A stretch of DNA of 64,000 nucleotides, taken from Blastococcus sp. (GTDB lineage: Bacteria; Actinomycetota; Actinomycetes; Mycobacteriales; Geodermatophilaceae). Below are positions 1 to 64,000 of the stretch, one piece after another. The stretch covers positions 1-64,000 of the forward strand of contig JAODNN010000089.1 in assembly GCA_025465355.1 (NCBI GenBank), in the 5' to 3' direction. The notes beneath the pieces are model-generated. The model did no database searches. It saw nothing but the letters and a program-made list of their open reading frames with translations, and was not told where the DNA came from. The translations under genes were made by a program, and so were the position numbers. Within the stretch, counting starts at the first letter, position 1. The number at the start of each line of letters is the position of its first letter.

Positions 1-131
1 TGGGGTATCCGGGGCCGGCTCCGGTGAAGAATCCCGCGTTGCCGGGTGAGGCCGAGGCGTATCTGGAGGACGGGATCCTCGACGTCGTGATCGACCGCGG
101 CCCGATCTACCGCCCCACACCCGACTCCTGA
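1..131 (+). CDS. C-terminal end of an unrecognised protein (partial)
   Basis: An open frame runs in from the left edge (codons from base 3) and stops with TGA at 129-131, giving about 42 residues that end in RGPIYRPTPDS. Codon third positions are mostly G or C, as in the neighbours, so it is probably the real tail of a longer gene. It faces the php-like gene, with only 21 nt between the two stop codons. I do not recognise the family from this tail and assign no function. Confidence 0.5.
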   Translation, partial: GYPGPAPVKNPALPGEAEAYLEDGILDVVIDRGPIYRPTPDS

Positions 132-152
132 CGTGCGGGCCGTCTTGGGTGC

Positions 153-1112
153 TTACGCCCTGGTCACGGTTCGCCACGTGAGCAGACGCGACGGGTTGTC
201 CACGGTGATCCGGCGGATGCTCGCCTCCTCCAGACCCTCACGGCGAAGCCACGGGACGAAACGCCACGGGATGTAGCTGTAGCCGGGGCCACCGCCCCAC
301 GAGACCCACGAGCTACGCCGGGCAAGGTCGCCGGACAGCACGACATGGTCACCGAGCCCGTCGTCGACAAGGCGAAGGATCGTCTGCACGCGCTCGGAAT
401 CGGGTTCGTACCAGTCCTTGGAGATGCAGTCGTAGCCGAGGGTGAAGCCCTCGCGGGCAAGAGCGCGATGCTCCTCGTAGCGCAGGCGCCGGTCGAGGTG
501 GCCGAGGCACACGTGGGTCGGGTCCGCGCCCGCCGCCAGAAGGATGCGTGCCTGCTCCGGCGCCATCGTCCCCGCAGTCGTGTGCGTCGTGATCGGCGCA
601 CCCGTCACGGCCTGGGCGCGGGCGGCTGCGGTGATCACGCGCTCCTCGGCGTCGGTCACTTCGTCGCGGGAGCTGCCGGCCTTGATGATCCCCGCGCGCA
701 CATCGGTGCCGTCCATTCCCGTAAGGAGGTCGTTCACCATCTCCTCGACGAGCTGGTGGACGCTGCGTGCCGCAATGTCGAGCACGCCGTCCCAGTAGTC
801 GACCGACACGTGACCGGTCGTGGCCACGACGTGCACGCCGCTCGCGCGGGAGATGCGCCGGAGCGAGCCGACGTCGCGACCGAACTCGGCGACGGTGAGT
901 TCGACGAGCGCACCGCCGCCGGCCTGGGCGAAGACCCTGAGCTCACGTACGGCCCGGGAGGGGTCGTCGAGCAGGAGGTCGTCGCCGTCGCGCAGGCGCT
1001 CGGCCGGTGCCGTGACGAGGTGTTCGTGGCAGAGCGTGAGACCGAGCTCCTCGGGGCTGACGTCGCCCAAGACGGTACGGATCCGGCCTTGACTGCCCAC
1101 GGAGGTCATCAT
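153..1112 (-). CDS. php: Phosphotriesterase-family metallohydrolase (Php-like)
   Basis: A TIM-barrel hydrolase of the phosphotriesterase/lactonase superfamily, 319 residues, close to the usual 290-330. The binuclear metal site is visible: CHEHL near residue 29, a lysine in GIIKAG that would be carboxylated, TTHT, GHLD, and the aspartate in SGDLARRS. The order of motifs resembles E. coli Php (YhfV), although that protein is reported to carry a glutamate in place of the bridging lysine, so this one looks more like a classical lactonase or esterase. It reads away from the shikimate-dehydrogenase-like gene. Two ATG codons (1112 and 1109) both lie inside the 19-bp operator candidate and no Shine-Dalgarno precedes them, so the transcript may be leaderless. 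A lactone or phosphoester substrate is likely, but the compound is unknown. Confidence 0.85.
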   Translation of the reverse strand: MMTSVGSQGRIRTVLGDVSPEELGLTLCHEHLVTAPAERLRDGDDLLLDDPSRAVRELRVFAQAGGGALVELTVAEFGRDVGSLRRISRASGVHVVATTGHVSVDYWDGVLDIAARSVHQLVEEMVNDLLTGMDGTDVRAGIIKAGSSRDEVTDAEERVITAAARAQAVTGAPITTHTTAGTMAPEQARILLAAGADPTHVCLGHLDRRLRYEEHRALAREGFTLGYDCISKDWYEPDSERVQTILRLVDDGLGDHVVLSGDLARRSSWVSWGGGPGYSYIPWRFVPWLRREGLEEASIRRITVDNPSRLLTWRTVTRA

Positions 1113-1123
1113 AACATGATGAC
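1105..1123. promoter_or_regulatory. 19-bp palindromic operator candidate, site A
   Basis: The sequence GTCATCATAACATGATGAC is a perfect inverted repeat of 8-bp arms around AAC. It covers the start codons of the php-like gene and lies 28 bp before the GTG of the divergent gene at 1151. The same 19-bp pattern returns at 2919 and 12335. The GntR/UTRA protein at 2091-2891 is the natural candidate to bind it. Confidence 0.75.
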
Positions 1124-1150
1124 AGGTTTGCGTCGGTTGGGGGAGGCTTC

Positions 1151-2104
1151 GTGCGGCGGCTGTATTTCGTCGGAGTCTCCACCTCGCGCTCCAGCATCAT
1201 GACGATCTTTCCCGCCTGGGCGGCCGCGCTGGGCCTCGACGCCGAGATCCGCGGGATCGACCTGCCCCTCGATGCCCCGGCGGATCGTCTGCGCGGCGTC
1301 CTCGAGGAGATGGCGGCCGACTCCGCGGCGGCCGGAGCTCTCATCACCACGCACAAGGCCCGGATGTTCGATTCGGCCGCGGATCGGTTCTCCGGTCTCG
1401 ACACCTGGGCTCGGCTCTGTCGTGAGGTGTCCTGCGTTGCCGTGCGCGGGCGGTCGCTGCTCGGCTGGGCGAAAGACCCGATCACCTCGCGCCAGGCCTA
1501 CACACACCTGCTCGGCGACGACCCCTGGGCCACCGGCGACACCGACGTCGTGTGCATCGGCGCCGGCGGCGCCGGGCTCGCGCTGACCGTCGCGGTTCTG
1601 GGTGAGGACCGTCAGCCGGCGCGCTACGTGCTCGTCGACAAGGACCCGCGCCGGCTCGACGTCGCGCGCGCCGCCCTTGCCCCGCTGGACGTGCGCGCGG
1701 AGGTCGACTTCGTCGTCGCGGATGGCGCGCAGGCGGCCGACCGGCTCGTGTCGGCGGCGTCGCCCGGAGCGCTCGTCGTCAACGCCACCGGCATGGGTAA
1801 GGACATTCCGGGCTCACCGGTGAGCGAGGCGGTGCGTTTCCCGCATGGCGCCGTGGCGTGGGACATGAACTACCGGGGCGACCTGCGGTTCCTGGAGATC
1901 GCGCGATCCCAGGCCGAGCACGATGGCCTGCTCGTCTCGGACGGGTGGCGATACTTCCTGCACGGCTGGACCGAGGTCATTGCCGAGATCTTCGAGGAGC
2001 CGATCGAGGGGGAGACGTTCGCCGAACTCGCGGGGATCGCCGAGCGGCTCACGGGCCGCTCCGCGCCGAGCCCTGACGCGACGGCGGGGTTCAGCCGTGG
2101 CTGA
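1151..2104 (+). CDS. Shikimate dehydrogenase-like NAD(P) oxidoreductase
   Basis: A 317-residue protein with the two-domain layout of shikimate/quinate dehydrogenases. The N-terminal half has the VGVSTSRSSIM opening and a TTHK motif near residue 75 in place of the family's catalytic-lysine motif. The second half has a glycine-rich nucleotide loop (GAGGAG) near residue 140 and NATGMG near residue 210. Start GTG 1151 is supported by GGGAGG at 1141-1146. It diverges from php across operator site A, and its end overlaps the convergent GntR gene by 14 nt. It is not placed with other aromatic-pathway genes, so it more likely oxidises or reduces a hydroxy- or keto-acid of the local pathway than shikimate. 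The family is fairly certain and the substrate is not known. Confidence 0.75.
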   Translation: MRRLYFVGVSTSRSSIMTIFPAWAAALGLDAEIRGIDLPLDAPADRLRGVLEEMAADSAAAGALITTHKARMFDSAADRFSGLDTWARLCREVSCVAVRGRSLLGWAKDPITSRQAYTHLLGDDPWATGDTDVVCIGAGGAGLALTVAVLGEDRQPARYVLVDKDPRRLDVARAALAPLDVRAEVDFVVADGAQAADRLVSAASPGALVVNATGMGKDIPGSPVSEAVRFPHGAVAWDMNYRGDLRFLEIARSQAEHDGLLVSDGWRYFLHGWTEVIAEIFEEPIEGETFAELAGIAERLTGRSAPSPDATAGFSRG

Positions 2105-2891
2105 GCAGCGAGGGAAGGCCGCCGACACGGTTCTCCCGGACGACGTCCATCTCGACCTTCACCCGGTCGGCGCGATGCCAGGCCTGGAAGCACTCGAGCA
2201 CCCGCTGGTCGCTGGTCCGGGCGACCGACTCGATGTAGAGCAGTGGATCGCCCGGGTCGACCTCGAGGAGTCTGGTGATCATCCCGCTGGCGGCGATCGC
2301 CTCGATCGAGCGGTGGCCGGCGTCGATGTGCAGGCCGAAATTGTCTTCAAGGAGGCGGTAGAGCGACGCCGTCGACAGATCTGCTGTACGCAGGAATTCC
2401 AGCAGTTCGGCGTCGTCCCTGTTCAGGTAGGACTTCGTGAACGCGACGACCTCGTCGTTGACGGCGCGCAGCCGCACGATCTCGATGCAGTGCGAGCCCG
2501 GGGGAACTCCGAGCAGCTCGCGCACGCGACCGGCCACCTCGATGCGGTCGATGCTGAGGACGGTGCTGGTCACGGAGTGGCCGTGGCTGGTCATGTCCTC
2601 GAAGAAGCCGACCGTGCTCTCCATGAACTGCTCGGAGATCTTGGGTCTGGCGACGAAGGTGCCCTTGCCGCGGATGCGCTGGAGCACGCCCTCGTGGACG
2701 AGTTCGCCGACCGCCTGCCGCACCACGGTGCGCGAGACGCCGTAGCGCTGGCACATCTCGGACTCCGAAGCCATGAGATGGCCGGGCTCCAGCTTGTCCC
2801 GAGCGATCTCCCGCATGAGCAACTGCTTCAGTTGTTCGTAGTAGGGGAGCCGGGAGTCGTGCGTGATCTCACTGATCTCACTGACCTCCAT
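2091..2891 (-). CDS. GntR-family transcriptional regulator with UTRA domain
   Basis: A 266-residue HutC-subfamily GntR repressor. The winged helix occupies roughly residues 10-80 (YYEQLKQLLMREIARDKL, then the typical CQRYGVSRTVVRQAV helix-turn-helix and a wing with IRGKGTFV). The UTRA ligand-binding domain follows from about residue 95 to the end. It diverges from the yhfU operon; operator site B lies 28 bp upstream of its start, so autoregulation is likely. Sites A and C, which share the site B pattern, lie in the other two divergent promoters of the block, so I infer that it controls all of them. UTRA domains usually bind a small sugar- or amine-phosphate metabolite, so the inducer is probably a pathway intermediate. 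Confidence 0.9.
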   Translation of the reverse strand: MEVSEISEITHDSRLPYYEQLKQLLMREIARDKLEPGHLMASESEMCQRYGVSRTVVRQAVGELVHEGVLQRIRGKGTFVARPKISEQFMESTVGFFEDMTSHGHSVTSTVLSIDRIEVAGRVRELLGVPPGSHCIEIVRLRAVNDEVVAFTKSYLNRDDAELLEFLRTADLSTASLYRLLEDNFGLHIDAGHRSIEAIAASGMITRLLEVDPGDPLLYIESVARTSDQRVLECFQAWHRADRVKVEMDVVRENRVGGLPSLLSHG

Positions 2892-2918
2892 ACCGCGATT
2901 TTAGCAGGCAGGGATGAT

Positions 2919-2937
2919 GTCACGACGTAACGATGAC
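2919..2937. promoter_or_regulatory. 19-bp operator candidate, site B
   Basis: Read on the minus strand this is GTCATCGTTACGTCGTGAC, matching the consensus of sites A and C. It lies between the GntR gene (start 2891) and yhfU (start 2982). The ATGAC at its right end (2933) occupies the place that holds the start codon of the gene reading out of sites A and C. Here that position starts only an out-of-frame reading, so it may mark the transcription start of the yhfU operon, giving a leader of about 49 nt. Confidence 0.7.
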
Positions 2938-2981
2938 TGTTCGCGCCATTCCTTACCCCTCAATGATGAAGGGAACCGACA

Positions 2982-3389
2982 ATGACCGAAAGTCGACCGA
3001 TCAGGGTCGTGGCCGCCGGCGTGGACGCGCCGACCATGGCCCAGCTCGCTCAGGACGCCGGAGGCGGCCGGGTCGAGGCCGCGGCGCTGGGCGACATGCA
3101 GGGCGCGCGCCTGGTCAAGAAGGGCCAGGCCGACTACTACATCGGTACCTGCTGGTCGGGTGGGGGTGGCGCACTCGCCGCGGCGACCGCGATTCTCGGA
3201 GCGAACCAGGTGGGCATCGTCGGGACGCCCGGAATGGTGGTGACCGAGGAGCGTGTGCGCACGATGGTCGGTGAGGGGCGGATCGCTTTCGGCTTCGCCT
3301 ACGAGCAGACCACCACGGCGATCCCGATCATCATCAGGGAGATCCTTTCCCACCGCGACGTCCAGTCCGGCGGCGGCAGCGATGGCTGA
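2982..3389 (+). CDS. yhfU: DUF2620 protein (YhfU-like)
   Basis: A 135-residue protein recognised by ADYYIGTCWSGGGGALAAA near residues 48-68 and a following AILGANQVGIVGTPG stretch, the signature of the DUF2620 family typified by E. coli YhfU. Its biochemical role is unknown. A purine-rich GAAGGGA lies about 10 bp before the ATG. It is first in the operon yhfU-yhfY-yhfW-yhfX-HPr-EI, and its stop overlaps the next ATG by 8 nt. The glycine-rich loop suggests phosphate or nucleotide binding, but this is inference only. Confidence 0.8.
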   Translation: MTESRPIRVVAAGVDAPTMAQLAQDAGGGRVEAAALGDMQGARLVKKGQADYYIGTCWSGGGGALAAATAILGANQVGIVGTPGMVVTEERVRTMVGEGRIAFGFAYEQTTTAIPIIIREILSHRDVQSGGGSDG

Positions 3390-3804
3390 GAACCAGCCCA
3401 CCGACGAGCAGCTCCGCGCTCAGCTGGCCGACGAGTTCGCCGAGCGACTCGACATGCTCGAAGAGTCGGGCCAGGTCACCAAGCTGGCCCGCCGGCTCAC
3501 CGAGCTCTCGCTCGCCGATCTTGCCTCGCAGCTGGGGCTGCGCCCCACGGAGGACAACGCCGCGCAGTTCGTCACGCACCTGGCGATAGCACTCACCCGG
3601 ATCAACCGGGGGGATCCGGAGATCACCGTCTCGCCGGTGGCCGTCGAGGAGATCGCGGACCGGCACCGGGAGCGCGAGGCCGTCACGCGCGTCATGCATG
3701 ACTGCTCCCGGCTGCTCCAGCGCGACGTCCCCGAATCAGAGATCGCGTACATGACCGTTCACCTGTCAGCGATGGTCGATCTCCACGCAGGGTCTGGCCA
3801 GTGA
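3382..3804 (+). CDS. yhfY: Stand-alone PRD-domain protein (YhfY-like)
   Basis: A 140-residue protein that consists of one PTS regulation domain without any DNA-binding domain. Two conserved histidine contexts are visible, FVTHLAIALTRI near residue 64 and YMTVHLSAM near residue 129; these are the sites phosphorylated by HPr-P in PRD regulators such as LicT or BglG. E. coli yhfY encodes a similar isolated PRD. HPr and EI are encoded three genes downstream in the same operon, so this protein is a plausible local phosphoryl acceptor. The start ATG at 3382 lies inside the end of yhfU and the stop overlaps the GTG of yhfW, which indicates translational coupling. Confidence 0.8.
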   Translation: MAENQPTDEQLRAQLADEFAERLDMLEESGQVTKLARRLTELSLADLASQLGLRPTEDNAAQFVTHLAIALTRINRGDPEITVSPVAVEEIADRHREREAVTRVMHDCSRLLQRDVPESEIAYMTVHLSAMVDLHAGSGQ

Positions 3805-5006
3805 GCCGGAGGGCCGTCATCGTCGTGCTCGACGGGTTGGGCGTGGGAGCGACCCCCGACGCCGGACCGGACGAGCTCAGCAGGAACACCCTCGGCCACA
3901 TCGCCGAGCGGGTCGGGCTGCACCTGCCCGTGCTCGCGTCGCTGGGGCTCGGCCGCGTGGCCGGGGGCGCGCTGGCCGATGTCGCGGCGCCACGCGCCGC
4001 CTTCGGCCGCGTCTCGCCCGTGCACCCGGGGGCGGATACGTACATGGGGCACCAGGAACTCATGGGAGGTGGGTTCTCGCTCGTCGAGTTCCTGCTCCTG
4101 GAGGAGCTCGCCCCCACGGTCACCGAGGCACTCACCGCTGCAGGGCACCACGTCGAGCCACTCATCCCCGGTCAGTCCATGCTCCTCGTCGACGGCGTCG
4201 CGGTGGTGCACGACAACGTGGAGGCACGTGCCCGGCTGAACGTCAACGTCACGGCCTCGCTCGACGACGTCACCTTCGACGCGCTGAGCGAGATCGGCCA
4301 GGTCGTCCGCCGGGCCATACGGGTCTCGCGGGTGATCGTCGTCGGCAGCCGTGGCTACACCGTCGAGGACATCCGGAAGCACATCGTGCACCGCGGAGGA
4401 GGCCAGATCGGCGTCGATACTCCCGGGCTCGGCGTCTACAACGAGCACTACCAGGTGCGCCATCTCGGTCTGGACTTCCCGGTCGAGCGCCAGCTGCCCA
4501 CGCGGATGCGCGAGGCCGGAGGTGACGTCGTGCTCCTCGGAAAGGCCGCCGACGTCGTGCGCTGCGAGGGCGCGGTGGCGGAGAACCTGGTCGCCACGGC
4601 CGAGGTGTTCGACGCGGCCGTGCGCCATCTCGACGCGATGGAACACGGATTGATCGTGGCCAACGTGCAGGAGACCGACCTCGCCGGGCACGAGGAAGAC
4701 CCTGATCGCTACGCGCGCGTGCTGGCCACCGTCGACACCCGGCTGACCGACCTCATCGACCGCATGGGAGCCGACGACTGCCTGTTCATCACGGCAGACC
4801 ACGGCAACGATCCGACCTCCGGGAGCAGCCGGCACACCCGCGAATATGTGCCGCTGCTCGCCTACGGTCCGTCGCTCGCGCCCGTCGACCTCGGCGTGCG
4901 CGCGACTCTTGCCGACGTCGGTGCCACCGTTGCCGACCTCTTCGGCGTGCTTCCGCTCGAGTCGGGGACGTCGTTCGCAAAGGAGCTCCTGTGTTCGTCG
5001 ACGTGA
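3801..5006 (+). CDS. yhfW: Phosphopentomutase-like metalloenzyme (YhfW-like)
   Basis: A 401-residue member of the alkaline-phosphatase superfamily that follows the phosphopentomutase plan. The first metal aspartate is in VVLDGLGVG at the N-terminus, a PGADTYMGHQELMGGG segment near residue 75 replaces the DeoB cap entry, and the C-terminal metal motif TADHGNDPT lies near residue 332, followed by a histidine in SSRHTREYVP. It resembles E. coli YhfW, which is annotated as a mutase. It most likely moves or transfers a phosphate on a pathway intermediate. GTG start 3801 overlaps the yhfY stop; its own end overlaps yhfX by 16 nt. Confidence 0.85.
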   Translation: MSRRAVIVVLDGLGVGATPDAGPDELSRNTLGHIAERVGLHLPVLASLGLGRVAGGALADVAAPRAAFGRVSPVHPGADTYMGHQELMGGGFSLVEFLLLEELAPTVTEALTAAGHHVEPLIPGQSMLLVDGVAVVHDNVEARARLNVNVTASLDDVTFDALSEIGQVVRRAIRVSRVIVVGSRGYTVEDIRKHIVHRGGGQIGVDTPGLGVYNEHYQVRHLGLDFPVERQLPTRMREAGGDVVLLGKAADVVRCEGAVAENLVATAEVFDAAVRHLDAMEHGLIVANVQETDLAGHEEDPDRYARVLATVDTRLTDLIDRMGADDCLFITADHGNDPTSGSSRHTREYVPLLAYGPSLAPVDLGVRATLADVGATVADLFGVLPLESGTSFAKELLCSST

Positions 5007-6205
5007 CCTGCCGCCGGAACCCGGACCTCATCGACAGCGCCGTCGAGCTGCATCAGGCCGGCCGGATCCCGTCGAACTGCTACGTCGTCGACCTCGACAC
5101 GGTGTCCCGCAATGCCGCGCACGTGGCCCGCGCCGCCGGTGGTCTCGGGCTCACCCCGTACCAGATGACCAAGCAGTTCGGCCGCAACCCGGTGGTCGCG
5201 AAGGCCGTCGCCGACGCTGGGATCTCGCGCGTGGTCGCGGTCGACTTCGAGGAGGCGCGCCTCCTGGACAGCCACGGTCTGCGGATGGGCCACGTCGGGC
5301 ACCTCGTGCAGATTCCGGCGCGCGACGTCCCGCTGGCGGCCGACATGGAGGCCGACTTCCTCACGGTCTTCGGCTACGAGCAGGCCGAACGAATCAGCGC
5401 CGTCATGGCAGCGCGGGGCCGCACGCAGGACCTCACCCTGCGGGTGGTCGGTCCGAACGACACCTTCTACGCGGCCCAGCGCGGCGGTGTCACTGTCGAC
5501 GACGCCGTGGACGTCGCCCGACGCATCGACCGCCTTCCCGGCGTGCGGCTCCGCGGCGTGACCAGCTTTCCCGTGGTGCTCTGGGACGAGCCGACGCAGT
5601 CGTTCGCGCCGACGGCCAACCTGAGCACACTCGGCGAGGTGTCCGCGGCCCTGAACGCCGCGGGCCTGGACGCGCCGGTCGTCAACGCCCCGAGCGCGTG
5701 CTGCTCGGCGACGTTCGAGCTCAAGGCGCGGGCCGGCGCAACGCATGTGGAGCCCGGCTCCTGCCTGACCGGTCAGACGCCGCTGCACGCCGTGAGCGAC
5801 GAGCCGGAGCGCCCGGCGATGATCTACGTCTCGGAGGTCTCGCACCTCACGCGCGACGCCGTGTACGGCATCGCCGGAGGTCTCTACCCCCGGTCGAAGG
5901 CGCGCAGAGCATTGATCTACCGCACCGCGGGGGCTACGCCGATCAACGCGCGGGTGGAGCTGGACCCGCCCGAGGCCATCGACTACTACGGCACCCTGCA
6001 TGTCGACGATCCCTCGACCGTCCGGGTCGGCGACACCGTCGTCTACGCCTTCCGTGCCCAGGTCTTCGTGAGCAAGTGCTTCGTCGCCGTCGTGAGCGGC
6101 ATCGGTTCCGACCCTCAGCTCGAGGGTGTGTACACCAGCACCGGCTTCCGGCTGGGGGAGGACCTTCTCCCGGTCGGTGGCCTCAGCCGAAGGGCGGCGT
6201 CATGA
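4991..6205 (+). CDS. yhfX: Fold-type III PLP enzyme (YhfX-like, alanine-racemase-like)
   Basis: A 404-residue PLP-dependent protein of the alanine racemase/D-amino acid fold. The expected Schiff-base lysine is in YQMTKQFGRNP near residue 59, in the first strand of the barrel, and a C-terminal beta domain follows from about residue 275. The opening (NPDLIDSAVELHQAG, NCYVVDLD) and VTSFP, VNAPSACCSAT and YVSEVSHL segments match E. coli YhfX closely as I remember it. Start GTG 4991 has AGGAG eight bases upstream. It probably racemises or eliminates on an amino compound made or used by the aminotransferases of the block; the substrate is unknown. Confidence 0.88.
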   Translation: MFVDVTCRRNPDLIDSAVELHQAGRIPSNCYVVDLDTVSRNAAHVARAAGGLGLTPYQMTKQFGRNPVVAKAVADAGISRVVAVDFEEARLLDSHGLRMGHVGHLVQIPARDVPLAADMEADFLTVFGYEQAERISAVMAARGRTQDLTLRVVGPNDTFYAAQRGGVTVDDAVDVARRIDRLPGVRLRGVTSFPVVLWDEPTQSFAPTANLSTLGEVSAALNAAGLDAPVVNAPSACCSATFELKARAGATHVEPGSCLTGQTPLHAVSDEPERPAMIYVSEVSHLTRDAVYGIAGGLYPRSKARRALIYRTAGATPINARVELDPPEAIDYYGTLHVDDPSTVRVGDTVVYAFRAQVFVSKCFVAVVSGIGSDPQLEGVYTSTGFRLGEDLLPVGGLSRRAAS

Positions 6206-6480
6206 GTGTCTCGAGTTCCGTAGTCATCACCGACCCGCTGGGACTGCACGCGCGTCCGGCAGCCCAGTTCGTGGAGAAGGCGCGGACGTTCGCGTCCGAC
6301 GTCACTCTCGACAAGGACGGCACGTCGGCCAACTGCAAGAGCTTGCTGTCGATCCTCAAGCTGGGTGTCACCCAGGGCACCGAGGTCACGGTCACGGCGT
6401 CGGGCGACGACGAACAGGGTGCTCTCGACGCCCTCCTCGCGCTGCTGCAGGCAGAGCCTGAAGCGGAGCGGTCCCCGTGA
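6202..6480 (+). CDS. ptsH: PTS phosphocarrier protein HPr
   Basis: A 92-residue HPr. The phosphorylatable His16 lies in GLHARPAAQF, and Ser47 in KSLLSILKLG corresponds to the regulatory Ser46 of Gram-positive HPr. Both are intact, so a functional carrier is expected. It overlaps the yhfX stop by 4 nt (ATGA) and the EI start by 4 nt. No sugar-specific EIIA, EIIB or EIIC gene lies anywhere in the window. A dedicated HPr/EI pair inside the yhf-like operon therefore points to phosphorylation of YhfY or of an EII encoded elsewhere. Confidence 0.95.
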   Translation: MSVSSSVVITDPLGLHARPAAQFVEKARTFASDVTLDKDGTSANCKSLLSILKLGVTQGTEVTVTASGDDEQGALDALLALLQAEPEAERSP

Positions 6481-8168
6481 TGCTCCACGGCATCGGCGCC
6501 TCGCCGGGGACGGCCGTGGGACGCCTTGTTCTTCTGGGGGGGATCGACGTCGATATGGACGGCGATCCGGAGACCGCGGCCCCGGGATCCGTCGAGGACT
6601 CTCTCGCGCGGCTGACCGTGGCGATCGCCACGAGCCGCGAGGAGATCGTCGCGATCGCCGCCGCCGCGCGCGACCGGATCGGCGCCGAGCACGCGGCGAT
6701 CGTCGAGGCCCAGCTGCTCGTCCTCGACGACCCCGAGTGGTACGGGCCGGTCGTCGACGCGATCCGGGCCGGCGCGACGCCGACGGCCGCGGCCTGGGCC
6801 ACGAGCCAGGAGATCGCCGACCTGCTCGGTTCACTCGAGGACCCTTACCTGCGCGAGCGTTCGGCCGACATCCTCGATGTCGGTCAGCGCGTGGTCGGCC
6901 ATCTCACGGGATCCTCGCGCGCCGAGGCGCTGAGCGACCTCAGCGGTGACGTGGTCATCGGCGCCCATGAGCTGACGCCCACCGACACCCTCGGTCTCGA
7001 TCCCGATGTCGTGCGCGGCATCGTCACCGAGGTCGGGGCGCGGACCTCGCACGCCGCGATCCTCGCCCGCCAGCTCGGCATCCCCGCAGTGGTCGGCGCG
7101 ACCGGGCTCCTCGAGTTCGCGAACAACGGCAATCTCGTCGTGGTCGACGGTGACGCCGGCGTGTGCACCGTCAACCCTGAGCCCGACCTGGTCGACCGGG
7201 CCCGTGCGGACGCGGCCTCGCGTGCCGGGCGGGTGGTCCTCCGTCAGACGGTGACGACGAGTGATGGCATCCCTGTCCTCGTGTACGCCAACGCGAGCAG
7301 CCCGCAGGACGTCGAGCGGGCCGTGCGGTGGGGCGCCGACGGCATCGGGCTGTTTCGCACCGAGTTCTTCTTCATGCAGTCTCAGAGCCTCCCCGACGAG
7401 GAGGCGCAGGCGGCGTACTACGGCGCGGCCGCCGAGGCCGCCGGCGGCCGCCCGATCACCTTCCGCACCCTGGACGTCGGGGGCGACAAGCCGGTGCCCG
7501 GCCTGCACGTCGAGGCCGAGGAGAACCCGTTCCTCGGGGTTCGTGGCGTTCGGCTCACGCTGGCGCACCGGCGGGTCTTCGACGACCAGCTCCGCGCACT
7601 GGCGCGTACGGCGGCGCGGTACGCGAACGTGAGCGTCATGGTGCCGATGGTCTCGGGGCTCGAGGAGCTCGACGAGGTGCGTGCGGTGCTCGAGGAGGTG
7701 GCGCCCGCGGCAGCGTTCCGGTTCGGGACGATGGTCGAGGTCCCCAGTGTCGCGGTGCTGGCCGCGGAAATGGCCGAGGAAGTGGACTTCCTCAGCGTCG
7801 GCACCAACGACCTGACCGCGTACCTGCTCGCCGCCGACCGAGGCAACAAGCACCTGCACTACCTCTACACCGAGTTCCACCCGGCCGTACTCCGCGTGCT
7901 GCACCAGATCCTCGTCGGCGCGGGGACCACGCCGGTGAGTGTCTGTGGCGAGGTCGCCGGCGATCCCCGCTCGCTGCCGCTGCTCGTGGGTCTGGGCTTC
8001 CGGCAGCTGAGCGTGTCCGGGCCGCTCGTGCCCGAGATCAAGGCGCGCATCCAGCGGCTCGACTCGGTCGGCATCGGGCGGATCGCGGAGTCGGTGCTCC
8101 GCGCCCGGAGGCACGCCGATGTCGAGGCTGCGCTCGAGGAGCTCAGCGCGCTCGTGGAGCCACGCTGA
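6477..8168 (+). CDS. ptsI: PTS enzyme I (PEP-protein phosphotransferase)
   Basis: A 563-residue enzyme I, close to the standard 570-575. The N-terminal domain carries the HPr-binding region and the phosphorylated histidine in GARTSHAAILARQLGIP near residue 193. The C-terminal PEP-binding TIM barrel shows LFRTEF, the FRTLDVGGDKP segment, VGTNDLTAYLLAADRGN and the active cysteine in VCGEVAGD. The start is GTG 6477 or ATG 6480; the former overlaps the HPr stop. It should transfer phosphate from PEP to the neighbouring HPr. It ends the forward operon, and a strong hairpin follows at 8182-8206. Confidence 0.95.
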   Translation: MMLHGIGASPGTAVGRLVLLGGIDVDMDGDPETAAPGSVEDSLARLTVAIATSREEIVAIAAAARDRIGAEHAAIVEAQLLVLDDPEWYGPVVDAIRAGATPTAAAWATSQEIADLLGSLEDPYLRERSADILDVGQRVVGHLTGSSRAEALSDLSGDVVIGAHELTPTDTLGLDPDVVRGIVTEVGARTSHAAILARQLGIPAVVGATGLLEFANNGNLVVVDGDAGVCTVNPEPDLVDRARADAASRAGRVVLRQTVTTSDGIPVLVYANASSPQDVERAVRWGADGIGLFRTEFFFMQSQSLPDEEAQAAYYGAAAEAAGGRPITFRTLDVGGDKPVPGLHVEAEENPFLGVRGVRLTLAHRRVFDDQLRALARTAARYANVSVMVPMVSGLEELDEVRAVLEEVAPAAAFRFGTMVEVPSVAVLAAEMAEEVDFLSVGTNDLTAYLLAADRGNKHLHYLYTEFHPAVLRVLHQILVGAGTTPVSVCGEVAGDPRSLPLLVGLGFRQLSVSGPLVPEIKARIQRLDSVGIGRIAESVLRARRHADVEAALEELSALVEPR

Positions 8169-8181
8169 TTCCTCCTGCGTG

Positions 8182-8206
8182 GGCGCGCAGCTGAGAGCTG
8201 CGCGCC
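8182..8206. terminator. Bidirectional hairpin between convergent operons
   Basis: An 11-bp perfect stem (GGCGCGCAGCT paired with AGCTGCGCGCC) closes a GAG loop in the 45-nt gap between the ends of the EI gene and the convergent dehydrogenase gene. There is no U-tract, which is common for terminators in high-GC actinobacteria. Confidence 0.7.
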
Positions 8207-8213
8207 ACGACAG

Positions 8214-9149
8214 TCAGCGCAGCACGTCGAAGAGCATCGGCTCCCCGGCAAGGCCGCGCAGGAGTTCCTCCACGGCGACGACGCCGGCGCGTTCCACGGC
8301 GTCGGCCGTCGATGCTCCGCTGTGCGGCGTGAGCACGATGTTGGGCAGTCCGATCAGTGGGCTGTTCACGAGCGGCTCGTCCTCGAAGCAGTCCAGCGCG
8401 GCCGCGTGCAGGGGCCCGTTCGCCAGCGCGCCGGCGAGCGCGTGCTCGTCCACGATCCCGCCGCGTGCGGTGTTGACGAGGATGCTCGACGGTCGCATGG
8501 CGGCGAAGGCCGCGGCGTCGAACATGTGCCGGGTCGCCGCGGTGAGCGGAGCGTGGATCGAGATGATGTCCGCGCAGGCCAGCAGCTCGTCGAAGGGCAC
8601 GAGCGGAATCTCCCCGGCTGTCGCCACGGGGTCATGTCCGATGACGTCCATGCCGAAGGCCCGTGCACGGTGGGCGACCTCCTGGCCGATGCGGCCGGTG
8701 CCGACCAGCCCGAGGGTGCGCCCGGCGAGTTCGAGACCGGTGAGCCGGCGCCAGGAGCCGCTGCGCACCGTCCGGTCCATCTCGGCCACCCCGCGCGCCG
8801 CGGCCAGGATGAGCGCGATCGCCAGCTCGGCTACCGAGGTGGTGGTGGCGCCGAGCGTCCGGGAGACCCGGATGCCCTGCTCACGCGCGGCGTCGAGGTC
8901 GACGTTGTCCACGCCGATGCCGAACCGCACGATGACCCGGAGCGTGCTGCCGCGCAGCACGTCGGCCGGTGCGTCGTCCACACCCAGGATGACGCCATCG
9001 CAGCCGGCGAGGAGGTCCCGGAGCTCCCCGGCGGTGAGCGGCCGTTCGACCGTGGGGTAACGGACGGCGAGTCCCGCCTCCGCCAGCAGGTCCTGGTGCC
9101 GGCCGGGTACCTGACGGAAACCGCGCGGGGTCACCGCGATCGTGGTCAC
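8214..9149 (-). CDS. D-2-hydroxyacid dehydrogenase (phosphoglycerate dehydrogenase-like)
   Basis: A 311-residue NAD-dependent 2-hydroxyacid dehydrogenase. The Rossmann loop GLVGTGRIGQEV lies near residue 140. Catalytic residues are recognisable as the arginine of NTARGGIVDE, a glutamate about 30 residues later and the histidine of LTPHSGAST. The start is GTG 9149, which overlaps the stop of the upstream cupin isomerase gene (GTGA). As the last gene of the four-gene reverse operon it probably interconverts a 2-keto acid and its hydroxy acid, for example the keto acid left after transamination. Which substrate it uses cannot be told from sequence alone. Confidence 0.88.
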   Translation of the reverse strand: MTTIAVTPRGFRQVPGRHQDLLAEAGLAVRYPTVERPLTAGELRDLLAGCDGVILGVDDAPADVLRGSTLRVIVRFGIGVDNVDLDAAREQGIRVSRTLGATTTSVAELAIALILAAARGVAEMDRTVRSGSWRRLTGLELAGRTLGLVGTGRIGQEVAHRARAFGMDVIGHDPVATAGEIPLVPFDELLACADIISIHAPLTAATRHMFDAAAFAAMRPSSILVNTARGGIVDEHALAGALANGPLHAAALDCFEDEPLVNSPLIGLPNIVLTPHSGASTADAVERAGVVAVEELLRGLAGEPMLFDVLR

Positions 9150-9709
9150 GACCGGCGGTACCGTGGGTTCTCGACCACCTCGGGTCCCTGCCCGTTGTCC
9201 ACCACCACGACGGGGAACCCCTCGTCGGCGATCGTGGCGTAGTCGTAGCCGGCGTCGCCGATGTAGACGGCGTAGAAGACGAGTGGCTCGTCGCCGGTGT
9301 TGACCGAGCGGTGCGCCCAATGGCCGGGCACGTAGCTCGCGCCCCCCGGTGTCATGTCGAGGGTCTTGGCGGTGCCGTCCTCGGTGGCCATCACCAGCAA
9401 CCCCTGGCCCGACAGGGTCAGGTAGATCTCGGCACGGTCCCGGACAGCGTGGAAGTGGCCCTTGGTCATGAAGAACTCGTTGCCGACCTTGCCCGGCGCC
9501 AGGACGGTCGTCGACGAGAGCAGGTTGTTGCTGGTCTTCGGCACGTGGATCTCGTGCACGCTGTACGCGAGGGCGTCGGCGGCAGGCTCTTCGAGGAAGT
9601 AGCCCTGCATGTCGGACAGCCGCCGGTCGAGGACGACCGGGTCGGGCGCGAGCAACCCGCTCGTGAAGTCCAACTGGACGGTGAATGGTTGCAACAGCTC
9701 TTCGGGCAC
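9146..9709 (-). CDS. Cupin-type glucose-6-phosphate isomerase
   Basis: A 187-residue single-domain cupin of the archaeal phosphoglucose isomerase family. The metal site is complete: GHFHAVRDRAEIY supplies two histidines and a glutamate, and a third histidine follows in VPGHWAHRSVN. The start GTG 9709 has AGGAGA about 10 bp upstream. It should isomerise an aldose 6-phosphate to a ketose 6-phosphate, which would lead the pathway into glycolysis. It is the third gene of the reverse operon, 34 nt after yhfS. Cupin PGIs are rare in actinobacteria as housekeeping enzymes, so a dedicated catabolic role is more likely. Confidence 0.85.
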   Translation of the reverse strand: MPEELLQPFTVQLDFTSGLLAPDPVVLDRRLSDMQGYFLEEPAADALAYSVHEIHVPKTSNNLLSSTTVLAPGKVGNEFFMTKGHFHAVRDRAEIYLTLSGQGLLVMATEDGTAKTLDMTPGGASYVPGHWAHRSVNTGDEPLVFYAVYIGDAGYDYATIADEGFPVVVVDNGQGPEVVENPRYRRS

Positions 9710-9743
9710 GACTGCTTCTCCTGTGTGTCGGGATGCTCTGCTG

Positions 9744-10943
9744 TCAGACAGCGGACGCCGCGGCCTGGAATTCGGGGTCGGAGAGGGCGTTGCGCAGCAC
9801 GCGCAGGACCGTCTCCGGCCCACCGCGCATCGGGTTGATGCGGACAGCGAACTTCTCGAGGCCTGGAGTCGCCTTGAGGAAGGTGCTGGTGAGGTACGTG
9901 AACAGCGGCAGGAATTCGAACTGCGCCTCCTCGCCGACGGACTGGCTCGGTGAGCCGTTCCGCCAGGCTGACCGCAGGAACGCCTCGGCGATCGGCCGGT
10001 CGAAGAGGATGACGATGCACCGGATCCCGGGCTGGGCGGCGTACGCGCCGGCGACGTAGGGGTACTCGGCCGACCCGAGATCGACGTTGATGCTCGCGAC
10101 CGTCTCGTGGATGGTCGAGTTCTGCACCGCGAGCGCCACCGGGGCGAAGACCAGCGCCCGCAGCGCGGCCATGGCGTGCGGACCCTGGATCTGGCAGCCG
10201 GCCGAGGCCAGGTCGCGACGGATCCGGCCGACGGAACCGGAGTCGGCCAGCACCGCGCCGATGGGGTGCGGCGAGAGCAGTTTGAACAGCGACAGCGCCG
10301 AGGCGTCCGCGCCGAACTGGACGCCGATGCGCGGGGAGCGCATGACCGCGTAGTTGTCGTCGACGAGGATGCGCACGGCGTCGTCCGAGTGCTCTCGAAC
10401 GAGCGCGATCGTCTCCGGGATGCCGTAGTTGTCGCCGAGCTGCTGTGGCACGTGCTGGATGTAGACGGTGGACGGCGCCCGCTCGCGCAGGCTGCGTTCC
10501 AGCGCCGCGCCGTCATTGAAGTCGACGTAGGCGACGTCCAGACCCATGTGCTGCATCGCCGGCAGCGTCGTCTTGTAGGGATGGGCGTCGTGGACCAGGA
10601 TCCGCGATCCCGGCCGCACCATCCCGTTGAGCATCGCGCGGATCGACCCGGTGCCCGCGCCGTGCACCAGGACTGCGTCCTCGGTCTCGAAGAAGCGCGC
10701 CAGCACCTCCTCGACCCGGGCCGTGGCACGCGGTCGACCGCCGCCGCCGAAGCCGACCGTGGCCAGCTCGCGCACCTGGCCGTAGTCCTCGACGAACACC
10801 TCGTCGGAGCCCATGACCTGCGCAGCGATGTCGACGAGCCGGTACTGGAGCCGCACGGCCTCCTCGACCGACATGTGATCGCGGACCGTGGCCTCGTCCC
10901 ACTGACGCAGGAGGCCGGTGAGGACGTCGACGTCAGAGCTCAC
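9744..10943 (-). CDS. yhfS: PLP-dependent aminotransferase/lyase, fold type I (YhfS-like)
   Basis: A 399-residue fold-type I PLP protein. The glycine-rich GFGGGGRPRAT stretch, the VHGAGTGSIRAMLNG cofactor-phosphate region and the lysine in SLFKLLSPHPIG near residue 240 give the cofactor site. The sequence resembles E. coli YhfS, the terminal gene of the yhf operon. Its GTG start overlaps the end of the class III aminotransferase by 11 nt. It may transaminate or cleave an amino compound also seen by YhfX. Its presence is the main reason to treat this reverse operon as part of the same system as the yhfUYWX operon 5 kb away. Confidence 0.8.
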   Translation of the reverse strand: MSSDVDVLTGLLRQWDEATVRDHMSVEEAVRLQYRLVDIAAQVMGSDEVFVEDYGQVRELATVGFGGGGRPRATARVEEVLARFFETEDAVLVHGAGTGSIRAMLNGMVRPGSRILVHDAHPYKTTLPAMQHMGLDVAYVDFNDGAALERSLRERAPSTVYIQHVPQQLGDNYGIPETIALVREHSDDAVRILVDDNYAVMRSPRIGVQFGADASALSLFKLLSPHPIGAVLADSGSVGRIRRDLASAGCQIQGPHAMAALRALVFAPVALAVQNSTIHETVASINVDLGSAEYPYVAGAYAAQPGIRCIVILFDRPIAEAFLRSAWRNGSPSQSVGEEAQFEFLPLFTYLTSTFLKATPGLEKFAVRINPMRGGPETVLRVLRNALSDPEFQAAASAV

Positions 10944-12339
10944 CGAGCACCCCGTCGATCGCGCGGCACGTGGCAGCCACCATCTGCTGCGCGTCCTCCT
11001 GTGTCGTCACGAGTGCCGGGAACAACGTGACGACGTCGCCGGTCGCCCGCAGCATGAACAGATCGCTCATCGCGCGCTCCATCACCTTGCGGCCGATCCC
11101 CAGGCTCTTCGGGAACGCCTCGCGGGTCGCACGGTCCTGAACGAGCTCGACGCCGATCAGGAAGCCCTTGCCCCGGACGTCGCCGACGTGGGGGTGGTCG
11201 GCGTAGATCCGCCGGAACTCGTTGACCATCCACTCGCCGATGCGCGCGGTGGACGCGAGAAGGTCCTCGCTCTCGATCGCGTCGAGAACGGCCAGCCCGG
11301 CGGCACAGGCGGTGGGGTGCGCCGCGTAGGTGTGGCCGGAGACCTTTGCCTGGGTGGAACTGCCGTCGCCGAAGACCGTGTCCATGACACGCGAGGTCGC
11401 GATGGCGGCGCCCAGCGGCACGTAACCACCGGTGATGCCCTTCGACGCCGTGACGATGTCCGGCCGGACGTCGTAGTGCTCGAAACCGAACCACCGGCCC
11501 GTGCGGCCGAAGCCGATGAAGACCTCGTCGTCGATCCAGAGGATGTCGTACCGGTCGCAGATCTCGCGCAGCCGTCGGAGGTAGCCGGCCGGTGGGACGA
11601 GCACCAGCGCGGCGGGGATCGACTCGGCGAGGATCCCGGCGATCGTCTCGGGACCCTCGGCCAAGATCGTGGCCTCGATCGCGTCGGCCGCGGCCAGACC
11701 GTATTCCTCTTCGGTCATCCCCTCCGGGCGGCGGTAGGGGTTGCAGGCCTCGAGCTCGATAAAGCCGGGTGCGAGCGGGGCGAACCAGGTGCGGAATTCG
11801 GCGTTGTCGCTCGCGCTCGCGCCGATGAGCGAGGTGCCGTGATAGCCGGTCTTGCGGTAGAGGAAGCGGTTCTTGTCCGGGTTGCCACGTGCGCGGTGGT
11901 AGCTCTTGGCGAGTTGGGTCGCGCTCTCGACTGCCTCCGAGCCGGAGGAGACGAAGAAGCTGGTCTGCAGATCGGCGTCCGTGAGCCCGGCGATGCGGCG
12001 GCCCAGCTCGACGGACGGCTCGTTGAGGAACGTACGCAGGGAGACCCAGTGCAGCGTGGTCATCTGGGCGTGGACGGCGTCGGCGACGTCCTTGCGGCCG
12101 TGGCCGATGGTCGCGGCCGCGGAGCCGCCGGACAGCCCGTCGAGGTACACGTTCCCGTCGCTGTCGGTGACGTGGACTCCGCTACCCGACACCGCGATCG
12201 GCCCCTGAGCAGCGCGTGTCGCCGCGGCGGAGACGCCGTGTCGCCACACGTAGCGGATCGAGTCCTCTACGATTCCGTCCTTCTCGTGGGACGGCCCGTC
12301 GTTTTTTGTGGCCTGAGACACTTGTACTCCCGGGGTCAT
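10933..12339 (-). CDS. Class III (omega) aminotransferase
   Basis: A 468-residue fold-type I aminotransferase of class III (acetylornithine/omega-aminotransferase group). The residues expected are present: SGSEAVESA near residue 127, WIDDEVFIGFGRTG near residue 268, and the PLP lysine in ASKGITGGYVPLG near residue 300. It is the first gene of the reverse operon. The ATG at 12339 lies inside operator site C in the same relative place as the start of php in site A, and no Shine-Dalgarno is visible, so leaderless translation is possible. It probably moves an amino group between the pathway substrate and a keto acid; the donor is unknown. Confidence 0.88.
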   Translation of the reverse strand: MTPGVQVSQATKNDGPSHEKDGIVEDSIRYVWRHGVSAAATRAAQGPIAVSGSGVHVTDSDGNVYLDGLSGGSAAATIGHGRKDVADAVHAQMTTLHWVSLRTFLNEPSVELGRRIAGLTDADLQTSFFVSSGSEAVESATQLAKSYHRARGNPDKNRFLYRKTGYHGTSLIGASASDNAEFRTWFAPLAPGFIELEACNPYRRPEGMTEEEYGLAAADAIEATILAEGPETIAGILAESIPAALVLVPPAGYLRRLREICDRYDILWIDDEVFIGFGRTGRWFGFEHYDVRPDIVTASKGITGGYVPLGAAIATSRVMDTVFGDGSSTQAKVSGHTYAAHPTACAAGLAVLDAIESEDLLASTARIGEWMVNEFRRIYADHPHVGDVRGKGFLIGVELVQDRATREAFPKSLGIGRKVMERAMSDLFMLRATGDVVTLFPALVTTQEDAQQMVAATCRAIDGVLGEL

Positions 12340-12353
12340 CGTAACATCATTAC
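12335..12353. promoter_or_regulatory. 19-bp operator candidate, site C
   Basis: GTCATCGTAACATCATTAC matches sites A and B at all 13 invariant positions of the consensus. It covers the start of the class III aminotransferase and lies 50 bp before the SIS gene, so one regulator bound here could control both the reverse aminotransferase operon and the long forward ABC-to-isomerase run. Confidence 0.75.
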
Positions 12354-12402
12354 CACGCTAGCTTGGCCGACTCGTAGTAACAACCCTGGTTAGGGAGCTC
12401 AT

Positions 12403-13464
12403 GTGATTCCCGTCGCAGCGCCGGCCTCGTCGCCCGGTCGACACATGCGCGCGGACATCGCGGAGCAGCCGGCGAGGGTCCGCGAGGCGCTGGTGGCGGT
12501 CGGCCGGCAGTCCGACGCTCTCGCAGCGGTACTGCGGGGCGCCTCGCAGGTGGTCCTGCTCGGCCGCGGCTCGTCCCGGTCGGCGTCGACCTACGCGGCC
12601 ACGGCCTTCCGAACGCTGACGGGTCTGCCCGCCTTCACCACCTCGCCCGCGCACCTCGCGTGGTCGGACTCGGTGGAGACGCTCGACGGAACGGTGGTCA
12701 TCGCTGTTTCCCAGTCGGGGGAGAGCACGGAGGTCGTGGCGGCAGCGGCACGCGCCCGCGACCTCGGCGGCCGGCTCGTCGTCGTCACCAACTCGCCGTC
12801 GTCCACGCTGGCGGGGCTCGGGGGCCCAGAGCTGACGGTCGACTTCCACGCCGGCGCCGAGGTGGCGGTGCCGGCGACGAAGAGCTTCACGGCGTCCCTC
12901 GCCTGCCTGCTCGGCATCGCTCTCGCCGGCCGCCCTGCGCTGCTCGACGAGGCCACCGACGCGCTTCCGGCGCTGATGGCCGACGTGCTCGACCACGCCG
13001 GAGCACGGTTCGACGTCGGCGACGCCGACAACCTCGTGTGCGCTGGTGAGGGGTTCGCCGAGTCCGTGGGGGAAGAGGGGGCCATCAAGCTTCGGGAGAC
13101 CCTGCGACGCCCGGTCGCAGCGTTCGAGACCAGCGAGTTCCTGCACGGGAGCATCAACAGCGTCGACTCCGCCACGACGGTCATCGTCGCCGCTGCCGAT
13201 CCGCTCGGTGGCCGGCTCGGTGACCAGGCCGCGGTGGGCGCACGTGCGCGCGGCGCCCGCACGGTCTCGATCGGTGCATCCCCGACGAGCCTGGCGGACT
13301 GTCATGTGCGCGTTCCCGAGGCCCCCGCCCACTGGGCTCCTTTCCTGACCGTGCTCCCGCTGCAGATCGCCGCTCTCGAGGCCGCGGTCGCGCGGGGTGT
13401 CGACCCGGATCAGCCCGCGGGCCTCTCCAAGGTGACGCTCATCGCCGACGCCGCGTCGCCATGA
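12403..13464 (+). CDS. SIS-domain sugar-phosphate isomerase/deaminase
   Basis: A 353-residue double-SIS protein of the GlmS-isomerase/AgaS/FrlB type. An EQP motif near residue 22 is followed by LGRGSSRSAS and AVSQSGESTEVV, the phosphosugar-binding serine loops, and a second SIS half begins near residue 200. No glutaminase domain is present, so it acts as a stand-alone isomerase, deaminase or deglycase on an amino- or imino-sugar phosphate. Start GTG 12403 has AGGGAG about 7 bp upstream. It opens the forward transcription unit and overlaps an in-frame extension of the ABC gene. Confidence 0.85.
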   Translation: MIPVAAPASSPGRHMRADIAEQPARVREALVAVGRQSDALAAVLRGASQVVLLGRGSSRSASTYAATAFRTLTGLPAFTTSPAHLAWSDSVETLDGTVVIAVSQSGESTEVVAAAARARDLGGRLVVVTNSPSSTLAGLGGPELTVDFHAGAEVAVPATKSFTASLACLLGIALAGRPALLDEATDALPALMADVLDHAGARFDVGDADNLVCAGEGFAESVGEEGAIKLRETLRRPVAAFETSEFLHGSINSVDSATTVIVAAADPLGGRLGDQAAVGARARGARTVSIGASPTSLADCHVRVPEAPAHWAPFLTVLPLQIAALEAAVARGVDPDQPAGLSKVTLIADAASP

Positions 13465-13556
13465 GCGACGCCCTGACGTCGGCCCCCGACCCCGACCGGA
13501 CGGGTCCCCGCGATCGGCCGCCAGGTGACACCCCTCCACCCCTCAGGAGCCAGGTC

Positions 13557-15110
13557 ATGACCACCGTCGAGTCACTCGTCGACATGCGCGACATCACGCT
13601 GACCTTCGGCGGCGTCGTCAAGGCCCTCCGCGGCGTGAGCTTCGACCTGCGTCCGGGTGAGGTGCACGCACTCCTGGGGCAGAACGGCGCCGGCAAATCC
13701 ACGCTGATCAAGGTGCTGTCCGGGGTCAACCAGCGCGACGGCGGCAGCGTGCTCGTCCACGGCGAGGAGACGAACTTCCGCTCCGCGCAGGACAGCCAGG
13801 CGGCCGGCATCGCGATGGTCTATCAGGACCTGAGCCTCGTGCCGTCGATGTCGGTGGCCGACAACCTGTTCCTCGGCCGCGAACCGCACGACAGGCTCAG
13901 CCTGGTCCGCGGCCGCCGACTCCACGCCGCCGCCCAGAAGTATCTCGACGAGCAGGGCTTCCCGATCAAAGCCGCGGCCGCGGTCGCGAGCCTGCCGTTC
14001 GCCTACCGGCAGCTCACGGAGATCGCCAAGGCGCTCATGGGGGACATTCGCATCCTCGTCCTGGACGAACCGACGTCGGCTCTGTCCGCCGGTGAGGAGG
14101 ACATCCTCTTCGACGCCGTCAAGGAGGTCACCCGACGCGGCGTCGGCGTCGTCTACGTGACCCACCGGTTGCGCGAGGTCTTCCGCATCAGCGACCGGGT
14201 GACCGTACTGCGCGACGGCCTGAACGCCGGGACGTTCGACACCCCCGAGATCACGATGGAGACGCTCATCAGCGCGATCGTCGGCCCGGGCCACGCGAAG
14301 ATGGCGCAGGCGACGTTGAGCCTGGAGGAGGGCGAGCGCCGCCAGGGCTTCTCCGACCCGGAGCACCAATCGCTCACGGCCGCACCGGTCATCGAACTCA
14401 GGGATGTCACGAACGACCGGCTCCGCGGTGTCGACCTCAAAGTTCGTCCAGGCGAGATCCTCGGGCTCGCCGGCATGGTCGGCAGCGGGCGCACCGAAGT
14501 GCTCGAGACGATGTTCGGTCTGCGCAGGGCGGCCGAGGGGCAGGTCATCTACCAGGGCGCCGAGGTCAAGTGGAAGAGTTCGGCCGCCGCGATCAAGGCC
14601 GGCGTGGCACTCGTCCCTGAAGACCGGCACCTGCAGGGCCTCGTGCTCGGTGACTCGATCGCCGCCAACACCGCCCTGCCGCAACTTCGCGGACTCACGC
14701 GGTTCGGCTTCTTCGCCAAGGGAGAGGCCGGCAAACGGGCGACGTCGGCGTTGAAGGAACTCAACGTCAAGGCGCCCGGCATCTCCACGCGGCTGCAGAA
14801 CCTGTCGGGCGGCAATCAGCAGAAGGTCGTCTTCGGCAAGTGGCTCGTGCCTGAACCGAAACTGCTCCTGCTCGACGAGCCGACCGTAGGCGTCGACGTC
14901 GGTGCTCGGGACGAGATCTACGGCATCATCCGCCGGTTCGCCCAACGCGGGTGTGCCGTCGTCGTCGTGTCCTCCGACCTCGTGGAACTCCAGATGCTCT
15001 GCGACACCCTGGCCATCATCAACGACGGCCAGGTCACCACTACCGCTCACACGTCCGAAGTCCAAGGCGAAGAAGCCCTCCAGCACCTCGTACAGGAGTC
15101 AGCGCGATGA
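13557..15110 (+). CDS. Sugar ABC transporter ATPase with two nucleotide-binding domains (RbsA/MglA type)
   Basis: Energises uptake of a monosaccharide-like solute. Two ABC domains are fused: the first has Walker A GQNGAGKST and Walker B VLDEPTSAL; the second has the degenerate GMVGSGRTE loop, signature LSGGNQQK and Walker B LLLDEPTVGVD. I chose ATG 13557 (517 residues) because AGGAG lies about 8 bp upstream and the protein then begins like RbsA. An in-frame ATG at 13461 overlapping the SIS stop would add 32 proline-rich residues. Its stop overlaps the permease ATG. No substrate-binding protein gene lies beside it. Confidence 0.92.
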   Translation: MTTVESLVDMRDITLTFGGVVKALRGVSFDLRPGEVHALLGQNGAGKSTLIKVLSGVNQRDGGSVLVHGEETNFRSAQDSQAAGIAMVYQDLSLVPSMSVADNLFLGREPHDRLSLVRGRRLHAAAQKYLDEQGFPIKAAAAVASLPFAYRQLTEIAKALMGDIRILVLDEPTSALSAGEEDILFDAVKEVTRRGVGVVYVTHRLREVFRISDRVTVLRDGLNAGTFDTPEITMETLISAIVGPGHAKMAQATLSLEEGERRQGFSDPEHQSLTAAPVIELRDVTNDRLRGVDLKVRPGEILGLAGMVGSGRTEVLETMFGLRRAAEGQVIYQGAEVKWKSSAAAIKAGVALVPEDRHLQGLVLGDSIAANTALPQLRGLTRFGFFAKGEAGKRATSALKELNVKAPGISTRLQNLSGGNQQKVVFGKWLVPEPKLLLLDEPTVGVDVGARDEIYGIIRRFAQRGCAVVVVSSDLVELQMLCDTLAIINDGQVTTTAHTSEVQGEEALQHLVQESAR

Positions 15111-16090
15111 CGACAACCTTGACCGGCCCCCCAGCCGTTGCCGCTCCGAGGCGCAATCCGGTCCGCCAGATCCTGGCGAGTGACAAGCCGTACGCCGTCT
15201 TTCTGGCGCTCGTGGCGCTCATCATCTTCTTCAGCATCAAGTCGCCGTACTTCTTCGCTGCGGACAACTTCGCCAACATCGGACGCCAGACGACCCTGGT
15301 GACAGTCATCTCGGTCGGCATGACGTTCGTCATCATCGCCGCCGAGATCGACCTGTCCGTCGCCTCGATCCTCAAGCTGTCGGGTGTCTGCGCGGCGTTG
15401 TTCATGGCGAACTTCGCCGACAACTGGATCCTCGGCGTCATCGTCGGCCTCGTCGTGGGGGCGCTGATCGGCCTGGTCAACGGCCTCCTCGTCACCAAGC
15501 TCGGTATCCCCAGCTTCCTGGTGACACTGGGGATGCTCGGCGTGGCAAAGGGACTCGCCTTCGTCTTCACCGATACTGCGCCCGTCCTGATGGACAACCA
15601 GACCTTTTTCTCGGTCTTCTACGAAGGCAGCATCCTCGGCATTCCGATGCCGATCATCTGGTCGATCATCGTGCTCGTCGGAGGAGGCCTGCTGCTCCAC
15701 TACTCGACGTTCGGACGCAAGGTCTACGCGACCGGTGGAAATGCGATGGCGGCTCGCTACTCCGGTATCAACACCGCACGCGTCAAGATGATCTGCTTCG
15801 TGCTCACCGGGGCGCTCGCGGCGCTCGCCGCGCTCATCTTCGCGGCCCAGGGGCATGCTTCCCGCCCGGACTTCGCGGACGGTCTGGAGCTCGATGTCAT
15901 CGCTGCCGTGATCCTCGGCGGGACAAGCCTCTTCGGTGGCCGCGGCACGATCATCGGCACCCTGATCGGCTCGCTCATCATCGGCGTCCTGAACAACGGA
16001 CTCGTGATCATCGGCGTCAGCTCGTCCTGGCAGATCGCGGTCAAGGGCGCCATCATCATCCTCGCCGTCGCCTTCTCGAAGCGGAACTGA
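15107..16090 (+). CDS. Sugar ABC transporter permease (RbsC type)
   Basis: A 327-residue BPD_transp_2 family permease with about eight to ten membrane segments. The landmarks AAEIDLSVASIL, a long glycine-rich helix pair near the middle and the C-terminal DVIAAVILGGTSLFGGRGTI loop are typical of RbsC/XylH proteins. The ATG at 15107 overlaps the stop of the ATPase (ATGA), so a longer upstream in-frame reading is not used. Together with the ATPase it forms the membrane core of an importer. The periplasmic-type lipoprotein binding subunit expected in this family is missing locally. Confidence 0.92.
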   Translation: MTTTLTGPPAVAAPRRNPVRQILASDKPYAVFLALVALIIFFSIKSPYFFAADNFANIGRQTTLVTVISVGMTFVIIAAEIDLSVASILKLSGVCAALFMANFADNWILGVIVGLVVGALIGLVNGLLVTKLGIPSFLVTLGMLGVAKGLAFVFTDTAPVLMDNQTFFSVFYEGSILGIPMPIIWSIIVLVGGGLLLHYSTFGRKVYATGGNAMAARYSGINTARVKMICFVLTGALAALAALIFAAQGHASRPDFADGLELDVIAAVILGGTSLFGGRGTIIGTLIGSLIIGVLNNGLVIIGVSSSWQIAVKGAIIILAVAFSKRN

Positions 16091-16111
16091 ATCCTTCGGG
16101 CGGCAGGTTCC

Positions 16112-16129
16112 CGGGCGGCCGGCCGCCCG
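16112..16129. terminator. 18-bp perfect palindrome after the permease gene
   Basis: CGGGCGGCCGGCCGCCCG lies 21 nt after the permease stop in a 122-nt gap. It could form a short hairpin that partly ends or processes transcription before the SDR gene. There is no U-tract and a loopless palindrome is a weak terminator, so the role is uncertain. Confidence 0.35.
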
Positions 16130-16212
16130 CGATCTCGCCCTCTCTACCGGTTGCTCCGTCAGGAGATGCCGGCGCCGCGCGTTTCCGTGCACATACGCAG
16201 CTGGAGGAAGTC

Positions 16213-16998
16213 GTGAGTGCTCGCCTGACGGGCAAGGTGGCTGTCGTCACCGGTGGGGCACGCCAGATCGGCTTCGCGGTCGCGACCCGGTTCGCGGCCG
16301 AAGGCGCGAGCGTCGTCCTCGCTCAGCGCACCGAGTCCGAGGGTGCCGCGGCGCAGGCGGCGATCAGGGCTACCGGCGGGAAGGCGACCTCTGTCGTCTG
16401 TGACGTCGCGGACGAGGAGAGCGTCGCGGCGGCGTTCGACCGCGCGGTCGAGCTGTACGGCGCTATCGACATCGTCGTGAACAACGCCGGGACCGGGGTG
16501 GCCGAGCACATCACCGATCTGTCCTGGGAGGACTACCGACGGGTCATCGACATCAACGTGGGCGGCGTTCTCCTGGGCACGAAGTACGGCGCGCGAGCGA
16601 TGCGGGCGTCCGGCGCGGGCGGCAGCATCATCAACATCTCCTCGATCCAGGGAGTCCTTCCGCTCCGGCAGTCCGCGGTGTACGCCGGCTCGAAGGGTGC
16701 GGTCAACCTCATCACCCAGCAGACGGCGGCCGACCTCGGCCCCTTCGGCATCCGGGTCAACGCGATCGCCCCCGGTTACATCGACAACGAGATGATGCAC
16801 GGGTTTCACGATCTCGTCAGCGAGACCCCGGGCGAGGCGATCGGCGCGGCCAAGCGTTCGATCGTGCTCGGACGCCTGGGCCGGACCGACGACATCGCCG
16901 GCCCCGCGCTGTTCTTCGCCTCCGACGACTCGGCATACGTGACGGGGACACTCCTCCTCGTCGACGGCGGCTCGCAGTCTCACGGTGCGATCGCGTGA
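16213..16998 (+). CDS. Short-chain dehydrogenase/reductase
   Basis: A 261-residue classical SDR with VTGGARQIGFAVA at the N-terminus, NNAG near residue 90, the catalytic serine in INISSIQGV and YAGSK as the YxxxK pair near residue 157. Start GTG 16213 is preceded by GGAGG at 16203. Its end overlaps the GTG of the next flavoprotein by 4 nt, so the two are co-translated. It is likely to oxidise a hydroxyl group of a sugar or polyol. Substrate and cofactor preference cannot be read from the sequence. Confidence 0.9.
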   Translation: MSARLTGKVAVVTGGARQIGFAVATRFAAEGASVVLAQRTESEGAAAQAAIRATGGKATSVVCDVADEESVAAAFDRAVELYGAIDIVVNNAGTGVAEHITDLSWEDYRRVIDINVGGVLLGTKYGARAMRASGAGGSIINISSIQGVLPLRQSAVYAGSKGAVNLITQQTAADLGPFGIRVNAIAPGYIDNEMMHGFHDLVSETPGEAIGAAKRSIVLGRLGRTDDIAGPALFFASDDSAYVTGTLLLVDGGSQSHGAIA

Positions 16999-19079
16999 GC
17001 GCGGACACCGCGGACACCGCGGACACCGCGGACACCGGGGCGGCCTTCTTCCCGCACCTGTTCTCGCCGCTGCGGCTACGCGGCGTCGAGGTGCGCAACA
17101 GGTTCGTCTTCCAGCCGCACTTCAACGCACTGGGCGACGTGCAGGGCATGCCCACGGATGCGCTCACGGCGTATCACGAGGAGCGCGCCTGGGGCGGTGC
17201 GGGGCTGATCGTCGACGGCTCGATGGCGACCATGCCCGAGGGGCAGATGTCGCGGAAGTACCTCGCCGCGTGGGATCCGCGGTCGATCGAGCTCAACCGG
17301 CGCACGACCGACGCCGTCCACGCGCACGGGGCGACGATCTTCGCCCAGCTCAATCACGGCGGTCACACGTCGCTCGAGCACCCGCCGCCGGTGCTCTGGG
17401 CACCGACCCAGATGCCCGAGCCGTCCAGCGTGCACACCGCGAAGGCGATGGACGAGAACGACATGGCCAGGGCGGTGGAGGGCTTCGCGGCCTCGACGCG
17501 CAATCTCGTCGAGGCCGGCTACGACGGGGTCGAGATCAAGATCGCCCACGATGGGCTGCTGCGCAGCTTCGCGTCCCCGTTCTTCAACCGGCGCACGGAT
17601 GCCTACGGCGGCTCCTTCGAGAACCGCATGCGGTTCCCCCTCGAGTGCGTGGCGGCGGTTCGCTCGGAGTTGCGCGAGCACATGCCTCTGGGGATCCGGA
17701 TCTGCCTCCACGAGTACACGCCGTTCGGCTACGAGCTCGACTACGGATTGCGCATGGCCGAGCACCTCGAGGCGAGTGGGTACGTCGACTACTTCAACTG
17801 CGACGCCGGATCCTTCTCCAGCTTCTGGATGGAGATCCCGCCGGCCGCGGTCGCTCAGGGCTTCTTCCGGCCGCTCAACCAGGCGTTGAAGGCTCAGTCC
17901 GACCTGCCGGTCGTCGCCTTCGGCCGCATCAAGGACGCCGACCTGGCCGAGCACATGGTCGCCAGCGGGGAGGCCGACCTCATCGGGATGGCCCGTCAGC
18001 TCATCGCCGACCCGGAGACGCCGCGCAAGCTGCGCGAGGGCCGTGCCGCGGAGGTGCGTGCGTGCATCGGCTGCAACGACGGCTGTCTGCACTCCGTCGC
18101 GCAGGAGAAGCCGATCCGCTGCGTGCAGAACCCTGCCGCGGGTCAGGAGCGGCTCTTCAGCGAGCGTCTGCTCGTCCGGGCGTCCGAGCCGCGGTCCGTC
18201 GTCGTCATCGGGGGTGGTCCGGCGGGGCTCAAGGTCGCCGAGATCGCCGCGCGACGCGGCCACCGCGTGTCGGTGTTCGAACGCGCGGAGCACCTCGGCG
18301 GTCAGGTGCGGCTGGCAGCCCGACAGCCGCATCACGAAGAGTTCGCTGAGGTCACCCACTTCCTCGAGGCTGCGGTCCGGCGGCTGGGGGTCGAGGTCTG
18401 GACGGGTGTCGACGCGGACGCCGAGTCCGTCCTCGATCTCGATCCCGATGTCGTCATCGTGGCCACGGGCTCGCAGCCCAACCTGCCGTCGACCCATCGG
18501 CAGTCATCCACCGACCCCGACGCCGGAACGATCGCGCGCCGGCTCGGGCTCACGATCGGTCTCGATGTCGAGGGTCTGGACCTCGACATCGTGATGTCGA
18601 CGGACGAGGTGCTCAGCGGCGTCACGGTTCCCGGACACCACGTCGTGGTCGCCGACGGGCAGGGCCACTGGGAGGCGGCAGGGACCGCCGAGTTCCTGGC
18701 CGACGCCGGGCACCACGTCACTGTCGTGACGCCGCGGCCGTCGATCGGCAGCGAGCTCGAGGGCACCAACCACGCGATGTTCATGCAGCGCGTGGGTGTC
18801 AAGGGCATCGAGATGAAGCCCCTCACGCACCTGCGGCGGGTCGAGCCCGGACGGGTCCTGCTCGTCGACGCCGTGACCGGCAACGAGTCGTGGCTGCGCA
18901 CCGACGCCGTCGTGCCGGTCTACTGGCGGCGCTCGCGTGACGACGTCTATCACCGCCTCCGGCAGATCGTCACCGAGACCGGTCGCGATGTGCGGGTCGA
19001 GCGGGTTGGCGACGCGGCCGCCGCACGGGTCGTGCAGAGCATCCTGCTCGAGGCCTTCCAGCTGGCGTCGGAGCTGTAG
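16995..19079 (+). CDS. Iron-sulfur flavoprotein of the trimethylamine dehydrogenase/2,4-dienoyl-CoA reductase family
   Basis: A 694-residue protein with three parts. An old-yellow-enzyme-like FMN TIM barrel covers about residues 15-345. A 4Fe-4S cluster motif (CIGCNDGCL with a further cysteine in RCVQNP) lies near 355-380. FAD/ADP-binding domains begin at VVVIGGGPAGLK near residue 395. Dienoyl-CoA reductases and dimethylamine, trimethylamine and histamine dehydrogenases share this plan. EtfB and EtfA genes follow directly, and trimethylamine dehydrogenases hand electrons to ETF, so a dehydrogenase feeding ETF is the better reading. The N-terminus contains a short repeated Asp-Thr-Ala stretch. 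The substrate is unknown. Confidence 0.85.
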   Translation: MSADTADTADTADTGAAFFPHLFSPLRLRGVEVRNRFVFQPHFNALGDVQGMPTDALTAYHEERAWGGAGLIVDGSMATMPEGQMSRKYLAAWDPRSIELNRRTTDAVHAHGATIFAQLNHGGHTSLEHPPPVLWAPTQMPEPSSVHTAKAMDENDMARAVEGFAASTRNLVEAGYDGVEIKIAHDGLLRSFASPFFNRRTDAYGGSFENRMRFPLECVAAVRSELREHMPLGIRICLHEYTPFGYELDYGLRMAEHLEASGYVDYFNCDAGSFSSFWMEIPPAAVAQGFFRPLNQALKAQSDLPVVAFGRIKDADLAEHMVASGEADLIGMARQLIADPETPRKLREGRAAEVRACIGCNDGCLHSVAQEKPIRCVQNPAAGQERLFSERLLVRASEPRSVVVIGGGPAGLKVAEIAARRGHRVSVFERAEHLGGQVRLAARQPHHEEFAEVTHFLEAAVRRLGVEVWTGVDADAESVLDLDPDVVIVATGSQPNLPSTHRQSSTDPDAGTIARRLGLTIGLDVEGLDLDIVMSTDEVLSGVTVPGHHVVVADGQGHWEAAGTAEFLADAGHHVTVVTPRPSIGSELEGTNHAMFMQRVGVKGIEMKPLTHLRRVEPGRVLLVDAVTGNESWLRTDAVVPVYWRRSRDDVYHRLRQIVTETGRDVRVERVGDAAAARVVQSILLEAFQLASEL
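17001..17036 (+). repeat. Four tandem copies of a 9-bp unit in the flavoprotein N-terminus
   Basis: The unit GCGGACACC repeats four times with no mismatch, coding for repeated Ala-Asp-Thr at residues 3-14 of the flavoprotein. It lies before the barrel begins and is probably a slippage-prone, disordered extension without catalytic role. Confidence 0.9.
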
Positions 19080-19085
19080 ACGGTC

Positions 19086-19859
19086 ATGCGGATCGTCGTC
19101 TGCGTGAAGCCCGTTCCGCTCACGGTTGAGCTCGACCGGACGACGGCACGCGTCGACCGCACGGGGCCGGTGGGTCTCGCGGCCGTCGACGAGCACGCGA
19201 TCGAGACCGCTCTCCGCATCCGTGACAGCAGCGAGGGAGCGGAGGTCATCCTGCTCGCGCTCACCGCGGCCACCGCCTTCGACTCCCTCCGTCCGGGCCT
19301 GGCGATTGGCGCCGACCGTGCCGTCGTGATCGCCGGTCCGGAGTTCGAGGGCTCCGACCTGCTCGGAACGAGTCTCGCGCTGGCCGAGGCGGCGCGTGCC
19401 CTCGCGCCGGACCTCCTCGTCTTCGGGGCGTCGAGCTCGGACGGCAACGGCGCGATGCTCTGGGCAGCGGTCGCCGCCCGGCTGGATCTTCCGGTCGTCT
19501 CCCGTGCCATCAGTGCGGAGGTCGCACGCGGTCGGGTCACCGCGACGCGCCAGATGGAATTCGGGCTCGACGTCGTCGAGGCCGACCTGCCGGCCGTCCT
19601 GGCCATTTCCGGTGAGATCGCCGCGCCGCGCTATCCGTCGTTCAGAGACGTCATCGGGGCGAAGAAGAAGACCGTCGAGGTGCTCGGACTCGGCAGCGGT
19701 ATCGACGTCCCGGCGGAGCGCGTCGGCGCCGCGGGCTCACGCACCACCGTCCTCGGCATCCGCGAGACATCGCCGCGGGGCACCCGGACCATCATCCGCG
19801 ATGAGGGCGACGCCCACGTTCAGCTCGCCGCCTTCCTGCGTGAGAGGCGCCTGCTGTGA
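19086..19859 (+). CDS. etfB: Electron transfer flavoprotein subunit beta
   Basis: A 257-residue EtfB/FixA-like protein that begins MRIVVCVKPVP, the usual family opening, followed by AVDEHAIETALRIRD and an adenine-nucleotide loop region VFGASSSDGNGAM near residue 118. It begins 6 nt after the flavoprotein stop and overlaps EtfA by 4 nt (GTGA). ETF carries electrons from flavin dehydrogenases to the respiratory chain. Its position suggests a dedicated acceptor for the upstream iron-sulfur flavoprotein or for the downstream GMC enzyme. Confidence 0.93.
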   Translation: MRIVVCVKPVPLTVELDRTTARVDRTGPVGLAAVDEHAIETALRIRDSSEGAEVILLALTAATAFDSLRPGLAIGADRAVVIAGPEFEGSDLLGTSLALAEAARALAPDLLVFGASSSDGNGAMLWAAVAARLDLPVVSRAISAEVARGRVTATRQMEFGLDVVEADLPAVLAISGEIAAPRYPSFRDVIGAKKKTVEVLGLGSGIDVPAERVGAAGSRTTVLGIRETSPRGTRTIIRDEGDAHVQLAAFLRERRLL

Positions 19860-20830
19860 CCGGTCGTGCACTCGTGATCGTCGATCACCAGGCCGGCGTC
19901 GTCGGCCAGGGCCAGCTCGGCCTCGTCGCCCAGGCGCGCGCCGTCCGCGAGACGGTCGAGGCGCTGCTGTTCGGAGCGCCCTCCGCGGAGGCCGTGGAGC
20001 TGCTCGGCCGGTGCGGTGTGTCGACGGTGCACCTGGCGTCGTCCGAGGCGCTGAACGTCCCCGTCGCTCAACCGCGGGTCGAGGTCCTGATCGATCTGCT
20101 GCGGCGGGAGGAGTTCGACGTCGTGCTCCTCGAGAACTCCTCTCTCGTCGCGGATGTCGCTGCCGCGGCTGCCGTCCGTCTCGACGCCGGTGTCAACTGG
20201 GACCTCGCGGCCCTCGAGATGCGCGACGGCTCCCTCGTCGGCACCCGGATGGCTGTCCAGGACACGGTGGTCGTCGAGGTGGGCTGGTCGGGCCTCCCGG
20301 CGCTGGCCGTGTTCCGGGCCGGTCAGCTGGGGCCCGTACCGCCGGCGGAACCGCTCGTGCCCACGACCCGGGACGTCGACGTGGAACTCAGCCCTTCGGC
20401 GTCCGCAGTGCGCGTGATCCGCGGGGCCGACTCCGCCCTGGCGATGACGGGTCTGGACACCGCCGACATCATCGTCTCCGGAGGCCGCGGCCTCGGGGGC
20501 CCGGAGAACATCGCCCTCCTCGAGGATCTGGCGGACGTCCTCGGGGGAGTCGTCGGCGTGAGCATGCCGGTGGTCGACAAGGGGTGGTATCCCTACTCCC
20601 ACCAGGTCGGTCAGACCGGCCGGACCGTCCGGCCCAAGCTCTACATCGCCTGCGGAATCTCCGGTGCGATGCAACACCGGGTGGGCATGTCGAGGTCGGG
20701 CACGATCGTCGCGATCAACACCGACCCTCGAGCACCGGTCTTCGGTTTCTGCGACTTCGGAGTCGTCGGCGATCTCACCGAGGTCGTGCCCCGCCTCGCC
20801 GCCCTCCTCCGGGCCGACGTTCGGGCATGA
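19856..20830 (+). CDS. etfA: Electron transfer flavoprotein subunit alpha
   Basis: A 324-residue EtfA. The C-terminal FAD-binding domain is clear: SGGRGLGGPENI near residue 204, GQTGRTVRPKLYIACGISGA near 247-266 and VAINTDPRAPVFG near 282. GTG start 19856 overlaps the EtfB stop. It should dimerise with EtfB and hold the single FAD. It ends with an ATGA overlap onto a 13-codon reading frame before the next gene. Confidence 0.95.
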   Translation: MTGRALVIVDHQAGVVGQGQLGLVAQARAVRETVEALLFGAPSAEAVELLGRCGVSTVHLASSEALNVPVAQPRVEVLIDLLRREEFDVVLLENSSLVADVAAAAAVRLDAGVNWDLAALEMRDGSLVGTRMAVQDTVVVEVGWSGLPALAVFRAGQLGPVPPAEPLVPTTRDVDVELSPSASAVRVIRGADSALAMTGLDTADIIVSGGRGLGGPENIALLEDLADVLGGVVGVSMPVVDKGWYPYSHQVGQTGRTVRPKLYIACGISGAMQHRVGMSRSGTIVAINTDPRAPVFGFCDFGVVGDLTEVVPRLAALLRADVRA

Positions 20831-20868
20831 CGATCCACGACGCTCTGCTGCCCGACAACGGCGCCTGA
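20827..20868 (+). CDS. Possible 13-residue translated leader peptide
   Basis: An ATG overlaps the EtfA stop (ATGA) and opens a 13-codon frame (MTIHDALLPDNGA) that ends 10 nt before the ATG of the Gfo/Idh gene. The operon's real genes use the same ATGA overlap, so ribosomes could re-initiate here and pass on to the next gene, whose Shine-Dalgarno GAGAGGAAG straddles the stop. It could equally be a chance frame. Confidence 0.3.
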   Translation: MTIHDALLPDNGA

Positions 20869-20878
20869 GAGGAAGTAC

Positions 20879-22012
20879 ATGGACCGCATACGTTCCGGGA
20901 TCATCGGCACGGGCTTCATCGGTGGTGTGCACGCCGCCGCGGTCCGCGCCGCCGGCGGGGTCGTCCAAGCCGTCGCGTCCACCACCCCGGAGAAGGCCCA
21001 GGACGCTGCGGCGGCCTGGCACGGCGAACACGCCGCCGCCTCCGGACTCGAGCTGATCGAGAGGGACGACGTCGACGTCGTCCACATCTGCACGCCCAAC
21101 TCCACCCATGCCGAGCTCGCGCATGCCGCCATCGCCGCCGGCAAGGCCGTTGTCTGCGAGAAGCCGTTGGCCGTCGACCCCGCGAGCGCGTCCGGACTCG
21201 TCGAGGCGGCAGCGGCGGCCGGCGTGGTCAACGCCCTGCCGTTCGTGTACCGGTTCTACCCGACCGTGCGGGAGGCGCGGGATCGGATCGCCCGCGACGA
21301 AGCGGGGCCGCTGTGGCTGCTGCACGGCTCGTACCTGCAGGACTGGCTCGCCGGCCGGGATGCGTCCAACTGGCGGGTCGACCCTGCCCTCGGCGGAGCC
21401 TCCCGAGCGTTCGGCGACATCGGGATCCACTGGTGTGACCTCATGGAGTTCGTCACCGGGCACCGGATCACGCGGTTGACGGCGCGCTGGGCCAACGCCC
21501 TGGCAGAACGCCCCGCACCTCCCGACGGCACGAACGGCTCGACCGGCGCCCGCGTCCCGGTGGCAACCGAGGACGGCGCAGTCGTGGCCTTCGAGACCGA
21601 CCGCGGCGCAACGGGATCGGTGGTGGTCAGCCAGGTGTCCCTCGGCCGGAAGAACCGACTGTGGTTCTCCTTCGACGGACTGGACGCCGCGTACGTCTTC
21701 GACCAGGAGCTCCCGGACAGCCTCTGGGTCGGCGGCCTGCGCGAGAGCCACGTGGTGCCACGGGATCCGGACACCCTGTCGTCTCCGGCCGGTCGGTACG
21801 CCCGATTGCCTGCGGGCCACCCGCAGGGCTATCAGGACTCCTTCACCGCCTTCGTCGCGGACGTCTACGCCGCGGTGTCCGGCGACAAGCCCGACGGGCT
21901 GCCGGATTTTGCTGACGGCCTGCGCGCGGCCCGGATCACGGCCGCGGTCGTGGAGTCGGCCCGCAGCGGGGACTGGGTGCAGGTCGCCACTGACGCCGCG
22001 ACGACCGCATGA
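20879..22012 (+). CDS. Gfo/Idh/MocA-family sugar oxidoreductase
   Basis: A 377-residue NAD(P)-dependent dehydrogenase. The Rossmann loop GIIGTGFIGGVH lies at the N-terminus and the catalytic lysine in VCEKPLAVDP near residue 99; the C-terminal alpha/beta domain has DIGIHWCDLMEF with the usual histidine near residue 184. The family oxidises or reduces a sugar or cyclitol hydroxyl, often at C3. It overlaps the following small-subunit gene by 4 nt. In 3-keto-glycoside pathways such enzymes work beside a GMC dehydrogenase and a TIM-barrel isomerase, both of which follow here. Confidence 0.92.
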   Translation: MDRIRSGIIGTGFIGGVHAAAVRAAGGVVQAVASTTPEKAQDAAAAWHGEHAAASGLELIERDDVDVVHICTPNSTHAELAHAAIAAGKAVVCEKPLAVDPASASGLVEAAAAAGVVNALPFVYRFYPTVREARDRIARDEAGPLWLLHGSYLQDWLAGRDASNWRVDPALGGASRAFGDIGIHWCDLMEFVTGHRITRLTARWANALAERPAPPDGTNGSTGARVPVATEDGAVVAFETDRGATGSVVVSQVSLGRKNRLWFSFDGLDAAYVFDQELPDSLWVGGLRESHVVPRDPDTLSSPAGRYARLPAGHPQGYQDSFTAFVADVYAAVSGDKPDGLPDFADGLRAARITAAVVESARSGDWVQVATDAATTA

Positions 22013-22668
22013 GTACCTTCTTCGATCCTCACCAGCGAGCCACGATCGCCGCGGCGATGGCGAGGATCATCCCCACCACCGGCACCCCGGGCGCCACCGA
22101 GGCTGGGGCCATCGACTTCCTCGACGGATACCTGGGCGGGATCGACCGGATCTACGCCAAGCCCGACGGGAGCGGATTCGAGACGCTCAGTGGGCGGCGC
22201 GCCGACGCCTGGCGGCGACGGATCGACAGCCTTCGCACGACCTACGTCGAGGGCATCGTCGATCTCGATCAGCGAAGCCGGGAGGCGCACGGCGTGCCGT
22301 TCGTCGAACTCGACGAGCCACAGCAAGATGCCATGCTGGCGGCCATCGAACGTCCGGGCGAGGAGCAGAAGCTGAACACGGCGCAGGCCGTCATGGGCTT
22401 CGCCCCCGTCGAACCGGCATTGCAACAGGTCGGCGCGGAGATCTCGCTCAGCTTCTTCGCCCTGCTCGCGCTGCATACGCGGCAGGGGTTCTATGCCGAC
22501 CCGATCTACGGCGGCAACCGCGGTCAGGTGGGCTGGCAGACCATCGGATTCCCCGGCCCCAGCTCCCTCGCAGAGGTGCACACCGGCCGCTACACCGTCA
22601 TCGACTACTTCGCCGACGGCACCCACGAGCAGGAAATGGATATCAGCCGTGCCCGCGACCAAGCCTGA
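22009..22668 (+). CDS. Gluconate 2-dehydrogenase subunit 3-like small subunit
   Basis: A 219-residue protein that I assign to the gluconate_2-dh3 family, from its opening FDPHQRATIAAAMARIIPT, the DGYLGGIDRIY segment, the DQRSREAHG/FVELD region and the C-terminal YADPIYGGNRGQVGWQTIGFPGP. These small subunits pair with GMC flavoproteins in gluconate, glucoside-3- and sorbose dehydrogenases and help in folding or export. Many have a Tat signal; none is seen here, so a cytoplasmic complex is likely. The end overlaps the GMC start by 20 nt. Confidence 0.8.
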   Translation: MSTFFDPHQRATIAAAMARIIPTTGTPGATEAGAIDFLDGYLGGIDRIYAKPDGSGFETLSGRRADAWRRRIDSLRTTYVEGIVDLDQRSREAHGVPFVELDEPQQDAMLAAIERPGEEQKLNTAQAVMGFAPVEPALQQVGAEISLSFFALLALHTRQGFYADPIYGGNRGQVGWQTIGFPGPSSLAEVHTGRYTVIDYFADGTHEQEMDISRARDQA

Positions 22669-24289
22669 GCGCACTGACGTCTGCATCATCGGGGCCGGTG
22701 CGTCGGGGGCGGCCGCGGCAAAGGTACTGACCGAGCGCGGGTTCCGCGTCGTGGCGCTGGAGCGTGGCCCCTGGCGGACCAAAGAGACCTTCGGCGGCGA
22801 TGAACTGGCAAATGTCAACCGGTACAACCTGTGGCCGGACCCGTTGCTGAACCCGCGCACCTACCGGCAGTCGGCCGACGAGGACGCCGTCGTCGATCTC
22901 TTCTGCCCGGTTCCCCAGATGGTCGGCGGCGGCACCGTGCACTGGCAGGGCTGGCTTCCCCGATTCGCTCCCGAGGACTTCCGGCTGCACTCCGTCGTCG
23001 GCGATCTACCCGGCACCTCTCTCGTCGACTGGCCGATCAGCTATGACGACCTCGAGCCGTACTACACCCAGGTGGAATGGGCGTTCGGCGTCTCCGGTCT
23101 GGCCGGCGGGAATGCCTTCGAAGGCCCGCGCAGCAAGGGGTATCCCTGTCCGCCCCTGCCACTGTCGCGCTACGCGCAGAAGTTTCATCAGGGCGCCCGG
23201 AGGCTCGGCTGGAATGCCTTCCCCACCCCGCAGGCCGCGCTGTCGCAGCCGTACAACGGCCGGCCGGCCACCGTGATCAGCGCCTTCGCCCAGCAACACG
23301 GCGACCCGACCGGAACCCGATCCAGCGCACTGAACGTCTTCGTCCCCGATGCGCTGGCCACCGGTCGGTACGGCCTGCGGCCGGAGAGTTACGTCCGTGA
23401 GCTCGCGGTCGACGCCTCCGGCCGCATCACCGCGGCGGTGTACCAGAACGAAGCCGGGGAGACCTTCGAGCAGGAGGCCGATGTCTTCATCCTGGCCTGC
23501 GGGGCGGTGGAAAGCGCTCGGCTTCTGCTGCTCTCGACGTCCGCCCGGTTTCCGAACGGGCTGGCCAACGGAAGCGACATGGTCGGCCGCAACGTGACCT
23601 TCCACGAGTACAGCTCTGCCATCGGGCTGTTCGACGACCCCGTCCACGGGTGGGCCGGCGGCGGATATGTCAGCGCCAGTTCGATGCAGTTCTACAACCA
23701 CGACGATTCCCGTGGGTTCGCCAGTGGCGGCCACATCGCGTCTGCCGGGGTCGGGATCCCGCTGCCGATCAATTGGGGGCTGCCGGACCGGCCGCTGTGG
23801 GGACCAGACGCCAAGGCCATGGATGAACAGTTCTTCAACCACAGCATGGCCGTCTCCATCGTTGTGCACGACATGCCGCAGCATGACAACCGGGTCGAGC
23901 TGGACGAGGAGGTCGTCGACGCCTGGGATGTGCCGGTCGCGCGGATCACCCTCGCCACCCATGAGAATGACCTCGCGATGGGCAGGTTCCTGATCGACCG
24001 GGGTGCCGACATCCTGGCGGCGGCCGGGGCGAGGAAGACGTACAAGGTCTATCCGGAACGGGTCACCGGCAACTGCTCGCATCAGCACGGGACCGCCAGG
24101 ATGGGCGATGACCCGGAGGTGTCGGTGCTGAACAAGTGGTGCCGAGCCCACGAAGTGCGCAATCTCTTCGTCGTGGACGGTTCTCCCTTCCCGACGGGAA
24201 CCGGCGCCAACCCCACTCTGACGATCATGGCCAATGCGTGGCGAGTGGCGGAGTACATCGCCGACACGCACGGCCAGAAGGGAAACTGA
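22649..24289 (+). CDS. GMC-family FAD dehydrogenase (glucoside 3-dehydrogenase-like large subunit)
   Basis: A 546-residue GMC oxidoreductase. The FAD loop is VCIIGAGASGAAAAKV near residue 12; GGGTVHWQGWLPRF is the second flavin contact near residue 92; the C-terminal active site is NCSHQHGTARMG with the paired asparagine in TGANPTLT. Start GTG 22649 overlaps the small-subunit gene. Together they look like a glucoside 3-dehydrogenase or gluconate dehydrogenase pair that oxidises a sugar hydroxyl and passes electrons to a carrier, with ETF encoded upstream as a candidate. C3 oxidation of a glycoside is an inference from gene company. Confidence 0.88.
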   Translation: MPATKPERTDVCIIGAGASGAAAAKVLTERGFRVVALERGPWRTKETFGGDELANVNRYNLWPDPLLNPRTYRQSADEDAVVDLFCPVPQMVGGGTVHWQGWLPRFAPEDFRLHSVVGDLPGTSLVDWPISYDDLEPYYTQVEWAFGVSGLAGGNAFEGPRSKGYPCPPLPLSRYAQKFHQGARRLGWNAFPTPQAALSQPYNGRPATVISAFAQQHGDPTGTRSSALNVFVPDALATGRYGLRPESYVRELAVDASGRITAAVYQNEAGETFEQEADVFILACGAVESARLLLLSTSARFPNGLANGSDMVGRNVTFHEYSSAIGLFDDPVHGWAGGGYVSASSMQFYNHDDSRGFASGGHIASAGVGIPLPINWGLPDRPLWGPDAKAMDEQFFNHSMAVSIVVHDMPQHDNRVELDEEVVDAWDVPVARITLATHENDLAMGRFLIDRGADILAAAGARKTYKVYPERVTGNCSHQHGTARMGDDPEVSVLNKWCRAHEVRNLFVVDGSPFPTGTGANPTLTIMANAWRVAEYIADTHGQKGN

Positions 24290-24295
24290 ATTCCG

Positions 24296-25303
24296 ATGCC
24301 GCACCCGATCACGCTGTTCACCGGTCAGTGGGCCGATCTTCCTTTCGAGGAAGTCGCCCGGCTGGCCGCCGGCTGGGGATATGACGGACTCGAGATCGCG
24401 TGCTCCGGAGATCACCTCGACGTCACACGGGGCGCGACCGACGACGACTACATCGCCGACCGCCGGAAGATCCTCGACCGATATGGCCTGTCGGTGTTCG
24501 CGATCTCGGCGCACCTGCAGGGGCAGGCGGTCTGTGACGACCCCATCGACGAACGCCACCGCGGGATCCTGTCCAGCGGCGTATGGGGCGACGGCGACCC
24601 GGAGGGGGTTCGGCAGCGTGCGGCGGAGGCGGTCAAGAACGCCGCCAGAACGGCAGCCCGGCTCGGTGTCTCGACCGTGGTCGGGTTCACCGGGTCATCG
24701 ATCTGGAAGTACATCGCGATGTTCCCGCCCGCATCGGCCGAGATGATCGACGCCGGCTTCCGGGACTTCGCCGACCGGTGGAACCCGATCCTGGACGTCT
24801 TCGACGAGGTCGGCGTCCGGTTCGCCCACGAGGTTCACCCGTCCGAGATCGCCTACGACTACTACTCGACCCAGCGGGCCCTGGACGCGATCGGTCATCG
24901 CGAAGCGTTCGGCATCAACTGGGACCCCTCCCACATGGTGTGGCAGAACATCGACCCCACCGGCTTCATCTGGGACTTCCGGGACCGGATCTACCACGTC
25001 GACTGCAAGGACACGAAGGTCCGGCCCCGCGACGGTCGTCGCGGCGTCCTCGGCTCGCACCTGCCCTGGGCCGACCCTCGCAGAGCCTGGGACTTCGTAT
25101 CCACCGGTCGCGGGGACGTCGACTGGGAGGACTGCTTCCGGATGCTGACCACCATCGGCTATACCGGCCCCATCAGCATCGAATGGGAGGACGCCGGCAT
25201 GGACCGGCTGCACGGAGCGCCGGAAGCGCTGGCCTACATCCGTGCACAGCTGTTCGACCCACCGGCGGCGTCCTTCGACAGCGCCTTCTCCCATCAGGAC
25301 TGA
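24296..25303 (+). CDS. Xylose-isomerase-like TIM-barrel sugar isomerase/epimerase
   Basis: A 335-residue AP-endonuclease-2 family barrel. Metal ligands expected for this fold are seen: a glutamate or histidine in [14 protein letters not shown] near residue 178, [10 protein letters not shown] near residue 205, HVDCKDTK near residue 237 and the last glutamate in [10 protein letters not shown] near residue 298. Relatives include sugar 2-epimerases and the lyase-like subunits used on 3-keto glycosides (for example levoglucosan and C-glycoside pathways). It starts 6 nt after the GMC stop, with AGAAGGGA upstream, and is the last gene of the catabolic run. Confidence 0.88.
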
Positions 25304-25356
25304 GGGTCCGGGGTCACGCCGACGCCGTGGTCGATCGCGCCTCGGATCGCCTGGCG

Positions 25357-26895
25357 CTACCCGCAGCCCACTCCGTTGAGGTCGCGGTTCACCGCTCGGC
25401 CGGTCGCCGTCGCGAGGTCGTAGCCGGAGCAGAAGTAGAAGGACAGGTGGGCGTCCCGGTCGAGCGTCACCGGGCGCCAGACCCCTCCGCCGACCGGCTC
25501 CAGGTAGCTGAACGACGTCGCCAGCAGGGCGTCGTCGGCGGCCGGGTCGTGCTTGAGGTACTTGTCCAGCCACGCCTGCGCGTAGTGGCTGGCGACGTCC
25601 TGGCCGTAGCGGGAGGCCGGCAGCACGTAGGAGATGTCGGTGTACTCCAGATGGGTCGAGGCGCGGGGCACGATCACCATCGAGTCGACGCCGGCCTGCT
25701 GCCAGCCGTCGAAGCCTGTCTTCTCCTCCCGGGCGGGGTCCGGCGCCTGGGTCGGGGAGGAGACCCCGGACGGATTGAACAGCCCCGGGTTCGCGTAGTA
25801 GGGCGCGACGTTGAACCCGTACTCCGACTGCACCCCGAGGGCAGGAACGACCGGGCGCAGGGGCCCCATGGCCCCGAACTCCGGCGAGTTGCCGATCGCC
25901 GTCGAGGTGGCCAGCTTGTCGAGCGCGACGACGGCCTGCACCCGGGTGTCCATGGACTGCACGTAGGACACCGCGAGGGCGCCGAGTGAGTGGCCGGCGA
26001 TCGCGAGCCGGGTGGTGCGGCCCGGCGTCACCGTCTGGGTGTCAGGGGAGCGGTCGAACCGCGTCCACAGCGGGTTGTAGTGGTCGACCGGGGCGCTGCC
26101 GGCCGAGGGATTGCCGTACGGGGCCGACGGGGTGGACAGGAAGAAGTCGATCGCGTCCTCGGTGCCGTAGACGAAGTTCGACGTCTGCTGGAACGGCACA
26201 CCGGGGCAGGGGCTCTGCTCGCCGGGGCGTGGCGGAGCGGCCAGGTCGCAGTACGGCAGGTCCTCGATCGACCCCTGGTGGGGCAGGGTCTCACTGGCGC
26301 CCTGACCCTGGACGTCGTAGGTGAGCACGACGTAACCGCGCTCGGCGAGGTCCTGCGCGAGCCACCAGTACATCCGCTCGCTGCCCTGGACCGAACCGGT
26401 CGTGAGAACGACGCCCGGGTAGGGGCCGGTCAGGGCCTTCCCCGTGTACGGGTCGCTCGCCCCCGGCTTCGGGGCGAAGACGTCGCCGCGGACGAGAGCG
26501 CCGTAGCGGTTGGTGAAGGACACGGGTGTCATCTGGCCCCGGGTGCCCGACCAGTCGCGCCGGTACGGGTTGCCGCTGTTCCACCCTGGCACGGCCATCC
26601 CCGGGCTCAGCGCCGGCCGGGTCGGGGTCGCCGCCTGCGCCGCCAGCTGGGCCTCGTAGGCCGGGCCGACGACCTGGGCGTTGGCCAGCCCGTACTCCGG
26701 CGACAGCTGCCCGTCCGGCGCGGTCTGCCGGCCGTAGGCGTCGGCGATGTTCTGCGCGTCCCGGGCGAGGTACTCCGGCGTGCCAGGTGCGGGCCCGGAG
26801 CCCGGGGCCGCGCCTGCACCGGTGGCGCCGGCAACGACGATCCCCAGCGCGGCACCGAGGGCGACTCCGGAACGGATGAGGCGGGGACGGCGCAT
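25357..26895 (-). CDS. Secreted alpha/beta hydrolase
   Basis: A 512-residue exported hydrolase. A Sec-type signal (MRRPRLIRSG, then a hydrophobic Ala/Val/Gly stretch to about residue 30, ending AGAAPG) precedes a Pro/Gly/Ala-rich spacer. The nucleophile elbow AIAGHSLGAL lies near residue 310, VVLTTGSVQGSERMYW near 175 is a likely oxyanion region, and THLEYTD near residue 405 can give the histidine. Cysteines near residues 217 and 228 and two near the end could form disulfides. It faces the isomerase gene and shares an intergenic region with the aldo/keto reductase. Ester or peptide substrate is undetermined. Confidence 0.85.
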   Translation of the reverse strand: MRRPRLIRSGVALGAALGIVVAGATGAGAAPGSGPAPGTPEYLARDAQNIADAYGRQTAPDGQLSPEYGLANAQVVGPAYEAQLAAQAATPTRPALSPGMAVPGWNSGNPYRRDWSGTRGQMTPVSFTNRYGALVRGDVFAPKPGASDPYTGKALTGPYPGVVLTTGSVQGSERMYWWLAQDLAERGYVVLTYDVQGQGASETLPHQGSIEDLPYCDLAAPPRPGEQSPCPGVPFQQTSNFVYGTEDAIDFFLSTPSAPYGNPSAGSAPVDHYNPLWTRFDRSPDTQTVTPGRTTRLAIAGHSLGALAVSYVQSMDTRVQAVVALDKLATSTAIGNSPEFGAMGPLRPVVPALGVQSEYGFNVAPYYANPGLFNPSGVSSPTQAPDPAREEKTGFDGWQQAGVDSMVIVPRASTHLEYTDISYVLPASRYGQDVASHYAQAWLDKYLKHDPAADDALLATSFSYLEPVGGGVWRPVTLDRDAHLSFYFCSGYDLATATGRAVNRDLNGVGCG

Positions 26896-26904
26896 GGGGG
26901 CTCC

Positions 26905-26938
26905 TTGCTCAGGGCTGCCGGTTGCTCAGGGCTGCCGG
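26905..26938. repeat. 17-bp perfect tandem duplication upstream of the secreted hydrolase
   Basis: TTGCTCAGGGCTGCCGG occurs twice end to end, starting 9 bp before the hydrolase start codon on its 5' side. The duplication covers the place of a ribosome binding site on the minus strand and could alter its spacing. Confidence 0.9.
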
Positions 26939-27045
26939 TGCCCTGCCTCCAACGAGCTCGGCCGTTTCCGGTTACCGCCCGGTAATGAAGGTGTGTCGGA
27001 CAGGGTGGCTCACCGAATGCCGCGCCGACCGGGAACGATGCGGGC

Positions 27046-28083
27046 ATGAGCTACCGCCCAGCGGAGGACCGCTACGACTCCATGACCTACCGGCGCACCG
27101 GCCGCAGCGGGCTGGACCTGCCCGCGATCAGCCTGGGCCTCTGGCACAACTTCGGGGACGACGCCCCGTTCGACCGGCAGCGGCAGATCCTGCGCCGCGC
27201 GTTCGACGCCGGCATCACGCACTTCGACCTCGCCAACAACTACGGGCCGCCGTACGGGTCGGCCGAGACCAACTTCGGGCGGCACCTGGCCGACGACTTC
27301 GCCCCGTACCGCGACGAGCTGGTGATCTCGACCAAGGCCGGCTGGGACATGTGGCCGGGCCCGTACGGCCAGGGGGGCGGCGGCCGCAAGTACATGCTGG
27401 CCAGCCTCGACCAGTCGCTGAACCGCATGGGCCTCGACTACGTCGACATCTTCTACTCGCATCGGCCCGACCCGACGACACCGCTCGAAGAGACGATGGG
27501 CGCGCTGCACGCCGCCGTCCAGGCGGGCAAGGCCCTCTATGTCGGCATCTCCTCCTACTCGCCGGCGGACACCGCGAAGGCGGCCGCGATCCTCGCCGAC
27601 CTCGGGACGCCGCTGCTGATCCACCAGCCGTCCTACTCGATGCTCAACCGCTGGATCGAGACCGAGGGCCTGCTCGACACCCTCGAGGACGTCGGCGCCG
27701 GCTGCATCGCGTTCTCCCCGCTCGCGCAGGGGATGCTCACCGGCAAGTACCTCGGCGGGATCCCCCAGGGCTCGCGGGCCAGCCAGGGCACGTCGCTGTC
27801 GGCGGACATGCTCAGCGACGAGGCGCTCGGAAACATCCGGGCACTGAACGAGATCGCGCAGCGGCGCGGGCAGAGCCTGGCGCAGATGGCGCTCGCCTGG
27901 GTGCTGCGCGACCAGCGGGTGACCAGCGCGCTCATCGGCGCCAGCAGCGTCGAACAGCTCGACCAGAATCTCGGTGCCCTGGACAACCTCGCCTTCACCG
28001 ACGAGGAGCTCGCCGCCATCGACCAGCACGCCGTCGACTCCGGGATCGACCTCTGGGCCCAGGCCCGCGCCGGGGAGGTCTGA
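27046..28083 (+). CDS. Aldo/keto reductase (YghZ/MgrA type)
   Basis: A 345-residue NADPH-dependent aldo/keto reductase close to YghZ, the L-glyceraldehyde 3-phosphate/methylglyoxal reductase group. The catalytic tetrad can be placed: Asp and Tyr in FDLANNYGPPYGSAE near residue 64, Lys in ISTKAGW near residue 97 and His in YSHRPDPTTP near residue 142. The cofactor loop with ALIGASSVEQL lies near residue 300. No good Shine-Dalgarno precedes the ATG at 27046. It probably detoxifies aldehydes or methylglyoxal; nothing ties it to a neighbour pathway. Confidence 0.92.
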   Translation: MSYRPAEDRYDSMTYRRTGRSGLDLPAISLGLWHNFGDDAPFDRQRQILRRAFDAGITHFDLANNYGPPYGSAETNFGRHLADDFAPYRDELVISTKAGWDMWPGPYGQGGGGRKYMLASLDQSLNRMGLDYVDIFYSHRPDPTTPLEETMGALHAAVQAGKALYVGISSYSPADTAKAAAILADLGTPLLIHQPSYSMLNRWIETEGLLDTLEDVGAGCIAFSPLAQGMLTGKYLGGIPQGSRASQGTSLSADMLSDEALGNIRALNEIAQRRGQSLAQMALAWVLRDQRVTSALIGASSVEQLDQNLGALDNLAFTDEELAAIDQHAVDSGIDLWAQARAGEV

Positions 28084-28163
28084 GCCCGGAGGTCTGGCCC
28101 GGAGTTGCCGCGGCGGCCCGGAACCGACACGCTCGGGTCCGACCGGCGAGCGGGGGAGCGGCG

Positions 28164-29471
28164 ATGCGGGCAGACGAGGTCCGGGGTGTGTCCCAGCTGG
28201 CGCGGGTGACCCTGCGCGGCGGCACCTCGCGGGTCTTCGAGATGCACCGCGGGATCGCCGACCGCGCCTTCGACGCCGTCGGCCCGGCCGCCGCCCCGGT
28301 GCGGGCCGTGCACGACGCGATCACCGGGTTCACGTACGCGACGGTGCGGGGGGCGCTCGGCGGCGGTGCCCGCGCCGCCGGCGTCGTCGCCGAGTTCCGG
28401 GCCAGCGGCCGCGACCTCGACACCGACCGCGCCGGGCGGGTCGCGCTGGCGATCCTCAACGGTGCCCACGGCGACCTGGTCCAGCGCGAGGCACCCGGCC
28501 TCGCGATGGGCATGACCGTGCGGGTCGACGGCCGCGCGGTGCCCGTCGAGCCGGCCGCTCTGGCCGAGGCCTTCCCCGGGACGAGCGGACGGCTCGCGGT
28601 GTTCCTGCACGGTCTCACCGAGACCGAGAGCTCATGGTGCTTCCGGGCCGAGCGGCACCACGGCCGGGCTGATGTCAGCTACGGCACCCAACTGCAGGCC
28701 GATCTCGGGCTCACCCCCGTCCATCTCCGCTACAACACCGGCCTGCACATCTCGGACAACGGCCGGTCCCTCGACGCGCTGCTCGGGGCACTGGTCGACG
28801 GGTGGCCGGTGCCGGTCCAGGACGTCGTCCTCATCGGGCACTCGATGGGCGGGCTGGTGGCCCGCAGCGCCCTGCACCAGGCCGGGGGCGGGACGCCGCA
28901 GGCGCATCGCTGGACGTCGCTCGTGCGTGACACGATCACACTCGGCTCGCCGCACCTCGGCGCCCCGCTCGAACGCGGGGTCCACCGGCTGACCGCCGCG
29001 CTGGCCACGCTGCCGGAGACCCGGCCGCTGGCCCGGCTGCTCGCCCTGCGCAGTGTCGGGATCAAGGACCTCCGCCGCGGCACGCTCGTCGAGGCCGACT
29101 GGAGCGGCCGCGACCTCGATGACCTGGCGCCCGGAACGCACACCCACGTCCCACTGCTGGACGGCGCGCGGCACTTCGTCGTCCTGGTGACCGTCGCCCG
29201 GAACCCCTCCGGTCGGGTCGCCGACCTCCTCGGCGACCTGCTCGTGCAGCCCCGCAGCGCCTCCGGCGACACGGGGGACGACGACCGGCTGGCCTTCCCG
29301 CCCGACTCGGTGCACCGGATCGGCGGCCTGCACCACCTGGACCTGCTCAACCACCCGCTGGTCTACGAGCGGATCCGGGACTGGCTGGTGGACCGGCCGG
29401 AAGGTCCGCGGCCGGATGCGCCTCGGGGGAGTGGCCTCGGGGTGGACGAACACCCGCCCATCCGGGCGTGA
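28164..29471 (+). CDS. Lipase/esterase-like alpha/beta hydrolase
   Basis: A 435-residue intracellular hydrolase. A helical N-terminal part (residues 1-150) with no signal peptide precedes an alpha/beta domain that begins VFLHGLTETESSWCF, has the nucleophile elbow LIGHSMGGLVARSAL near residue 232 and TLGSPHLGAPLERG near 265, typical of PGAP1/lipase-like enzymes. A histidine near residue 390 in GGLHHLDLLNHPLVYERI completes the triad. Start ATG 28164 follows GGGGGAG. It lies just before the acyltransferase gene in the same direction, so a shared role in lipid turnover is possible. Confidence 0.85.
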   Translation: MRADEVRGVSQLARVTLRGGTSRVFEMHRGIADRAFDAVGPAAAPVRAVHDAITGFTYATVRGALGGGARAAGVVAEFRASGRDLDTDRAGRVALAILNGAHGDLVQREAPGLAMGMTVRVDGRAVPVEPAALAEAFPGTSGRLAVFLHGLTETESSWCFRAERHHGRADVSYGTQLQADLGLTPVHLRYNTGLHISDNGRSLDALLGALVDGWPVPVQDVVLIGHSMGGLVARSALHQAGGGTPQAHRWTSLVRDTITLGSPHLGAPLERGVHRLTAALATLPETRPLARLLALRSVGIKDLRRGTLVEADWSGRDLDDLAPGTHTHVPLLDGARHFVVLVTVARNPSGRVADLLGDLLVQPRSASGDTGDDDRLAFPPDSVHRIGGLHHLDLLNHPLVYERIRDWLVDRPEGPRPDAPRGSGLGVDEHPPIRA

Positions 29472-29516
29472 CCTGCGGCGATGTGCCGCGTTAAGCAGTA
29501 GGACGAGGGAGGCAAC

Positions 29517-30614
29517 GTGGCCGACAGCGCCCGGAACGAGGCCGGCAGGACCGCAGCGAAGAAGACCCCGGCGAAGAAGAGCCCGGCGAAGAAAACCGTG
29601 GCGAAGAAGAGCCCGGCGAAGAAGACCGTGGCCGGAACGAGTCCGGCCACGCGGGCCCCCGCGAAGAAGTCTGTGGCCCGGAAGGCGGCTGCTGCGCCGA
29701 CGGCTTCCGTCGAGGCTGCCTCCTCCGGCGGGCGCGGCCCCGCGGACGAGCCTGACCAGCAGAACCCGATCCAGCGGCTGATCAACTGGCGGGTGAGCGC
29801 CGCCATGGAGCCGCACCCGCCGAACGAGACGGTGCTCAAGCTCCAGCAGCCGCTCGTGGACCTGCTCAGCAAGTACTACTTCCGGCTCGAGGTCGACGGC
29901 TGGGACCGGGTACCTGACCGCCCGTGCCTCGCTGTCGGGGTGCACTCCGGTGGCGCGCTGACCATGGACGCATGGAGCCTGGTCAGCGCCTGGCACGACC
30001 ACTTCGGGGGCACGCGGTACCTGCACGGGACCGCTCACGACGTGCTGATGGCGACCCCGGGACTCGGCGACTACTTCCGTGCGGTCGGTGTGATCGCCGC
30101 GAACCGGAAGACTGTCGGCACGGCATTGGCCCAGGGGAAGGACGTCGTCGTCTGGCCCGGCGGTGAGGTCGACGCGATGCGCAGCTGGTTCAAGCGGGAC
30201 GTCGCGACGCTCGGTGGCCGCACCGGCTTCGTCCGGCAGGCGATCCGCTCCGGCGTCCCCATCCTGCCGGTGGCGACGGTGGGCGGCCACGACACCGTCT
30301 TCGTGCTCAACGAGGGCAAGTGGCTGGCCAACGCGCTGGACAAGGTGCTCGGCCTGAAGAAGACCCTGCGCGGGTCCAACCTGCCGATCATCGCCGGCTT
30401 CCCGTTCCCCATCGCGGTCGAGGTTCTCCCCGCGCACGTGCCGCTGCCGGCGAAGATCCGCACCGAGCTGCTGGAGCCGATCGAGGTCGACACCGACCCG
30501 GATCGCGCCGACGACAAGGCCTACGTGCAGAAGATCTACGACCAGGTGGAGGCCGAGATCCAGGCGGGGATGGACCGGCTGGCGGCGAAGCGGCGGCTGC
30601 CCGTCCTCGGGTGA
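29517..30614 (+). CDS. Phospholipid/glycerol acyltransferase with a lysine-rich H1-like N-terminal tail
   Basis: A 365-residue fusion. Residues 12-60 form KKTPAKKSPAKK-type repeats like the tails of histone H1 or actinobacterial HupB. From about residue 95 a membrane-bound O-acyltransferase-like LPLAT domain follows, with AVGVHSGGALTMD near residue 140 as the acceptor histidine region, a GVIAANRKTVGTAL segment and VVWPGGEVDAMR near residue 215 in place of the FPEG motif. Start GTG 29517 has GAGGGAGG upstream. It should acylate a lysophospholipid or diacylglycerol on the inner membrane face. The basic tail may bind anionic lipid or nucleic acid; that is inference. Confidence 0.82.
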   Translation: MADSARNEAGRTAAKKTPAKKSPAKKTVAKKSPAKKTVAGTSPATRAPAKKSVARKAAAAPTASVEAASSGGRGPADEPDQQNPIQRLINWRVSAAMEPHPPNETVLKLQQPLVDLLSKYYFRLEVDGWDRVPDRPCLAVGVHSGGALTMDAWSLVSAWHDHFGGTRYLHGTAHDVLMATPGLGDYFRAVGVIAANRKTVGTALAQGKDVVVWPGGEVDAMRSWFKRDVATLGGRTGFVRQAIRSGVPILPVATVGGHDTVFVLNEGKWLANALDKVLGLKKTLRGSNLPIIAGFPFPIAVEVLPAHVPLPAKIRTELLEPIEVDTDPDRADDKAYVQKIYDQVEAEIQAGMDRLAAKRRLPVLG

Positions 30615-30618
30615 GCCC

Positions 30619-32520
<1,902 letters not shown>

Positions 32521-32525
32521 GAGGA

Positions 32526-32576
32526 CCCCGCTGCCCCCCACCGCTCGCAAGCTCGCGGTGGGACCCTGCAGCGGGG
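32526..32576 (+). other. Nested two-stem hairpin between HPPD and HGD
   Basis: An outer 9-bp stem (CCCCGCTGC, 32526-32534, with GCAGCGGGG, 32568-32576) encloses an inner 8-bp stem (CCCACCGC, 32537-32544, with GCGGTGGG, 32555-32562). It starts 5 nt after the HPPD stop and ends 57 nt before the HGD start. It may be a partial terminator or an RNA stabiliser between the two genes. Confidence 0.6.
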
Positions 32577-32632
32577 CCGCGGCGCGGGACCCTGAAGGGT
32601 GGCCGTTCCATCCGGTCACCTGGGAGGTCACG

Positions 32633-33838
32633 ATGGCGTTCTACCGGCGGGTGGGCGACGTCCCGCCCAAGCGACACACCCAGTTCCGCCGTCCCGATGG
32701 CGGCCTGTACGCCGAGGAGCTGATGGGGGAGGAGGGCTTCTCCTCCGACGCCGCGCTGCTCTACCACCGCGGTGTTCCCTCCGCCCTCGTCGACGCCCGG
32801 CCGTGGCAGCTTCCCGACCAGACGCTGACCCCGAACGCCCCGCTGCTACCGCGACACCTGAAGCTGCACGACCTCTTCCCGGGGGAGGAGCACAAGGGGA
32901 CCGATCCGGTCACCGGCCGGCGGCTGGTGCTGGGCAACGCCGACGTGCGGATCTCCTATGCCGTGTCGTCCCTGCCCAGCCCGCTCTACCGCAACGCCAC
33001 CGGCGACGAGTGCGTCTACGTCGAACGCGGGACGGCGACCGTCGAGACCGTGTTCGGCCCGCTCGAGGTGGGCCAGGGCGACTACGTCGTCGTCCCGCGG
33101 GCGACGACGCACCGCTGGCTCCCGGGCGGCGACGAGCCGTTGCGGACCTACGCGATCGAGGCGAACAGCCACATCACGCCGCCGAAGCGGTACCTCTCGA
33201 GGTTCGGGCAGTTCCTCGAGCACGCGCCGTACTGCGAGCGCGACCTGCGCGGGCCGGACCAGCCGATGCTGGAGAGCGGCTCGGATGTCGAGATCTACGT
33301 CAAGCACCGCGGCGAGGGCCCCGGTGGGCTGACCGGCACCATCCACGTCGTCCCGGAGCACCCGTTCGACGTCGTCGGCTGGGACGGCTGCCTCTACCCC
33401 TACGCCTTCAACGTGGCCGACTTCGAGCCCATCACCGGCCGGGTGCACCAGCCGCCGCCGGTGCACCAGGTCTTCGAGGGGCAGAACTTCGTCATCTGCA
33501 ACTTCGTGCCGCGCAGGGTCGACTACCACCCGCTGGCCGTTCCGGTGCCCTACTACCACTCCAACGTCGACTCCGACGAGGTCATGTTCTACGTCGACGG
33601 TGACTACGAGGCGCGCAAGGGCTCCGGCATCGGCAAGGGGTCGATCTCGCTGCACCCGGGCGGGCACTCGCACGGCCCGCAGCCGGGCGCCGTCGAGCGG
33701 TCACTCGGTGCCGACTACTTCGACGAGCTCGCCGTCATGGTCGACACCTTCCGCCCGCTGTCGCTCGGTGAGGCCGGCACGGCGTCGGACGACGGCCGGT
33801 ACGCCTGGTCGTGGTCGGGCCGGGGCCCCTCGGCGTGA
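32633..33838 (+). CDS. hmgA: Homogentisate 1,2-dioxygenase
   Basis: Opens the homogentisate ring to maleylacetoacetate. The 401-residue protein is a cupin-fold dioxygenase; it begins with the FYRRVGDVPPKRHTQF opening of the bacterial family. Likely iron ligands lie in PYYHSNVDSDEVMFYVDG (histidine and glutamate, near residues 305-320) and in LHPGGHSHGPQPG near residue 345. It is shorter than the human or Pseudomonas enzymes (about 440), as many actinobacterial forms are. ATG 32633 is preceded by TGGGAGGT. Its stop overlaps the next GTG by 4 nt. Confidence 0.92.
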   Translation: MAFYRRVGDVPPKRHTQFRRPDGGLYAEELMGEEGFSSDAALLYHRGVPSALVDARPWQLPDQTLTPNAPLLPRHLKLHDLFPGEEHKGTDPVTGRRLVLGNADVRISYAVSSLPSPLYRNATGDECVYVERGTATVETVFGPLEVGQGDYVVVPRATTHRWLPGGDEPLRTYAIEANSHITPPKRYLSRFGQFLEHAPYCERDLRGPDQPMLESGSDVEIYVKHRGEGPGGLTGTIHVVPEHPFDVVGWDGCLYPYAFNVADFEPITGRVHQPPPVHQVFEGQNFVICNFVPRRVDYHPLAVPVPYYHSNVDSDEVMFYVDGDYEARKGSGIGKGSISLHPGGHSHGPQPGAVERSLGADYFDELAVMVDTFRPLSLGEAGTASDDGRYAWSWSGRGPSA

Positions 33839-35043
33839 CGGCTCGCGACACCTGGCTGGAGTTGCCGGAGGACACCGGTTTCGGGATCGCGAACCTGCCC
33901 CTCGGCGTCTTCTCGACGGCCGGCCGTCCACCGCGGACGGGGATCGCCATCGGGCGTCATGTCCTCGACCTCGGCGGCCTCACCGGCGATCCGGTGCACT
34001 CCACCGGCTCCCTCAACGCGTTCATGGCGCTCGGGCCCGGCGCGTGGCGCGGCCTGCGCGAGCAGGTCACCGACCGGCTCACCGACGAGCGGTACCGCGC
34101 CCGGATCGAACCCCACCTGATCCCGCGGGCCGGCGTCCGGCTGCACCTCCCGATCGCGGTGGCCGACTACGTCGACTTCTACAGCTCGGAGCAGCACGCG
34201 GTGAACGTCGGCCGGATCTTCCGCCCCGGCTCCCCGCCGCTGACACCCAACTGGAAGCACCTGCCGATCGGCTATCACGGCCGCGCCGGGACCGTCGACG
34301 TGTCCGGAACGCCGGTGCTGCGCCCGTGCGGGCAGCGCGAGGGGCCGGACGGCGAGCCGATCTTCGGCCCCTCGACCCGGCTCGACTTCGAGGCCGAGCT
34401 GGGCTTCGTCGTCGGCGCGCCGTCCGAGCCCGGGAGGCCGGTGCCGGTGGGCGCCTTTCCCGACCACGTGTTCGGCGTCTGCCTGCTCAACGACTGGTCA
34501 GCCCGCGACCTGCAGGCCTGGGAGTACGTGCCACTGGGCCCCTTCCTCGGCAAGTCGTTCCGCACGTCCATCTCGCCGTGGGTGGTGCCGCTGGCCGCGC
34601 TGGAGGAGGCCCGCGTGCGTCCGCCGGTCCGCGACCCCCGGCCGCTGCCCTACCTGAGGGACGACGAGGACCCGTGGGGCCTGGACATCACCCTCGAGGT
34701 CCGGCTCGGCGGCGAGACGGTCAGCCGGCCGCCCGCCGCTGGGCTCTACTGGACCGCGGCCCAGCAGCTGGCGCACCTGACGGTCAACGGCGCGAACCTG
34801 CGCACCGGGGACCTCTACGGCTCCGGCACCGTCAGCGGCCCGGAGCGCAACCAGCGCGGCTCGCTGCTCGAGCTGTCCTGGGGCGGTACCGACCCGCTGA
34901 CGCTGGCCGACGGCTCGGCCCGGACATTCCTGGAGGACGGCGACGTCGTCACCCTCACCGCCTCGGCGCCCGGGCCGGGCGGCACCCGGGTCGGCTTCGG
35001 CGAGGTGACCGGTCAGGTCCTCCCCGCGCGCTGCTGCCAGTAG
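33835..35043 (+). CDS. fahA: Fumarylacetoacetase
   Basis: Hydrolyses fumarylacetoacetate to fumarate and acetoacetate. The 402-residue protein has the FAH N-terminal SH3-like domain and the catalytic C-terminal domain. Metal ligands are visible: Asp in YVDFYSSEQHA near residue 110, Glu pair in DFEAELGFVVG near residue 185 and Asp in LLNDWSARDLQAWEY near residue 220. The GTG start overlaps the HGD stop. No maleylacetoacetate isomerase gene follows; in many actinobacteria a mycothiol- or glutathione-type isomerase is encoded elsewhere, and I see none in this window. Confidence 0.95.
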   Translation: MTARDTWLELPEDTGFGIANLPLGVFSTAGRPPRTGIAIGRHVLDLGGLTGDPVHSTGSLNAFMALGPGAWRGLREQVTDRLTDERYRARIEPHLIPRAGVRLHLPIAVADYVDFYSSEQHAVNVGRIFRPGSPPLTPNWKHLPIGYHGRAGTVDVSGTPVLRPCGQREGPDGEPIFGPSTRLDFEAELGFVVGAPSEPGRPVPVGAFPDHVFGVCLLNDWSARDLQAWEYVPLGPFLGKSFRTSISPWVVPLAALEEARVRPPVRDPRPLPYLRDDEDPWGLDITLEVRLGGETVSRPPAAGLYWTAAQQLAHLTVNGANLRTGDLYGSGTVSGPERNQRGSLLELSWGGTDPLTLADGSARTFLEDGDVVTLTASAPGPGGTRVGFGEVTGQVLPARCCQ

Positions 35044-35050
35044 GCGGAGG

Positions 35051-35803
35051 TCACCGGCGGTGGGCCAGCGTCACTGCGGTCACGACCACCGCGCCCAGGA
35101 CCGCCAGCTGGAGGACCGGCGCGAGCAGGGGAGCCAGCAGCACCAGTGCGGTACCCGCCGCGGCACCGGCCACCAGCCCCAGCAGGATCTCGATGCTGTG
35201 CCAGACCTCGCGGACACCGCGGCCGGTGGCCAGCCGGATCACCACGGTCGTCAGCGTGCCGGTGAGGTACGTCGTCGACATGCCGCTGACCCCGAAGCGC
35301 TGCACGGTGCTGCTCTGGATGCCCAGCGCGACCGCCGTACACAGCAGCAGCGCCAGGGCGACACCGGGCCCGGGCGCTCCGCCCGTGACCCACCAGCCGA
35401 CCGCGTACGCGGCCATGAACACCAGCTCGGCCGCCAGCCCGACCGTGACCGCCCGCGGCCAGATCGGGTCGTCCTTCGCCGGCGTCCCGGCGAGGCGGGC
35501 ACCCAGGGCGGCACCGGCGCAGAAGGCGAGGATGGCGAAGCCGGAGGATGCCGCGCGAGCGCCGTTGCCGGAGCTGGCGGCGACGCCGAGCAGGACCATG
35601 TTCCCGGTCATGACGCTGGTGAAGGCACCACCGAGGGCGAGCAGGCCGATCGCGTCGGTCGCCCCGCTCACCACCGCCAGGCTGACGACCAGCGACTGGC
35701 GCAACCGCACCGCCCGCCGGTCCCGGGTCGGCTGCGTCCCTTTGTCGGCCGGCGCTGCTGGCGTCACGGAGACGGAGCGTAGGGAGGGCGCGGGCACCGT
35801 CAC
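35051..35803 (-). CDS. DUF1275 (YoaK-type) membrane protein
   Basis: A 250-residue integral membrane protein with about six hydrophobic segments and the family landmarks SGATDAIGLLALGGAFTSVMTGNMVLLG (shown here as a long hydrophobic run from about residue 45) and GMSTTYLTGTLTTV near residue 175. The role of the family is unknown. The start is not certain: GTG 35803 gives the longest frame, GTG 35767 is an alternative, and neither has a clear Shine-Dalgarno. It faces FAH across 7 nt. Confidence 0.85.
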   Translation of the reverse strand: MTVPAPSLRSVSVTPAAPADKGTQPTRDRRAVRLRQSLVVSLAVVSGATDAIGLLALGGAFTSVMTGNMVLLGVAASSGNGARAASSGFAILAFCAGAALGARLAGTPAKDDPIWPRAVTVGLAAELVFMAAYAVGWWVTGGAPGPGVALALLLCTAVALGIQSSTVQRFGVSGMSTTYLTGTLTTVVIRLATGRGVREVWHSIEILLGLVAGAAAGTALVLLAPLLAPVLQLAVLGAVVVTAVTLAHRR

Positions 35804-35838
35804 AGGATTCCGGGCCTACGGCCCGGCAGCGCTGGATC

Positions 35839-35870
35839 ATGTGCACATCGATTCGCGGCAGGCATGTGCA
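35839..35870. promoter_or_regulatory. Two ATGTGCA repeats, 25 bp apart, before the diiron oxidase operon
   Basis: ATGTGCACAT (35839-35848, a perfect 10-bp palindrome) and ATGTGCA (35864-35870) start 25 bp apart and lie about 85-115 bp upstream of the operon's first ATG. The same hexamer (as GCACAT) with the same 25-bp period occurs upstream of the permease at 46487. They are candidate PucR activator sites. Confidence 0.6.
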
Positions 35871-35952
35871 GGATGACTCTCAGGGGATGGCGCCCGCGGC
35901 CCTAGCTTCGGAACAGCACGAGGAGCCGACGCCCGACCAGAGAAGGCATGCC

Positions 35953-36693
35953 ATGACCGAACTGCTCTCCCGCCCCGAACTGCTCAGCCACGAGGAATTC
36001 CGCGTCGCACTGCAGGACGCCATCAAGGGCCGTGAGGCGAAGAACGCCTCCTTCAGCAAGGCCTGGGCCGACGGCAAGCTCGAGCGCCACCACTTCGCCC
36101 GCTGGGCCGAGAACCACTACCAGTACGTCGGCCCGTTCGCCGACTACCTGGGCATCGTCTACGCCAACACCCCGGACACCTGCACCGAGGCCAAGGACTT
36201 CCTGCTCCAGAACATGTACGAGGAGGAGCTGGCCGACATCCGCCACACCGACCTGCTCATCCGCTTCGGTGAGGTCTGCGGCACGACCCGCGAGCGCATC
36301 GAGGACCCGAACAACGCCAACGCCGTGACCCGGGGCCTGCAGGCCTGGTGCTACGCCACGGCGCTGCGCGAGCACTTCGTGGTGGCCACGGCCGCGCTGG
36401 TCGTGGGCCTGGAATCGCAGGTGCCCGAGATCTACAAGAAGCAGATCATCCCGCTCCGTGGGGTGTACGGCTTCACCGAGGACGAGATCGAGTTCTTCGA
36501 CCTCCACATCACCTCGGACGTGGTGCACGGCGAGCGCGGCTACCAGATCGTGCTCGAGAACGCGAACACCCCCGAGCTCCAGCAGCGCTGCCTGCAGTTC
36601 GTCCGCTGGGGTGCGGAGATGCGCTACTCGTACACCCGCTCCCTGTACGACACCTACGTCGCGCCCGACCTCGAGGGCGCTGCGCAGGCCTGA
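35953..36693 (+). CDS. Haem-oxygenase-fold diiron oxidase (PqqC/TenA/CADD-like)
   Basis: A 246-residue all-helical protein of the HDO superfamily, which includes PqqC, CADD, UndA and the N-oxygenases SznF and RohS. Candidate iron ligands lie in ENHYQYVGPFADYL near residue 58, NMYEEELADIRHTDLLIRFGE near residues 90-110, and the C-terminal LHITSDVVHGERGYQ near residue 190. Start ATG 35953 follows AGAAGG. No other PQQ gene is present, and Rieske ferredoxin plus ferredoxin reductase genes follow, so an oxygen-activating oxidase that takes electrons from them is more likely than PQQ synthesis. Candidate reactions are N-oxygenation or oxidative C-C or C-N cleavage; the substrate is unknown. Confidence 0.85.
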   Translation: MTELLSRPELLSHEEFRVALQDAIKGREAKNASFSKAWADGKLERHHFARWAENHYQYVGPFADYLGIVYANTPDTCTEAKDFLLQNMYEEELADIRHTDLLIRFGEVCGTTRERIEDPNNANAVTRGLQAWCYATALREHFVVATAALVVGLESQVPEIYKKQIIPLRGVYGFTEDEIEFFDLHITSDVVHGERGYQIVLENANTPELQQRCLQFVRWGAEMRYSYTRSLYDTYVAPDLEGAAQA

Positions 36694-36708
36694 GCGCCGT
36701 AGTCGACC

Positions 36709-36737
36709 GGGTGCCGGGCGCGAGCCGCCCGGCACCC
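36709..36737 (+). terminator. 12-bp hairpin after the diiron oxidase gene
   Basis: GGGTGCCGGGCG (36709-36720) pairs perfectly with CGCCCGGCACCC (36726-36737) around a 5-nt loop, 16 nt after the stop codon in a 136-nt gap. No U-tract follows. It may attenuate transcription or stabilise the upstream mRNA so that the oxidase is made in excess of the electron-transfer genes. Confidence 0.55.
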
Positions 36738-36829
36738 CGTCGCGTTCAGTGCGGCCCACGAGCCGCCTCCCGTACATCCTCGCCGGACGACGGCCGGCCC
36801 CTTTCGCACGACCGCGACGGAGATCTCTC

Positions 36830-37267
36830 GTGAGCGAGCCCACCGCCACTGCCCCCGATGCCGGCCGAACCCGGTCGGCCGACGCCGCCTCCTGGGTGCA
36901 CGTCGCCGAGATGAAGGACCTCGCCCGGCGCAAGCGCGCGCAGGTCAGCGTGGGCGGCTGCCCGATCGCGCTGTTCCTCGTCGAGGGCGAGGTCTTCGCC
37001 ATGGACGACGTCTGCACCCACCAGGAGCGTTCGCTCAGCAAGGGCACGCTCCTCAATGGCCAGGTGATCTGCCCGGGCCACCAGTGGAAGTTCGACCCCC
37101 GCACGGGCGAGGCCGAGGACCAGGACGGGCGCCAGGCCACGTACGCGGTGCAGGTCACCGAGGGCGGTTCGATTCTGGTCGACCCCACCCCTGCGACGCC
37201 GCGGCACAACAGTGCGTCCGGCGCCGCCGCCACCGTTACCGCCGACGCCGCCCCCGTCGCGAGGTGA
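36830..37267 (+). CDS. Rieske-type [2Fe-2S] ferredoxin
   Basis: A 145-residue protein with one Rieske domain. The cluster ligands are CTH near residue 63 (DDVCTHQERSL) and CPGH about 20 residues later (QVICPGHQWKFD), with the FDPRTGEA segment usual in dioxygenase ferredoxins. A disordered Ala/Thr-rich stretch occupies the first 20 and last 25 residues. GTG 36830 follows ACGGAG. It is 5 nt from the ferredoxin reductase gene, and the pair should form an NADH-to-ferredoxin relay to the diiron oxidase. Confidence 0.92.
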   Translation: MSEPTATAPDAGRTRSADAASWVHVAEMKDLARRKRAQVSVGGCPIALFLVEGEVFAMDDVCTHQERSLSKGTLLNGQVICPGHQWKFDPRTGEAEDQDGRQATYAVQVTEGGSILVDPTPATPRHNSASGAAATVTADAAPVAR

Positions 37268-37272
37268 GTTCC

Positions 37273-38502
37273 ATGTCCGAGCAGACCCTGGTCGTCATCG
37301 GTGCCGGTCACGTCGCCGCGTCCGCCGCCCGTGCGCTGCGCCGCCGCGGGTTCGCCGGAGCGATCGTGCTCGTCGGTGACGAGCCCGTCGGTCCCTATCA
37401 GCGGCCGCACCTGTCCAAGGAGCGGCTGGCCACCGGGGGCGACGCCGGGCTGTGGCTGCTCGACCCGGCGTGGTGCGAGGCCAACGACGTCACGCTCCGC
37501 ACGAGCAGCCCCGTGGACCGCATCTCCACCGGCACCGGAGAGGTGCTGTTGACCGACGGCACCGCCCTGCGCGCCGACCTCGTGCTCGTCGCGACCGGTG
37601 GCCGGCCGCGACAGCTGCCCGGTGTCGAGGGCGACCGGGTGCACTCCATCCGCTCGCTGGCCGACAGCGACCGGCTGCGTGAGCGCCTGCTGCCCGGCCG
37701 GCGCATCGGCGTGCTGGGCGGCGGCTTCCTCGGCACCGAAGTGGCCGCCGCGGCGCTGCGCCGAGGCGCCGAGGTCGTCGTGTTCGACCGTGACCCGGTG
37801 CTGCTCGCCCGGGTGCTGGGCGCCGACATCGGCGCGGCGGTCACCGGTCTCCATCGGCAGCGCGGCGTCGAGCTGCGACTCGGCACGGCCGTCACCGAGA
37901 TCCGCACCTCGGCCGACGGCGTCACCGTGGTGACCGCCGGGGGCGCAGAGAGCGTGGACGACCTCGTCGTGAGCATCGGGATCGAGCCCGACACCGACGT
38001 CGCCGTCCGGTCCGGGCTCGTGGTGGGCAACGGCGTCGAGGTCGACGCGCAGGGCCGCACCTCGGTCCCGACCGTCTTCGCGGCCGGCGACGTGGCGGCA
38101 CACGACCACCCGCGCTACGGCCGCATCCGGGTGGAGCACGTCGACGTCGCCCAGCAGCAGGCCGCCGCGATCGCCTCGACCCTCGCCGGCCGGCCCGCCA
38201 CGTTCGCCGACCCGCACTGGTTCTGGACCGACCAGTTCGACATCAACGTGCAGGGCCTGGGCCTGGCCGGCATCCGCGCGGACGACGTCCTCGTCAGCCG
38301 CGGGAACCCCCGAGCCCTCGACGGCACGGTCTTCTGGCTTCGGGACGGCGGAATCGTCGCCGCGGCCACCGTCGAGCGCGGCGAGGACATCTCGGTGGCC
38401 CGCGAGCTGATCGACCTCGAGATCCCGGTCAGCGCCGGGCAACTCGCCGACGAGTCGGTCGAGCTCGAGGACCTGCTGGACCAGGAAGAGGTGCCGGTCT
38501 GA
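37273..38502 (+). CDS. NAD(P)H:ferredoxin reductase, FAD-dependent
   Basis: A 409-residue reductase of the dioxygenase-ferredoxin/putidaredoxin reductase family. The FAD loop is VVIGAGHVAASAARAL at the N-terminus with PYQRPHLSKE near residue 45; the NAD loop is GVLGGGFLGTEVAAAAL near residue 145; the second FAD motif is VFAAGDVAAHDHP near residue 265, and the C-terminal reductase domain has FWTDQFDINVQGLG. It should reduce the preceding Rieske ferredoxin. The stop overlaps the aldehyde dehydrogenase ATG by 1 nt (TGATG). Confidence 0.94.
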   Translation: MSEQTLVVIGAGHVAASAARALRRRGFAGAIVLVGDEPVGPYQRPHLSKERLATGGDAGLWLLDPAWCEANDVTLRTSSPVDRISTGTGEVLLTDGTALRADLVLVATGGRPRQLPGVEGDRVHSIRSLADSDRLRERLLPGRRIGVLGGGFLGTEVAAAALRRGAEVVVFDRDPVLLARVLGADIGAAVTGLHRQRGVELRLGTAVTEIRTSADGVTVVTAGGAESVDDLVVSIGIEPDTDVAVRSGLVVGNGVEVDAQGRTSVPTVFAAGDVAAHDHPRYGRIRVEHVDVAQQQAAAIASTLAGRPATFADPHWFWTDQFDINVQGLGLAGIRADDVLVSRGNPRALDGTVFWLRDGGIVAAATVERGEDISVARELIDLEIPVSAGQLADESVELEDLLDQEEVPV

Positions 38503-39968
38503 TGGCTTCCCGCACGGTGCGCAACCTCGTCGACGGGGAGTGGGTCGAGTCGCTCAGCGGACGCACCCGCGAACGCCGCAACCCCGCCGACACCCGCGAC
38601 GTCGTCAGCACCTTTCCCGAGTCCGACGCGAAGGACGCCGACGCGGCCGTGTCGGCTGTGGCCGCCGGCTGGGAGGCCTGGGCCGCGACCGGCCCCGAAC
38701 AGCGGGCGACGGTGCTCGAGGCCGCCGCAGGGATCCTCGAGCGGCAGCGGGACTCGCTGATCGAGGATCTCGTCCGCGAGGAGGGCAAGACCCGGGCCGA
38801 GGCGACCATGGAGGTCTCCCGTACGCCGATGAACCTGCGGTTCTACGCGGGCGAGGCGATGCGCACGGCCGGCGTGACCCTCCCGACCGGCGACGGCAGC
38901 CTGGTGTTCACCCTCCGCGCGCCGGTCGGTGTCGTCGCGGCGATCACGCCCTGGAACTTCCCGCTCAACATTCCCTCGCGCAAGCTGGGTCCCGCTCTCG
39001 CGGCCGGCAACGGCGTCGTCTTCAAGCCCAGCGAGGTGACCCCGCTGCTGGGTCAGCGGCTGGTCGACGCGCTGCTCGCGGGCGGCCTGCCGGCCGGCGC
39101 GATCGCGGTCCTGCACGGCGGCGCCGAGGTCGCCTCGGCGCTGGTCACCGACGACCGGGTCGACGCCGTCACCTTCACCGGCTCGACGAACGTCGGCGAG
39201 TCGATCCACCGTGCCTCGCGCGCCAGCCGGCGCACCCAGCTCGAGATGGGCGGCAAGAACCCCGTCGTCGTCCTGGAGGACGCCGACCTCGACCGCGCCG
39301 CCAACCTCATCGTCAAGGGCGCGTTCGGGTTGTCCGGGCAGGCGTGTACGGGCACGAGCCGGGTGCTCGTGCACGACGCGGTGCACGACGCGCTGCTCGA
39401 GCGCATCGCGGCCGGGGCGCAGGCGCTGCGCGTCGGTCCGGGGCTCGTCGACGGCGTCGACATGGGGCCGCTGGCCAACGAGCGTCAGCGGGACTCGGTG
39501 CTGGGCCACGTGGCGCGGGCCCTCGACGACGGCGCGCGGCTGGTGATCGGCGGCCCCGCCGACGACACCCAGGACCTCACCGCCGGCGACCTGGCGCACG
39601 GGCACTTCGTCCGCCCGACGATCTTCGCCGACGTCGACCCGGCGTCGGCGCTGGCGACCGAGGAGGTGTTCGGGCCGGTGCTGGCCGTGCTGCGGGTGCA
39701 GTCCCTCGACCATGCCGTCGAGCTCGCCGACGCGACCCGGTTCGGGCTCTCGGCCGGCATCGTCACGGCCGACGTCGCCCGGGCTCTCCGGTTCGCCCGC
39801 CGGGTGACCGCGGGCCTGGTCAAGGTGAACCAGCCGACCACCGGCCAGGCGATGAATGCCCCGTTCGGGGGTCTCAAGGACAGCAGCACCCAGACGTCGA
39901 AGGAACAGGCAGGGGATTCGATGATGGCCTTCTACACGGTCGACAAGACCGTCTACCTGAGCGCATGA
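38502..39968 (+). CDS. Aldehyde dehydrogenase (2-oxoglutarate-semialdehyde dehydrogenase-like)
   Basis: A 488-residue NAD(P)-dependent ALDH. The catalytic glutamate is in LEMGGKNPVVV near residue 250 and the cysteine in GLSGQACTGTSR near residue 284; PWNFPLNIPSRKLGPAL marks the cofactor site near residue 150. GQACTGTSR is the form seen in alpha-ketoglutarate semialdehyde and similar sugar-acid dehydrogenases. It overlaps genes on both sides (TGATG, ATGA), so it is translated with the diiron-oxidase system and probably oxidises the aldehyde that system releases. Confidence 0.93.
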   Translation: MASRTVRNLVDGEWVESLSGRTRERRNPADTRDVVSTFPESDAKDADAAVSAVAAGWEAWAATGPEQRATVLEAAAGILERQRDSLIEDLVREEGKTRAEATMEVSRTPMNLRFYAGEAMRTAGVTLPTGDGSLVFTLRAPVGVVAAITPWNFPLNIPSRKLGPALAAGNGVVFKPSEVTPLLGQRLVDALLAGGLPAGAIAVLHGGAEVASALVTDDRVDAVTFTGSTNVGESIHRASRASRRTQLEMGGKNPVVVLEDADLDRAANLIVKGAFGLSGQACTGTSRVLVHDAVHDALLERIAAGAQALRVGPGLVDGVDMGPLANERQRDSVLGHVARALDDGARLVIGGPADDTQDLTAGDLAHGHFVRPTIFADVDPASALATEEVFGPVLAVLRVQSLDHAVELADATRFGLSAGIVTADVARALRFARRVTAGLVKVNQPTTGQAMNAPFGGLKDSSTQTSKEQAGDSMMAFYTVDKTVYLSA

Positions 39969-40408
39969 CCGTCCCGGAGAAGGGGGCCGTCGTCCCTGCG
40001 TCGGAGGAGGAGCTGGCCGCGGCCGGCACCGAGTGCGCGTTCGTCCGCATCTGCCGGGCGGGCCAGGTGCCCAACGGCTACGTGCGCCGCTTCTACGCCG
40101 AGACGGAGCACGGGCAGGTCGAGCTCGCGGTGGCCCGCCTGGACAACCGCGCCTACGCCACGTCCAACTACTGCACCCACCTGGACTGCCTGCTCAGCTC
40201 CGGCAAGCTGCAGGACGACGGCATCCGCTGCTCCTGCCACAACAGCGTGTTCGACCTGCAGACGGGTGAGCCGATCCAGCCGCCGGCCACCGAGCCCATC
40301 CGCACCTACCCGGTACGGGAGGAGGACGGTCAGGTGTTCGTCGGGCTCTCCGAGCGGGACGTGCTGGAGGGCGGTCCACGTCGCCGCAAGCCACCGTCGG
40401 CTCAGTGA
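39965..40408 (+). CDS. Second Rieske [2Fe-2S] protein
   Basis: A 147-residue Rieske-domain protein. Ligands are CTH in NYCTHLDCLLSS near residue 63 and CSCH in IRCSCHNSVFDL near residue 84, the latter in an unusual Cys-rich setting (four cysteines in about 25 residues). It has no catalytic oxygenase domain. It differs from the first ferredoxin in sequence and may serve a second acceptor, or be a subunit of the GGT-like step. The ATG overlaps the aldehyde dehydrogenase stop and its stop overlaps the next GTG. Confidence 0.88.
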   Translation: MTVPEKGAVVPASEEELAAAGTECAFVRICRAGQVPNGYVRRFYAETEHGQVELAVARLDNRAYATSNYCTHLDCLLSSGKLQDDGIRCSCHNSVFDLQTGEPIQPPATEPIRTYPVREEDGQVFVGLSERDVLEGGPRRRKPPSAQ

Positions 40409-42033
40409 CACCGGCAGCGGGGGAGTGGCCGCCGTCCTGGGGGCCCGTCCGCACGCCGACCCTCGCGACGGCGGGGATGGTGAGCAGCAGCTCGCCGGCC
40501 GTCAGCCAGGTCGGCGCGCGCGTCCTCGCGGACGGCGGCACCGCCGTCGACGCCGTGCTGGCGATGACCGCCATGTCCTGGCTCGCCCTTCCCGGCCAGT
40601 GCGGGATCGGCGGCGACGCGTTCGCCGTGGTGCGCGAACCGGACGGACAGGTCTGGACCGTCAACGGCAGCGGCTACGGCCCCGACGGCGCCTCCGCCGA
40701 GGCCTACCGGGACCGTGGATTGTCCACGGTCCCGATGACCGGACCGCTCGCCGTGGCGACGCCCGGCGCGCCGGGAGCCCTTTCCACCCTGCACGCCCGA
40801 GGTGGCACCCGGGACCTGACGGAGCTCTGGGCGCCGGCCGTGGTGGCGGCGCGCACCGGCCTGCCCTGCACCGCCAAGAACCGCCGCGACATCGCCGAGC
40901 ACGCCGACGCGCTCGCCCGGGATCCGGGCCTGGCGCAGTGGCTGCTGCCCTCCGGCCGGGTACCGGCGGTGGGCGACCTCCTGCCGGCCGGCGAGCTGGC
41001 CGGGACCATCGCCCGGCTGGCCCGCAGCCCGCTGTCCCTCAACCGCGGCGAGCTGGCGGAGCGGGCCGTGGAATTGCTGCAGGACGGCGGCGCGCCGTTC
41101 TCCGGCGACGAGTGGTGCCTCGGAGGCGAGGTGCCGGCGGAGCACGCGATCAGTGCGCCCTACGGGGACCTGACGGTCCACCAGACGCCGCTCCCGTCAC
41201 CGGGCTGGATGGTGCTGCAGCAGGCCGGACTCCTCGACGGACTGCTGGCTGATCTCCCCACGTCCTCGGCCCAGGCGGTCCACCTGCTGGCACTCGCCGC
41301 TCGCCGGGCCTTCCGCGACCGGTACGAGCTCTGTGCGTCCGATTCCGATGCCTGGAGCTTCCTGCTCACCGAGGAGAGCCTGGGCCGGGCGCGGCGGGAG
41401 CTGCGGCAGGAACCGGCGATCGTCACGGCGCCGGGCGGTAGCGCCGGGGACACGACCAGCTGCCTCGCCGTGGACGCCGACGGGCGCGCGGTCAGCGCGA
41501 TCTCCTCGCTGGCCTTCACCTTCGGCGCCCGCATCTCGATCCCCGGCACCGGGGTCGCCCTGAACAATCGGCTGGCGCGGGGCGCCTATCTTCTGCCGGG
41601 CCATCCCAACGCGCTGGCCCCACGGCGCAAGCCGCTGCACACCTTGAACGCCTGGATCGCCACCGACCGCGCCGGCCGGCTGCGACACGTGGGCAACACC
41701 CCCGGGGGGGACGGCCAGGTGCAGTGGAACATGCAGCTGCTCGCGCACCTGGTCGACGGCGGTCTGGATCCTGCGCAGGCGGTGTCGGCGCCGCGGACGA
41801 CCGTGCATCCCGGCAGCGACGCGGACGCCCTCGGGACACCGGAGACGTTGCAGTGCGAGACCCGGCTGGGTGCAGAGGTCCTGGCGGGGCTCGCCGAGCG
41901 CGGCCACGTCCTGCGCGACGTCGGTGACTGGGGGGCGGGCGGCAGCGCGCTGGTCATCTCGGTCGACGACGGCCGCGGCGTCCTCGCCGGCGCGGCCGAT
42001 CCGCGGCAGGACGGGGTGGCGCTCGGTGTCTGA
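40405..42033 (+). CDS. Gamma-glutamyltransferase-like Ntn hydrolase
   Basis: A 542-residue protein of the gamma-glutamyltranspeptidase/acylase family with no signal peptide, so it is cytoplasmic, unlike classical GGT. The autoprocessing threonine is in SAGDTTSCLAVD near residue 350, followed by the small-subunit landmarks PGTGVALNNRLARG, RRKPLHTLNAWIA and NTPGGDGQVQWNMQ. The N-terminal half has CGIGGDAFAVV near residue 67. It could hydrolyse or make a gamma-glutamyl amide or another amide of the pathway substrate. It overlaps both neighbours. Confidence 0.88.
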   Translation: MTPAAGEWPPSWGPVRTPTLATAGMVSSSSPAVSQVGARVLADGGTAVDAVLAMTAMSWLALPGQCGIGGDAFAVVREPDGQVWTVNGSGYGPDGASAEAYRDRGLSTVPMTGPLAVATPGAPGALSTLHARGGTRDLTELWAPAVVAARTGLPCTAKNRRDIAEHADALARDPGLAQWLLPSGRVPAVGDLLPAGELAGTIARLARSPLSLNRGELAERAVELLQDGGAPFSGDEWCLGGEVPAEHAISAPYGDLTVHQTPLPSPGWMVLQQAGLLDGLLADLPTSSAQAVHLLALAARRAFRDRYELCASDSDAWSFLLTEESLGRARRELRQEPAIVTAPGGSAGDTTSCLAVDADGRAVSAISSLAFTFGARISIPGTGVALNNRLARGAYLLPGHPNALAPRRKPLHTLNAWIATDRAGRLRHVGNTPGGDGQVQWNMQLLAHLVDGGLDPAQAVSAPRTTVHPGSDADALGTPETLQCETRLGAEVLAGLAERGHVLRDVGDWGAGGSALVISVDDGRGVLAGAADPRQDGVALGV

Positions 42034-42490
42034 GCCGGACGCGGGCGATGCGCCTGTTCCGGAGCCGGCGCAGTTCTCGGTGCCGCCGCAGGGCGCCTAC
42101 GTGCCGGCCGTCGTCCACCACGGCCTGGCCTGGACGGCGGGGATGACGCCACGGCGCCACGGCGAGCTCGTCGTCCACGGGGTGGTCGGGCGGGACGTCG
42201 ACATCGCGGCCGCCCGTGAGGCGGCCGGGCTTGCGGCGGGCAATGCGCTCACTGCGGTGATCGAGGCGGTCGGCGGGCTTCCGGCCGTCGTGCGGGCCGT
42301 GAAGATGACCGTGTTCATCGCCGCGGTCGACGGCTTCACCGCGCACTCGGCTGTCGCGGACGGCGCGTCGGCGGCCCTGCGGGAGCGTCTCGGCGACCGC
42401 GGCGTCGTGGCCCGCAGCGCGATCGGTGTGCGCACCCTGCCTTCCGGCGCGCCCGTCGAGGTGGAGCTGGTCGTCGCCGTCGCTCCCTGA
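42026..42490 (+). CDS. RidA family (YjgF/YER057c/UK114) deaminase
   Basis: A 154-residue RidA-like protein. The critical arginine is in VVARSAIGVRTLP near residue 135 and GAPVEVELVV closes the fold; WTAGMTPRRHG near residue 34 is the usual opening. The first 20 residues are an acidic/proline extension. RidA proteins hydrolyse enamine or imine intermediates, so it supports an amine or amino acid substrate for the operon. The GTG start overlaps the GGT-like stop by 8 nt. A 22-bp inverted repeat follows directly. Confidence 0.88.
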   Translation: MSEPDAGDAPVPEPAQFSVPPQGAYVPAVVHHGLAWTAGMTPRRHGELVVHGVVGRDVDIAAAREAAGLAAGNALTAVIEAVGGLPAVVRAVKMTVFIAAVDGFTAHSAVADGASAALRERLGDRGVVARSAIGVRTLPSGAPVEVELVVAVAP

Positions 42491-42493
42491 CGG

Positions 42494-42548
42494 CGAGATC
42501 TGCGGACTCGCCCCCAGCGCGCTGAAGGGGGCGAGTCCGCAGATCTCG
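42494..42548. terminator. 22-bp perfect inverted repeat between convergent genes
   Basis: The arms 42494-42515 (starting CGAGATCTGCGG) and 42527-42548 pair without a mismatch around an 11-nt loop. The repeat fills the gap between RidA and the convergent HbpS-like gene, so it can end transcription from both sides. The long perfect match is beyond what a terminator needs, so it may also be a copy of a dispersed palindromic repeat. Confidence 0.8.
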
Positions 42549-42554
42549 TGCGGC

Positions 42555-43010
42555 TCAGGCGAGCGTGCCGGCCGCCGCCACCTGCTCGGCGAACGCCTGT
42601 AGGGCCGCGGCACCGACAGCCTTGTCCTGTTCGCCGTTGCCGCCGCTCACGCCCACCGCGCCGACGATCTGTCCCGCGTGCACGATCGGGAAGCCGCCGA
42701 CGAAGATCGCGAACTTGCCGGGGAGCATGTGCGCGATGCCGAACGCCTCGTTGCCGGGCAGGGCCGGCCCGTTGGGGGGCTCGTTGAACAGGTGGGTGGC
42801 CCGTTCGTGACCGGCCGCCGTGAACGCCTTGGCCATCGCGATCTCGACGCCGGTCAGCCGGGCACCCGGCAGCCGATGCAGGGCCAGGACGTTTCCGCCG
42901 TCGTCGCAGACACAGATCGTCTGCTTGACACCGAGCTCCTCGGCTTTGGCCCGTGCCGCCTCGAGCATCGGCAGAGCGTCATCGAGGGTGATCCGGAAGA
43001 CCTGGTGCAC
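42555..43010 (-). CDS. GlcG/HbpS-family (DUF336) protein
   Basis: A 151-residue haem-degrading/HbpS-like protein. Typical motifs are CVCDDGGNVLALHRLPGA near residue 31, AKAFTA near residue 60, GGFPIVHAGQIVGAVGVSGG near residues 107-126 and the ending QDKAVGAAALQAF. Members bind haem, cobalamin or small acids, and some sit in catabolic operons as accessory proteins. GTG 43010 was chosen for the GGAGGAG 6-12 bp upstream; longer frames lack a site. It diverges from the PucR gene across a palindrome-rich gap. Confidence 0.88.
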   Translation of the reverse strand: MHQVFRITLDDALPMLEAARAKAEELGVKQTICVCDDGGNVLALHRLPGARLTGVEIAMAKAFTAAGHERATHLFNEPPNGPALPGNEAFGIAHMLPGKFAIFVGGFPIVHAGQIVGAVGVSGGNGEQDKAVGAAALQAFAEQVAAAGTLA

Positions 43011-43119
43011 GGGGTTCTCCTCCTCCGGCCGGCCGGCCGGGTCGCCACGGCCGCGCTCCTCGGGACGGGGAGCCGGCTCGACTACCACCTTGGGGACTGG
43101 ACGGCGGGTCCAGCAATGG

Positions 43120-43135
43120 TGACACTGCAGTGTCA
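43120..43135. promoter_or_regulatory. 16-bp perfect palindrome in the HbpS-PucR gap
   Basis: TGACACTGCAGTGTCA is a perfect palindrome, nearly continuing to GGTTGACACTGCAGTGTCACC (20 of 21 on the minus strand). On the minus strand its TTGACA can also be a -35 element for the HbpS-like gene. It lies 40 bp before PucR. Confidence 0.6.
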
Positions 43136-43149
43136 ACCCGGCCGGTCGT

Positions 43150-43157
43150 TGTGCACA
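43150..43157. promoter_or_regulatory. TGTGCACA palindrome before PucR
   Basis: An 8-bp palindrome 18 bp upstream of the PucR start codon. The core GTGCAC also occurs in the upstream regions of the diiron oxidase operon (35839) and the permease (46402), which fits autoregulation by PucR. Confidence 0.4.
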
Positions 43158-43174
43158 GTGACCAGAGGAGCGCC

Positions 43175-44878
43175 ATGCCGCACGCGTACTCCGACGACGC
43201 GCTGACCCTCGCACGCCTCCTGCAGGAGCCGCTGCTGCGTCGCGCCCGGATCCACGCAGGGCGGGCCGGTGCGGTCACCCGGCTGGACTGGGTCGCGCCG
43301 TGGGCGGTCGCCTGGCACCAGGAGGACCTCTTGACGGGCGTCCTGGTGCATGCGCACGCCGCGGAGCTCGCGGAGCAGCAGGTCACGGTGAGCCAGGTGG
43401 CAGAGCAGCTCGCCGGCCGCGGCGCCGCGGCGTTGCTGGTGGACGGCCACCAGGCCGGGACCACCGCGACGGAGGTCGCCTGCCCGCTGACGCTGGTCAC
43501 CATGGCCGACACCGTGGCGTTCACCGCCCTCAACCGGCTCGTCGCCGACCTGACTCTCGCGCGCGAGACCCACGTGCTGCGGTACGGCCTGACCGTGCAC
43601 CGTGCGCTGGCCGAGCTGCTGTACCGGGGCGCCGAGCTCTCGGCGCTGTGCAGCCAGATGTCGCGGATGTCGCAGCGGCCGGTGGCCGTGTTCGACAGCC
43701 AGGGCGCCCTGGCCGTGCTCGAGCAGCGGCAGCCCCGGGTGGTGGAAGCGGCCGCGTTGTCCCGTGCCTTCGCCGAGCAGGCCGAGGCGCTGGGCGCCAA
43801 GGATGCGCCGGACGAGCTGCACCCACGGCTGGCCGAACTCACCGTGGCCGGCCGGTTGTTCGCGTGCGTACTGACGCCGATCGTGCTGGGCGGCCGGCAC
43901 GACGGCTGGATCCTGCTGCTGGAGGACGGCGACGATCCACACCCGCACGACCTGGCGGAGCACCGTGTCCTGGTAGAGCAGGCGGCGCCGATCGTCGGCA
44001 CCGAGATGCTGCGGCTGCGCAGCGTCCAGCGGGCCAAGGAGCAGGCGCGCGGCGACTTCGTGCACGGGCTGCTGCACGGCCGGTTCGCCACGGTGGAGGA
44101 CATCAGCGCCCGGGCTGCGCACTACGAGTTCCCCGTGCGCTCGTGGTTCGGGGTGGTGGTGGCCTCCGGGCTCACGGTGCCCGGGGACGCCGACGCCCCG
44201 GCGCGACTGCAGAACATCGCCATCCAGGCATCCCGGCTGCTGCCCGAGCAGGAGCGGCACACCCAGGCGGCGATGGTCGGAGACGTGCTGGTCGTCGTCC
44301 GGGAAGCCGCCCGCCGCGGTGTGATGGGCACGCCGGACACCGCGATCGCCACCATCGCGGAGTACGCGGCGGAACTGCACAGCTACCTCAGCCGGCGGAA
44401 GGACCAGTCCGGCCGGCCGGTCCGCGTCACCTACGGCCGGCCGGTGGTGGGCGCCCTGGCGATACCCGACAGCTACCGCGAGGCCCGCATGGCGCACGGT
44501 CTGCAGCAGCGGCTCGGCCTGCCGCCCGTCTCCGGCTACCAGGAGCTGCGGGTGCACGCGGTGCTCGAGGACGTCGCATCGAGCCGCACCGGACGCTCGT
44601 TCGCCACGGACCTCCTGGCGCCGCTCCGCGATCCGGCCGCGGGGGACCTGGAGTCCGCCGTCCTCGCCTATGTGGCCAGCGGCGGCAACGTGAACGCTTC
44701 CTCCCGCGACCTGCACATCCACCGCAACACGATGCTGTACAAGCTGGACCGGGCCTCCCGGCTGCTGGGCATGGATCTGCGCCAGGCAGAGAACCAGTTC
44801 GCGGTGTGGCTCGCCCACACCCTCGACCTGCTGGCGAACACGACCGCCGAGGTCGAGCGGGTGGTCAGCCCCGCCTGA
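43175..44878 (+). CDS. PucR-family transcriptional regulator
   Basis: A 567-residue regulator with the three PucR parts: an N-terminal ligand domain (about residues 8-125), a central CdaR GGDEF-like domain (about 300-430) and a C-terminal PucR helix-turn-helix (LESAVLAYVASGGNVNASSR, then LHIHRNTMLYKLDRASRLLG near residues 500-540). Start ATG 43175 has AGAGGAG upstream. PucR proteins activate catabolism of purines, amines or amides, which suits control of the diiron-oxidase operon and the permease gene. Its 3' end overlaps the convergent MFS gene by 14 nt. Confidence 0.92.
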   Translation: MPHAYSDDALTLARLLQEPLLRRARIHAGRAGAVTRLDWVAPWAVAWHQEDLLTGVLVHAHAAELAEQQVTVSQVAEQLAGRGAAALLVDGHQAGTTATEVACPLTLVTMADTVAFTALNRLVADLTLARETHVLRYGLTVHRALAELLYRGAELSALCSQMSRMSQRPVAVFDSQGALAVLEQRQPRVVEAAALSRAFAEQAEALGAKDAPDELHPRLAELTVAGRLFACVLTPIVLGGRHDGWILLLEDGDDPHPHDLAEHRVLVEQAAPIVGTEMLRLRSVQRAKEQARGDFVHGLLHGRFATVEDISARAAHYEFPVRSWFGVVVASGLTVPGDADAPARLQNIAIQASRLLPEQERHTQAAMVGDVLVVVREAARRGVMGTPDTAIATIAEYAAELHSYLSRRKDQSGRPVRVTYGRPVVGALAIPDSYREARMAHGLQQRLGLPPVSGYQELRVHAVLEDVASSRTGRSFATDLLAPLRDPAAGDLESAVLAYVASGGNVNASSRDLHIHRNTMLYKLDRASRLLGMDLRQAENQFAVWLAHTLDLLANTTAEVERVVSPA

Positions 44879-46310
44879 CCGGTGCGTCGACCGCCGCAGC
44901 CGGCCGCGGGTCGGGCAGCTCCCGGCCGCGGAAGCTGATGACCAGCCCCGCGGCGGCCACCGAGGCACAGCCGGCGAACAGCCACCCCAGCCCGTCGGGC
45001 CACGCGGCCGCGACCCCGGCCGTGCCGACCGCGGCGCCGACGAACCGCATCATGTTGAACAGCCCGAGGCCGGTCCCCTTCTGACCGGCAGGCGAGCGGG
45101 TGGCGCCGGTCAGCGCGGGCGTCTGGACCAGGGCGATCCCCACCCCGGCGGACACCAGCAGGGCGATGATCGGCACGAGGCGCTGCGCGCCGGAACCCAG
45201 CACCACCGCCAGCCCGATGTCGACAGCGACCAGCAGGCTCAATCCGGTACGCAGCACGGGACGGGGCCCGACCCGATCGGCGAGCACGCCGACGACCGGC
45301 GCGAGCACCGCCCACACCAGGGGGAGCGCGAAGATGAGCACGCCGGTGACGGCGGCCGACAGCCGGGTGACGCCGGTCAGGTAGAGCGGCACCGCGACCA
45401 GCACCGCGGCGAGGCTGCTCTGCTGGACGAACACCCCCGTCGCCGAGCGCAGCCACCGGATCTCGATCAGCAGCCGAGGATCGATGAACGGGGCCGCGCG
45501 CCGCAGCCCGGTGCGGACGAACACCGCGAGCGCGCAGACGCCGAGGACGGCGCCGACGACCGGCGCCCACACGGGGACGCCGGGCTGCGGAGCCGCGGTC
45601 GCCGCGGTCATGAGCAGCGCGACGCCGAGGGTGAGGGAACCGGCGCCGACGGGATCGATGCGGGCCGGCTGTCCGGAGTCGCGGGGAACGACCCGCAGGG
45701 TCAGGGCCAGCACGCCCAGGGTGAGGGGCACGAGGGCGCCGAAGATGGCGCGCCAGCCGAACGCGTCGGCGACCAGGCCGCCGACCGGCGGCCCGATGGC
45801 CTGACCGATTCCGTTGGCCGCACCCCACGCGCCCATGACGCGGCTCCGCCGCTCCGGCGGGAAGCTGCGGGCCAGCATGCCCATGACGGCGGTCGGCACC
45901 GCGGCGCAACCCAGACCCTGCAACCCGCGGCTCACGACCATCAACGCCAGGGTGGGAGCCACGGCGGCACCGACGGTGCCGGCGAGCAGAACCGACAGCG
46001 CGAGGACGAGGGTGCGACGGCGGCCCAGCCGGTCGCTGATCCATCCGGTCAACGGCATCGCGACGGCGAGCACGAGCACCGACGCCGACGCGACCAGGAC
46101 GCCCTGGGTGACCGGTGCGCCGAAGTCGGCGGTGATCTGGCGCAACGGGACGTTGACGATGTTGTTGCTGATCGTGCCCAGGACCGTGGCGCCGAGCAGG
46201 GCCGCCAGCAGCCAGCCGCGCCCGGCGGGGAGGGGAAGAACACTGCCGGGTCGTGTCGAGGGGCCCGGAGCGGCGGGAGTTACGTCGGGCTCCGTCGTCG
46301 TTTCCCGCAC
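44865..46310 (-). CDS. MFS drug/solute transporter, 14-TM DHA2 type
   Basis: A 481-residue membrane protein with about 14 hydrophobic segments. The loop motif A GWISDRLGRRRTL lies near residue 88 and RGLQGLGCAAVP near 128 corresponds to motif B; APPVGGLVADAFGWR-like residues follow near 165. DHA2 proteins export drugs or small metabolites with proton exchange. Start GTG 46310 follows GAGGGG. It may remove a toxic intermediate of the nearby oxidase pathway, or be unrelated. Confidence 0.88.
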   Translation of the reverse strand: MRETTTEPDVTPAAPGPSTRPGSVLPLPAGRGWLLAALLGATVLGTISNNIVNVPLRQITADFGAPVTQGVLVASASVLVLAVAMPLTGWISDRLGRRRTLVLALSVLLAGTVGAAVAPTLALMVVSRGLQGLGCAAVPTAVMGMLARSFPPERRSRVMGAWGAANGIGQAIGPPVGGLVADAFGWRAIFGALVPLTLGVLALTLRVVPRDSGQPARIDPVGAGSLTLGVALLMTAATAAPQPGVPVWAPVVGAVLGVCALAVFVRTGLRRAAPFIDPRLLIEIRWLRSATGVFVQQSSLAAVLVAVPLYLTGVTRLSAAVTGVLIFALPLVWAVLAPVVGVLADRVGPRPVLRTGLSLLVAVDIGLAVVLGSGAQRLVPIIALLVSAGVGIALVQTPALTGATRSPAGQKGTGLGLFNMMRFVGAAVGTAGVAAAWPDGLGWLFAGCASVAAAGLVISFRGRELPDPRPAAAVDAPVRRG

Positions 46311-46378
46311 AACCGTCCCCTCATCACTCTTCCGGCCACCGATGGTTACACCCTGCTGAGCGACTCACTACAGCAAGC

Positions 46379-46409
46379 TGCACATTCCGGAGGCGCGCGA
46401 CTGTGCACA
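46379..46409. promoter_or_regulatory. Two GCACAT repeats, 25 bp apart, before the permease
   Basis: TGCACAT at 46379-46385 and the palindrome TGTGCACA at 46402-46409 carry GCACAT copies that start at 46380 and 46405. The period matches the pair before the diiron oxidase operon. They lie about 80-105 bp before the permease ATG. Confidence 0.6.
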
Positions 46410-46486
46410 TCACTGATGGACGGGCGGTGGCGGATCCAGGACCTTCGTCCCACATCACATCGGGCTCTCCCGCTTGAGGGGCAACC

Positions 46487-48154
46487 ATGCATCTGACAGC
46501 AGCACACTGGATCTTCTTGGCGGGAGTCGTGGTCATCCTCGTCACGATGATCATGCGCAAGAACATCGTCGTGCCGGCCGTGGTGGCCACTTTCCTGACT
46601 GCCCTGGTCTTCACCGGCAGTCTGGCCACAGGTCTCTCGTCGGTGTTCAACGCCAGCCTCACGGCGGCGACCAACCTGTTCAGCATCTTCCTGATCATCG
46701 CGATGGTCACGGCGATGCTGCGCTCGCTGGAAGGGCTGGGGGCTGACCGGCGCATGGTGGCGCCGTTCCGGAAGGTCATGCGCAACGGGCACCTGGCCTT
46801 CTGGACGCTGGTGATCATCACCTACTTCATCTCGCTGTTCTTCTGGCCGACCCCGGCCGTGCCACTCATCGGCGCGGTCCTGGTCCCGGTGGCGATCCGG
46901 GCGGGGCTGCGTCCGCTGGCGGCCGGCTTCACCGTCGCGATCGCCGGCCAGGGGATGGCGCTCTCTTCCGACTACGTCATCCGCGTGGCGCCGGGGCTCT
47001 CGGCGAAGGCCGCGAGCGCCGACCCCGCGGTCGTCGCCGACCGCGCGTTCGTGCTGTCGCTGATCGTGGGCGGCATCGCGCTGGCCATCGGCTACGCGAT
47101 GGAGGTGCGCAAGATGCGCACGCCGTCCGACGAGTGGCTCGCCGACTGGGACTCGACCGCCGACCGCTCCGCGCTGGTCGCGGACGCCGAGCAGGTCATC
47201 GACGAGGACCCCTTCGGCGGCGTGGGCCACGGTGGAGCGGGCACCGGTGGTGGTGGCTCCGGACCTGGCTCCGGTCAGGGTGGGGTGACCGCGGGCGAGC
47301 GCGAGCTGGTCGGCGTCGGCGCGCGGACCGGCGTGTCCTCGCCGGTCGAGGCGCCGATCGTCGGCCACGGCATGGCGCTGCGGGGCACCCCCGCCGGTCA
47401 GCCGGTGCCCGCGGAGGCGCACACCATCGCCCCGGTCGAGAAGCCGCTCGCCTCGAAGTTCTTCGCGGTGTTCGTGCCGGTGGCATACCTGGCACTGATC
47501 GTCTACCTCGTCGTCGCCGCGCTGTCCGACTCGGTGCCCGACCTCAAGGGCGGGGATGCCGCTGCGCTGGTCGGCGGCATCGCGCTGCTCACCATGTTCG
47601 GGGCTGCTTTCGCTCGCGACCGGTCGACGTTCATGGAGACCGCGGCCGAGCACATCGTCGACGGCCTGGTGTTCGCGTTCAAGGCCATGGGGGTCGTCCT
47701 GCCGATCGCCGGGTTCTTCTTCCTGGGCAACGGCGACTTCTCGGGGACGGTCATGAGCCTCGGCGAGGGCGTGAAGGGGCCGGCTTTCCTGTACGACATG
47801 GTCGTGGCCGGCCAGTCCCACCTGCCCACGAGCGGCATCGTCACCGCCTTCGGCATCCTGCTGGTCGGCATGATCGCCGGGCTGGAGGGTTCCGGTTTCT
47901 CGGGGCTGCCGCTGACCGGGTCGCTGGCCGGGTCGCTGGCCCACGGGGCGGGCGTGAGCAGCCCGACGCTTGCGGCCATCGGGCAGATGGGCAACATCTG
48001 GTCCGGCGGCGGCACGCTGGTCGCCTGGTCCTCGCTGCTCGCCGTGGCCGGTTTCGCCCGGGTTCCCGTGGTCGAGCTGGCCCGGCGCTGCTTCGTGCCG
48101 GTCGTCGCGGGGTTGGTCGTCGCCACGGTCGCGGGGGTGGTGATCTTCGGCTAG
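46487..48154 (+). CDS. Large multipass permease (ion-transporter superfamily-like)
   Basis: A 555-residue protein with about 12 membrane segments in two blocks (residues 5-205 and 325-555), split by a hydrophilic loop with a glycine-rich run near residues 245-270. Segments such as FFWPTPAVPLIGAVLVPVAI near 122 and AIAGQGMALSSDYVIRVAPG near 155, and GIVTAFGILLVGMIAGLEGSG near 450 resemble re-entrant loops of GntP/CitM-like carriers, but I cannot name the family with certainty. With the shared upstream repeats it is the best candidate importer for the diiron-oxidase substrate. ATG 46487 follows TGAGGGG. Confidence 0.75.
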   Translation: MHLTAAHWIFLAGVVVILVTMIMRKNIVVPAVVATFLTALVFTGSLATGLSSVFNASLTAATNLFSIFLIIAMVTAMLRSLEGLGADRRMVAPFRKVMRNGHLAFWTLVIITYFISLFFWPTPAVPLIGAVLVPVAIRAGLRPLAAGFTVAIAGQGMALSSDYVIRVAPGLSAKAASADPAVVADRAFVLSLIVGGIALAIGYAMEVRKMRTPSDEWLADWDSTADRSALVADAEQVIDEDPFGGVGHGGAGTGGGGSGPGSGQGGVTAGERELVGVGARTGVSSPVEAPIVGHGMALRGTPAGQPVPAEAHTIAPVEKPLASKFFAVFVPVAYLALIVYLVVAALSDSVPDLKGGDAAALVGGIALLTMFGAAFARDRSTFMETAAEHIVDGLVFAFKAMGVVLPIAGFFFLGNGDFSGTVMSLGEGVKGPAFLYDMVVAGQSHLPTSGIVTAFGILLVGMIAGLEGSGFSGLPLTGSLAGSLAHGAGVSSPTLAAIGQMGNIWSGGGTLVAWSSLLAVAGFARVPVVELARRCFVPVVAGLVVATVAGVVIFG

Positions 48155-48178
48155 CAACCGCCCGGGTGCATCCAGGCC

Positions 48179-48232
48179 CCGACGCACAGCAGCCCCGGAC
48201 CGCGCAGGCGGTCCGGGGCTGCTGTGCGTCGG
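48179..48232 (+). terminator. 24-bp perfect hairpin after the permease
   Basis: Arms 48179-48202 and 48209-48232 pair completely around a 6-nt loop, 24 nt after the permease stop. It is a strong intrinsic-type hairpin without a U-tract. Confidence 0.85.
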
Positions 48233-48321
48233 CGAACGTCCCGGCCGCGCGGCGCGTGTCGGCCGCGGTCGCGGGTATCAGGGCGGATACGCGGGGGCGG
48301 GCCGGCTACTGAGGAGATGCG

Positions 48322-49482
48322 GTGCACGCTCCGTCGAGAGACGCAGAACCGAACCCCTCGGGTGATGGGTCGACGACCACGATCGACGTCCCCCACGGCC
48401 ACGGCGTCCCGTCCGGGTCATGGCCCTCGGGCACGACGCGGCCGCCCGACCCGCGGTGGCCCACCCGGCGCATCTTCGGCGCTGCGTTCACGGCGGGAAC
48501 GGGTGTCGTCCTTGCCTACGTGCTGCTCGGTGCGATCGGGAGCGTCGCCGGGGAGCTCATCCTGATCGTGCTCGCGCTGGTCTTCGCCGTGGGCCTGGAC
48601 CCGATCGTCTCCTGGCTCGCCCGCCACGGGTGGCGCCGGGGCTACGGCGTCACCGCAGTCATGACCGGATTCCTGCTCGTCCTGGCCGGCGTCTTCGCGG
48701 CGATCATCCCGCCGATCGTGACGTCGGTCGGTCAGCTCATCAAGGCGGCACCCGGGCTCATCCAGGAGTTGCAGGACCGCAGCAGCGTGCTGGGGCGGTT
48801 GAACGCGCGGTACCACGTCCTCGACGCGCTCAAGTCCCAGGTGGCCGGTGGCGGAGGAAAGCTGCCGGTGGGCGGCGTCCTGAACATCGGGCTGGCCGTC
48901 TTCGGCACGCTCGCCGCGGCGGTCACCGTCGTGGCCCTGACGATCTACTTCCTCGCCAACCTGCCGTCGATCCGCCGCGCGATCTACCGCACGGTTCCCG
49001 CCAGCCGCCGCGCCCGGGTGCAGGAGCTCGGTGACGAGATCAGTGCCCGGACCGGTGGCTACGTGCTGGGCAACCTGCTGACCTCGCTCATTGCCGGGGT
49101 GGGCACCTTCGTGTTCCTCGAGATCGTGGGCGTGCCCTACGCGGTCGCCCTGGGCGTGCTCGTGGCCGTGCTGGACCTCATCCCGGTGGTCGGCTCGACC
49201 ATCGGGGGGATCCTCGTCACGCTCGTGGCCCTCAGCGTCTCCACGGCCGTCGCCATCGCCAGCCTGATCTTCTACATCGTCTACCGAGTGCTCGAGGACT
49301 ACCTGCTGACTCCGCGGGTCATGGACCGGGCCGTCGACGTTCCCCCCGTGCTGACCATCGTGGCGCTGCTGATCGGCGGGGCCCTGCTCGGGATCGTCGG
49401 CGCCTTCCTCGCCATCCCCGTCGCGGCCGCCGTGCAGCTGGTGGTCACCCGCGTGGTGTGGCCACGACTGGACCAGGCCTGA
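48322..49482 (+). CDS. AI-2E family (PerM/YhhT-like) transporter
   Basis: A 386-residue membrane protein of the AI-2E transporter family with about eight hydrophobic segments. LVFAVGLDPIVSWLARHGWRRG near residue 90, the amphipathic region of about residues 130-185 and the C-terminal GVLVAVLDLIPVVGSTIGGI near 290 and LTPRVMDRAVDVPPVL near 330 are typical. The family exports small molecules or ions. Start GTG 48322 follows GAGGAG. The first 45 residues are hydrophilic and likely cytoplasmic. No operon partner is evident. Confidence 0.88.
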   Translation: MHAPSRDAEPNPSGDGSTTTIDVPHGHGVPSGSWPSGTTRPPDPRWPTRRIFGAAFTAGTGVVLAYVLLGAIGSVAGELILIVLALVFAVGLDPIVSWLARHGWRRGYGVTAVMTGFLLVLAGVFAAIIPPIVTSVGQLIKAAPGLIQELQDRSSVLGRLNARYHVLDALKSQVAGGGGKLPVGGVLNIGLAVFGTLAAAVTVVALTIYFLANLPSIRRAIYRTVPASRRARVQELGDEISARTGGYVLGNLLTSLIAGVGTFVFLEIVGVPYAVALGVLVAVLDLIPVVGSTIGGILVTLVALSVSTAVAIASLIFYIVYRVLEDYLLTPRVMDRAVDVPPVLTIVALLIGGALLGIVGAFLAIPVAAAVQLVVTRVVWPRLDQA

Positions 49483-49545
49483 GCCGAGCGCGGGGGAGCG
49501 TCGACGTGGCAGGGTGGCCGGAGCCCAGCAGGAGGTGATGGCTGC

Positions 49546-50526
49546 GTGGACCTCCAGGAGGTCGCCGACGAGCTCTACCGGGTGCCGCCCGAGGAGTTCA
49601 TCGCGCTGCGCAAGGCCCGTCAGGACCAGGCACGCGCCGAGGGCGACAAGGCGCTCGCCAAGGACATCGGAGCGCTGCCCAAACCCTCGGCCGCCGCCTG
49701 GGTCAGCAACCTGCTGGTGCGCGCCCATCGGCCGGAGATCGAGGGGCTCGTCGAACTGGGGAATCTGCTGCGGGAGGCGCAGCAGAACCTGGCCGGCGCC
49801 GAACTGAAGGCGCTGGACACCCAGCGACGCCAGTTGATCGCGGCGCTGACCCAGCAGGCCCGCTCGCTGGCATACGACGTCGGCCATCCCGTGAGCACGC
49901 AGGTGGCCGGCCAGGTCGAGGAGACGCTGCGGACCGCGATGAGCGATCCCGCCGCCGGGGACGCCCTGCTCACGGGCCGGCTCACGTCGCCGATGTCCTA
50001 CAACGGTGGTCTCGGGACGAGCCCTGCGCGCCCCGACCTGCGGCTGGTCCGGTCCCCGAGGCCCGACGTCTCCGACCGGGACCGCTCCAGGACCGCCACC
50101 ACCACACGGGACCGGCCGGCGACGACGCCCCGGGAACGGACGACTGCCGACGAGCGACGGGAGGCGCGGGAACGTGCCCTCGAGGAGAAGCGCCGCGCGG
50201 CCGAGGAGCAGCGCCGGCGGGAACTGGCCGAGGCGCGGCGGGCCGCCGACGAGGCGACGGTTCTCGCGGAGGAGGCGCACGCGGCGGCCGAGGAGCAGCG
50301 GCAGCGCGTCGCGGAGCTCGACGACCGCCGGTCGCAGCTGCAGGCGCGGGTGGCCGAACTCGGTGACGAGCTCGCGGAGGCCGAACGCGCGGCCGCCGAC
50401 GTCGCGGCCCGCCTGAAGGCGGCCGAGCGCCGTCGGAAAGCCGCCGAACGCGAGGCCACCGAGGCGGCTGGGAACCGCGACCGCGCCGTCGCCCATGCGG
50501 ACGAACTGGCCCACCGGGCGGACTGA
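49546..50526 (+). CDS. Unrecognised protein with long C-terminal coiled coil
   Basis: A 326-residue hydrophilic protein of unknown function. Residues 1-145 look folded, with FIALRKARQDQARAEGDK, KDIGALPKPSAAAWVSNLLVR and an all-helical continuation. A disordered Arg/Thr/Asp linker covers about 165-200, and from residue 205 to 320 there is an Ala/Glu/Arg heptad pattern typical of a long coiled coil. No signal peptide or membrane segment is present. Start GTG 49546 follows GGAGGTGAT. The gene stands alone; I assign no function. Confidence 0.8.
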   Translation: MDLQEVADELYRVPPEEFIALRKARQDQARAEGDKALAKDIGALPKPSAAAWVSNLLVRAHRPEIEGLVELGNLLREAQQNLAGAELKALDTQRRQLIAALTQQARSLAYDVGHPVSTQVAGQVEETLRTAMSDPAAGDALLTGRLTSPMSYNGGLGTSPARPDLRLVRSPRPDVSDRDRSRTATTTRDRPATTPRERTTADERREARERALEEKRRAAEEQRRRELAEARRAADEATVLAEEAHAAAEEQRQRVAELDDRRSQLQARVAELGDELAEAERAAADVAARLKAAERRRKAAEREATEAAGNRDRAVAHADELAHRAD

Positions 50527-50574
50527 TCGCACATACCGCCCCCTCGGCCGGCCGGCGGCCGGGTCGACACGAGT

Positions 50575-51093
50575 TCAGCCCATCGTCTTCTGACCGTCGA
50601 TCGCCTCCCGCAGGATGTCGGCGTGGCCGGCGTGCTGGGACGTCTCGGCGAGAATGTGCAGCAGCGTCCGGCGGGCCGACCAGTGCGCGCCCGGCTCGAA
50701 CCACGGGGCCTGGGGCAGCGGGTGGCCCGCGTCGAGGTCGGGCAGCGTAGCCACGAGTTCGTCGGTGCGCCGGGCGACGGCGTCGTAGTCGGCCAGCAGG
50801 CCGGCCAGCGTCTCGCCGGGCTCGAGCCGCCACTGCCTGGCCCACTCCTCGGGGTCGCCGCCCAACGCCTCGGGGCCGCCCTCGATGAAGCGCGCCCACG
50901 TCGCCTCCGTCGCGGCGACGTGCTTGATCAGCGTGGCCAGGCACAGCTCGCTCACGGTCGTGCGCTGCGCGGCCTGCTCATCGGTGAGGTCACGGACGGC
51001 GAATCGCAGGAAGCCGCGGTGCCGGTCGAGGGACTCGATCAGATCGGCACGCTCGCCGGTCAGGGTCGTCCTGGTGGTGTCGGTGCCGGTCAC
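50575..51093 (-). CDS. DinB-family protein (DUF664-like)
   Basis: A 172-residue four-helix-bundle protein of the DinB/mycothiol-dependent superfamily. Metal ligand histidines are seen in LIKHVAATEATW near residue 57 and in LLHILAETSQHAGHADILRE near residues 143-160. Actinobacterial members often act as mycothiol-dependent transferases or isomerases; one of these could supply the maleylacetoacetate isomerase missing from the homogentisate operon, but nothing here supports that directly. Start GTG 51093 follows GAGAGGCGG. Confidence 0.88.
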   Translation of the reverse strand: MTGTDTTRTTLTGERADLIESLDRHRGFLRFAVRDLTDEQAAQRTTVSELCLATLIKHVAATEATWARFIEGGPEALGGDPEEWARQWRLEPGETLAGLLADYDAVARRTDELVATLPDLDAGHPLPQAPWFEPGAHWSARRTLLHILAETSQHAGHADILREAIDGQKTMG

Positions 51094-51243
51094 GGGGATC
51101 CGCCTCTCGGAGTCGATCGGTCACGTCTGACGCTACGGAGAACGGGTGACAGTTTCTGCCCACGACGGCGAAGGATCTGGCGGCAGCGGCGCCCGGCCGG
51201 GGACCGCTCTGCGAGGGGCAGCTACCCCACCTAGCGTGGTCAC

Positions 51244-52050
51244 ATGGCGGCTTCCACCGGACGCGTCGCGATCGTCACCGGCTCCGAGTCGGGCATCGGC
51301 CGGGCCGTCGCCGTGGCGCTGGCCGAGCAGGGCTGCGACGTCGGCATCACCTGGTACCGCGAGGAGGGCGAGGGGCGGGCCACCGCGGACGAGGTCCGTG
51401 GCCTGGGCCGACGCGCGGAGGTACGGCACCTGGACCTCACCCGTCTGCCGGACGCCGCTGACGTGATGGACGAGCTGGCCGAGGCGCTCGGCGGTGTCGA
51501 CGTCCTGGTCAACGACGCCGGCACGGGCCACTCGACCCGGCTGCTCGACCTGGACCTCGGCACCTGGCGCGAGGTCCTGGCCACCGATCTCGACGGCGCC
51601 TTCCTCTGCCTGCAGCGGGCCGCCCGCCGCATGGTCGCCGCGGGCCGCGGCGGCCGGATCATCAACATCACCAGCGTCCACGAGCACCAGCCACGGGTCG
51701 GCGCGGCCGCCTACTGCGCGGCCAAGGGCGGCCTCGGCCTGCTCACCAAGGTGGCGGCGTTGGAACTGTCCGAGCACGGCATCACCGTCAACTCCGTCGC
51801 GCCCGGAGAGATCGCCACACCCATGACCGGCCAGGAGGACGAGGACCCGACCGCCCCCGGTCACCGCCGGCCCGGCGTGCCGCTCGGGCGTCCTGGAGAC
51901 GCCCGGGAGGTGGCGGCGGTGGTCGCGTTCCTTGCCTCACCGGCGGCGAGCTACGTCACGGGCGCGTCCTGGCCGGTGGACGGCGGGATGCTGCAGATGG
52001 GCCCGATGGCGGGCTCGCACATGACGTCCGACGACTGGCGCCGCCCCTGA
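51244..52050 (+). CDS. Short-chain dehydrogenase/reductase (glucose 1-dehydrogenase-like)
   Basis: A 268-residue SDR with VTGSESGIGRAVAVAL at the N-terminus, NDAG near residue 90 in place of NNAG, the serine in INITSVHEHQP near 140 and YCAAKGG near 158. The C-terminus GASWPVDGGM is standard. No Shine-Dalgarno precedes the ATG; TAGCGT lies about 6 bp before it, the spacing expected for a -10 box of a leaderless transcript. Its substrate is not evident. Confidence 0.9.
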   Translation: MAASTGRVAIVTGSESGIGRAVAVALAEQGCDVGITWYREEGEGRATADEVRGLGRRAEVRHLDLTRLPDAADVMDELAEALGGVDVLVNDAGTGHSTRLLDLDLGTWREVLATDLDGAFLCLQRAARRMVAAGRGGRIINITSVHEHQPRVGAAAYCAAKGGLGLLTKVAALELSEHGITVNSVAPGEIATPMTGQEDEDPTAPGHRRPGVPLGRPGDAREVAAVVAFLASPAASYVTGASWPVDGGMLQMGPMAGSHMTSDDWRRP

Positions 52051-52085
52051 CGGACGGAGGGGGCAGCGCCAGGGGAGCGGGCCGG

Positions 52086-53057
52086 TCACCCGCCGGTGAG
52101 CTCCGTGGGCGCGGTGATCACGTCCACCATCGCCCCCCGCCGGTAGACGGTCATGGGCAGTGGCTGCCCGATCGCGTCGGCGAACAGCCGGCGCTGGAGG
52201 CTCTGCGCGTCCGCGACGGGACGGTTGCCTGCCTCGAGCACGAGGTCGCCGGCCTTCAGCCCCGCGCGGTCCGCCGGCGATCCCGGGACGACGTCGACGA
52301 TGCGTAGCCCCATCCGCCGGCCGGTGCGTTCGGCGAGCGGTCCCGGAAGTGGCGCTGGCGTGCTGACCAGCCCCAGGTACGCGCGGCGCACGCGGCCCTC
52401 GCTGACCAGGGTGCCGATGATCCGGCGGGTCGTGTCGTTGATCGGCACCGCCAGTCCGAGCCCCCAGCCGGCCACCGCGGTATTGATGCCGACCACCCTC
52501 GAGAAGCTGTCCGCGAGCGCACCGCCGGAGTTCCCGGGGTTCAGCGCCGCGTCGGTCTGGATCACGTCCTCGACCACCCGCGCCGTCCGCCCCTCCCGGG
52601 TGGGCAGTGACCGGCCCAGCCCGCTGACCACCCCGGCGGTGACGGAACCCGCGAGGCCGAGCGGGTTGCCCACCGCGACCACGAGCTGGCCGACCCGCAG
52701 CGTGCCGGCGTCGCCGAGGGCGGCGGCCGGAGGCGTTCCCGTCCGGGCCCGCACCACGGCCAGGTCCGACAGCGGATCGGCGCCGATGACGTCGACCGCG
52801 GCCTCGGTGCCGTCGCTGAAGACCGCCCTGCCGCGGCCGGCGTTCGAGACGACGTGGGCGTTGGTCAGCAGCAGCCCGTCGTCGGTGACGACGACGGCGG
52901 ACCCGGCGCCCGACCGGCCGCCGCCAGTGGTGACCTCGAGCGCGGCGACATGCGGGGTCAGGTCCGCCGCGACCGAGGTGACGATCCGGGAGTAGGCGTC
53001 CAGGGGTGCCTCGGGCTGGCGCTCGGGGGCCATCCCGGGATCGGGGGCCAGGCTCAT
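52086..53057 (-). CDS. HtrA/DegP-like serine protease with PDZ domain
   Basis: A 323-residue trypsin-like protease. The triad is His in LTNAHVVS near residue 70, Asp in DPLSDLAVVR near residue 98 and Ser in NPGNSGGAL near residue 175. A PDZ domain follows from about residue 225 (GLRIVDVVPGSPADRAGLKAG). I chose ATG 53057 because AGGAGG lies 6 bp upstream; a longer frame to 53144 has none. With this start there is no signal peptide or membrane anchor, unlike most actinobacterial HtrA proteins. Confidence 0.9.
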   Translation of the reverse strand: MSLAPDPGMAPERQPEAPLDAYSRIVTSVAADLTPHVAALEVTTGGGRSGAGSAVVVTDDGLLLTNAHVVSNAGRGRAVFSDGTEAAVDVIGADPLSDLAVVRARTGTPPAAALGDAGTLRVGQLVVAVGNPLGLAGSVTAGVVSGLGRSLPTREGRTARVVEDVIQTDAALNPGNSGGALADSFSRVVGINTAVAGWGLGLAVPINDTTRRIIGTLVSEGRVRRAYLGLVSTPAPLPGPLAERTGRRMGLRIVDVVPGSPADRAGLKAGDLVLEAGNRPVADAQSLQRRLFADAIGQPLPMTVYRRGAMVDVITAPTELTGG

Positions 53058-53233
53058 CGCGCACCTCCTGATTACCGGCTTACAAGCAGTGAACGCCTCC
53101 GACAGCCGCCTGCCCACCCTCGCGGTCATGCCGTCAGCGAACACGCACGCCCGGAACTCACCGACGTCCTCGACTGCACCACCCCGCGGTAACCCTGGCG
53201 ATGGTCGGCGGCGGTTCCCCCGAGCAGGTCCGG

Positions 53234-54163
53234 TCAGCCTCTGCGGCCGCTGCGCTTCTGCTGGTAGAGGTCGGCGTCGGCCCGAGCGAGGACCGCGGCG
53301 AGTGTGTCGCCCGCCTGGGCGGTTGCCACCCCGACCGACCAGGCGAAGGCATGGGTGCCTTCGAGCTGGCTGAGGAACTCCCAGGTGCCGGTCTCATCGG
53401 TGGCGGGGAGGCAGAGCACGAACTCGTCGCCGCCGTAGCGGCCGAGCAGATCCGCCCGCCGGAGCCGGGTGGTCCAGCCGGCGGTGAGGTCCCGGAGCAG
53501 GACGTCGCCGGCGCCGTGGCCCTGCCGGTCGTTGACCTCCTTGAAGTCGTCCAGGTCGATGATCACGAAGCTGAGCGGCTCACCGGTGCGGGCTGCGCGG
53601 GCGAGGTTGCGCTCGGCCTCGGCCTCCCAGGCGCGCCGGTTGGCGACGCCGGTGAGCGGATCGGTGGCCGCGGCGATCCGCAGACTGCCGGCCAGCCGCC
53701 CCTGCACCTCGGCCAGGGCGATCACGGAGACGACTGCGGTCAGCCACTGCAGCGTGAACCCGCTCGGCGTCGCGGCGACCGCGCCGGCGGTGGCCGCGGC
53801 CACCAGGAGTGCTGCGTGCAGGCGCGCGGCGCGCAAGGAGAAGAAGTGCGCGGTGTACAGGGCGAGGGCGATCAGGGAGGGGGCCAGGCCGACGATCCCG
53901 ACGGCGGTGGCCGAGCGCCAGGCGAGCACGCCGATCAGCCCGCTCATGAGAGCGACCACCAGATGCAGGGCTGCCCAGCTCACGCGGCGGCTCACCGCCC
54001 ACAGCGCGGCCCCCCCGGCCAGCCCGATGATCGCGAGGGCGCCCAGCAGACCCACGGGCGATTCGGGGTGCTGGGGGTGGAGCGCCGCGACGAGGCACAG
54101 GCCGCCGCTGACGGCGTAGAGCACCGCCAGCAGCACCGCCGCCGTCCTCCGCTCCACCTGCAT
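53234..54163 (-). CDS. Membrane-bound diguanylate cyclase (GGDEF)
   Basis: A 309-residue protein. Five or six hydrophobic segments occupy residues 5-145, followed by a GGDEF domain with TDPLTGVANRRAW near residue 165, DLDDFKEVND near 200 and GRYGGDEFVLCL near 240. An RxxD inhibitory site (RRAD) lies five residues before GGDEF, so feedback by c-di-GMP is likely. GGGAGG is immediately next to the first ATG (54172) but 9 nt before ATG 54163, so I use the latter. No EAL domain is attached. Confidence 0.92.
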   Translation of the reverse strand: MQVERRTAAVLLAVLYAVSGGLCLVAALHPQHPESPVGLLGALAIIGLAGGAALWAVSRRVSWAALHLVVALMSGLIGVLAWRSATAVGIVGLAPSLIALALYTAHFFSLRAARLHAALLVAAATAGAVAATPSGFTLQWLTAVVSVIALAEVQGRLAGSLRIAAATDPLTGVANRRAWEAEAERNLARAARTGEPLSFVIIDLDDFKEVNDRQGHGAGDVLLRDLTAGWTTRLRRADLLGRYGGDEFVLCLPATDETGTWEFLSQLEGTHAFAWSVGVATAQAGDTLAAVLARADADLYQQKRSGRRG

Positions 54164-54379
54164 GAACACCATCCTCCCGTGCGGTAGTGACAGGCGGGGA
54201 GGATTCCCCCATACGGGGGGGGTCCGCGAACAGCCGCCGGGGCAGCGGGCCGGCCTTCGGAGAGGTGCGTGCGCGCCGCGGACGCACTACCGTCGGACCG
54301 CGGCTGTTCGCGGCCGGCCCCGCGTCCGGGGCAGCCGGTGACGCCGGTCCGGCGCCACCCTCCGAGCACAGGAGGGCGC

Positions 54380-55576
54380 GTGGAGAGTCCCGGTCTACAC
54401 CCCCGCCCGGTCCCCGATTCGCCGTCGGCGGGCGTCGGGGTCCACGGGCCCGCCCGCCCGCCGACGGCAACCACCGCCGGTGCGACCCTCGGCGTCGAGG
54501 AGGAGTTCCACCTCGTCGACCCGGTCACCTTCGCCCTGACGCCGAGCCCCGGGCTGGCCGGCGCCGCGATGCGCGGGGACGTCGGGGTGCGGCTGCACGC
54601 CGAGATCGCCACCACCCAGCTGGAGACGGCGACCGGCATCTGCACGACGCTGGGCGAGGTGCGCACCGAACTGACGGCCGCCCGGGCGCAGGCGGCCGCG
54701 GCGGCCGGACAGGCCGGCGTGGCCGTGCTGGCGGCGTCGACCCACCCCTTCGACAACTGGCGGCAGCAGGCGCTGACGCCATCCCCGCGGTACGAGGAGA
54801 TGGTCGAGCGCTGGGCGGGGCTCGCGCTCCAGCAGGACATCTGCGGCTGCCACGTGCACGTGGGCGTGCCCGATCTGGAGACCGCCGTCGCGGTCATGGA
54901 CCGGGCCCGGCCCTACCTGCCCGTGCTGCTCGCCATGACCGGCAGTTCCCCCTTCCACGACGGGGTCGACACCGGCTACGACAGCTACCGCACCCTGTGG
55001 TGGTCCCGGTGGCCCACGTCGGGGGCGCCCGACCACCTCGGCAGCGAGGGCCGGTTCCGGGAGGTCGTCGAGGGGATGGTGGTCTCCGGGGTGATTGCGG
55101 ACGCCTCGCACCTCTACTGGGACATCCGGCCCTCCTACCACCTGCCGACCGTCGAGTTCCGGCTCGCCGACGTGTGCACCGACATCGATGACGCCGTCCT
55201 GTACGCGGGCATCGTCCGGTCGCTGGTGCGGGTGCTGGCCGGTCGCGCCGCGGCGGACGTGCCGTGCCCTGAGCCGCGCGGGGAACTGTTGCGCGCGGCC
55301 CGGTGGCGGGCCGCCCGGCACGGGATCACGGAGCGGTTGTTCGATCCGGTCCTGGCGACCCTGGTCGACGCGCGACTGGCCGTGCGCAGCCTGCTCGCGG
55401 AGCTCGAGGACGACCTACGGCAGCACGGCGAGTGGGCCGAGATCGAGGGGCTGGTCGAGCAGCTCTTCGCGCGGGGCACGTCGGCGACCTGTCAGCGGCA
55501 GACCTGGCAGCGGACTGCCGACGGCCGGGCGGTGGCCGCGTGGGTGGTCGGCAGGGGTACCGCCCGGCAGGACTGA
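54380..55576 (+). CDS. ybdK: Carboxylate-amine ligase YbdK (GCS2 family)
   Basis: A 398-residue glutamate-cysteine ligase type 2 homologue. LGVEEEFHLVDP near residue 34 is the signature start, CGCHVHVGVPD near residue 155 and VEFRLADVCTD near 257 give metal and substrate contacts. In actinobacteria this family supplies weak gamma-glutamyl ligase activity. GTG 54380 follows GGAGGG; a longer frame to 54269 is less likely. The first 30 residues are a Pro/Gly-rich extension. It ends 5 nt before the convergent ndh gene. Confidence 0.92.
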   Translation: MESPGLHPRPVPDSPSAGVGVHGPARPPTATTAGATLGVEEEFHLVDPVTFALTPSPGLAGAAMRGDVGVRLHAEIATTQLETATGICTTLGEVRTELTAARAQAAAAAGQAGVAVLAASTHPFDNWRQQALTPSPRYEEMVERWAGLALQQDICGCHVHVGVPDLETAVAVMDRARPYLPVLLAMTGSSPFHDGVDTGYDSYRTLWWSRWPTSGAPDHLGSEGRFREVVEGMVVSGVIADASHLYWDIRPSYHLPTVEFRLADVCTDIDDAVLYAGIVRSLVRVLAGRAAADVPCPEPRGELLRAARWRAARHGITERLFDPVLATLVDARLAVRSLLAELEDDLRQHGEWAEIEGLVEQLFARGTSATCQRQTWQRTADGRAVAAWVVGRGTARQD

Positions 55577-55581
55577 GTTGC

Positions 55582-57006
55582 TCAGGCCGATTCGCTGGTG
55601 GCGACGCTGGGGCCCGTGGAAGGGTCCTTGAGGCCGCCGGTCTTCGAGGCCTCGAAGTGCGGGCCCACGTGCTCGAGCGCCAGCCGCCCGTAGACCTGCT
55701 GCTGCGTGGCCACCCGCTGTGACCGGCCGCGGCCCAGGAAGCTGATGAGCCAGTGCAGCACCGTGGTGATCCGGCTCTTGAAGCCCACGATATAGAAGAG
55801 GTGGACGACCAGCCACATCATCCAGGCGATGAAGCCCTCGAACTTGAGGTTCCCGATCTCGGCGACCGCGTGGAACCGCGAGATCGTCGCCATCGATCCC
55901 TTGTCGTGGTACTCGAACGGTCCGCGGGGCGCCTTGCCGGCGATCCGCCGCTCGATCTGGTCGGCGGAGTACCGGCCGCCCTGAATGGCTACCTGCGCGA
56001 CGCCAGGAAGCCGGTTCAGCGACATCATGTCGCCGACGACGTGGATCTCCGGGTGATCCGGGAGCGTCAGGTCGGGCAGCACGGAGATCCGGCCGGCGCG
56101 GTCGACCTCGGCGCCGGTCTGCTCGCCGAGGAGCCGGCCGAGGGGGCTGGCCTGGACGCCGGCCGCCCAGATCTTCGTGGCGGCGTTGATGCGGCGCACC
56201 TGGCCGTCGCTGTCCTTGACCTCGATGCCGTCGGCGTCGACCTCGGTGACCATCGCGCCGAGCTGTACCTCGACGCCGATGTCGTTGAGCTGCCGGCGTG
56301 CGCGGCCGCCCAGCTTCTCACCGAACGACGGAAGGATCTTCGGCGCGGCGTCCAGCAGGACGATGCGGGAGGTCGTCGGGTCGATCCGGCGGAAGTCGTG
56401 CTTCAGGGTGCGGTGTGCCAGCTCGGCGATCTGCCCGGCCATCTCCACCCCGGTGGGCCCGGCGCCGACGACGACGAAAGTCATCAGCCGGTCGATCTCG
56501 GCCTGGTCGTCGGCCGCCTCGGCGAGCTCGAAGGCACCGAAGATGCGGCCGCGCAGCTCCAGGGCGTCGTCGATGCTCTTCATGCCGGGTGCGAACTCGG
56601 CGAAGCGGTCGTTGCCGAAGTAGGACTGGCCGGCACCCGCCGCGACGATCAACTCGTCGTAGCGATGCACGGAGGTCCGGCCCAGCACCGTGGAGGTGAC
56701 CGTGCGGGCGGTGACGTCGATGTCGACCACGTCGCCGAGCAGCACCACCGCGTTCCGCTGCCGGCGCAGGATCTCGCGGGTGGCCGGGGCGATCTCACCC
56801 TCGGAGAGGATGCCGGTGGCGACCTGGTAGAGGAGCGGCTGGAACAGGTGGTGGGAGGTCTTGGCGATCACGGTGACATCGACCGGAGCGTCCTTGAGCG
56901 CCTGCGCCGCGAAGAGTCCGCCGAAGCCGGAGCCGATGATGACGACGCGTGGCCGGCCGCTGGGCTGGTCGCTTCCGGCAGGGACACGCGCTGGTGAAGT
57001 CGTCAT
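55582..57006 (-). CDS. ndh: Type II NADH dehydrogenase
   Basis: A 474-residue NDH-2. The FAD loop is VVIIGSGFGGLFAAQAL near residue 22, LYQVATGILSEGEIAP near 65 is a family mark, the NAD loop is FVVVGAGPTGVEMAG near 180 and the second FAD motif is IHVVGDMMS near 320. The C-terminal amphipathic/membrane segment FIAWMMWLVVHLFYIVGFKSR (split here: FIAWMMWLVVHL then FYIVG) anchors it to the membrane. ATG 57006 follows GGGAGA; an in-frame ATG at 57024 is possible. It feeds NADH electrons to menaquinone without pumping protons. Confidence 0.93.
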   Translation of the reverse strand: MTTSPARVPAGSDQPSGRPRVVIIGSGFGGLFAAQALKDAPVDVTVIAKTSHHLFQPLLYQVATGILSEGEIAPATREILRRQRNAVVLLGDVVDIDVTARTVTSTVLGRTSVHRYDELIVAAGAGQSYFGNDRFAEFAPGMKSIDDALELRGRIFGAFELAEAADDQAEIDRLMTFVVVGAGPTGVEMAGQIAELAHRTLKHDFRRIDPTTSRIVLLDAAPKILPSFGEKLGGRARRQLNDIGVEVQLGAMVTEVDADGIEVKDSDGQVRRINAATKIWAAGVQASPLGRLLGEQTGAEVDRAGRISVLPDLTLPDHPEIHVVGDMMSLNRLPGVAQVAIQGGRYSADQIERRIAGKAPRGPFEYHDKGSMATISRFHAVAEIGNLKFEGFIAWMMWLVVHLFYIVGFKSRITTVLHWLISFLGRGRSQRVATQQQVYGRLALEHVGPHFEASKTGGLKDPSTGPSVATSESA

Positions 57007-57127
57007 AATGAATGAGTCTCCCATTCCGGCCGAGGAAGGCACGGCCTGGCCACGAGCGATCCAGCACACAGTCTGCTCCGCCGGGCGCCGGCTCGCGGCC
57101 CGTGCGCTCGTCCCGTACACCCGGAGC

Positions 57128-57548
57128 ATGGGGTCGACCGCCGTCCGGGTCGTGGCTGTTCCGGGCCTGGGGCCCCGCATCGGTGCCGCGACTCGACGTC
57201 GCCGCCGACCTGCTGCTGGCAGAGCCGGGGGACGGGCCGGTCCTGCTGGTCGGGCACGCGCCGAGCTGTCAGGTCGTGGTCGCCGCCGCGCAGCGCGACA
57301 GCCGGGTCATCGGCGTCGTGCTGCTCGGGCCGACGACCGACCCGCGACTGCGGCGTCTCCCCGTGCTGGCCTGGCGCTGGCTCCGGACGGCGTTCCACGA
57401 GCCGCTGTGGCAGGCGCCGCTGATTCTCGCCCCGGATCGCATCGACACGCGGCTGTCGGACGTGCACGTACCGGTGACCGTCGTGACCGTGCAGACCCAC
57501 CCGGTCGAGGTGGCGAACGGCCTGGTTGCATCCGCCGCGCTCAGCTGA
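57128..57548 (+). pseudogene. Decayed alpha/beta hydrolase
   Basis: One frame has a start-like VRVVAVPGLG from 57128; a different frame from about 57170 to the stop at 57546 has PVLLVGHAPSCQVVVAAA, VVLLGPTTDPRLRRLP and WLRTAFHE, all hydrolase-like. The two parts are separated by a frameshift and missing sequence, the nucleophile serine of the GHSxS elbow is alanine, and the region between the last two blocks is short. It looks like a broken gene that retains about half of its length. It overlaps the cupredoxin end by 8 nt. Confidence 0.6.
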
Positions 57549-58020
57549 CGTGAACGGGCAACTCCATGCCCATCGACCGGTGGTTGCCGATCGAGCAGTA
57601 GAAGACGTAGTCGCCGGGCTTCAGTGTCACGTTCAGCGACCCGGTGCCACCGGGAGAGATGCTGTCGGTTCGCGCCACCGAGGCGCCGCCCTGCTCCACC
57701 ACGAGGTCGTGGGTGGCGCTGCCCTTGTTGGCGACGGTGATCGTGTACGAGCCGGCGGTCAACGAGCTCTTGTCGAGGGAGATGCTGAAGTCCGCCTCGG
57801 TGGCCGTGATCGAGGTTGCCTGACTCGAGCCGCCTGAGGACGGTGAGCCGGCGGAGACCGTGCTGCTCGGGGCGGGCGCACCGGACGTGGTCGCCGCGCT
57901 GGAACTGGTCGAGGCGCTGCCGCAGGCGGTCAGCGTCAGGGTGGCCACGGCCAGGCCGGCGGCGGCGTGCGAGAGCCGGCGCCGGGCGATCGGGGCGGGA
58001 ATGCGGGTCCAGCGGGCCAC
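57541..58020 (-). CDS. Cupredoxin lipoprotein
   Basis: A 159-residue exported copper protein. A signal with lipobox LTACG ends near residue 33, a Ser/Thr-rich linker runs to about residue 70, and the cupredoxin fold follows. Copper ligands are His in SATHDLVVEQ near residue 104, Cys in DYVFYCSIGNH near 141, His four residues later and Met in RSMGM near 150, a complete type 1 site. GTG 58020 follows GGAGGT. It probably carries electrons at the outer membrane face. Confidence 0.92.
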   Translation of the reverse strand: MARWTRIPAPIARRRLSHAAAGLAVATLTLTACGSASTSSSAATTSGAPAPSSTVSAGSPSSGGSSQATSITATEADFSISLDKSSLTAGSYTITVANKGSATHDLVVEQGGASVARTDSISPGGTGSLNVTLKPGDYVFYCSIGNHRSMGMELPVHVS

Positions 58021-58132
58021 GGGGCTACCTCCGGGGTCGGCGGTCTGCCGGCCCGGACGGCCGGCGGAACACGTACGGCGCGGCCTTCAGGAGCGCCGGC
58101 CGCCGACCCGGGCGATCGTCCGGGGGGAGATC

Positions 58133-58179
58133 GAACCGGGCCGGCACTGGTAGATACGGACGGCGTCCGTTCCCGGTTC
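58133..58179. other. Nested inverted repeats after the DoxX gene
   Basis: GAACCGGG (58133-58140) pairs with CCCGGTTC (58172-58179), and inside it ACGGAC pairs with GTCCGT around GGC (58156-58170). It lies 32 nt past the DoxX stop on the minus strand and 112 nt before the cupredoxin start, so it may end DoxX transcription. Confidence 0.5.
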
Positions 58180-58211
58180 ATCGGCCTGGGGTGACCCCGG
58201 CCCGAGGGATC

Positions 58212-58703
58212 TCAGTCGGCGCGTCGCGCCTTGCGGGCGGCCTGCTTCGCCATCGAGCGTGCCTTCCGCTCGCTGACCTGGGGCCGGCGGTCGACCGTCC
58301 CGAGGACGAGCAGGCCGACGCCGATTCCGAGCAGCCAGACGTCCTTGGCGACCGCCAGTCCTTCTTGCGTGGGCGCCAGGCTGTTCGGCTTCCGCATGCC
58401 CGGCGTCTTCAGGTAGAGGCCCAGCAGCCCGCCGGAGAAACCGGTGAGCGCGGCACCGGCGACGGCGGTGGGGACGAACGGCGCCAGCAGCAGGCCGCCG
58501 ACCGTCAGCTCCGCAACGGCAAGACCCGTGACGAACTGCTGCGGCGGGATCTTCTTCAGGAACGGATAGGTCCCCGATGCGAAGCCGTGCAGACCTTTGG
58601 CCGTGGCTTCGTCGGCGTGCAGCTTGCCAAGCCCGCTGTTGAGGATGAACGCCCCCGCCGAGATCCGTGGGCCGATCTCGGACAGGGTGATGGGGAAACG
58701 CAT
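58212..58703 (-). CDS. DoxX-like membrane protein
   Basis: A 163-residue protein of about four hydrophobic segments with DoxX-type features: ISAGAFILNSGLGKLHAD near residue 10, FVTGLAVAELTVGGLLLAPF near residue 60 and TGFSGGLLGLYLKTPGM near 90. A basic tail (RKARSMAKQAARKARRAD) ends it. ATG 58703 follows GGAGGT; longer frames lack a site. DoxX proteins are linked to redox and thiol stress in actinobacteria, but the activity is unknown. Confidence 0.85.
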   Translation of the reverse strand: MRFPITLSEIGPRISAGAFILNSGLGKLHADEATAKGLHGFASGTYPFLKKIPPQQFVTGLAVAELTVGGLLLAPFVPTAVAGAALTGFSGGLLGLYLKTPGMRKPNSLAPTQEGLAVAKDVWLLGIGVGLLVLGTVDRRPQVSERKARSMAKQAARKARRAD

Positions 58704-58830
58704 GGAATACCTCCGACACGGAGTTCGTGCTGCGTCTCTGACCGTCCTCTGGGTCACCCGGTGCAGTGCCCACCGGCCGGTGGGTCAACCGTCCGGCGGA
58801 GCCCCGGCAAGGAGGCTCCGCCGGAGAGCG

Positions 58831-60444
58831 TCAGCGACCTCGCCGGGAACGCGCGCTGAACGATGCGGCCGACTGCGAGCCGGCCCGCGCGGCGAGCTCG
58901 GCGCGGGTGCGCGCCGGGCCCCCCGAGCGGCCGGAGCCGCTCCGGCCGCCGGAGTTCCCGGCGGATGAGCCGGATTTCCCGGCGGATGAGGAGGCGCCGG
59001 ACCCCGACCCGCTGCGCCGACGGCGACCGCCGCCGCCCTGGCCCTGCGGCTGCGGGGCCGGAGCGGGCGCCGGCTCGACGTAGGGAGCGGCCGGCCCGGT
59101 CAGCGCCGTGATCTCCCGGGCGCCCGGCTTGATCGCCGACACCTCGGGGGTGATCCCGGCCTGCCGGGCGAGCGTGCGCACCTCGCCGGCCTGGTCGGGC
59201 GTGGCGATGGTGACGACGGCGCCCTCGGCCCCCGCTCGGGCGGTGCGGCCCGAGCGGTGCAGGTACGCCTTGTGCTCGGCCGGCGGGTCGACGTGCACGA
59301 CGATCGCGACGTCGTCGACGTGGATGCCGCGGGCGGCGATGTCGGTGGCGCAGAGCACTCGGGTGCTGCCGTTGCTGAACGCCTCGAGGTTGCGCTCGCG
59401 GGCACCCTGGCTCAGGTTGCCGTGCAGGTCGACGGCCGGCACGCCGGCGGCGGTCAGCTGCTTGGCCAGCTTCTTCGCCTGGTGCTTGGTGCGGGTGAAC
59501 AGCACGGTGCGGCCGAGACCCGAGGCCAGCTCCTTGACGATCGTCGCCTTGTCGGCGGCGTCGACGCGGAACACGTGGTGCGTCATCGTGGACACCGGCG
59601 CGACGGCCGGGTCGACCGAGTGCGTCGTCGGGTTGCTCAAGTAGCGCTTGACCAGGACGTCGACGCCGTTGTCCAGCGTGGCTGAGAACAGCATCCGCTG
59701 ACCGACCTTCGGGGTGCGGTCCATGATCCGCTTGACGCCGGGCAGGAAGCCCAGGTCGGCCATGTGGTCGGCCTCGTCGAGAATCGTCACCTCGATCGCG
59801 CCCAGGTCGCAGTGCCCCTGCTGGATCAGGTCCTCGAGGCGGCCGGGGCAGGCGATGACGACGTCGAGGCCGCCCGCGAGCGCCTGCACCTGCGGGTTCT
59901 GGCCGACGCCGCCGAAGACCGTCGTCGTCTTCATGCCCAGCGCACGGGCCAGGGGGTCGACGACGGCGGCGACCTGGTTGGCCAGCTCACGGGTCGGCAC
60001 CAGGATCAGCGAGCGCGGCCGCTTGGGCTGCCGCTTGCTGGTCGAGGCGGCGAGGCGGGCCACCAGCGGGAGGCTGAAGGCGAGGGTCTTGCCGGAGCCC
60101 GTGCGACCGCGGCCGAGCACGTCGCGGCCGGCGAGGCTGTCGGGCAGCGTCGCGACCTGGATGGGGAACGGCGCGGTGATGCCGCTGGCGGTGAGCACCT
60201 CGACCAGGGGCGCCGGAACGCCGAGGGCAGCGAAGGTGGTGTCGGTCGGCAGGACGGTCGCGTCACTGCCGGTGGGAACGACGACCGCCGACGGGACGGA
60301 GGACGGGGCGACCTGCGGACGCGCCTGGGACTGGCTCTGGTCGCCGGCCGGACGGCCACCGCGACCGCGGCCACCACGGGAGCGACGAGGACGGTTGTCC
60401 CCGGTCCCGGTGGCGGACGAGGGGGAGTTGCTGGGTGAAGTCAT
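58831..60444 (-). CDS. DEAD-box RNA helicase
   Basis: A 537-residue ATP-dependent RNA helicase. The first 75 residues are Arg/Gly/Ser/Pro-rich. The Q motif lies near PFPIQVATLP (residue 95), motif I is GRGRTGSGKT, Ia PTRELANQV, II LDEADHMAD, III SAT and VI HRSGRTARAG. The C-terminal 80 residues are again Gly/Ser/Arg-rich and likely bind RNA. It resembles RhlE-type helicases. ATG 60444 follows GAGGA. A 352-nt untranslated-looking region lies upstream, as is common for cold-inducible helicases. Confidence 0.95.
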   Translation of the reverse strand: MTSPSNSPSSATGTGDNRPRRSRGGRGRGGRPAGDQSQSQARPQVAPSSVPSAVVVPTGSDATVLPTDTTFAALGVPAPLVEVLTASGITAPFPIQVATLPDSLAGRDVLGRGRTGSGKTLAFSLPLVARLAASTSKRQPKRPRSLILVPTRELANQVAAVVDPLARALGMKTTTVFGGVGQNPQVQALAGGLDVVIACPGRLEDLIQQGHCDLGAIEVTILDEADHMADLGFLPGVKRIMDRTPKVGQRMLFSATLDNGVDVLVKRYLSNPTTHSVDPAVAPVSTMTHHVFRVDAADKATIVKELASGLGRTVLFTRTKHQAKKLAKQLTAAGVPAVDLHGNLSQGARERNLEAFSNGSTRVLCATDIAARGIHVDDVAIVVHVDPPAEHKAYLHRSGRTARAGAEGAVVTIATPDQAGEVRTLARQAGITPEVSAIKPGAREITALTGPAAPYVEPAPAPAPQPQGQGGGGRRRRSGSGSGASSSAGKSGSSAGNSGGRSGSGRSGGPARTRAELAARAGSQSAASFSARSRRGR

Positions 60445-60796
60445 CGGTTCCTCAACGCTTGGGTGCCGTCGTCCACCTCGGCGAGCGCGAGCGCACCTGA
60501 CCCTGCGCGGTGGCAGGGCGGGCTCACATCGTCAGCGAGACGTCGGACAGCCGGGCGCACCTCGGTGGCGCAGCCTCAGCCCGACGTCGATTCCTGCCGC
60601 TCCGGATGAGCGAGGGCGGCGCCGGTACATCTCACTCAACCAGACCGGTGGCCCGCTTGTTCGATCCTGCGGGGAGGGACACGTCACATCGGGTGAGCCG
60701 TCGCTCACCCGATGTCCGACCCCGCGGGCCGGATCGCTGCCCGGAATGGCCGTTCCGCCGCTCGTTCCGGCATCACCCATCGGTCATGCTCTCCGG
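60445..60796. promoter_or_regulatory. 352-nt divergent intergenic region
   Basis: Between the helicase and MFS genes. On the helicase side, CCCTGC/GCAGGG (60501-60506 and 60513-60518) can form a small hairpin in a long 5' leader. On the MFS side, ACATCGGGTGAGC (60686-60698) and its exact complement (60703-60715) form a 13-bp inverted repeat around CGTC, 82 bp before the MFS start, a likely operator or attenuator. No coding frame here looks real. Confidence 0.6.
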
Positions 60797-62119
60797 GTGA
60801 CCGCACTCGACCGTTCGAATACCCCGCCGCGGGTCCGGCGCCTCCATCCGGCGTGGCGGGTCGCCGCGGTCACCTTCCTGGCGCTGGTCGGCGCGGCGGC
60901 GTTCCGGGCCGTTCCCGGGGTGCTCATCGACCCACTGCGAGCCGAGTTCGGCTGGTCGGTCACCACCATCTCCACCGCCGTTGCCGTCAACATGGCGCTC
61001 TACGGCCTCACCGCGCCGTTCGCCGCCGCGCTGATGGAGCGCTTCGGCATCCGACGTGTCGTCATGAGCGCGCTCGTGGTCGTCGCCACCGGCAGCGGGC
61101 TGACCGTCTTCATGACGGCGAGCTGGCAGCTGATCCTGCTGTGGGGCGTGCTCGTCGGCCTCGGCACCGGCTCGATGGCACTGTCCCTGGTGGCCACGGT
61201 GACGGGGCGGTGGTTCGTCGCCCGGCGCGGGCTCGTCTCCGGCGTCCTGACGGCCGGCAGCGCGACCGGCCAGCTCATCTTCCTTCCCCTGGTTGCCTGG
61301 ATCGAGCAGCGGTGGGGGTGGCGGCCGGCCGCGCTGGGCACCACCGCGGCGGCTCTCGCCGTCCTGCCACTGGTGGGGTGGCTGCTGCGCGACCGCCCGC
61401 GTGACCTCGGGGTCGCCCCGTACGGCGGGACGCCGGCCGACGATCTCGAGCCGGTGCGTTCGGGAGCGGCACGCAACGCCGTCCGCGGGCTCGTCGAGGG
61501 CGCGCGGACGCAGCCCTTCTGGCTGCTCGCGGCGGGGTTCTTCATCTGCGGGATGTCGACGAACGGCCTGGTCCAGCCGCATTTCATCCCGGCCGCGCAC
61601 GACCACGGGCTGCCGGTGACGACGGCGGCGGGCCTGCTGGCGGTGATCGGTGTCTTCGACATCGCGGGCACGATCTTCTCGGGGTGGCTCACCGACCGGT
61701 TCGACCCGCGGCTGCTGTTGCTCGGCTACTACGCGCTGCGCGGGTTCTCGCTGTTCCTGCTGCCGACCCTGTTCGGGCCGCATCTGGCGCCCAGCATGAT
61801 CGCCTTCATAGTGTTCTACGGGCTGGACTGGGTGGCCACGGTGCCCCCGACGATGGTGCTGTGCCGCGAGCACTTCGGCGTCCGCGCCCCGGTCGTGTTC
61901 GGCTGGGTCTTCGCCTCCCACCAGATCGGTGCGGCGGTCGCCGCGTTCGGCGGTGGCCTGATCCGCGACCTCACCGGCTCCTACGACGACGCGTGGCTCG
62001 CCGCCGGAGGGCTCTGCATGCTCGCGGCGCTGCTGTCGGTCGCGATCCGCCGTCCCGCCGAACCGGTCCCTCCGGTTCCGGCGCCCGAGGAGGCGGCAGC
62101 CACCCACGCCCACGGGTGA
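60797..62119 (+). CDS. Major facilitator superfamily transporter (OFA/monocarboxylate-like)
   Basis: A 440-residue, 12-segment MFS protein. FGWSVTTISTAVAVNMALYGLT near residue 45 and ALMERFGIRRVVM near 75 give motif A; GTGSMALSLVATVTGRWFVARRG near residue 120 is typical of the oxalate:formate antiporter-like group. A second loop SGWLTDRFDPRLLLLG lies near 295. The C-terminal 25 residues are Pro/Glu/His-rich. GTG 60797 is the likely start; its site (CTCCGGG) is weak. Substrate is unknown; small carboxylates are plausible. Confidence 0.85.
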   Translation: MTALDRSNTPPRVRRLHPAWRVAAVTFLALVGAAAFRAVPGVLIDPLRAEFGWSVTTISTAVAVNMALYGLTAPFAAALMERFGIRRVVMSALVVVATGSGLTVFMTASWQLILLWGVLVGLGTGSMALSLVATVTGRWFVARRGLVSGVLTAGSATGQLIFLPLVAWIEQRWGWRPAALGTTAAALAVLPLVGWLLRDRPRDLGVAPYGGTPADDLEPVRSGAARNAVRGLVEGARTQPFWLLAAGFFICGMSTNGLVQPHFIPAAHDHGLPVTTAAGLLAVIGVFDIAGTIFSGWLTDRFDPRLLLLGYYALRGFSLFLLPTLFGPHLAPSMIAFIVFYGLDWVATVPPTMVLCREHFGVRAPVVFGWVFASHQIGAAVAAFGGGLIRDLTGSYDDAWLAAGGLCMLAALLSVAIRRPAEPVPPVPAPEEAAATHAHG

Positions 62120-62149
62120 GCCGGCAGAAGGTGCGCGGTCGGGGATCGG

Positions 62150-63769
62150 TCAGCCGGCGGCCGGGAGCTCCGGCTCGGTGGCACGGCCGCGGATCAGGTC
62201 CGCCGCCCGCTCCGCGATCATGATCGTCGGCGCGTTCGTGTTGCCGCGGATCAGGGTCGGCATCACCGAGGCGTCGGCGACCCGCAGCCCCTCGATGCCG
62301 CGCACCCGGAGCTGGGCGTCGACGACCGACTCCTCGTCGGTGCCCATCCGGCAGGAGGACACCGGGTGGTACAGCGACTCGAGGGTCTCCCGGACCGACC
62401 GGCGGAGGTTCTCGCGGCCGTGCACCGTCCCACCCGGCGACCACTCCTCGCCGAGCACCGCCGCGAGCGGTCCGCCGGACGCGATCTCCCGGGCCTTCTC
62501 CACGCCGGTGACCAGAGCGTCGAGATCGCGCTCGTCCGTGAGATAGCCCGCGTCGATGGCCGGGGCCCACGTCGGGTCGGCCGAGCGCAGCCGCACCGAG
62601 CCGCGCGAGTGCACGTGCACCAGCACGGTCGCGGCGGTGAAGGCGTCGACGTCGGGGTCGACCTCGGCCTGCTTCCAGAACTTCACCGGCAGAAAGTGGT
62701 ACTGCAGGTCCGGCTCGGCCAGGTCGGGTGCCGAGCGGGTGAACAGCCCCGCCTCGGCCAGGTTGGACGTGAGCGGGCCGCGGCGGGCGCCGAACCACTT
62801 CGCGTAGCCCGAGGGCGACTCGGCGCGGAACAGGGACTTGCCCGAGCGCACGTTCCAGACAACCGGCACCAGCGGGTGGTCCTGCAGGCCGCGGCCGACG
62901 CCGGGGAGGTCGTGGACGACGTCGACGCCGACCTCGCGCAGGTGGTCGGCCGGACCGATCCCGGACAGCATGAGCAGCTGCGGGGTGTTCACGGCACCGC
63001 CGGAGAGGACCACCTCACGGGTGGCGCGCGCCGTGTGCAGCCGCCCGCCGGCGCGGTACTCGACGCCGGTGGCGCGACCGCCGGTGAGGAACACGCGGGT
63101 GGTCAGCGCGCCGGTCCGCACGGTCAGGTTGGGGCGGCCCGTCGCGGGGTGCAGGTAGGCGTCGGCCGAGGACCAGCGCCGCCCGCGCTTCTGGGTGACC
63201 TGGTACTGCCCGACACCCTCTTGTGTGGCGCCGTTGAAGTCGTCGTTGCGCGGGTAGCCCGCGGCGACGGCCGACTCGATGACGGCGCGGGTCCACGGGT
63301 GCGGTGAGCGGAGGTTCTCCACGCGCAGCGGGCCACCGACGCCGTGGTAGTGGTCGGCGCCGCGGGCGTTGTCCTCCATCCGGCGGAACAGCGGCAGCAC
63401 CTGCTCGTAGGACCAGCCCTTGTCGCCGGTGAGCTGGGCCCACTCGTCGTAGTCGGCGGCCGCCCCGCGCATGTAGATCATCGCGTTGATCGACGACGAG
63501 CCGCCGAGCAGCTTGCCCCGGGGCCAGAACAGCGCGCGGCCGTCCAGCCCGGGCTGCGGCTCGGTCCTGTAGTTCCAGTCGCGCCGGGTCCGCCAGACCT
63601 TGTAGAGGCCGGCCGGGACCTGCACCTCGAGCACGTTGTCGGAGCCGCCGGCCTCCAGCAGGAGCACCCGCAGCGACGGGTCCTCCGACAGCCGGCCGGC
63701 CAGCGCGCAGCCGGCCGAACCCGCACCGACGACGACGACGTCGAACTCGTCCTGCACAGCGTCGGTCAC
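62150..63769 (-). CDS. GMC oxidoreductase (choline dehydrogenase-like)
   Basis: A 539-residue flavoprotein alcohol dehydrogenase. The FAD loop is VVVGAGSAGCALAGRLSED near residue 12; GKLLGGSSSINAMIYMRG near residue 85 is GMC signature 1, LSGGAVNTPQLLMLSGIGP near 250 is signature 2, and the active-site histidine is in LYHPVSSCRMGTDE near residue 465 with NTNAPTIMI near the end. The GTG start overlaps the stop of the aldehyde dehydrogenase by 4 nt (GTGA), so the two genes form an alcohol-to-acid operon, as in choline to betaine. Choline itself is not proven. Confidence 0.92.
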   Translation of the reverse strand: MTDAVQDEFDVVVVGAGSAGCALAGRLSEDPSLRVLLLEAGGSDNVLEVQVPAGLYKVWRTRRDWNYRTEPQPGLDGRALFWPRGKLLGGSSSINAMIYMRGAAADYDEWAQLTGDKGWSYEQVLPLFRRMEDNARGADHYHGVGGPLRVENLRSPHPWTRAVIESAVAAGYPRNDDFNGATQEGVGQYQVTQKRGRRWSSADAYLHPATGRPNLTVRTGALTTRVFLTGGRATGVEYRAGGRLHTARATREVVLSGGAVNTPQLLMLSGIGPADHLREVGVDVVHDLPGVGRGLQDHPLVPVVWNVRSGKSLFRAESPSGYAKWFGARRGPLTSNLAEAGLFTRSAPDLAEPDLQYHFLPVKFWKQAEVDPDVDAFTAATVLVHVHSRGSVRLRSADPTWAPAIDAGYLTDERDLDALVTGVEKAREIASGGPLAAVLGEEWSPGGTVHGRENLRRSVRETLESLYHPVSSCRMGTDEESVVDAQLRVRGIEGLRVADASVMPTLIRGNTNAPTIMIAERAADLIRGRATEPELPAAG

Positions 63770-64000
63770 CGATGCCGCCCGTGGATCATGCCCATGACGC
63801 GGGCAACGGCGTCGGTCGCCGACGCCGGCCGGCCGAAGCTCATCAGGTTCACCGGCAGCGCGACCCGCTGCCGGGTGATCGCCTTGGCCCGGGTGAACTC
63901 CTTCAGCCCGTCCTCGCCGTGGATCCGGCCGAACCCGCTCTCGCCGACGCCCCCGAAGGGCAGTGCGGGAACCGACGCAAAGGTGATCACGGAGTTCACC
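63766..64000 (-). CDS. Aldehyde dehydrogenase, C-terminal part (cut by the window end)
   Basis: The visible 78 residues end an aldehyde dehydrogenase: PALPFGGVGESGFGRIHG is the conserved C-terminal loop, followed by EFTRAKAITRQR and a short tail. The start and catalytic cysteine lie beyond base 64000. It is translationally coupled to the GMC dehydrogenase, so it probably oxidises the aldehyde that enzyme makes. Confidence 0.88.
   Translation of the reverse strand, partial: VNSVITFASVPALPFGGVGESGFGRIHGEDGLKEFTRAKAITRQRVALPVNLMSFGRPASATDAVARVMGMIHGRHR

Follow-up and report, generated by a model that had tools for sequence, protein, structure and literature searches.

Gene content of the locus

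The window, i.e. the entire stretch of 64,000 nt from contig JAODNN010000089.1 of Blastococcus sp. that was analysed here, contains a module of eleven genes. They encode an HDO oxidase, Rieske ferredoxin 1 (Rieske-1), an FAD-dependent NAD(P)H:ferredoxin reductase (FdR), an aldehyde dehydrogenase (ALDH), Rieske ferredoxin 2 (Rieske-2), a GGT-like hydrolase, a RidA-family protein, a DUF336 protein, a PucR-type regulator, an MFS transporter and a permease. The first seven had been described in the first-pass annotation as lying in one direction at 35953-42490, with overlaps joining the last five. Indeed, all seven are located on the + strand, the overlaps amount to 1, 1, 4 and 8 nt, and family scans (PF14518/PF03070; Rieske for two proteins; Pyr_redox_2 and Reductase_C; Aldedh; G_glu_transpept; Ribonuc_L-PSP) agree with their assignment. 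This interval was too short: With the DUF336, PucR, MFS and permease genes, the module extends to position 48154. The transporters, the regulator, the DUF336 protein and a common TGTGCACA motif had been overlooked. A hairpin with a 12-bp stem (36709..36737), possibly a partial terminator, is located between the HDO and Rieske-1 genes. Upstream of the module, a homogentisate-dioxygenase-like gene was found.

Conservation and distribution

The module is conserved beyond the host genome but patchy, and is scattered across many soil bacteria. Relatives numbered 253; the loci of the best 80 were surveyed, and 61 of these are full-length. HDO, Rieske-1, FdR, Rieske-2 and RidA are encoded in 61/61 full-length loci, ALDH and PucR in 60 each, the DUF336 protein in 59, the GGT-like hydrolase in 58, and the MFS transporter and the permease in 57 each. 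All eleven genes are present in 49/61. Since the seven core genes have the identical order in 46/61, their combination is more than chance. The full-length loci display 15 patterns of gene content and orientation. Outside the module, no further ORF cluster (≥100 aa) recurs in >17/80 loci, a minority of the minor clusters being covered by family scans. Close homologues of the HDO occur in 10/112 genomes of the host's family, and close orthologues of HDO, FdR, the GGT-like hydrolase, RidA and the permease co-occur in the same ten. Of 396 genomes drawn evenly from the phylum, two have a close HDO (the host itself and G031), and 54 others have relatives at 20-33% identity only.

The HDO oxidase

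The HDO (246 aa, 35953..36693, + strand) has the putative metal ligands E91, H98, E154, H185, D189 and H192. In an alignment of 84 relatives, E154 is present in 83 and the other five in all 84. This corresponds to the 3-His/3-carboxylate set given for HDOs in section 4 of PMC13108848. The best of five AF2 models (pLDDT 85.9) is a predicted seven-helix HO-like fold. It resembles CADD (Z 25.9, rmsd 1.8, 212 aligned residues, 22% identity), PqqC (Z 24.5), HrmI (22.8) and UndA (22.3). Ligands and fold suggest a diiron HDO with Fe-dependent O2 activation. Both checks named at first pass, for iron ligands on a structure model and for conservation beyond one genome, thus had a favourable outcome. The diiron oxidase proposed there is supported, with all six ligands in place and a model that resembles CADD.

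Two specific identities were rejected. The protein is not PqqC, as the TIGR02111 equivalog yields 37.1 against a cut-off of 240. For pqqE, the only PQQ gene sought, the host genome (95% complete assembly) has no match above the family cut-off and three weaker ones; since 0/14 control genomes passed this cut-off, the search has no positive control. CADD-type p-aminobenzoate synthesis can be dismissed as well. Tyr27 and Lys152, for which passages of PMC11965152 describe sacrificial roles in CADD, are replaced by Ser35 and Gln164 in 84/84 sequences. With CADD and NePabS, self-sacrificing p-aminobenzoate synthases of the HDO superfamily, the window HDO has the fold and the six metal ligands in common. 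It differs from them in lacking the sacrificial Tyr/Lys, and its operon looks catabolic and includes an electron relay.

Putative electron supply

Both Rieske ferredoxins, Rieske-1 with a GTG start (36830..37267, +) and the HcaC-like Rieske-2 (39968..40408, +), have relatives with intact cluster ligands CxH...CxxH (79/79 and 74/74, respectively). FdR (37273..38502, +) is of the HcaD/AndAa type and scores under those equivalog cut-offs. The HDO, Rieske-1 and FdR genes are contiguous and on the same strand in 78/80 loci (best 80 of 253 relatives). The same donor families, FAD reductase and Rieske ferredoxin, serve three-component Rieske dioxygenases (HcaCD, AndAab donors), whose terminal oxygenase is a Rieske alpha subunit, whereas here it would be the HDO.

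The relay is exchanged in other taxa. Cupriavidus/Caballeronia loci encode an HDO with 65-69%, an ALDH with 47-49%, a DUF336 protein with 55-60% and a permease with 44-57% identity (the latter in two pieces in L130), and carry unrelated 2Fe-2S donors, namely Fer2 ferredoxins and a BenC-like reductase. The locus of G031 (L131; HDO 72%) has a Fer2 ferredoxin alongside Rieske, RidA, GGT-like, DUF336 and ALDH genes and a gene for an ornithine-cyclodeaminase-family enzyme (OCD). Co-operonicity and the differing donors beside one HDO suggest that electrons may be transferred from reductase and ferredoxin to the HDO. The first-pass proposal, in which a diiron oxidase is adjoined by a relay of NAD(P)H reductase and ferredoxin and by an aldehyde dehydrogenase, is supported, and this combination is widely conserved.

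Alternatively, the HDO might be a cofactor-free or self-modifying protein similar to PqqC or CADD, and the Rieske proteins might serve another enzyme. The only curated models that match the HDO are those of CADD and PqqC, both below cut-off, and PQQ synthesis on the PqqC fold is metal-independent according to PMC13108848. We consider this highly improbable: The six metal ligands are kept while the sacrificial residues of CADD are not, no other gene cluster recurs in >17/80 loci, and in Pseudomonadota unrelated donors stand beside the HDO.

Aldehyde dehydrogenase, GGT-like hydrolase and RidA

ALDH (38502..39968, +) retains C282 and E248 in 72/72 aligned sequences. Its nearest models are of the alpha-ketoglutaric-semialdehyde type (512.9 vs. 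a cut-off of 750). The GGT-like protein (40405..42033, +) is a GGT-fold Ntn hydrolase with the nucleophile Thr351, which is present in 65/65 aligned relatives; three of 68 are unaligned at that position. It shares fold family and nucleophilic Thr with GGT and with cephalosporin-acylase-like Ntn hydrolases (PDB 2nlz, 2i3o), but is without the gamma-glutamyl-binding residues and scores under the GGT equivalog cut-off (184.8 vs. 357.85 bits). In E. coli GGT, these residues are Arg114, Ser462-Ser463 and Asp433. At the first three positions the GGT-like proteins have Ser89 (65/65 aligned), His412 (63/64) and Thr413 (64/64), and the position of Asp433 is either a gap or Arg392. RidA (42026..42490, +) keeps Arg130 (69/69 aligned) and Glu145 (68/68), presumably the active-site Arg and Glu, and yields 25.4 with TIGR00004 (cut-off 106.25).

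Oxidation of amines via gamma-glutamyl derivatives is a known strategy, and a GGT-fold hydrolase, an ALDH and RidA in one operon would fit an oxygen-dependent breakdown of amines via gamma-glutamyl amides, whose glutamate the GGT-like enzyme would take off. Gamma-glutamyl amides had also been among the substrates envisaged at first pass. This chemistry is unsupported because the counterparts of Arg114 and Ser462-Ser463 are replaced, even though the catalytic Thr is kept. Furthermore, since no extra gene cluster occurs in >17/80 loci, a recurring glutamyl ligase is absent from these locus neighbourhoods. We regard this route as very improbable.

The broader idea of an amine pathway has been weakened. 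Three proteobacterial loci were examined without a match to RidA or the GGT-like protein, and the GGT-like gene is absent from three Streptomyces loci, whereas HDO, donors, ALDH, DUF336 protein and permease are retained in both groups. The amine/imine part therefore depends on RidA or on OCD, which apparently takes its place. Given the lack of matches in the Pseudomonadota loci, the place of RidA and the GGT-like protein in the pathway is tentative. The Cupriavidus OCD scores 145.5 (cut-off 322). Cyclic imino acids, N-heterocycles and a ketoglutaric semialdehyde route were considered as substrates and are not claimed; their sole basis is the sub-cut-off ALDH and OCD scores. In passages of the C. 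metallidurans CH34 genome paper, neither TenA nor PqqC is mentioned, and one passage on an ornithine cyclodeaminase concerns another locus.

DUF336 protein, regulator and transporters

The DUF336 (HbpS/GlcG/EfgA-like) gene adjoins the HDO operon on the - strand (42555..43010, start inferred; PF03928 119.4 bits, cut-off 25). The closest solved structure is EfgA (E 1.6e-20). Counterparts of its three ligand-binding residues K57, S114 and D121 are present in 72/72 loci with a match (84 searched). 2a2l, a structure without known function, is almost as close (E 2.4e-19). EfgA is a formaldehyde sensor, and passages of PMC8153426 report that the three residues are largely conserved across DUF336. Because of this, their retention is no proof of aldehyde sensing. 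The role of DUF336 proteins in catabolic clusters is described there as elusive so far.

The PucR/CdaR-type regulator is encoded on the + strand at 43175..44878 (start inferred; longest ORF from 43130). It is followed by the DHA2/EmrB-like MFS transporter (44865..46310, -; 176.7 bits vs. a cut-off of 230.2) and the permease (46487..48154, +). The permease has no significant Pfam or NCBIfam match (best Pfam E 0.55). A fold search yielded weak TRAP-M/DASS-like matches (best E 7e-6), seven of them at E ≤ 0.001 including TRAP and VcINDY, with TMq 0.35-0.52. The permease may import carboxylates.

The window has three copies of the putative operator TGTGCACA, one for every promoter region of the module. 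They lie ahead of the HDO operon (35840..35847), between the divergent DUF336 and PucR genes (43150..43157) and between the divergent MFS and permease genes (46402..46409), and the motif recurs at these places in relatives. With at most one mismatch, it precedes the HDO gene in 55/80 loci (8.4 expected). These loci are related, the motif had initially been spotted in the window itself, and there are other 8-mers with equal enrichment ahead of HDO, TGTGCACA being sixth in rank. Before internal genes, whose upstream regions are mostly coding DNA, it was found for Rieske-2 in 1/74, ALDH in 5/73, RidA in 6/70, Rieske-1 in 11/79 and the reductase in 12/79 loci. The number is also raised before the GGT-like gene (15/67 vs. 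5.8 expected), which is divergent from the permease gene in ten full-length loci. Genome-wide, 26 palindromic TGTGCACA sites were counted, three of them in the module, and 11 sites with a reversed-pattern control. PucR acting at TGTGCACA on three transcription units would constitute a putative regulon.

MFS proteins of the DHA2 type are frequently exporters and would also suit biosynthesis or detoxification. Catabolic loci typically have regulators of the PucR or GntR type, a permease, an ALDH and RidA or OCD. A biosynthetic cluster, whose HDO would produce a small natural compound or signal for export by the MFS protein under PucR control, is disfavoured because of these catabolic components; the shared core recurs in two phyla, and the HDO is not accompanied by any assembly-line gene, as no non-module ORF cluster occurs in >17/80 loci. 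We therefore judge it unlikely, in spite of the sub-cut-off DHA2/EmrB-like match and of the precedents: From a family of >10,000 HDOs, about a dozen have been validated and are described as biosynthetic in a 2026 review (section 4 of PMC13108848). Quite improbable is a detoxification system in which the HDO destroys a toxic N-compound, the MFS protein expels it and growth is not fed. It would accommodate the DHA2-like transporter and an EfgA-like stress-sensor homologue in the putative regulon, and DtpC, an HDO-related protein, has been reported as a desiccation protection factor (PMC13232832). Against it, the dedicated permease in 57/61 full-length loci and the extra permease-amidase pairs of some taxa suggest uptake.

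Proposed pathway and significance

We consider it rather likely that the locus is a self-contained catabolic module whose centre is a multicomponent HDO oxygenase driven by NAD(P)H. This oxygenase would initiate the catabolism of a carboxylate that is imported and probably contains nitrogen, with release of an aldehyde. The FAD reductase would take electrons from NAD(P)H and pass them to the diiron HDO through one Rieske ferredoxin or both. With O2, the HDO would oxidise the imported acid by C-N or C-C cleavage. ALDH would oxidise the aldehyde formed, which the EfgA-like DUF336 protein would monitor, and RidA in Actinomycetota or OCD in Pseudomonadota could deal with an imine or enamine product. 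The substrate might be freed from amides by the GGT-like hydrolase; some taxa have an amidase-signature enzyme, paired with a second permease of its own, that might do likewise. PucR would control the three transcription units through TGTGCACA.

A full-text literature search for the gene set yielded no description, in agreement with the first-pass annotation, and a search that included DUF336 found no account of the module. The chances are about even that these are the first multicomponent HDO oxygenases employed for growth on a nutrient, with donors recruited at least twice, and that they belong to a new catabolic pathway, present in two phyla, whose HDO-derived aldehyde is monitored by a DUF336 protein. 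If so, they would be the HDO counterpart of the Rieske dioxygenases, with Rieske proteins and an FAD reductase in Actinomycetota and Fer2 ferredoxins and a BenC-like reductase in Pseudomonadota. HDO chemistry would be extended to catabolism and DUF336 proteins would gain a concrete setting in a catabolic cluster. The motif and the permease make the substrate findable.

The module would also offer an assayable system for electron supply to HDOs, in which dedicated donors are combined with a relay of two different versions and with a putative regulon. The natural electron donor of an HDO can be unknown, as for Dob3, which has no redox partner encoded in its cluster (PMC13061610). In mangotoxin biosynthesis, the HDO of MboAB has a dedicated flavin/Fe2S2 NAD(P)H reductase, and in PMC13185094 the authors call this possibly the first HDO-redox partner pair characterised. 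In both systems, the HDO is encoded together with a redox partner of its own that depends on NAD(P)H. However, MboB is a single protein in a biosynthetic pathway, whereas the module has separate donor proteins, either two Rieske ferredoxins with an FAD reductase or Fer2 ferredoxins with a BenC-like reductase, and also encodes ALDH, transporters and a regulator.

Gene Set and Oxidase

The gene set around the HDO (heme-oxygenase-like dimetal oxidase) is real and conserved, and we lean towards reading the module as a catabolic multicomponent HDO oxygenase. Confidence in any named substrate is low. ORF and family scans of the window (GC content high, 65-75% per 2 kb) bore out the seven gene positions of the first-pass annotation: HDO (35953-36693), the ferredoxin Rieske-1, an FAD ferredoxin reductase, ALDH, the second ferredoxin Rieske-2, a GGT-like Ntn hydrolase and RidA. 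Its interval, 35953-42490, was too short, as four genes come next: DUF336 (42555-43010, minus strand), a PucR-type regulator gene (plus), an MFS gene (minus) and, beyond it, a 555 aa permease (46487-48154) without significant Pfam or NCBIfam match. Rieske-1 starts with GTG at 36830, 136 nt downstream of HDO, and gene overlaps run from the reductase onward. The gap contains a strong hairpin (36709-36737, 12-bp stem) that could make HDO the operon's most abundant product.

Fold and ligands identify the window oxidase as an HDO. Its scores are below the curated cut-offs for CADD (88.1 vs. 200) and PqqC (37.1 vs. 240). At the CADD ligand positions, all 84 homologues keep E91, H98, H185, D189 and H192, and 83 keep E154, the exception being locus L053 with Lys. 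The best of five AF2 models from 39 sequences (pLDDT 85.9; range 40.8 to 85.9) matches CADD with Z 25.9 across 212 residues and has all six ligand positions filled, as expected for the diiron oxidase first proposed. For CADD, PMC11965152 gives Tyr27 and Lys152 as sacrificial residues. Since Ser35 and Gln164 occupy these positions in 84/84 homologues, a self-sacrificing pABA synthase is ruled out.

Enzymes of this class are known already; an assembly like this one seems to be new. In a 2026 review (PMC13108848), about a dozen validated HDOs are described as biosynthetic, and no protein effector is said to be required by those investigated to date. According to its authors, MboAB may be the first dedicated pair of HDO and redox partner to have been characterised (PMC13185094), and DtpC, a desiccation factor of Acinetobacter baumannii, is apparently HDO-related (PMC13232832). 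No description of the module was found in an open-access library with few subscription journals.

Homogentisate-dioxygenase-like (cupin) and fumarylacetoacetase genes are located just upstream of the HDO operon (32558-35043); the latter was matched only in L050 and L105 among 80 relatives' loci. The gene of a DUF1275 membrane protein (35051-35803, minus strand) lies head to head with HDO, also in several Geodermatophilaceae, Micromonospora and Nocardioides loci; it is outside the wider module.

Conservation and Distribution

A scan of one genome per species yielded 253 relatives; the analysis covered the best 80 (HDO identity 78-96%). By HDO gene, the closest named ones among these 80 are Blastococcus, Geodermatophilus and Trujillonella; other Geodermatophilaceae, Micromonospora, Nocardioides, Pseudonocardia, Rhodococcus, Mycolicibacterium, Gordonia, Streptomyces, Actinomadura and others are included. 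HDO, Rieske-1 and the reductase are neighbours in 78 of the best 80 loci. Gene counts rest on tblastn (E <= 1e-8, top hit in each locus) and on the 61 loci that reach 20 kb, with the 19 shorter loci set aside: Rieske-1, reductase, Rieske-2 and RidA were each present in 61, ALDH and PucR each in 60, DUF336 in 59, GGT-like in 58, MFS and permease each in 57, and all eleven genes in 49. The seven-gene order recurs in 46/61, i.e., the set is conserved beyond its own genome. The loci fall into 15 patterns of gene content and orientation, some differing only through locus ends, so the association has withstood several rearrangements. In the Pseudonocardia- and Streptomyces-type patterns, which place ALDH elsewhere than between reductase and Rieske-2, the ALDH match reaches just 40-45% identity. 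ORF clustering of the 80 loci revealed no non-module cluster recurring in more than 17.

The distribution is patchy. HDO above 33% identity was found in only two of 396 genomes evenly drawn from the phylum, the window's own and G031, and in 10 of 112 family genomes. The same 10 (own included) hold close orthologues of HDO (at least 88%), reductase (75%), GGT-like protein (73%), RidA (70%) and permease (75%). Only close orthologues track HDO, since with weaker matches counts rise to 16 for HDO, 11 for permease, 48 for GGT and 108 for RidA; the reductase was searched at E <= 1e-100 only. As module genes travel as a block, co-occurrence is not independent evidence for each gene. In several loci of Mycolicibacterium and in one Actinomycetota assembly (L079, L082, L090, L107 and others; positions about 16-20 kb), apparent ribosomal-protein genes border the module, which seems to occupy a fixed position in the chromosome.

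Probable Alternative Electron Donors

Outside the window's phylum, in Pseudomonadota, HDO genes at 65-69% identity are present on plasmid records of Cupriavidus (four) and Caballeronia (two). Four of the six were read (L127, L128 and L130 by tblastn, L129 by annotation). They keep ALDH, DUF336 and permease beside HDO; two Fer2 ferredoxins and a BenC-like reductase replace the Rieske proteins and FAD reductase, an ornithine-cyclodeaminase-family (OCD) protein replaces RidA, and a GntR-family regulator replaces PucR (L127 has also an apparent IclR-type one). Caballeronia loci encode an additional alpha/beta hydrolase and a porin. Within the window's phylum, the G031 locus (HDO 72%) combines a Fer2 ferredoxin, a Rieske protein and RidA with a GGT-like protein (31%), OCD, DUF336 and ALDH. 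That donors differ around a constant HDO is the main reason to think that they would feed it.

The Cupriavidus OCD (L127:10916-11842) matches PDB 3hdj, a probable ornithine cyclodeaminase, with E 7e-112; this solved structure, presumably of a Bordetella protein, may belong to a module of such kind. Between the two Fer2 ferredoxins, a small protein is encoded in Caballeronia (L128:11075-11422) and Cupriavidus (L127:8397-8735), without a family match in NCBIfam and Pfam, respectively.

A Shared Promoter Motif

Across the 64 kb, the 8-bp motif TGTGCACA has exactly three sites: one ahead of HDO (35840), one in the DUF336/PucR intergenic region (43150) and one in the gap separating MFS from permease (46402). 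At least three sites anywhere were obtained in 4 of 100 shuffles. As the motif was first spotted in the window, the relatives are the real test (at most one mismatch, 220 bp upstream, expectation by Markov resampling). It precedes HDO in 55/80 loci (8.4 expected; exact in 13), DUF336 in 34/68 (6.6), PucR in 41/68 (7.4), MFS in 43/68 (8.7) and permease in 59/68 (10.7). These counts come from related loci and, because divergent genes share one region, amount to about three independent tests; before HDO, other 8-mers are equally enriched and TGTGCACA ranked sixth. The internal upstream regions, mostly coding DNA and so an unmatched control, gave 11/79 for Rieske-1 (8.3 expected), 12/79 for reductase (6.8), 5/73 for ALDH (3.5), 1/74 for Rieske-2 (4.1) and 6/70 for RidA (4.3). 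The raised GGT-like count (15/67 vs. 5.8) may be due to its divergence from the permease gene in ten full-length loci. The shared motif suggests that the module is regulated as a unit; we infer that PucR binds it.

Hints at the Pathway

The GGT-like protein lacks the glutamyl-binding residues, so gamma-glutamyl substrates are unlikely, and the gamma-glutamyl amides considered in the first-pass annotation lose their footing, though Thr351 is kept. RidA or OCD hints at a possible imine step.

DUF336 is the second most conserved module protein (median 77% vs. 83% for HDO). Its best solved-structure match is EfgA (E 1.6e-20), a formaldehyde sensor according to PMC8153426, with 2a2l (function not known) a close second (2.4e-19). 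Equivalents of EfgA K57, S114 and D121 are found in 72/72 loci with a DUF336 match (84 searched); they are not specific to EfgA, being mostly conserved throughout the domain.

The permease model weakly resembles TRAP-M and DASS carriers and hints at an anion as possible cargo. A second permease of this family is present in 4/10 module genomes; in the three Geodermatophilaceae loci read (L133-L135), it overlaps an amidase-signature gene, the pair being placed between PucR and MFS. Six loci (four from Mycolicibacterium or Mycobacterium, two from Actinomadura) have another amidase-signature gene near the module, 33-35% identical to this group; in five of the six it adjoins a second permease. The amidase-signature genes hint at amide precursors that might enter the pathway.

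In L136 (901-9811, genome G430), a permease homologue (44-54%) is accompanied by a Rieske oxygenase, a TadA-like deaminase, a PucR-type regulator and, identified from translations, an alpha/beta hydrolase and a reductase. Since a homology search of G430 gave no HDO match, members of this permease family may take part in several pathways based on oxygenases.
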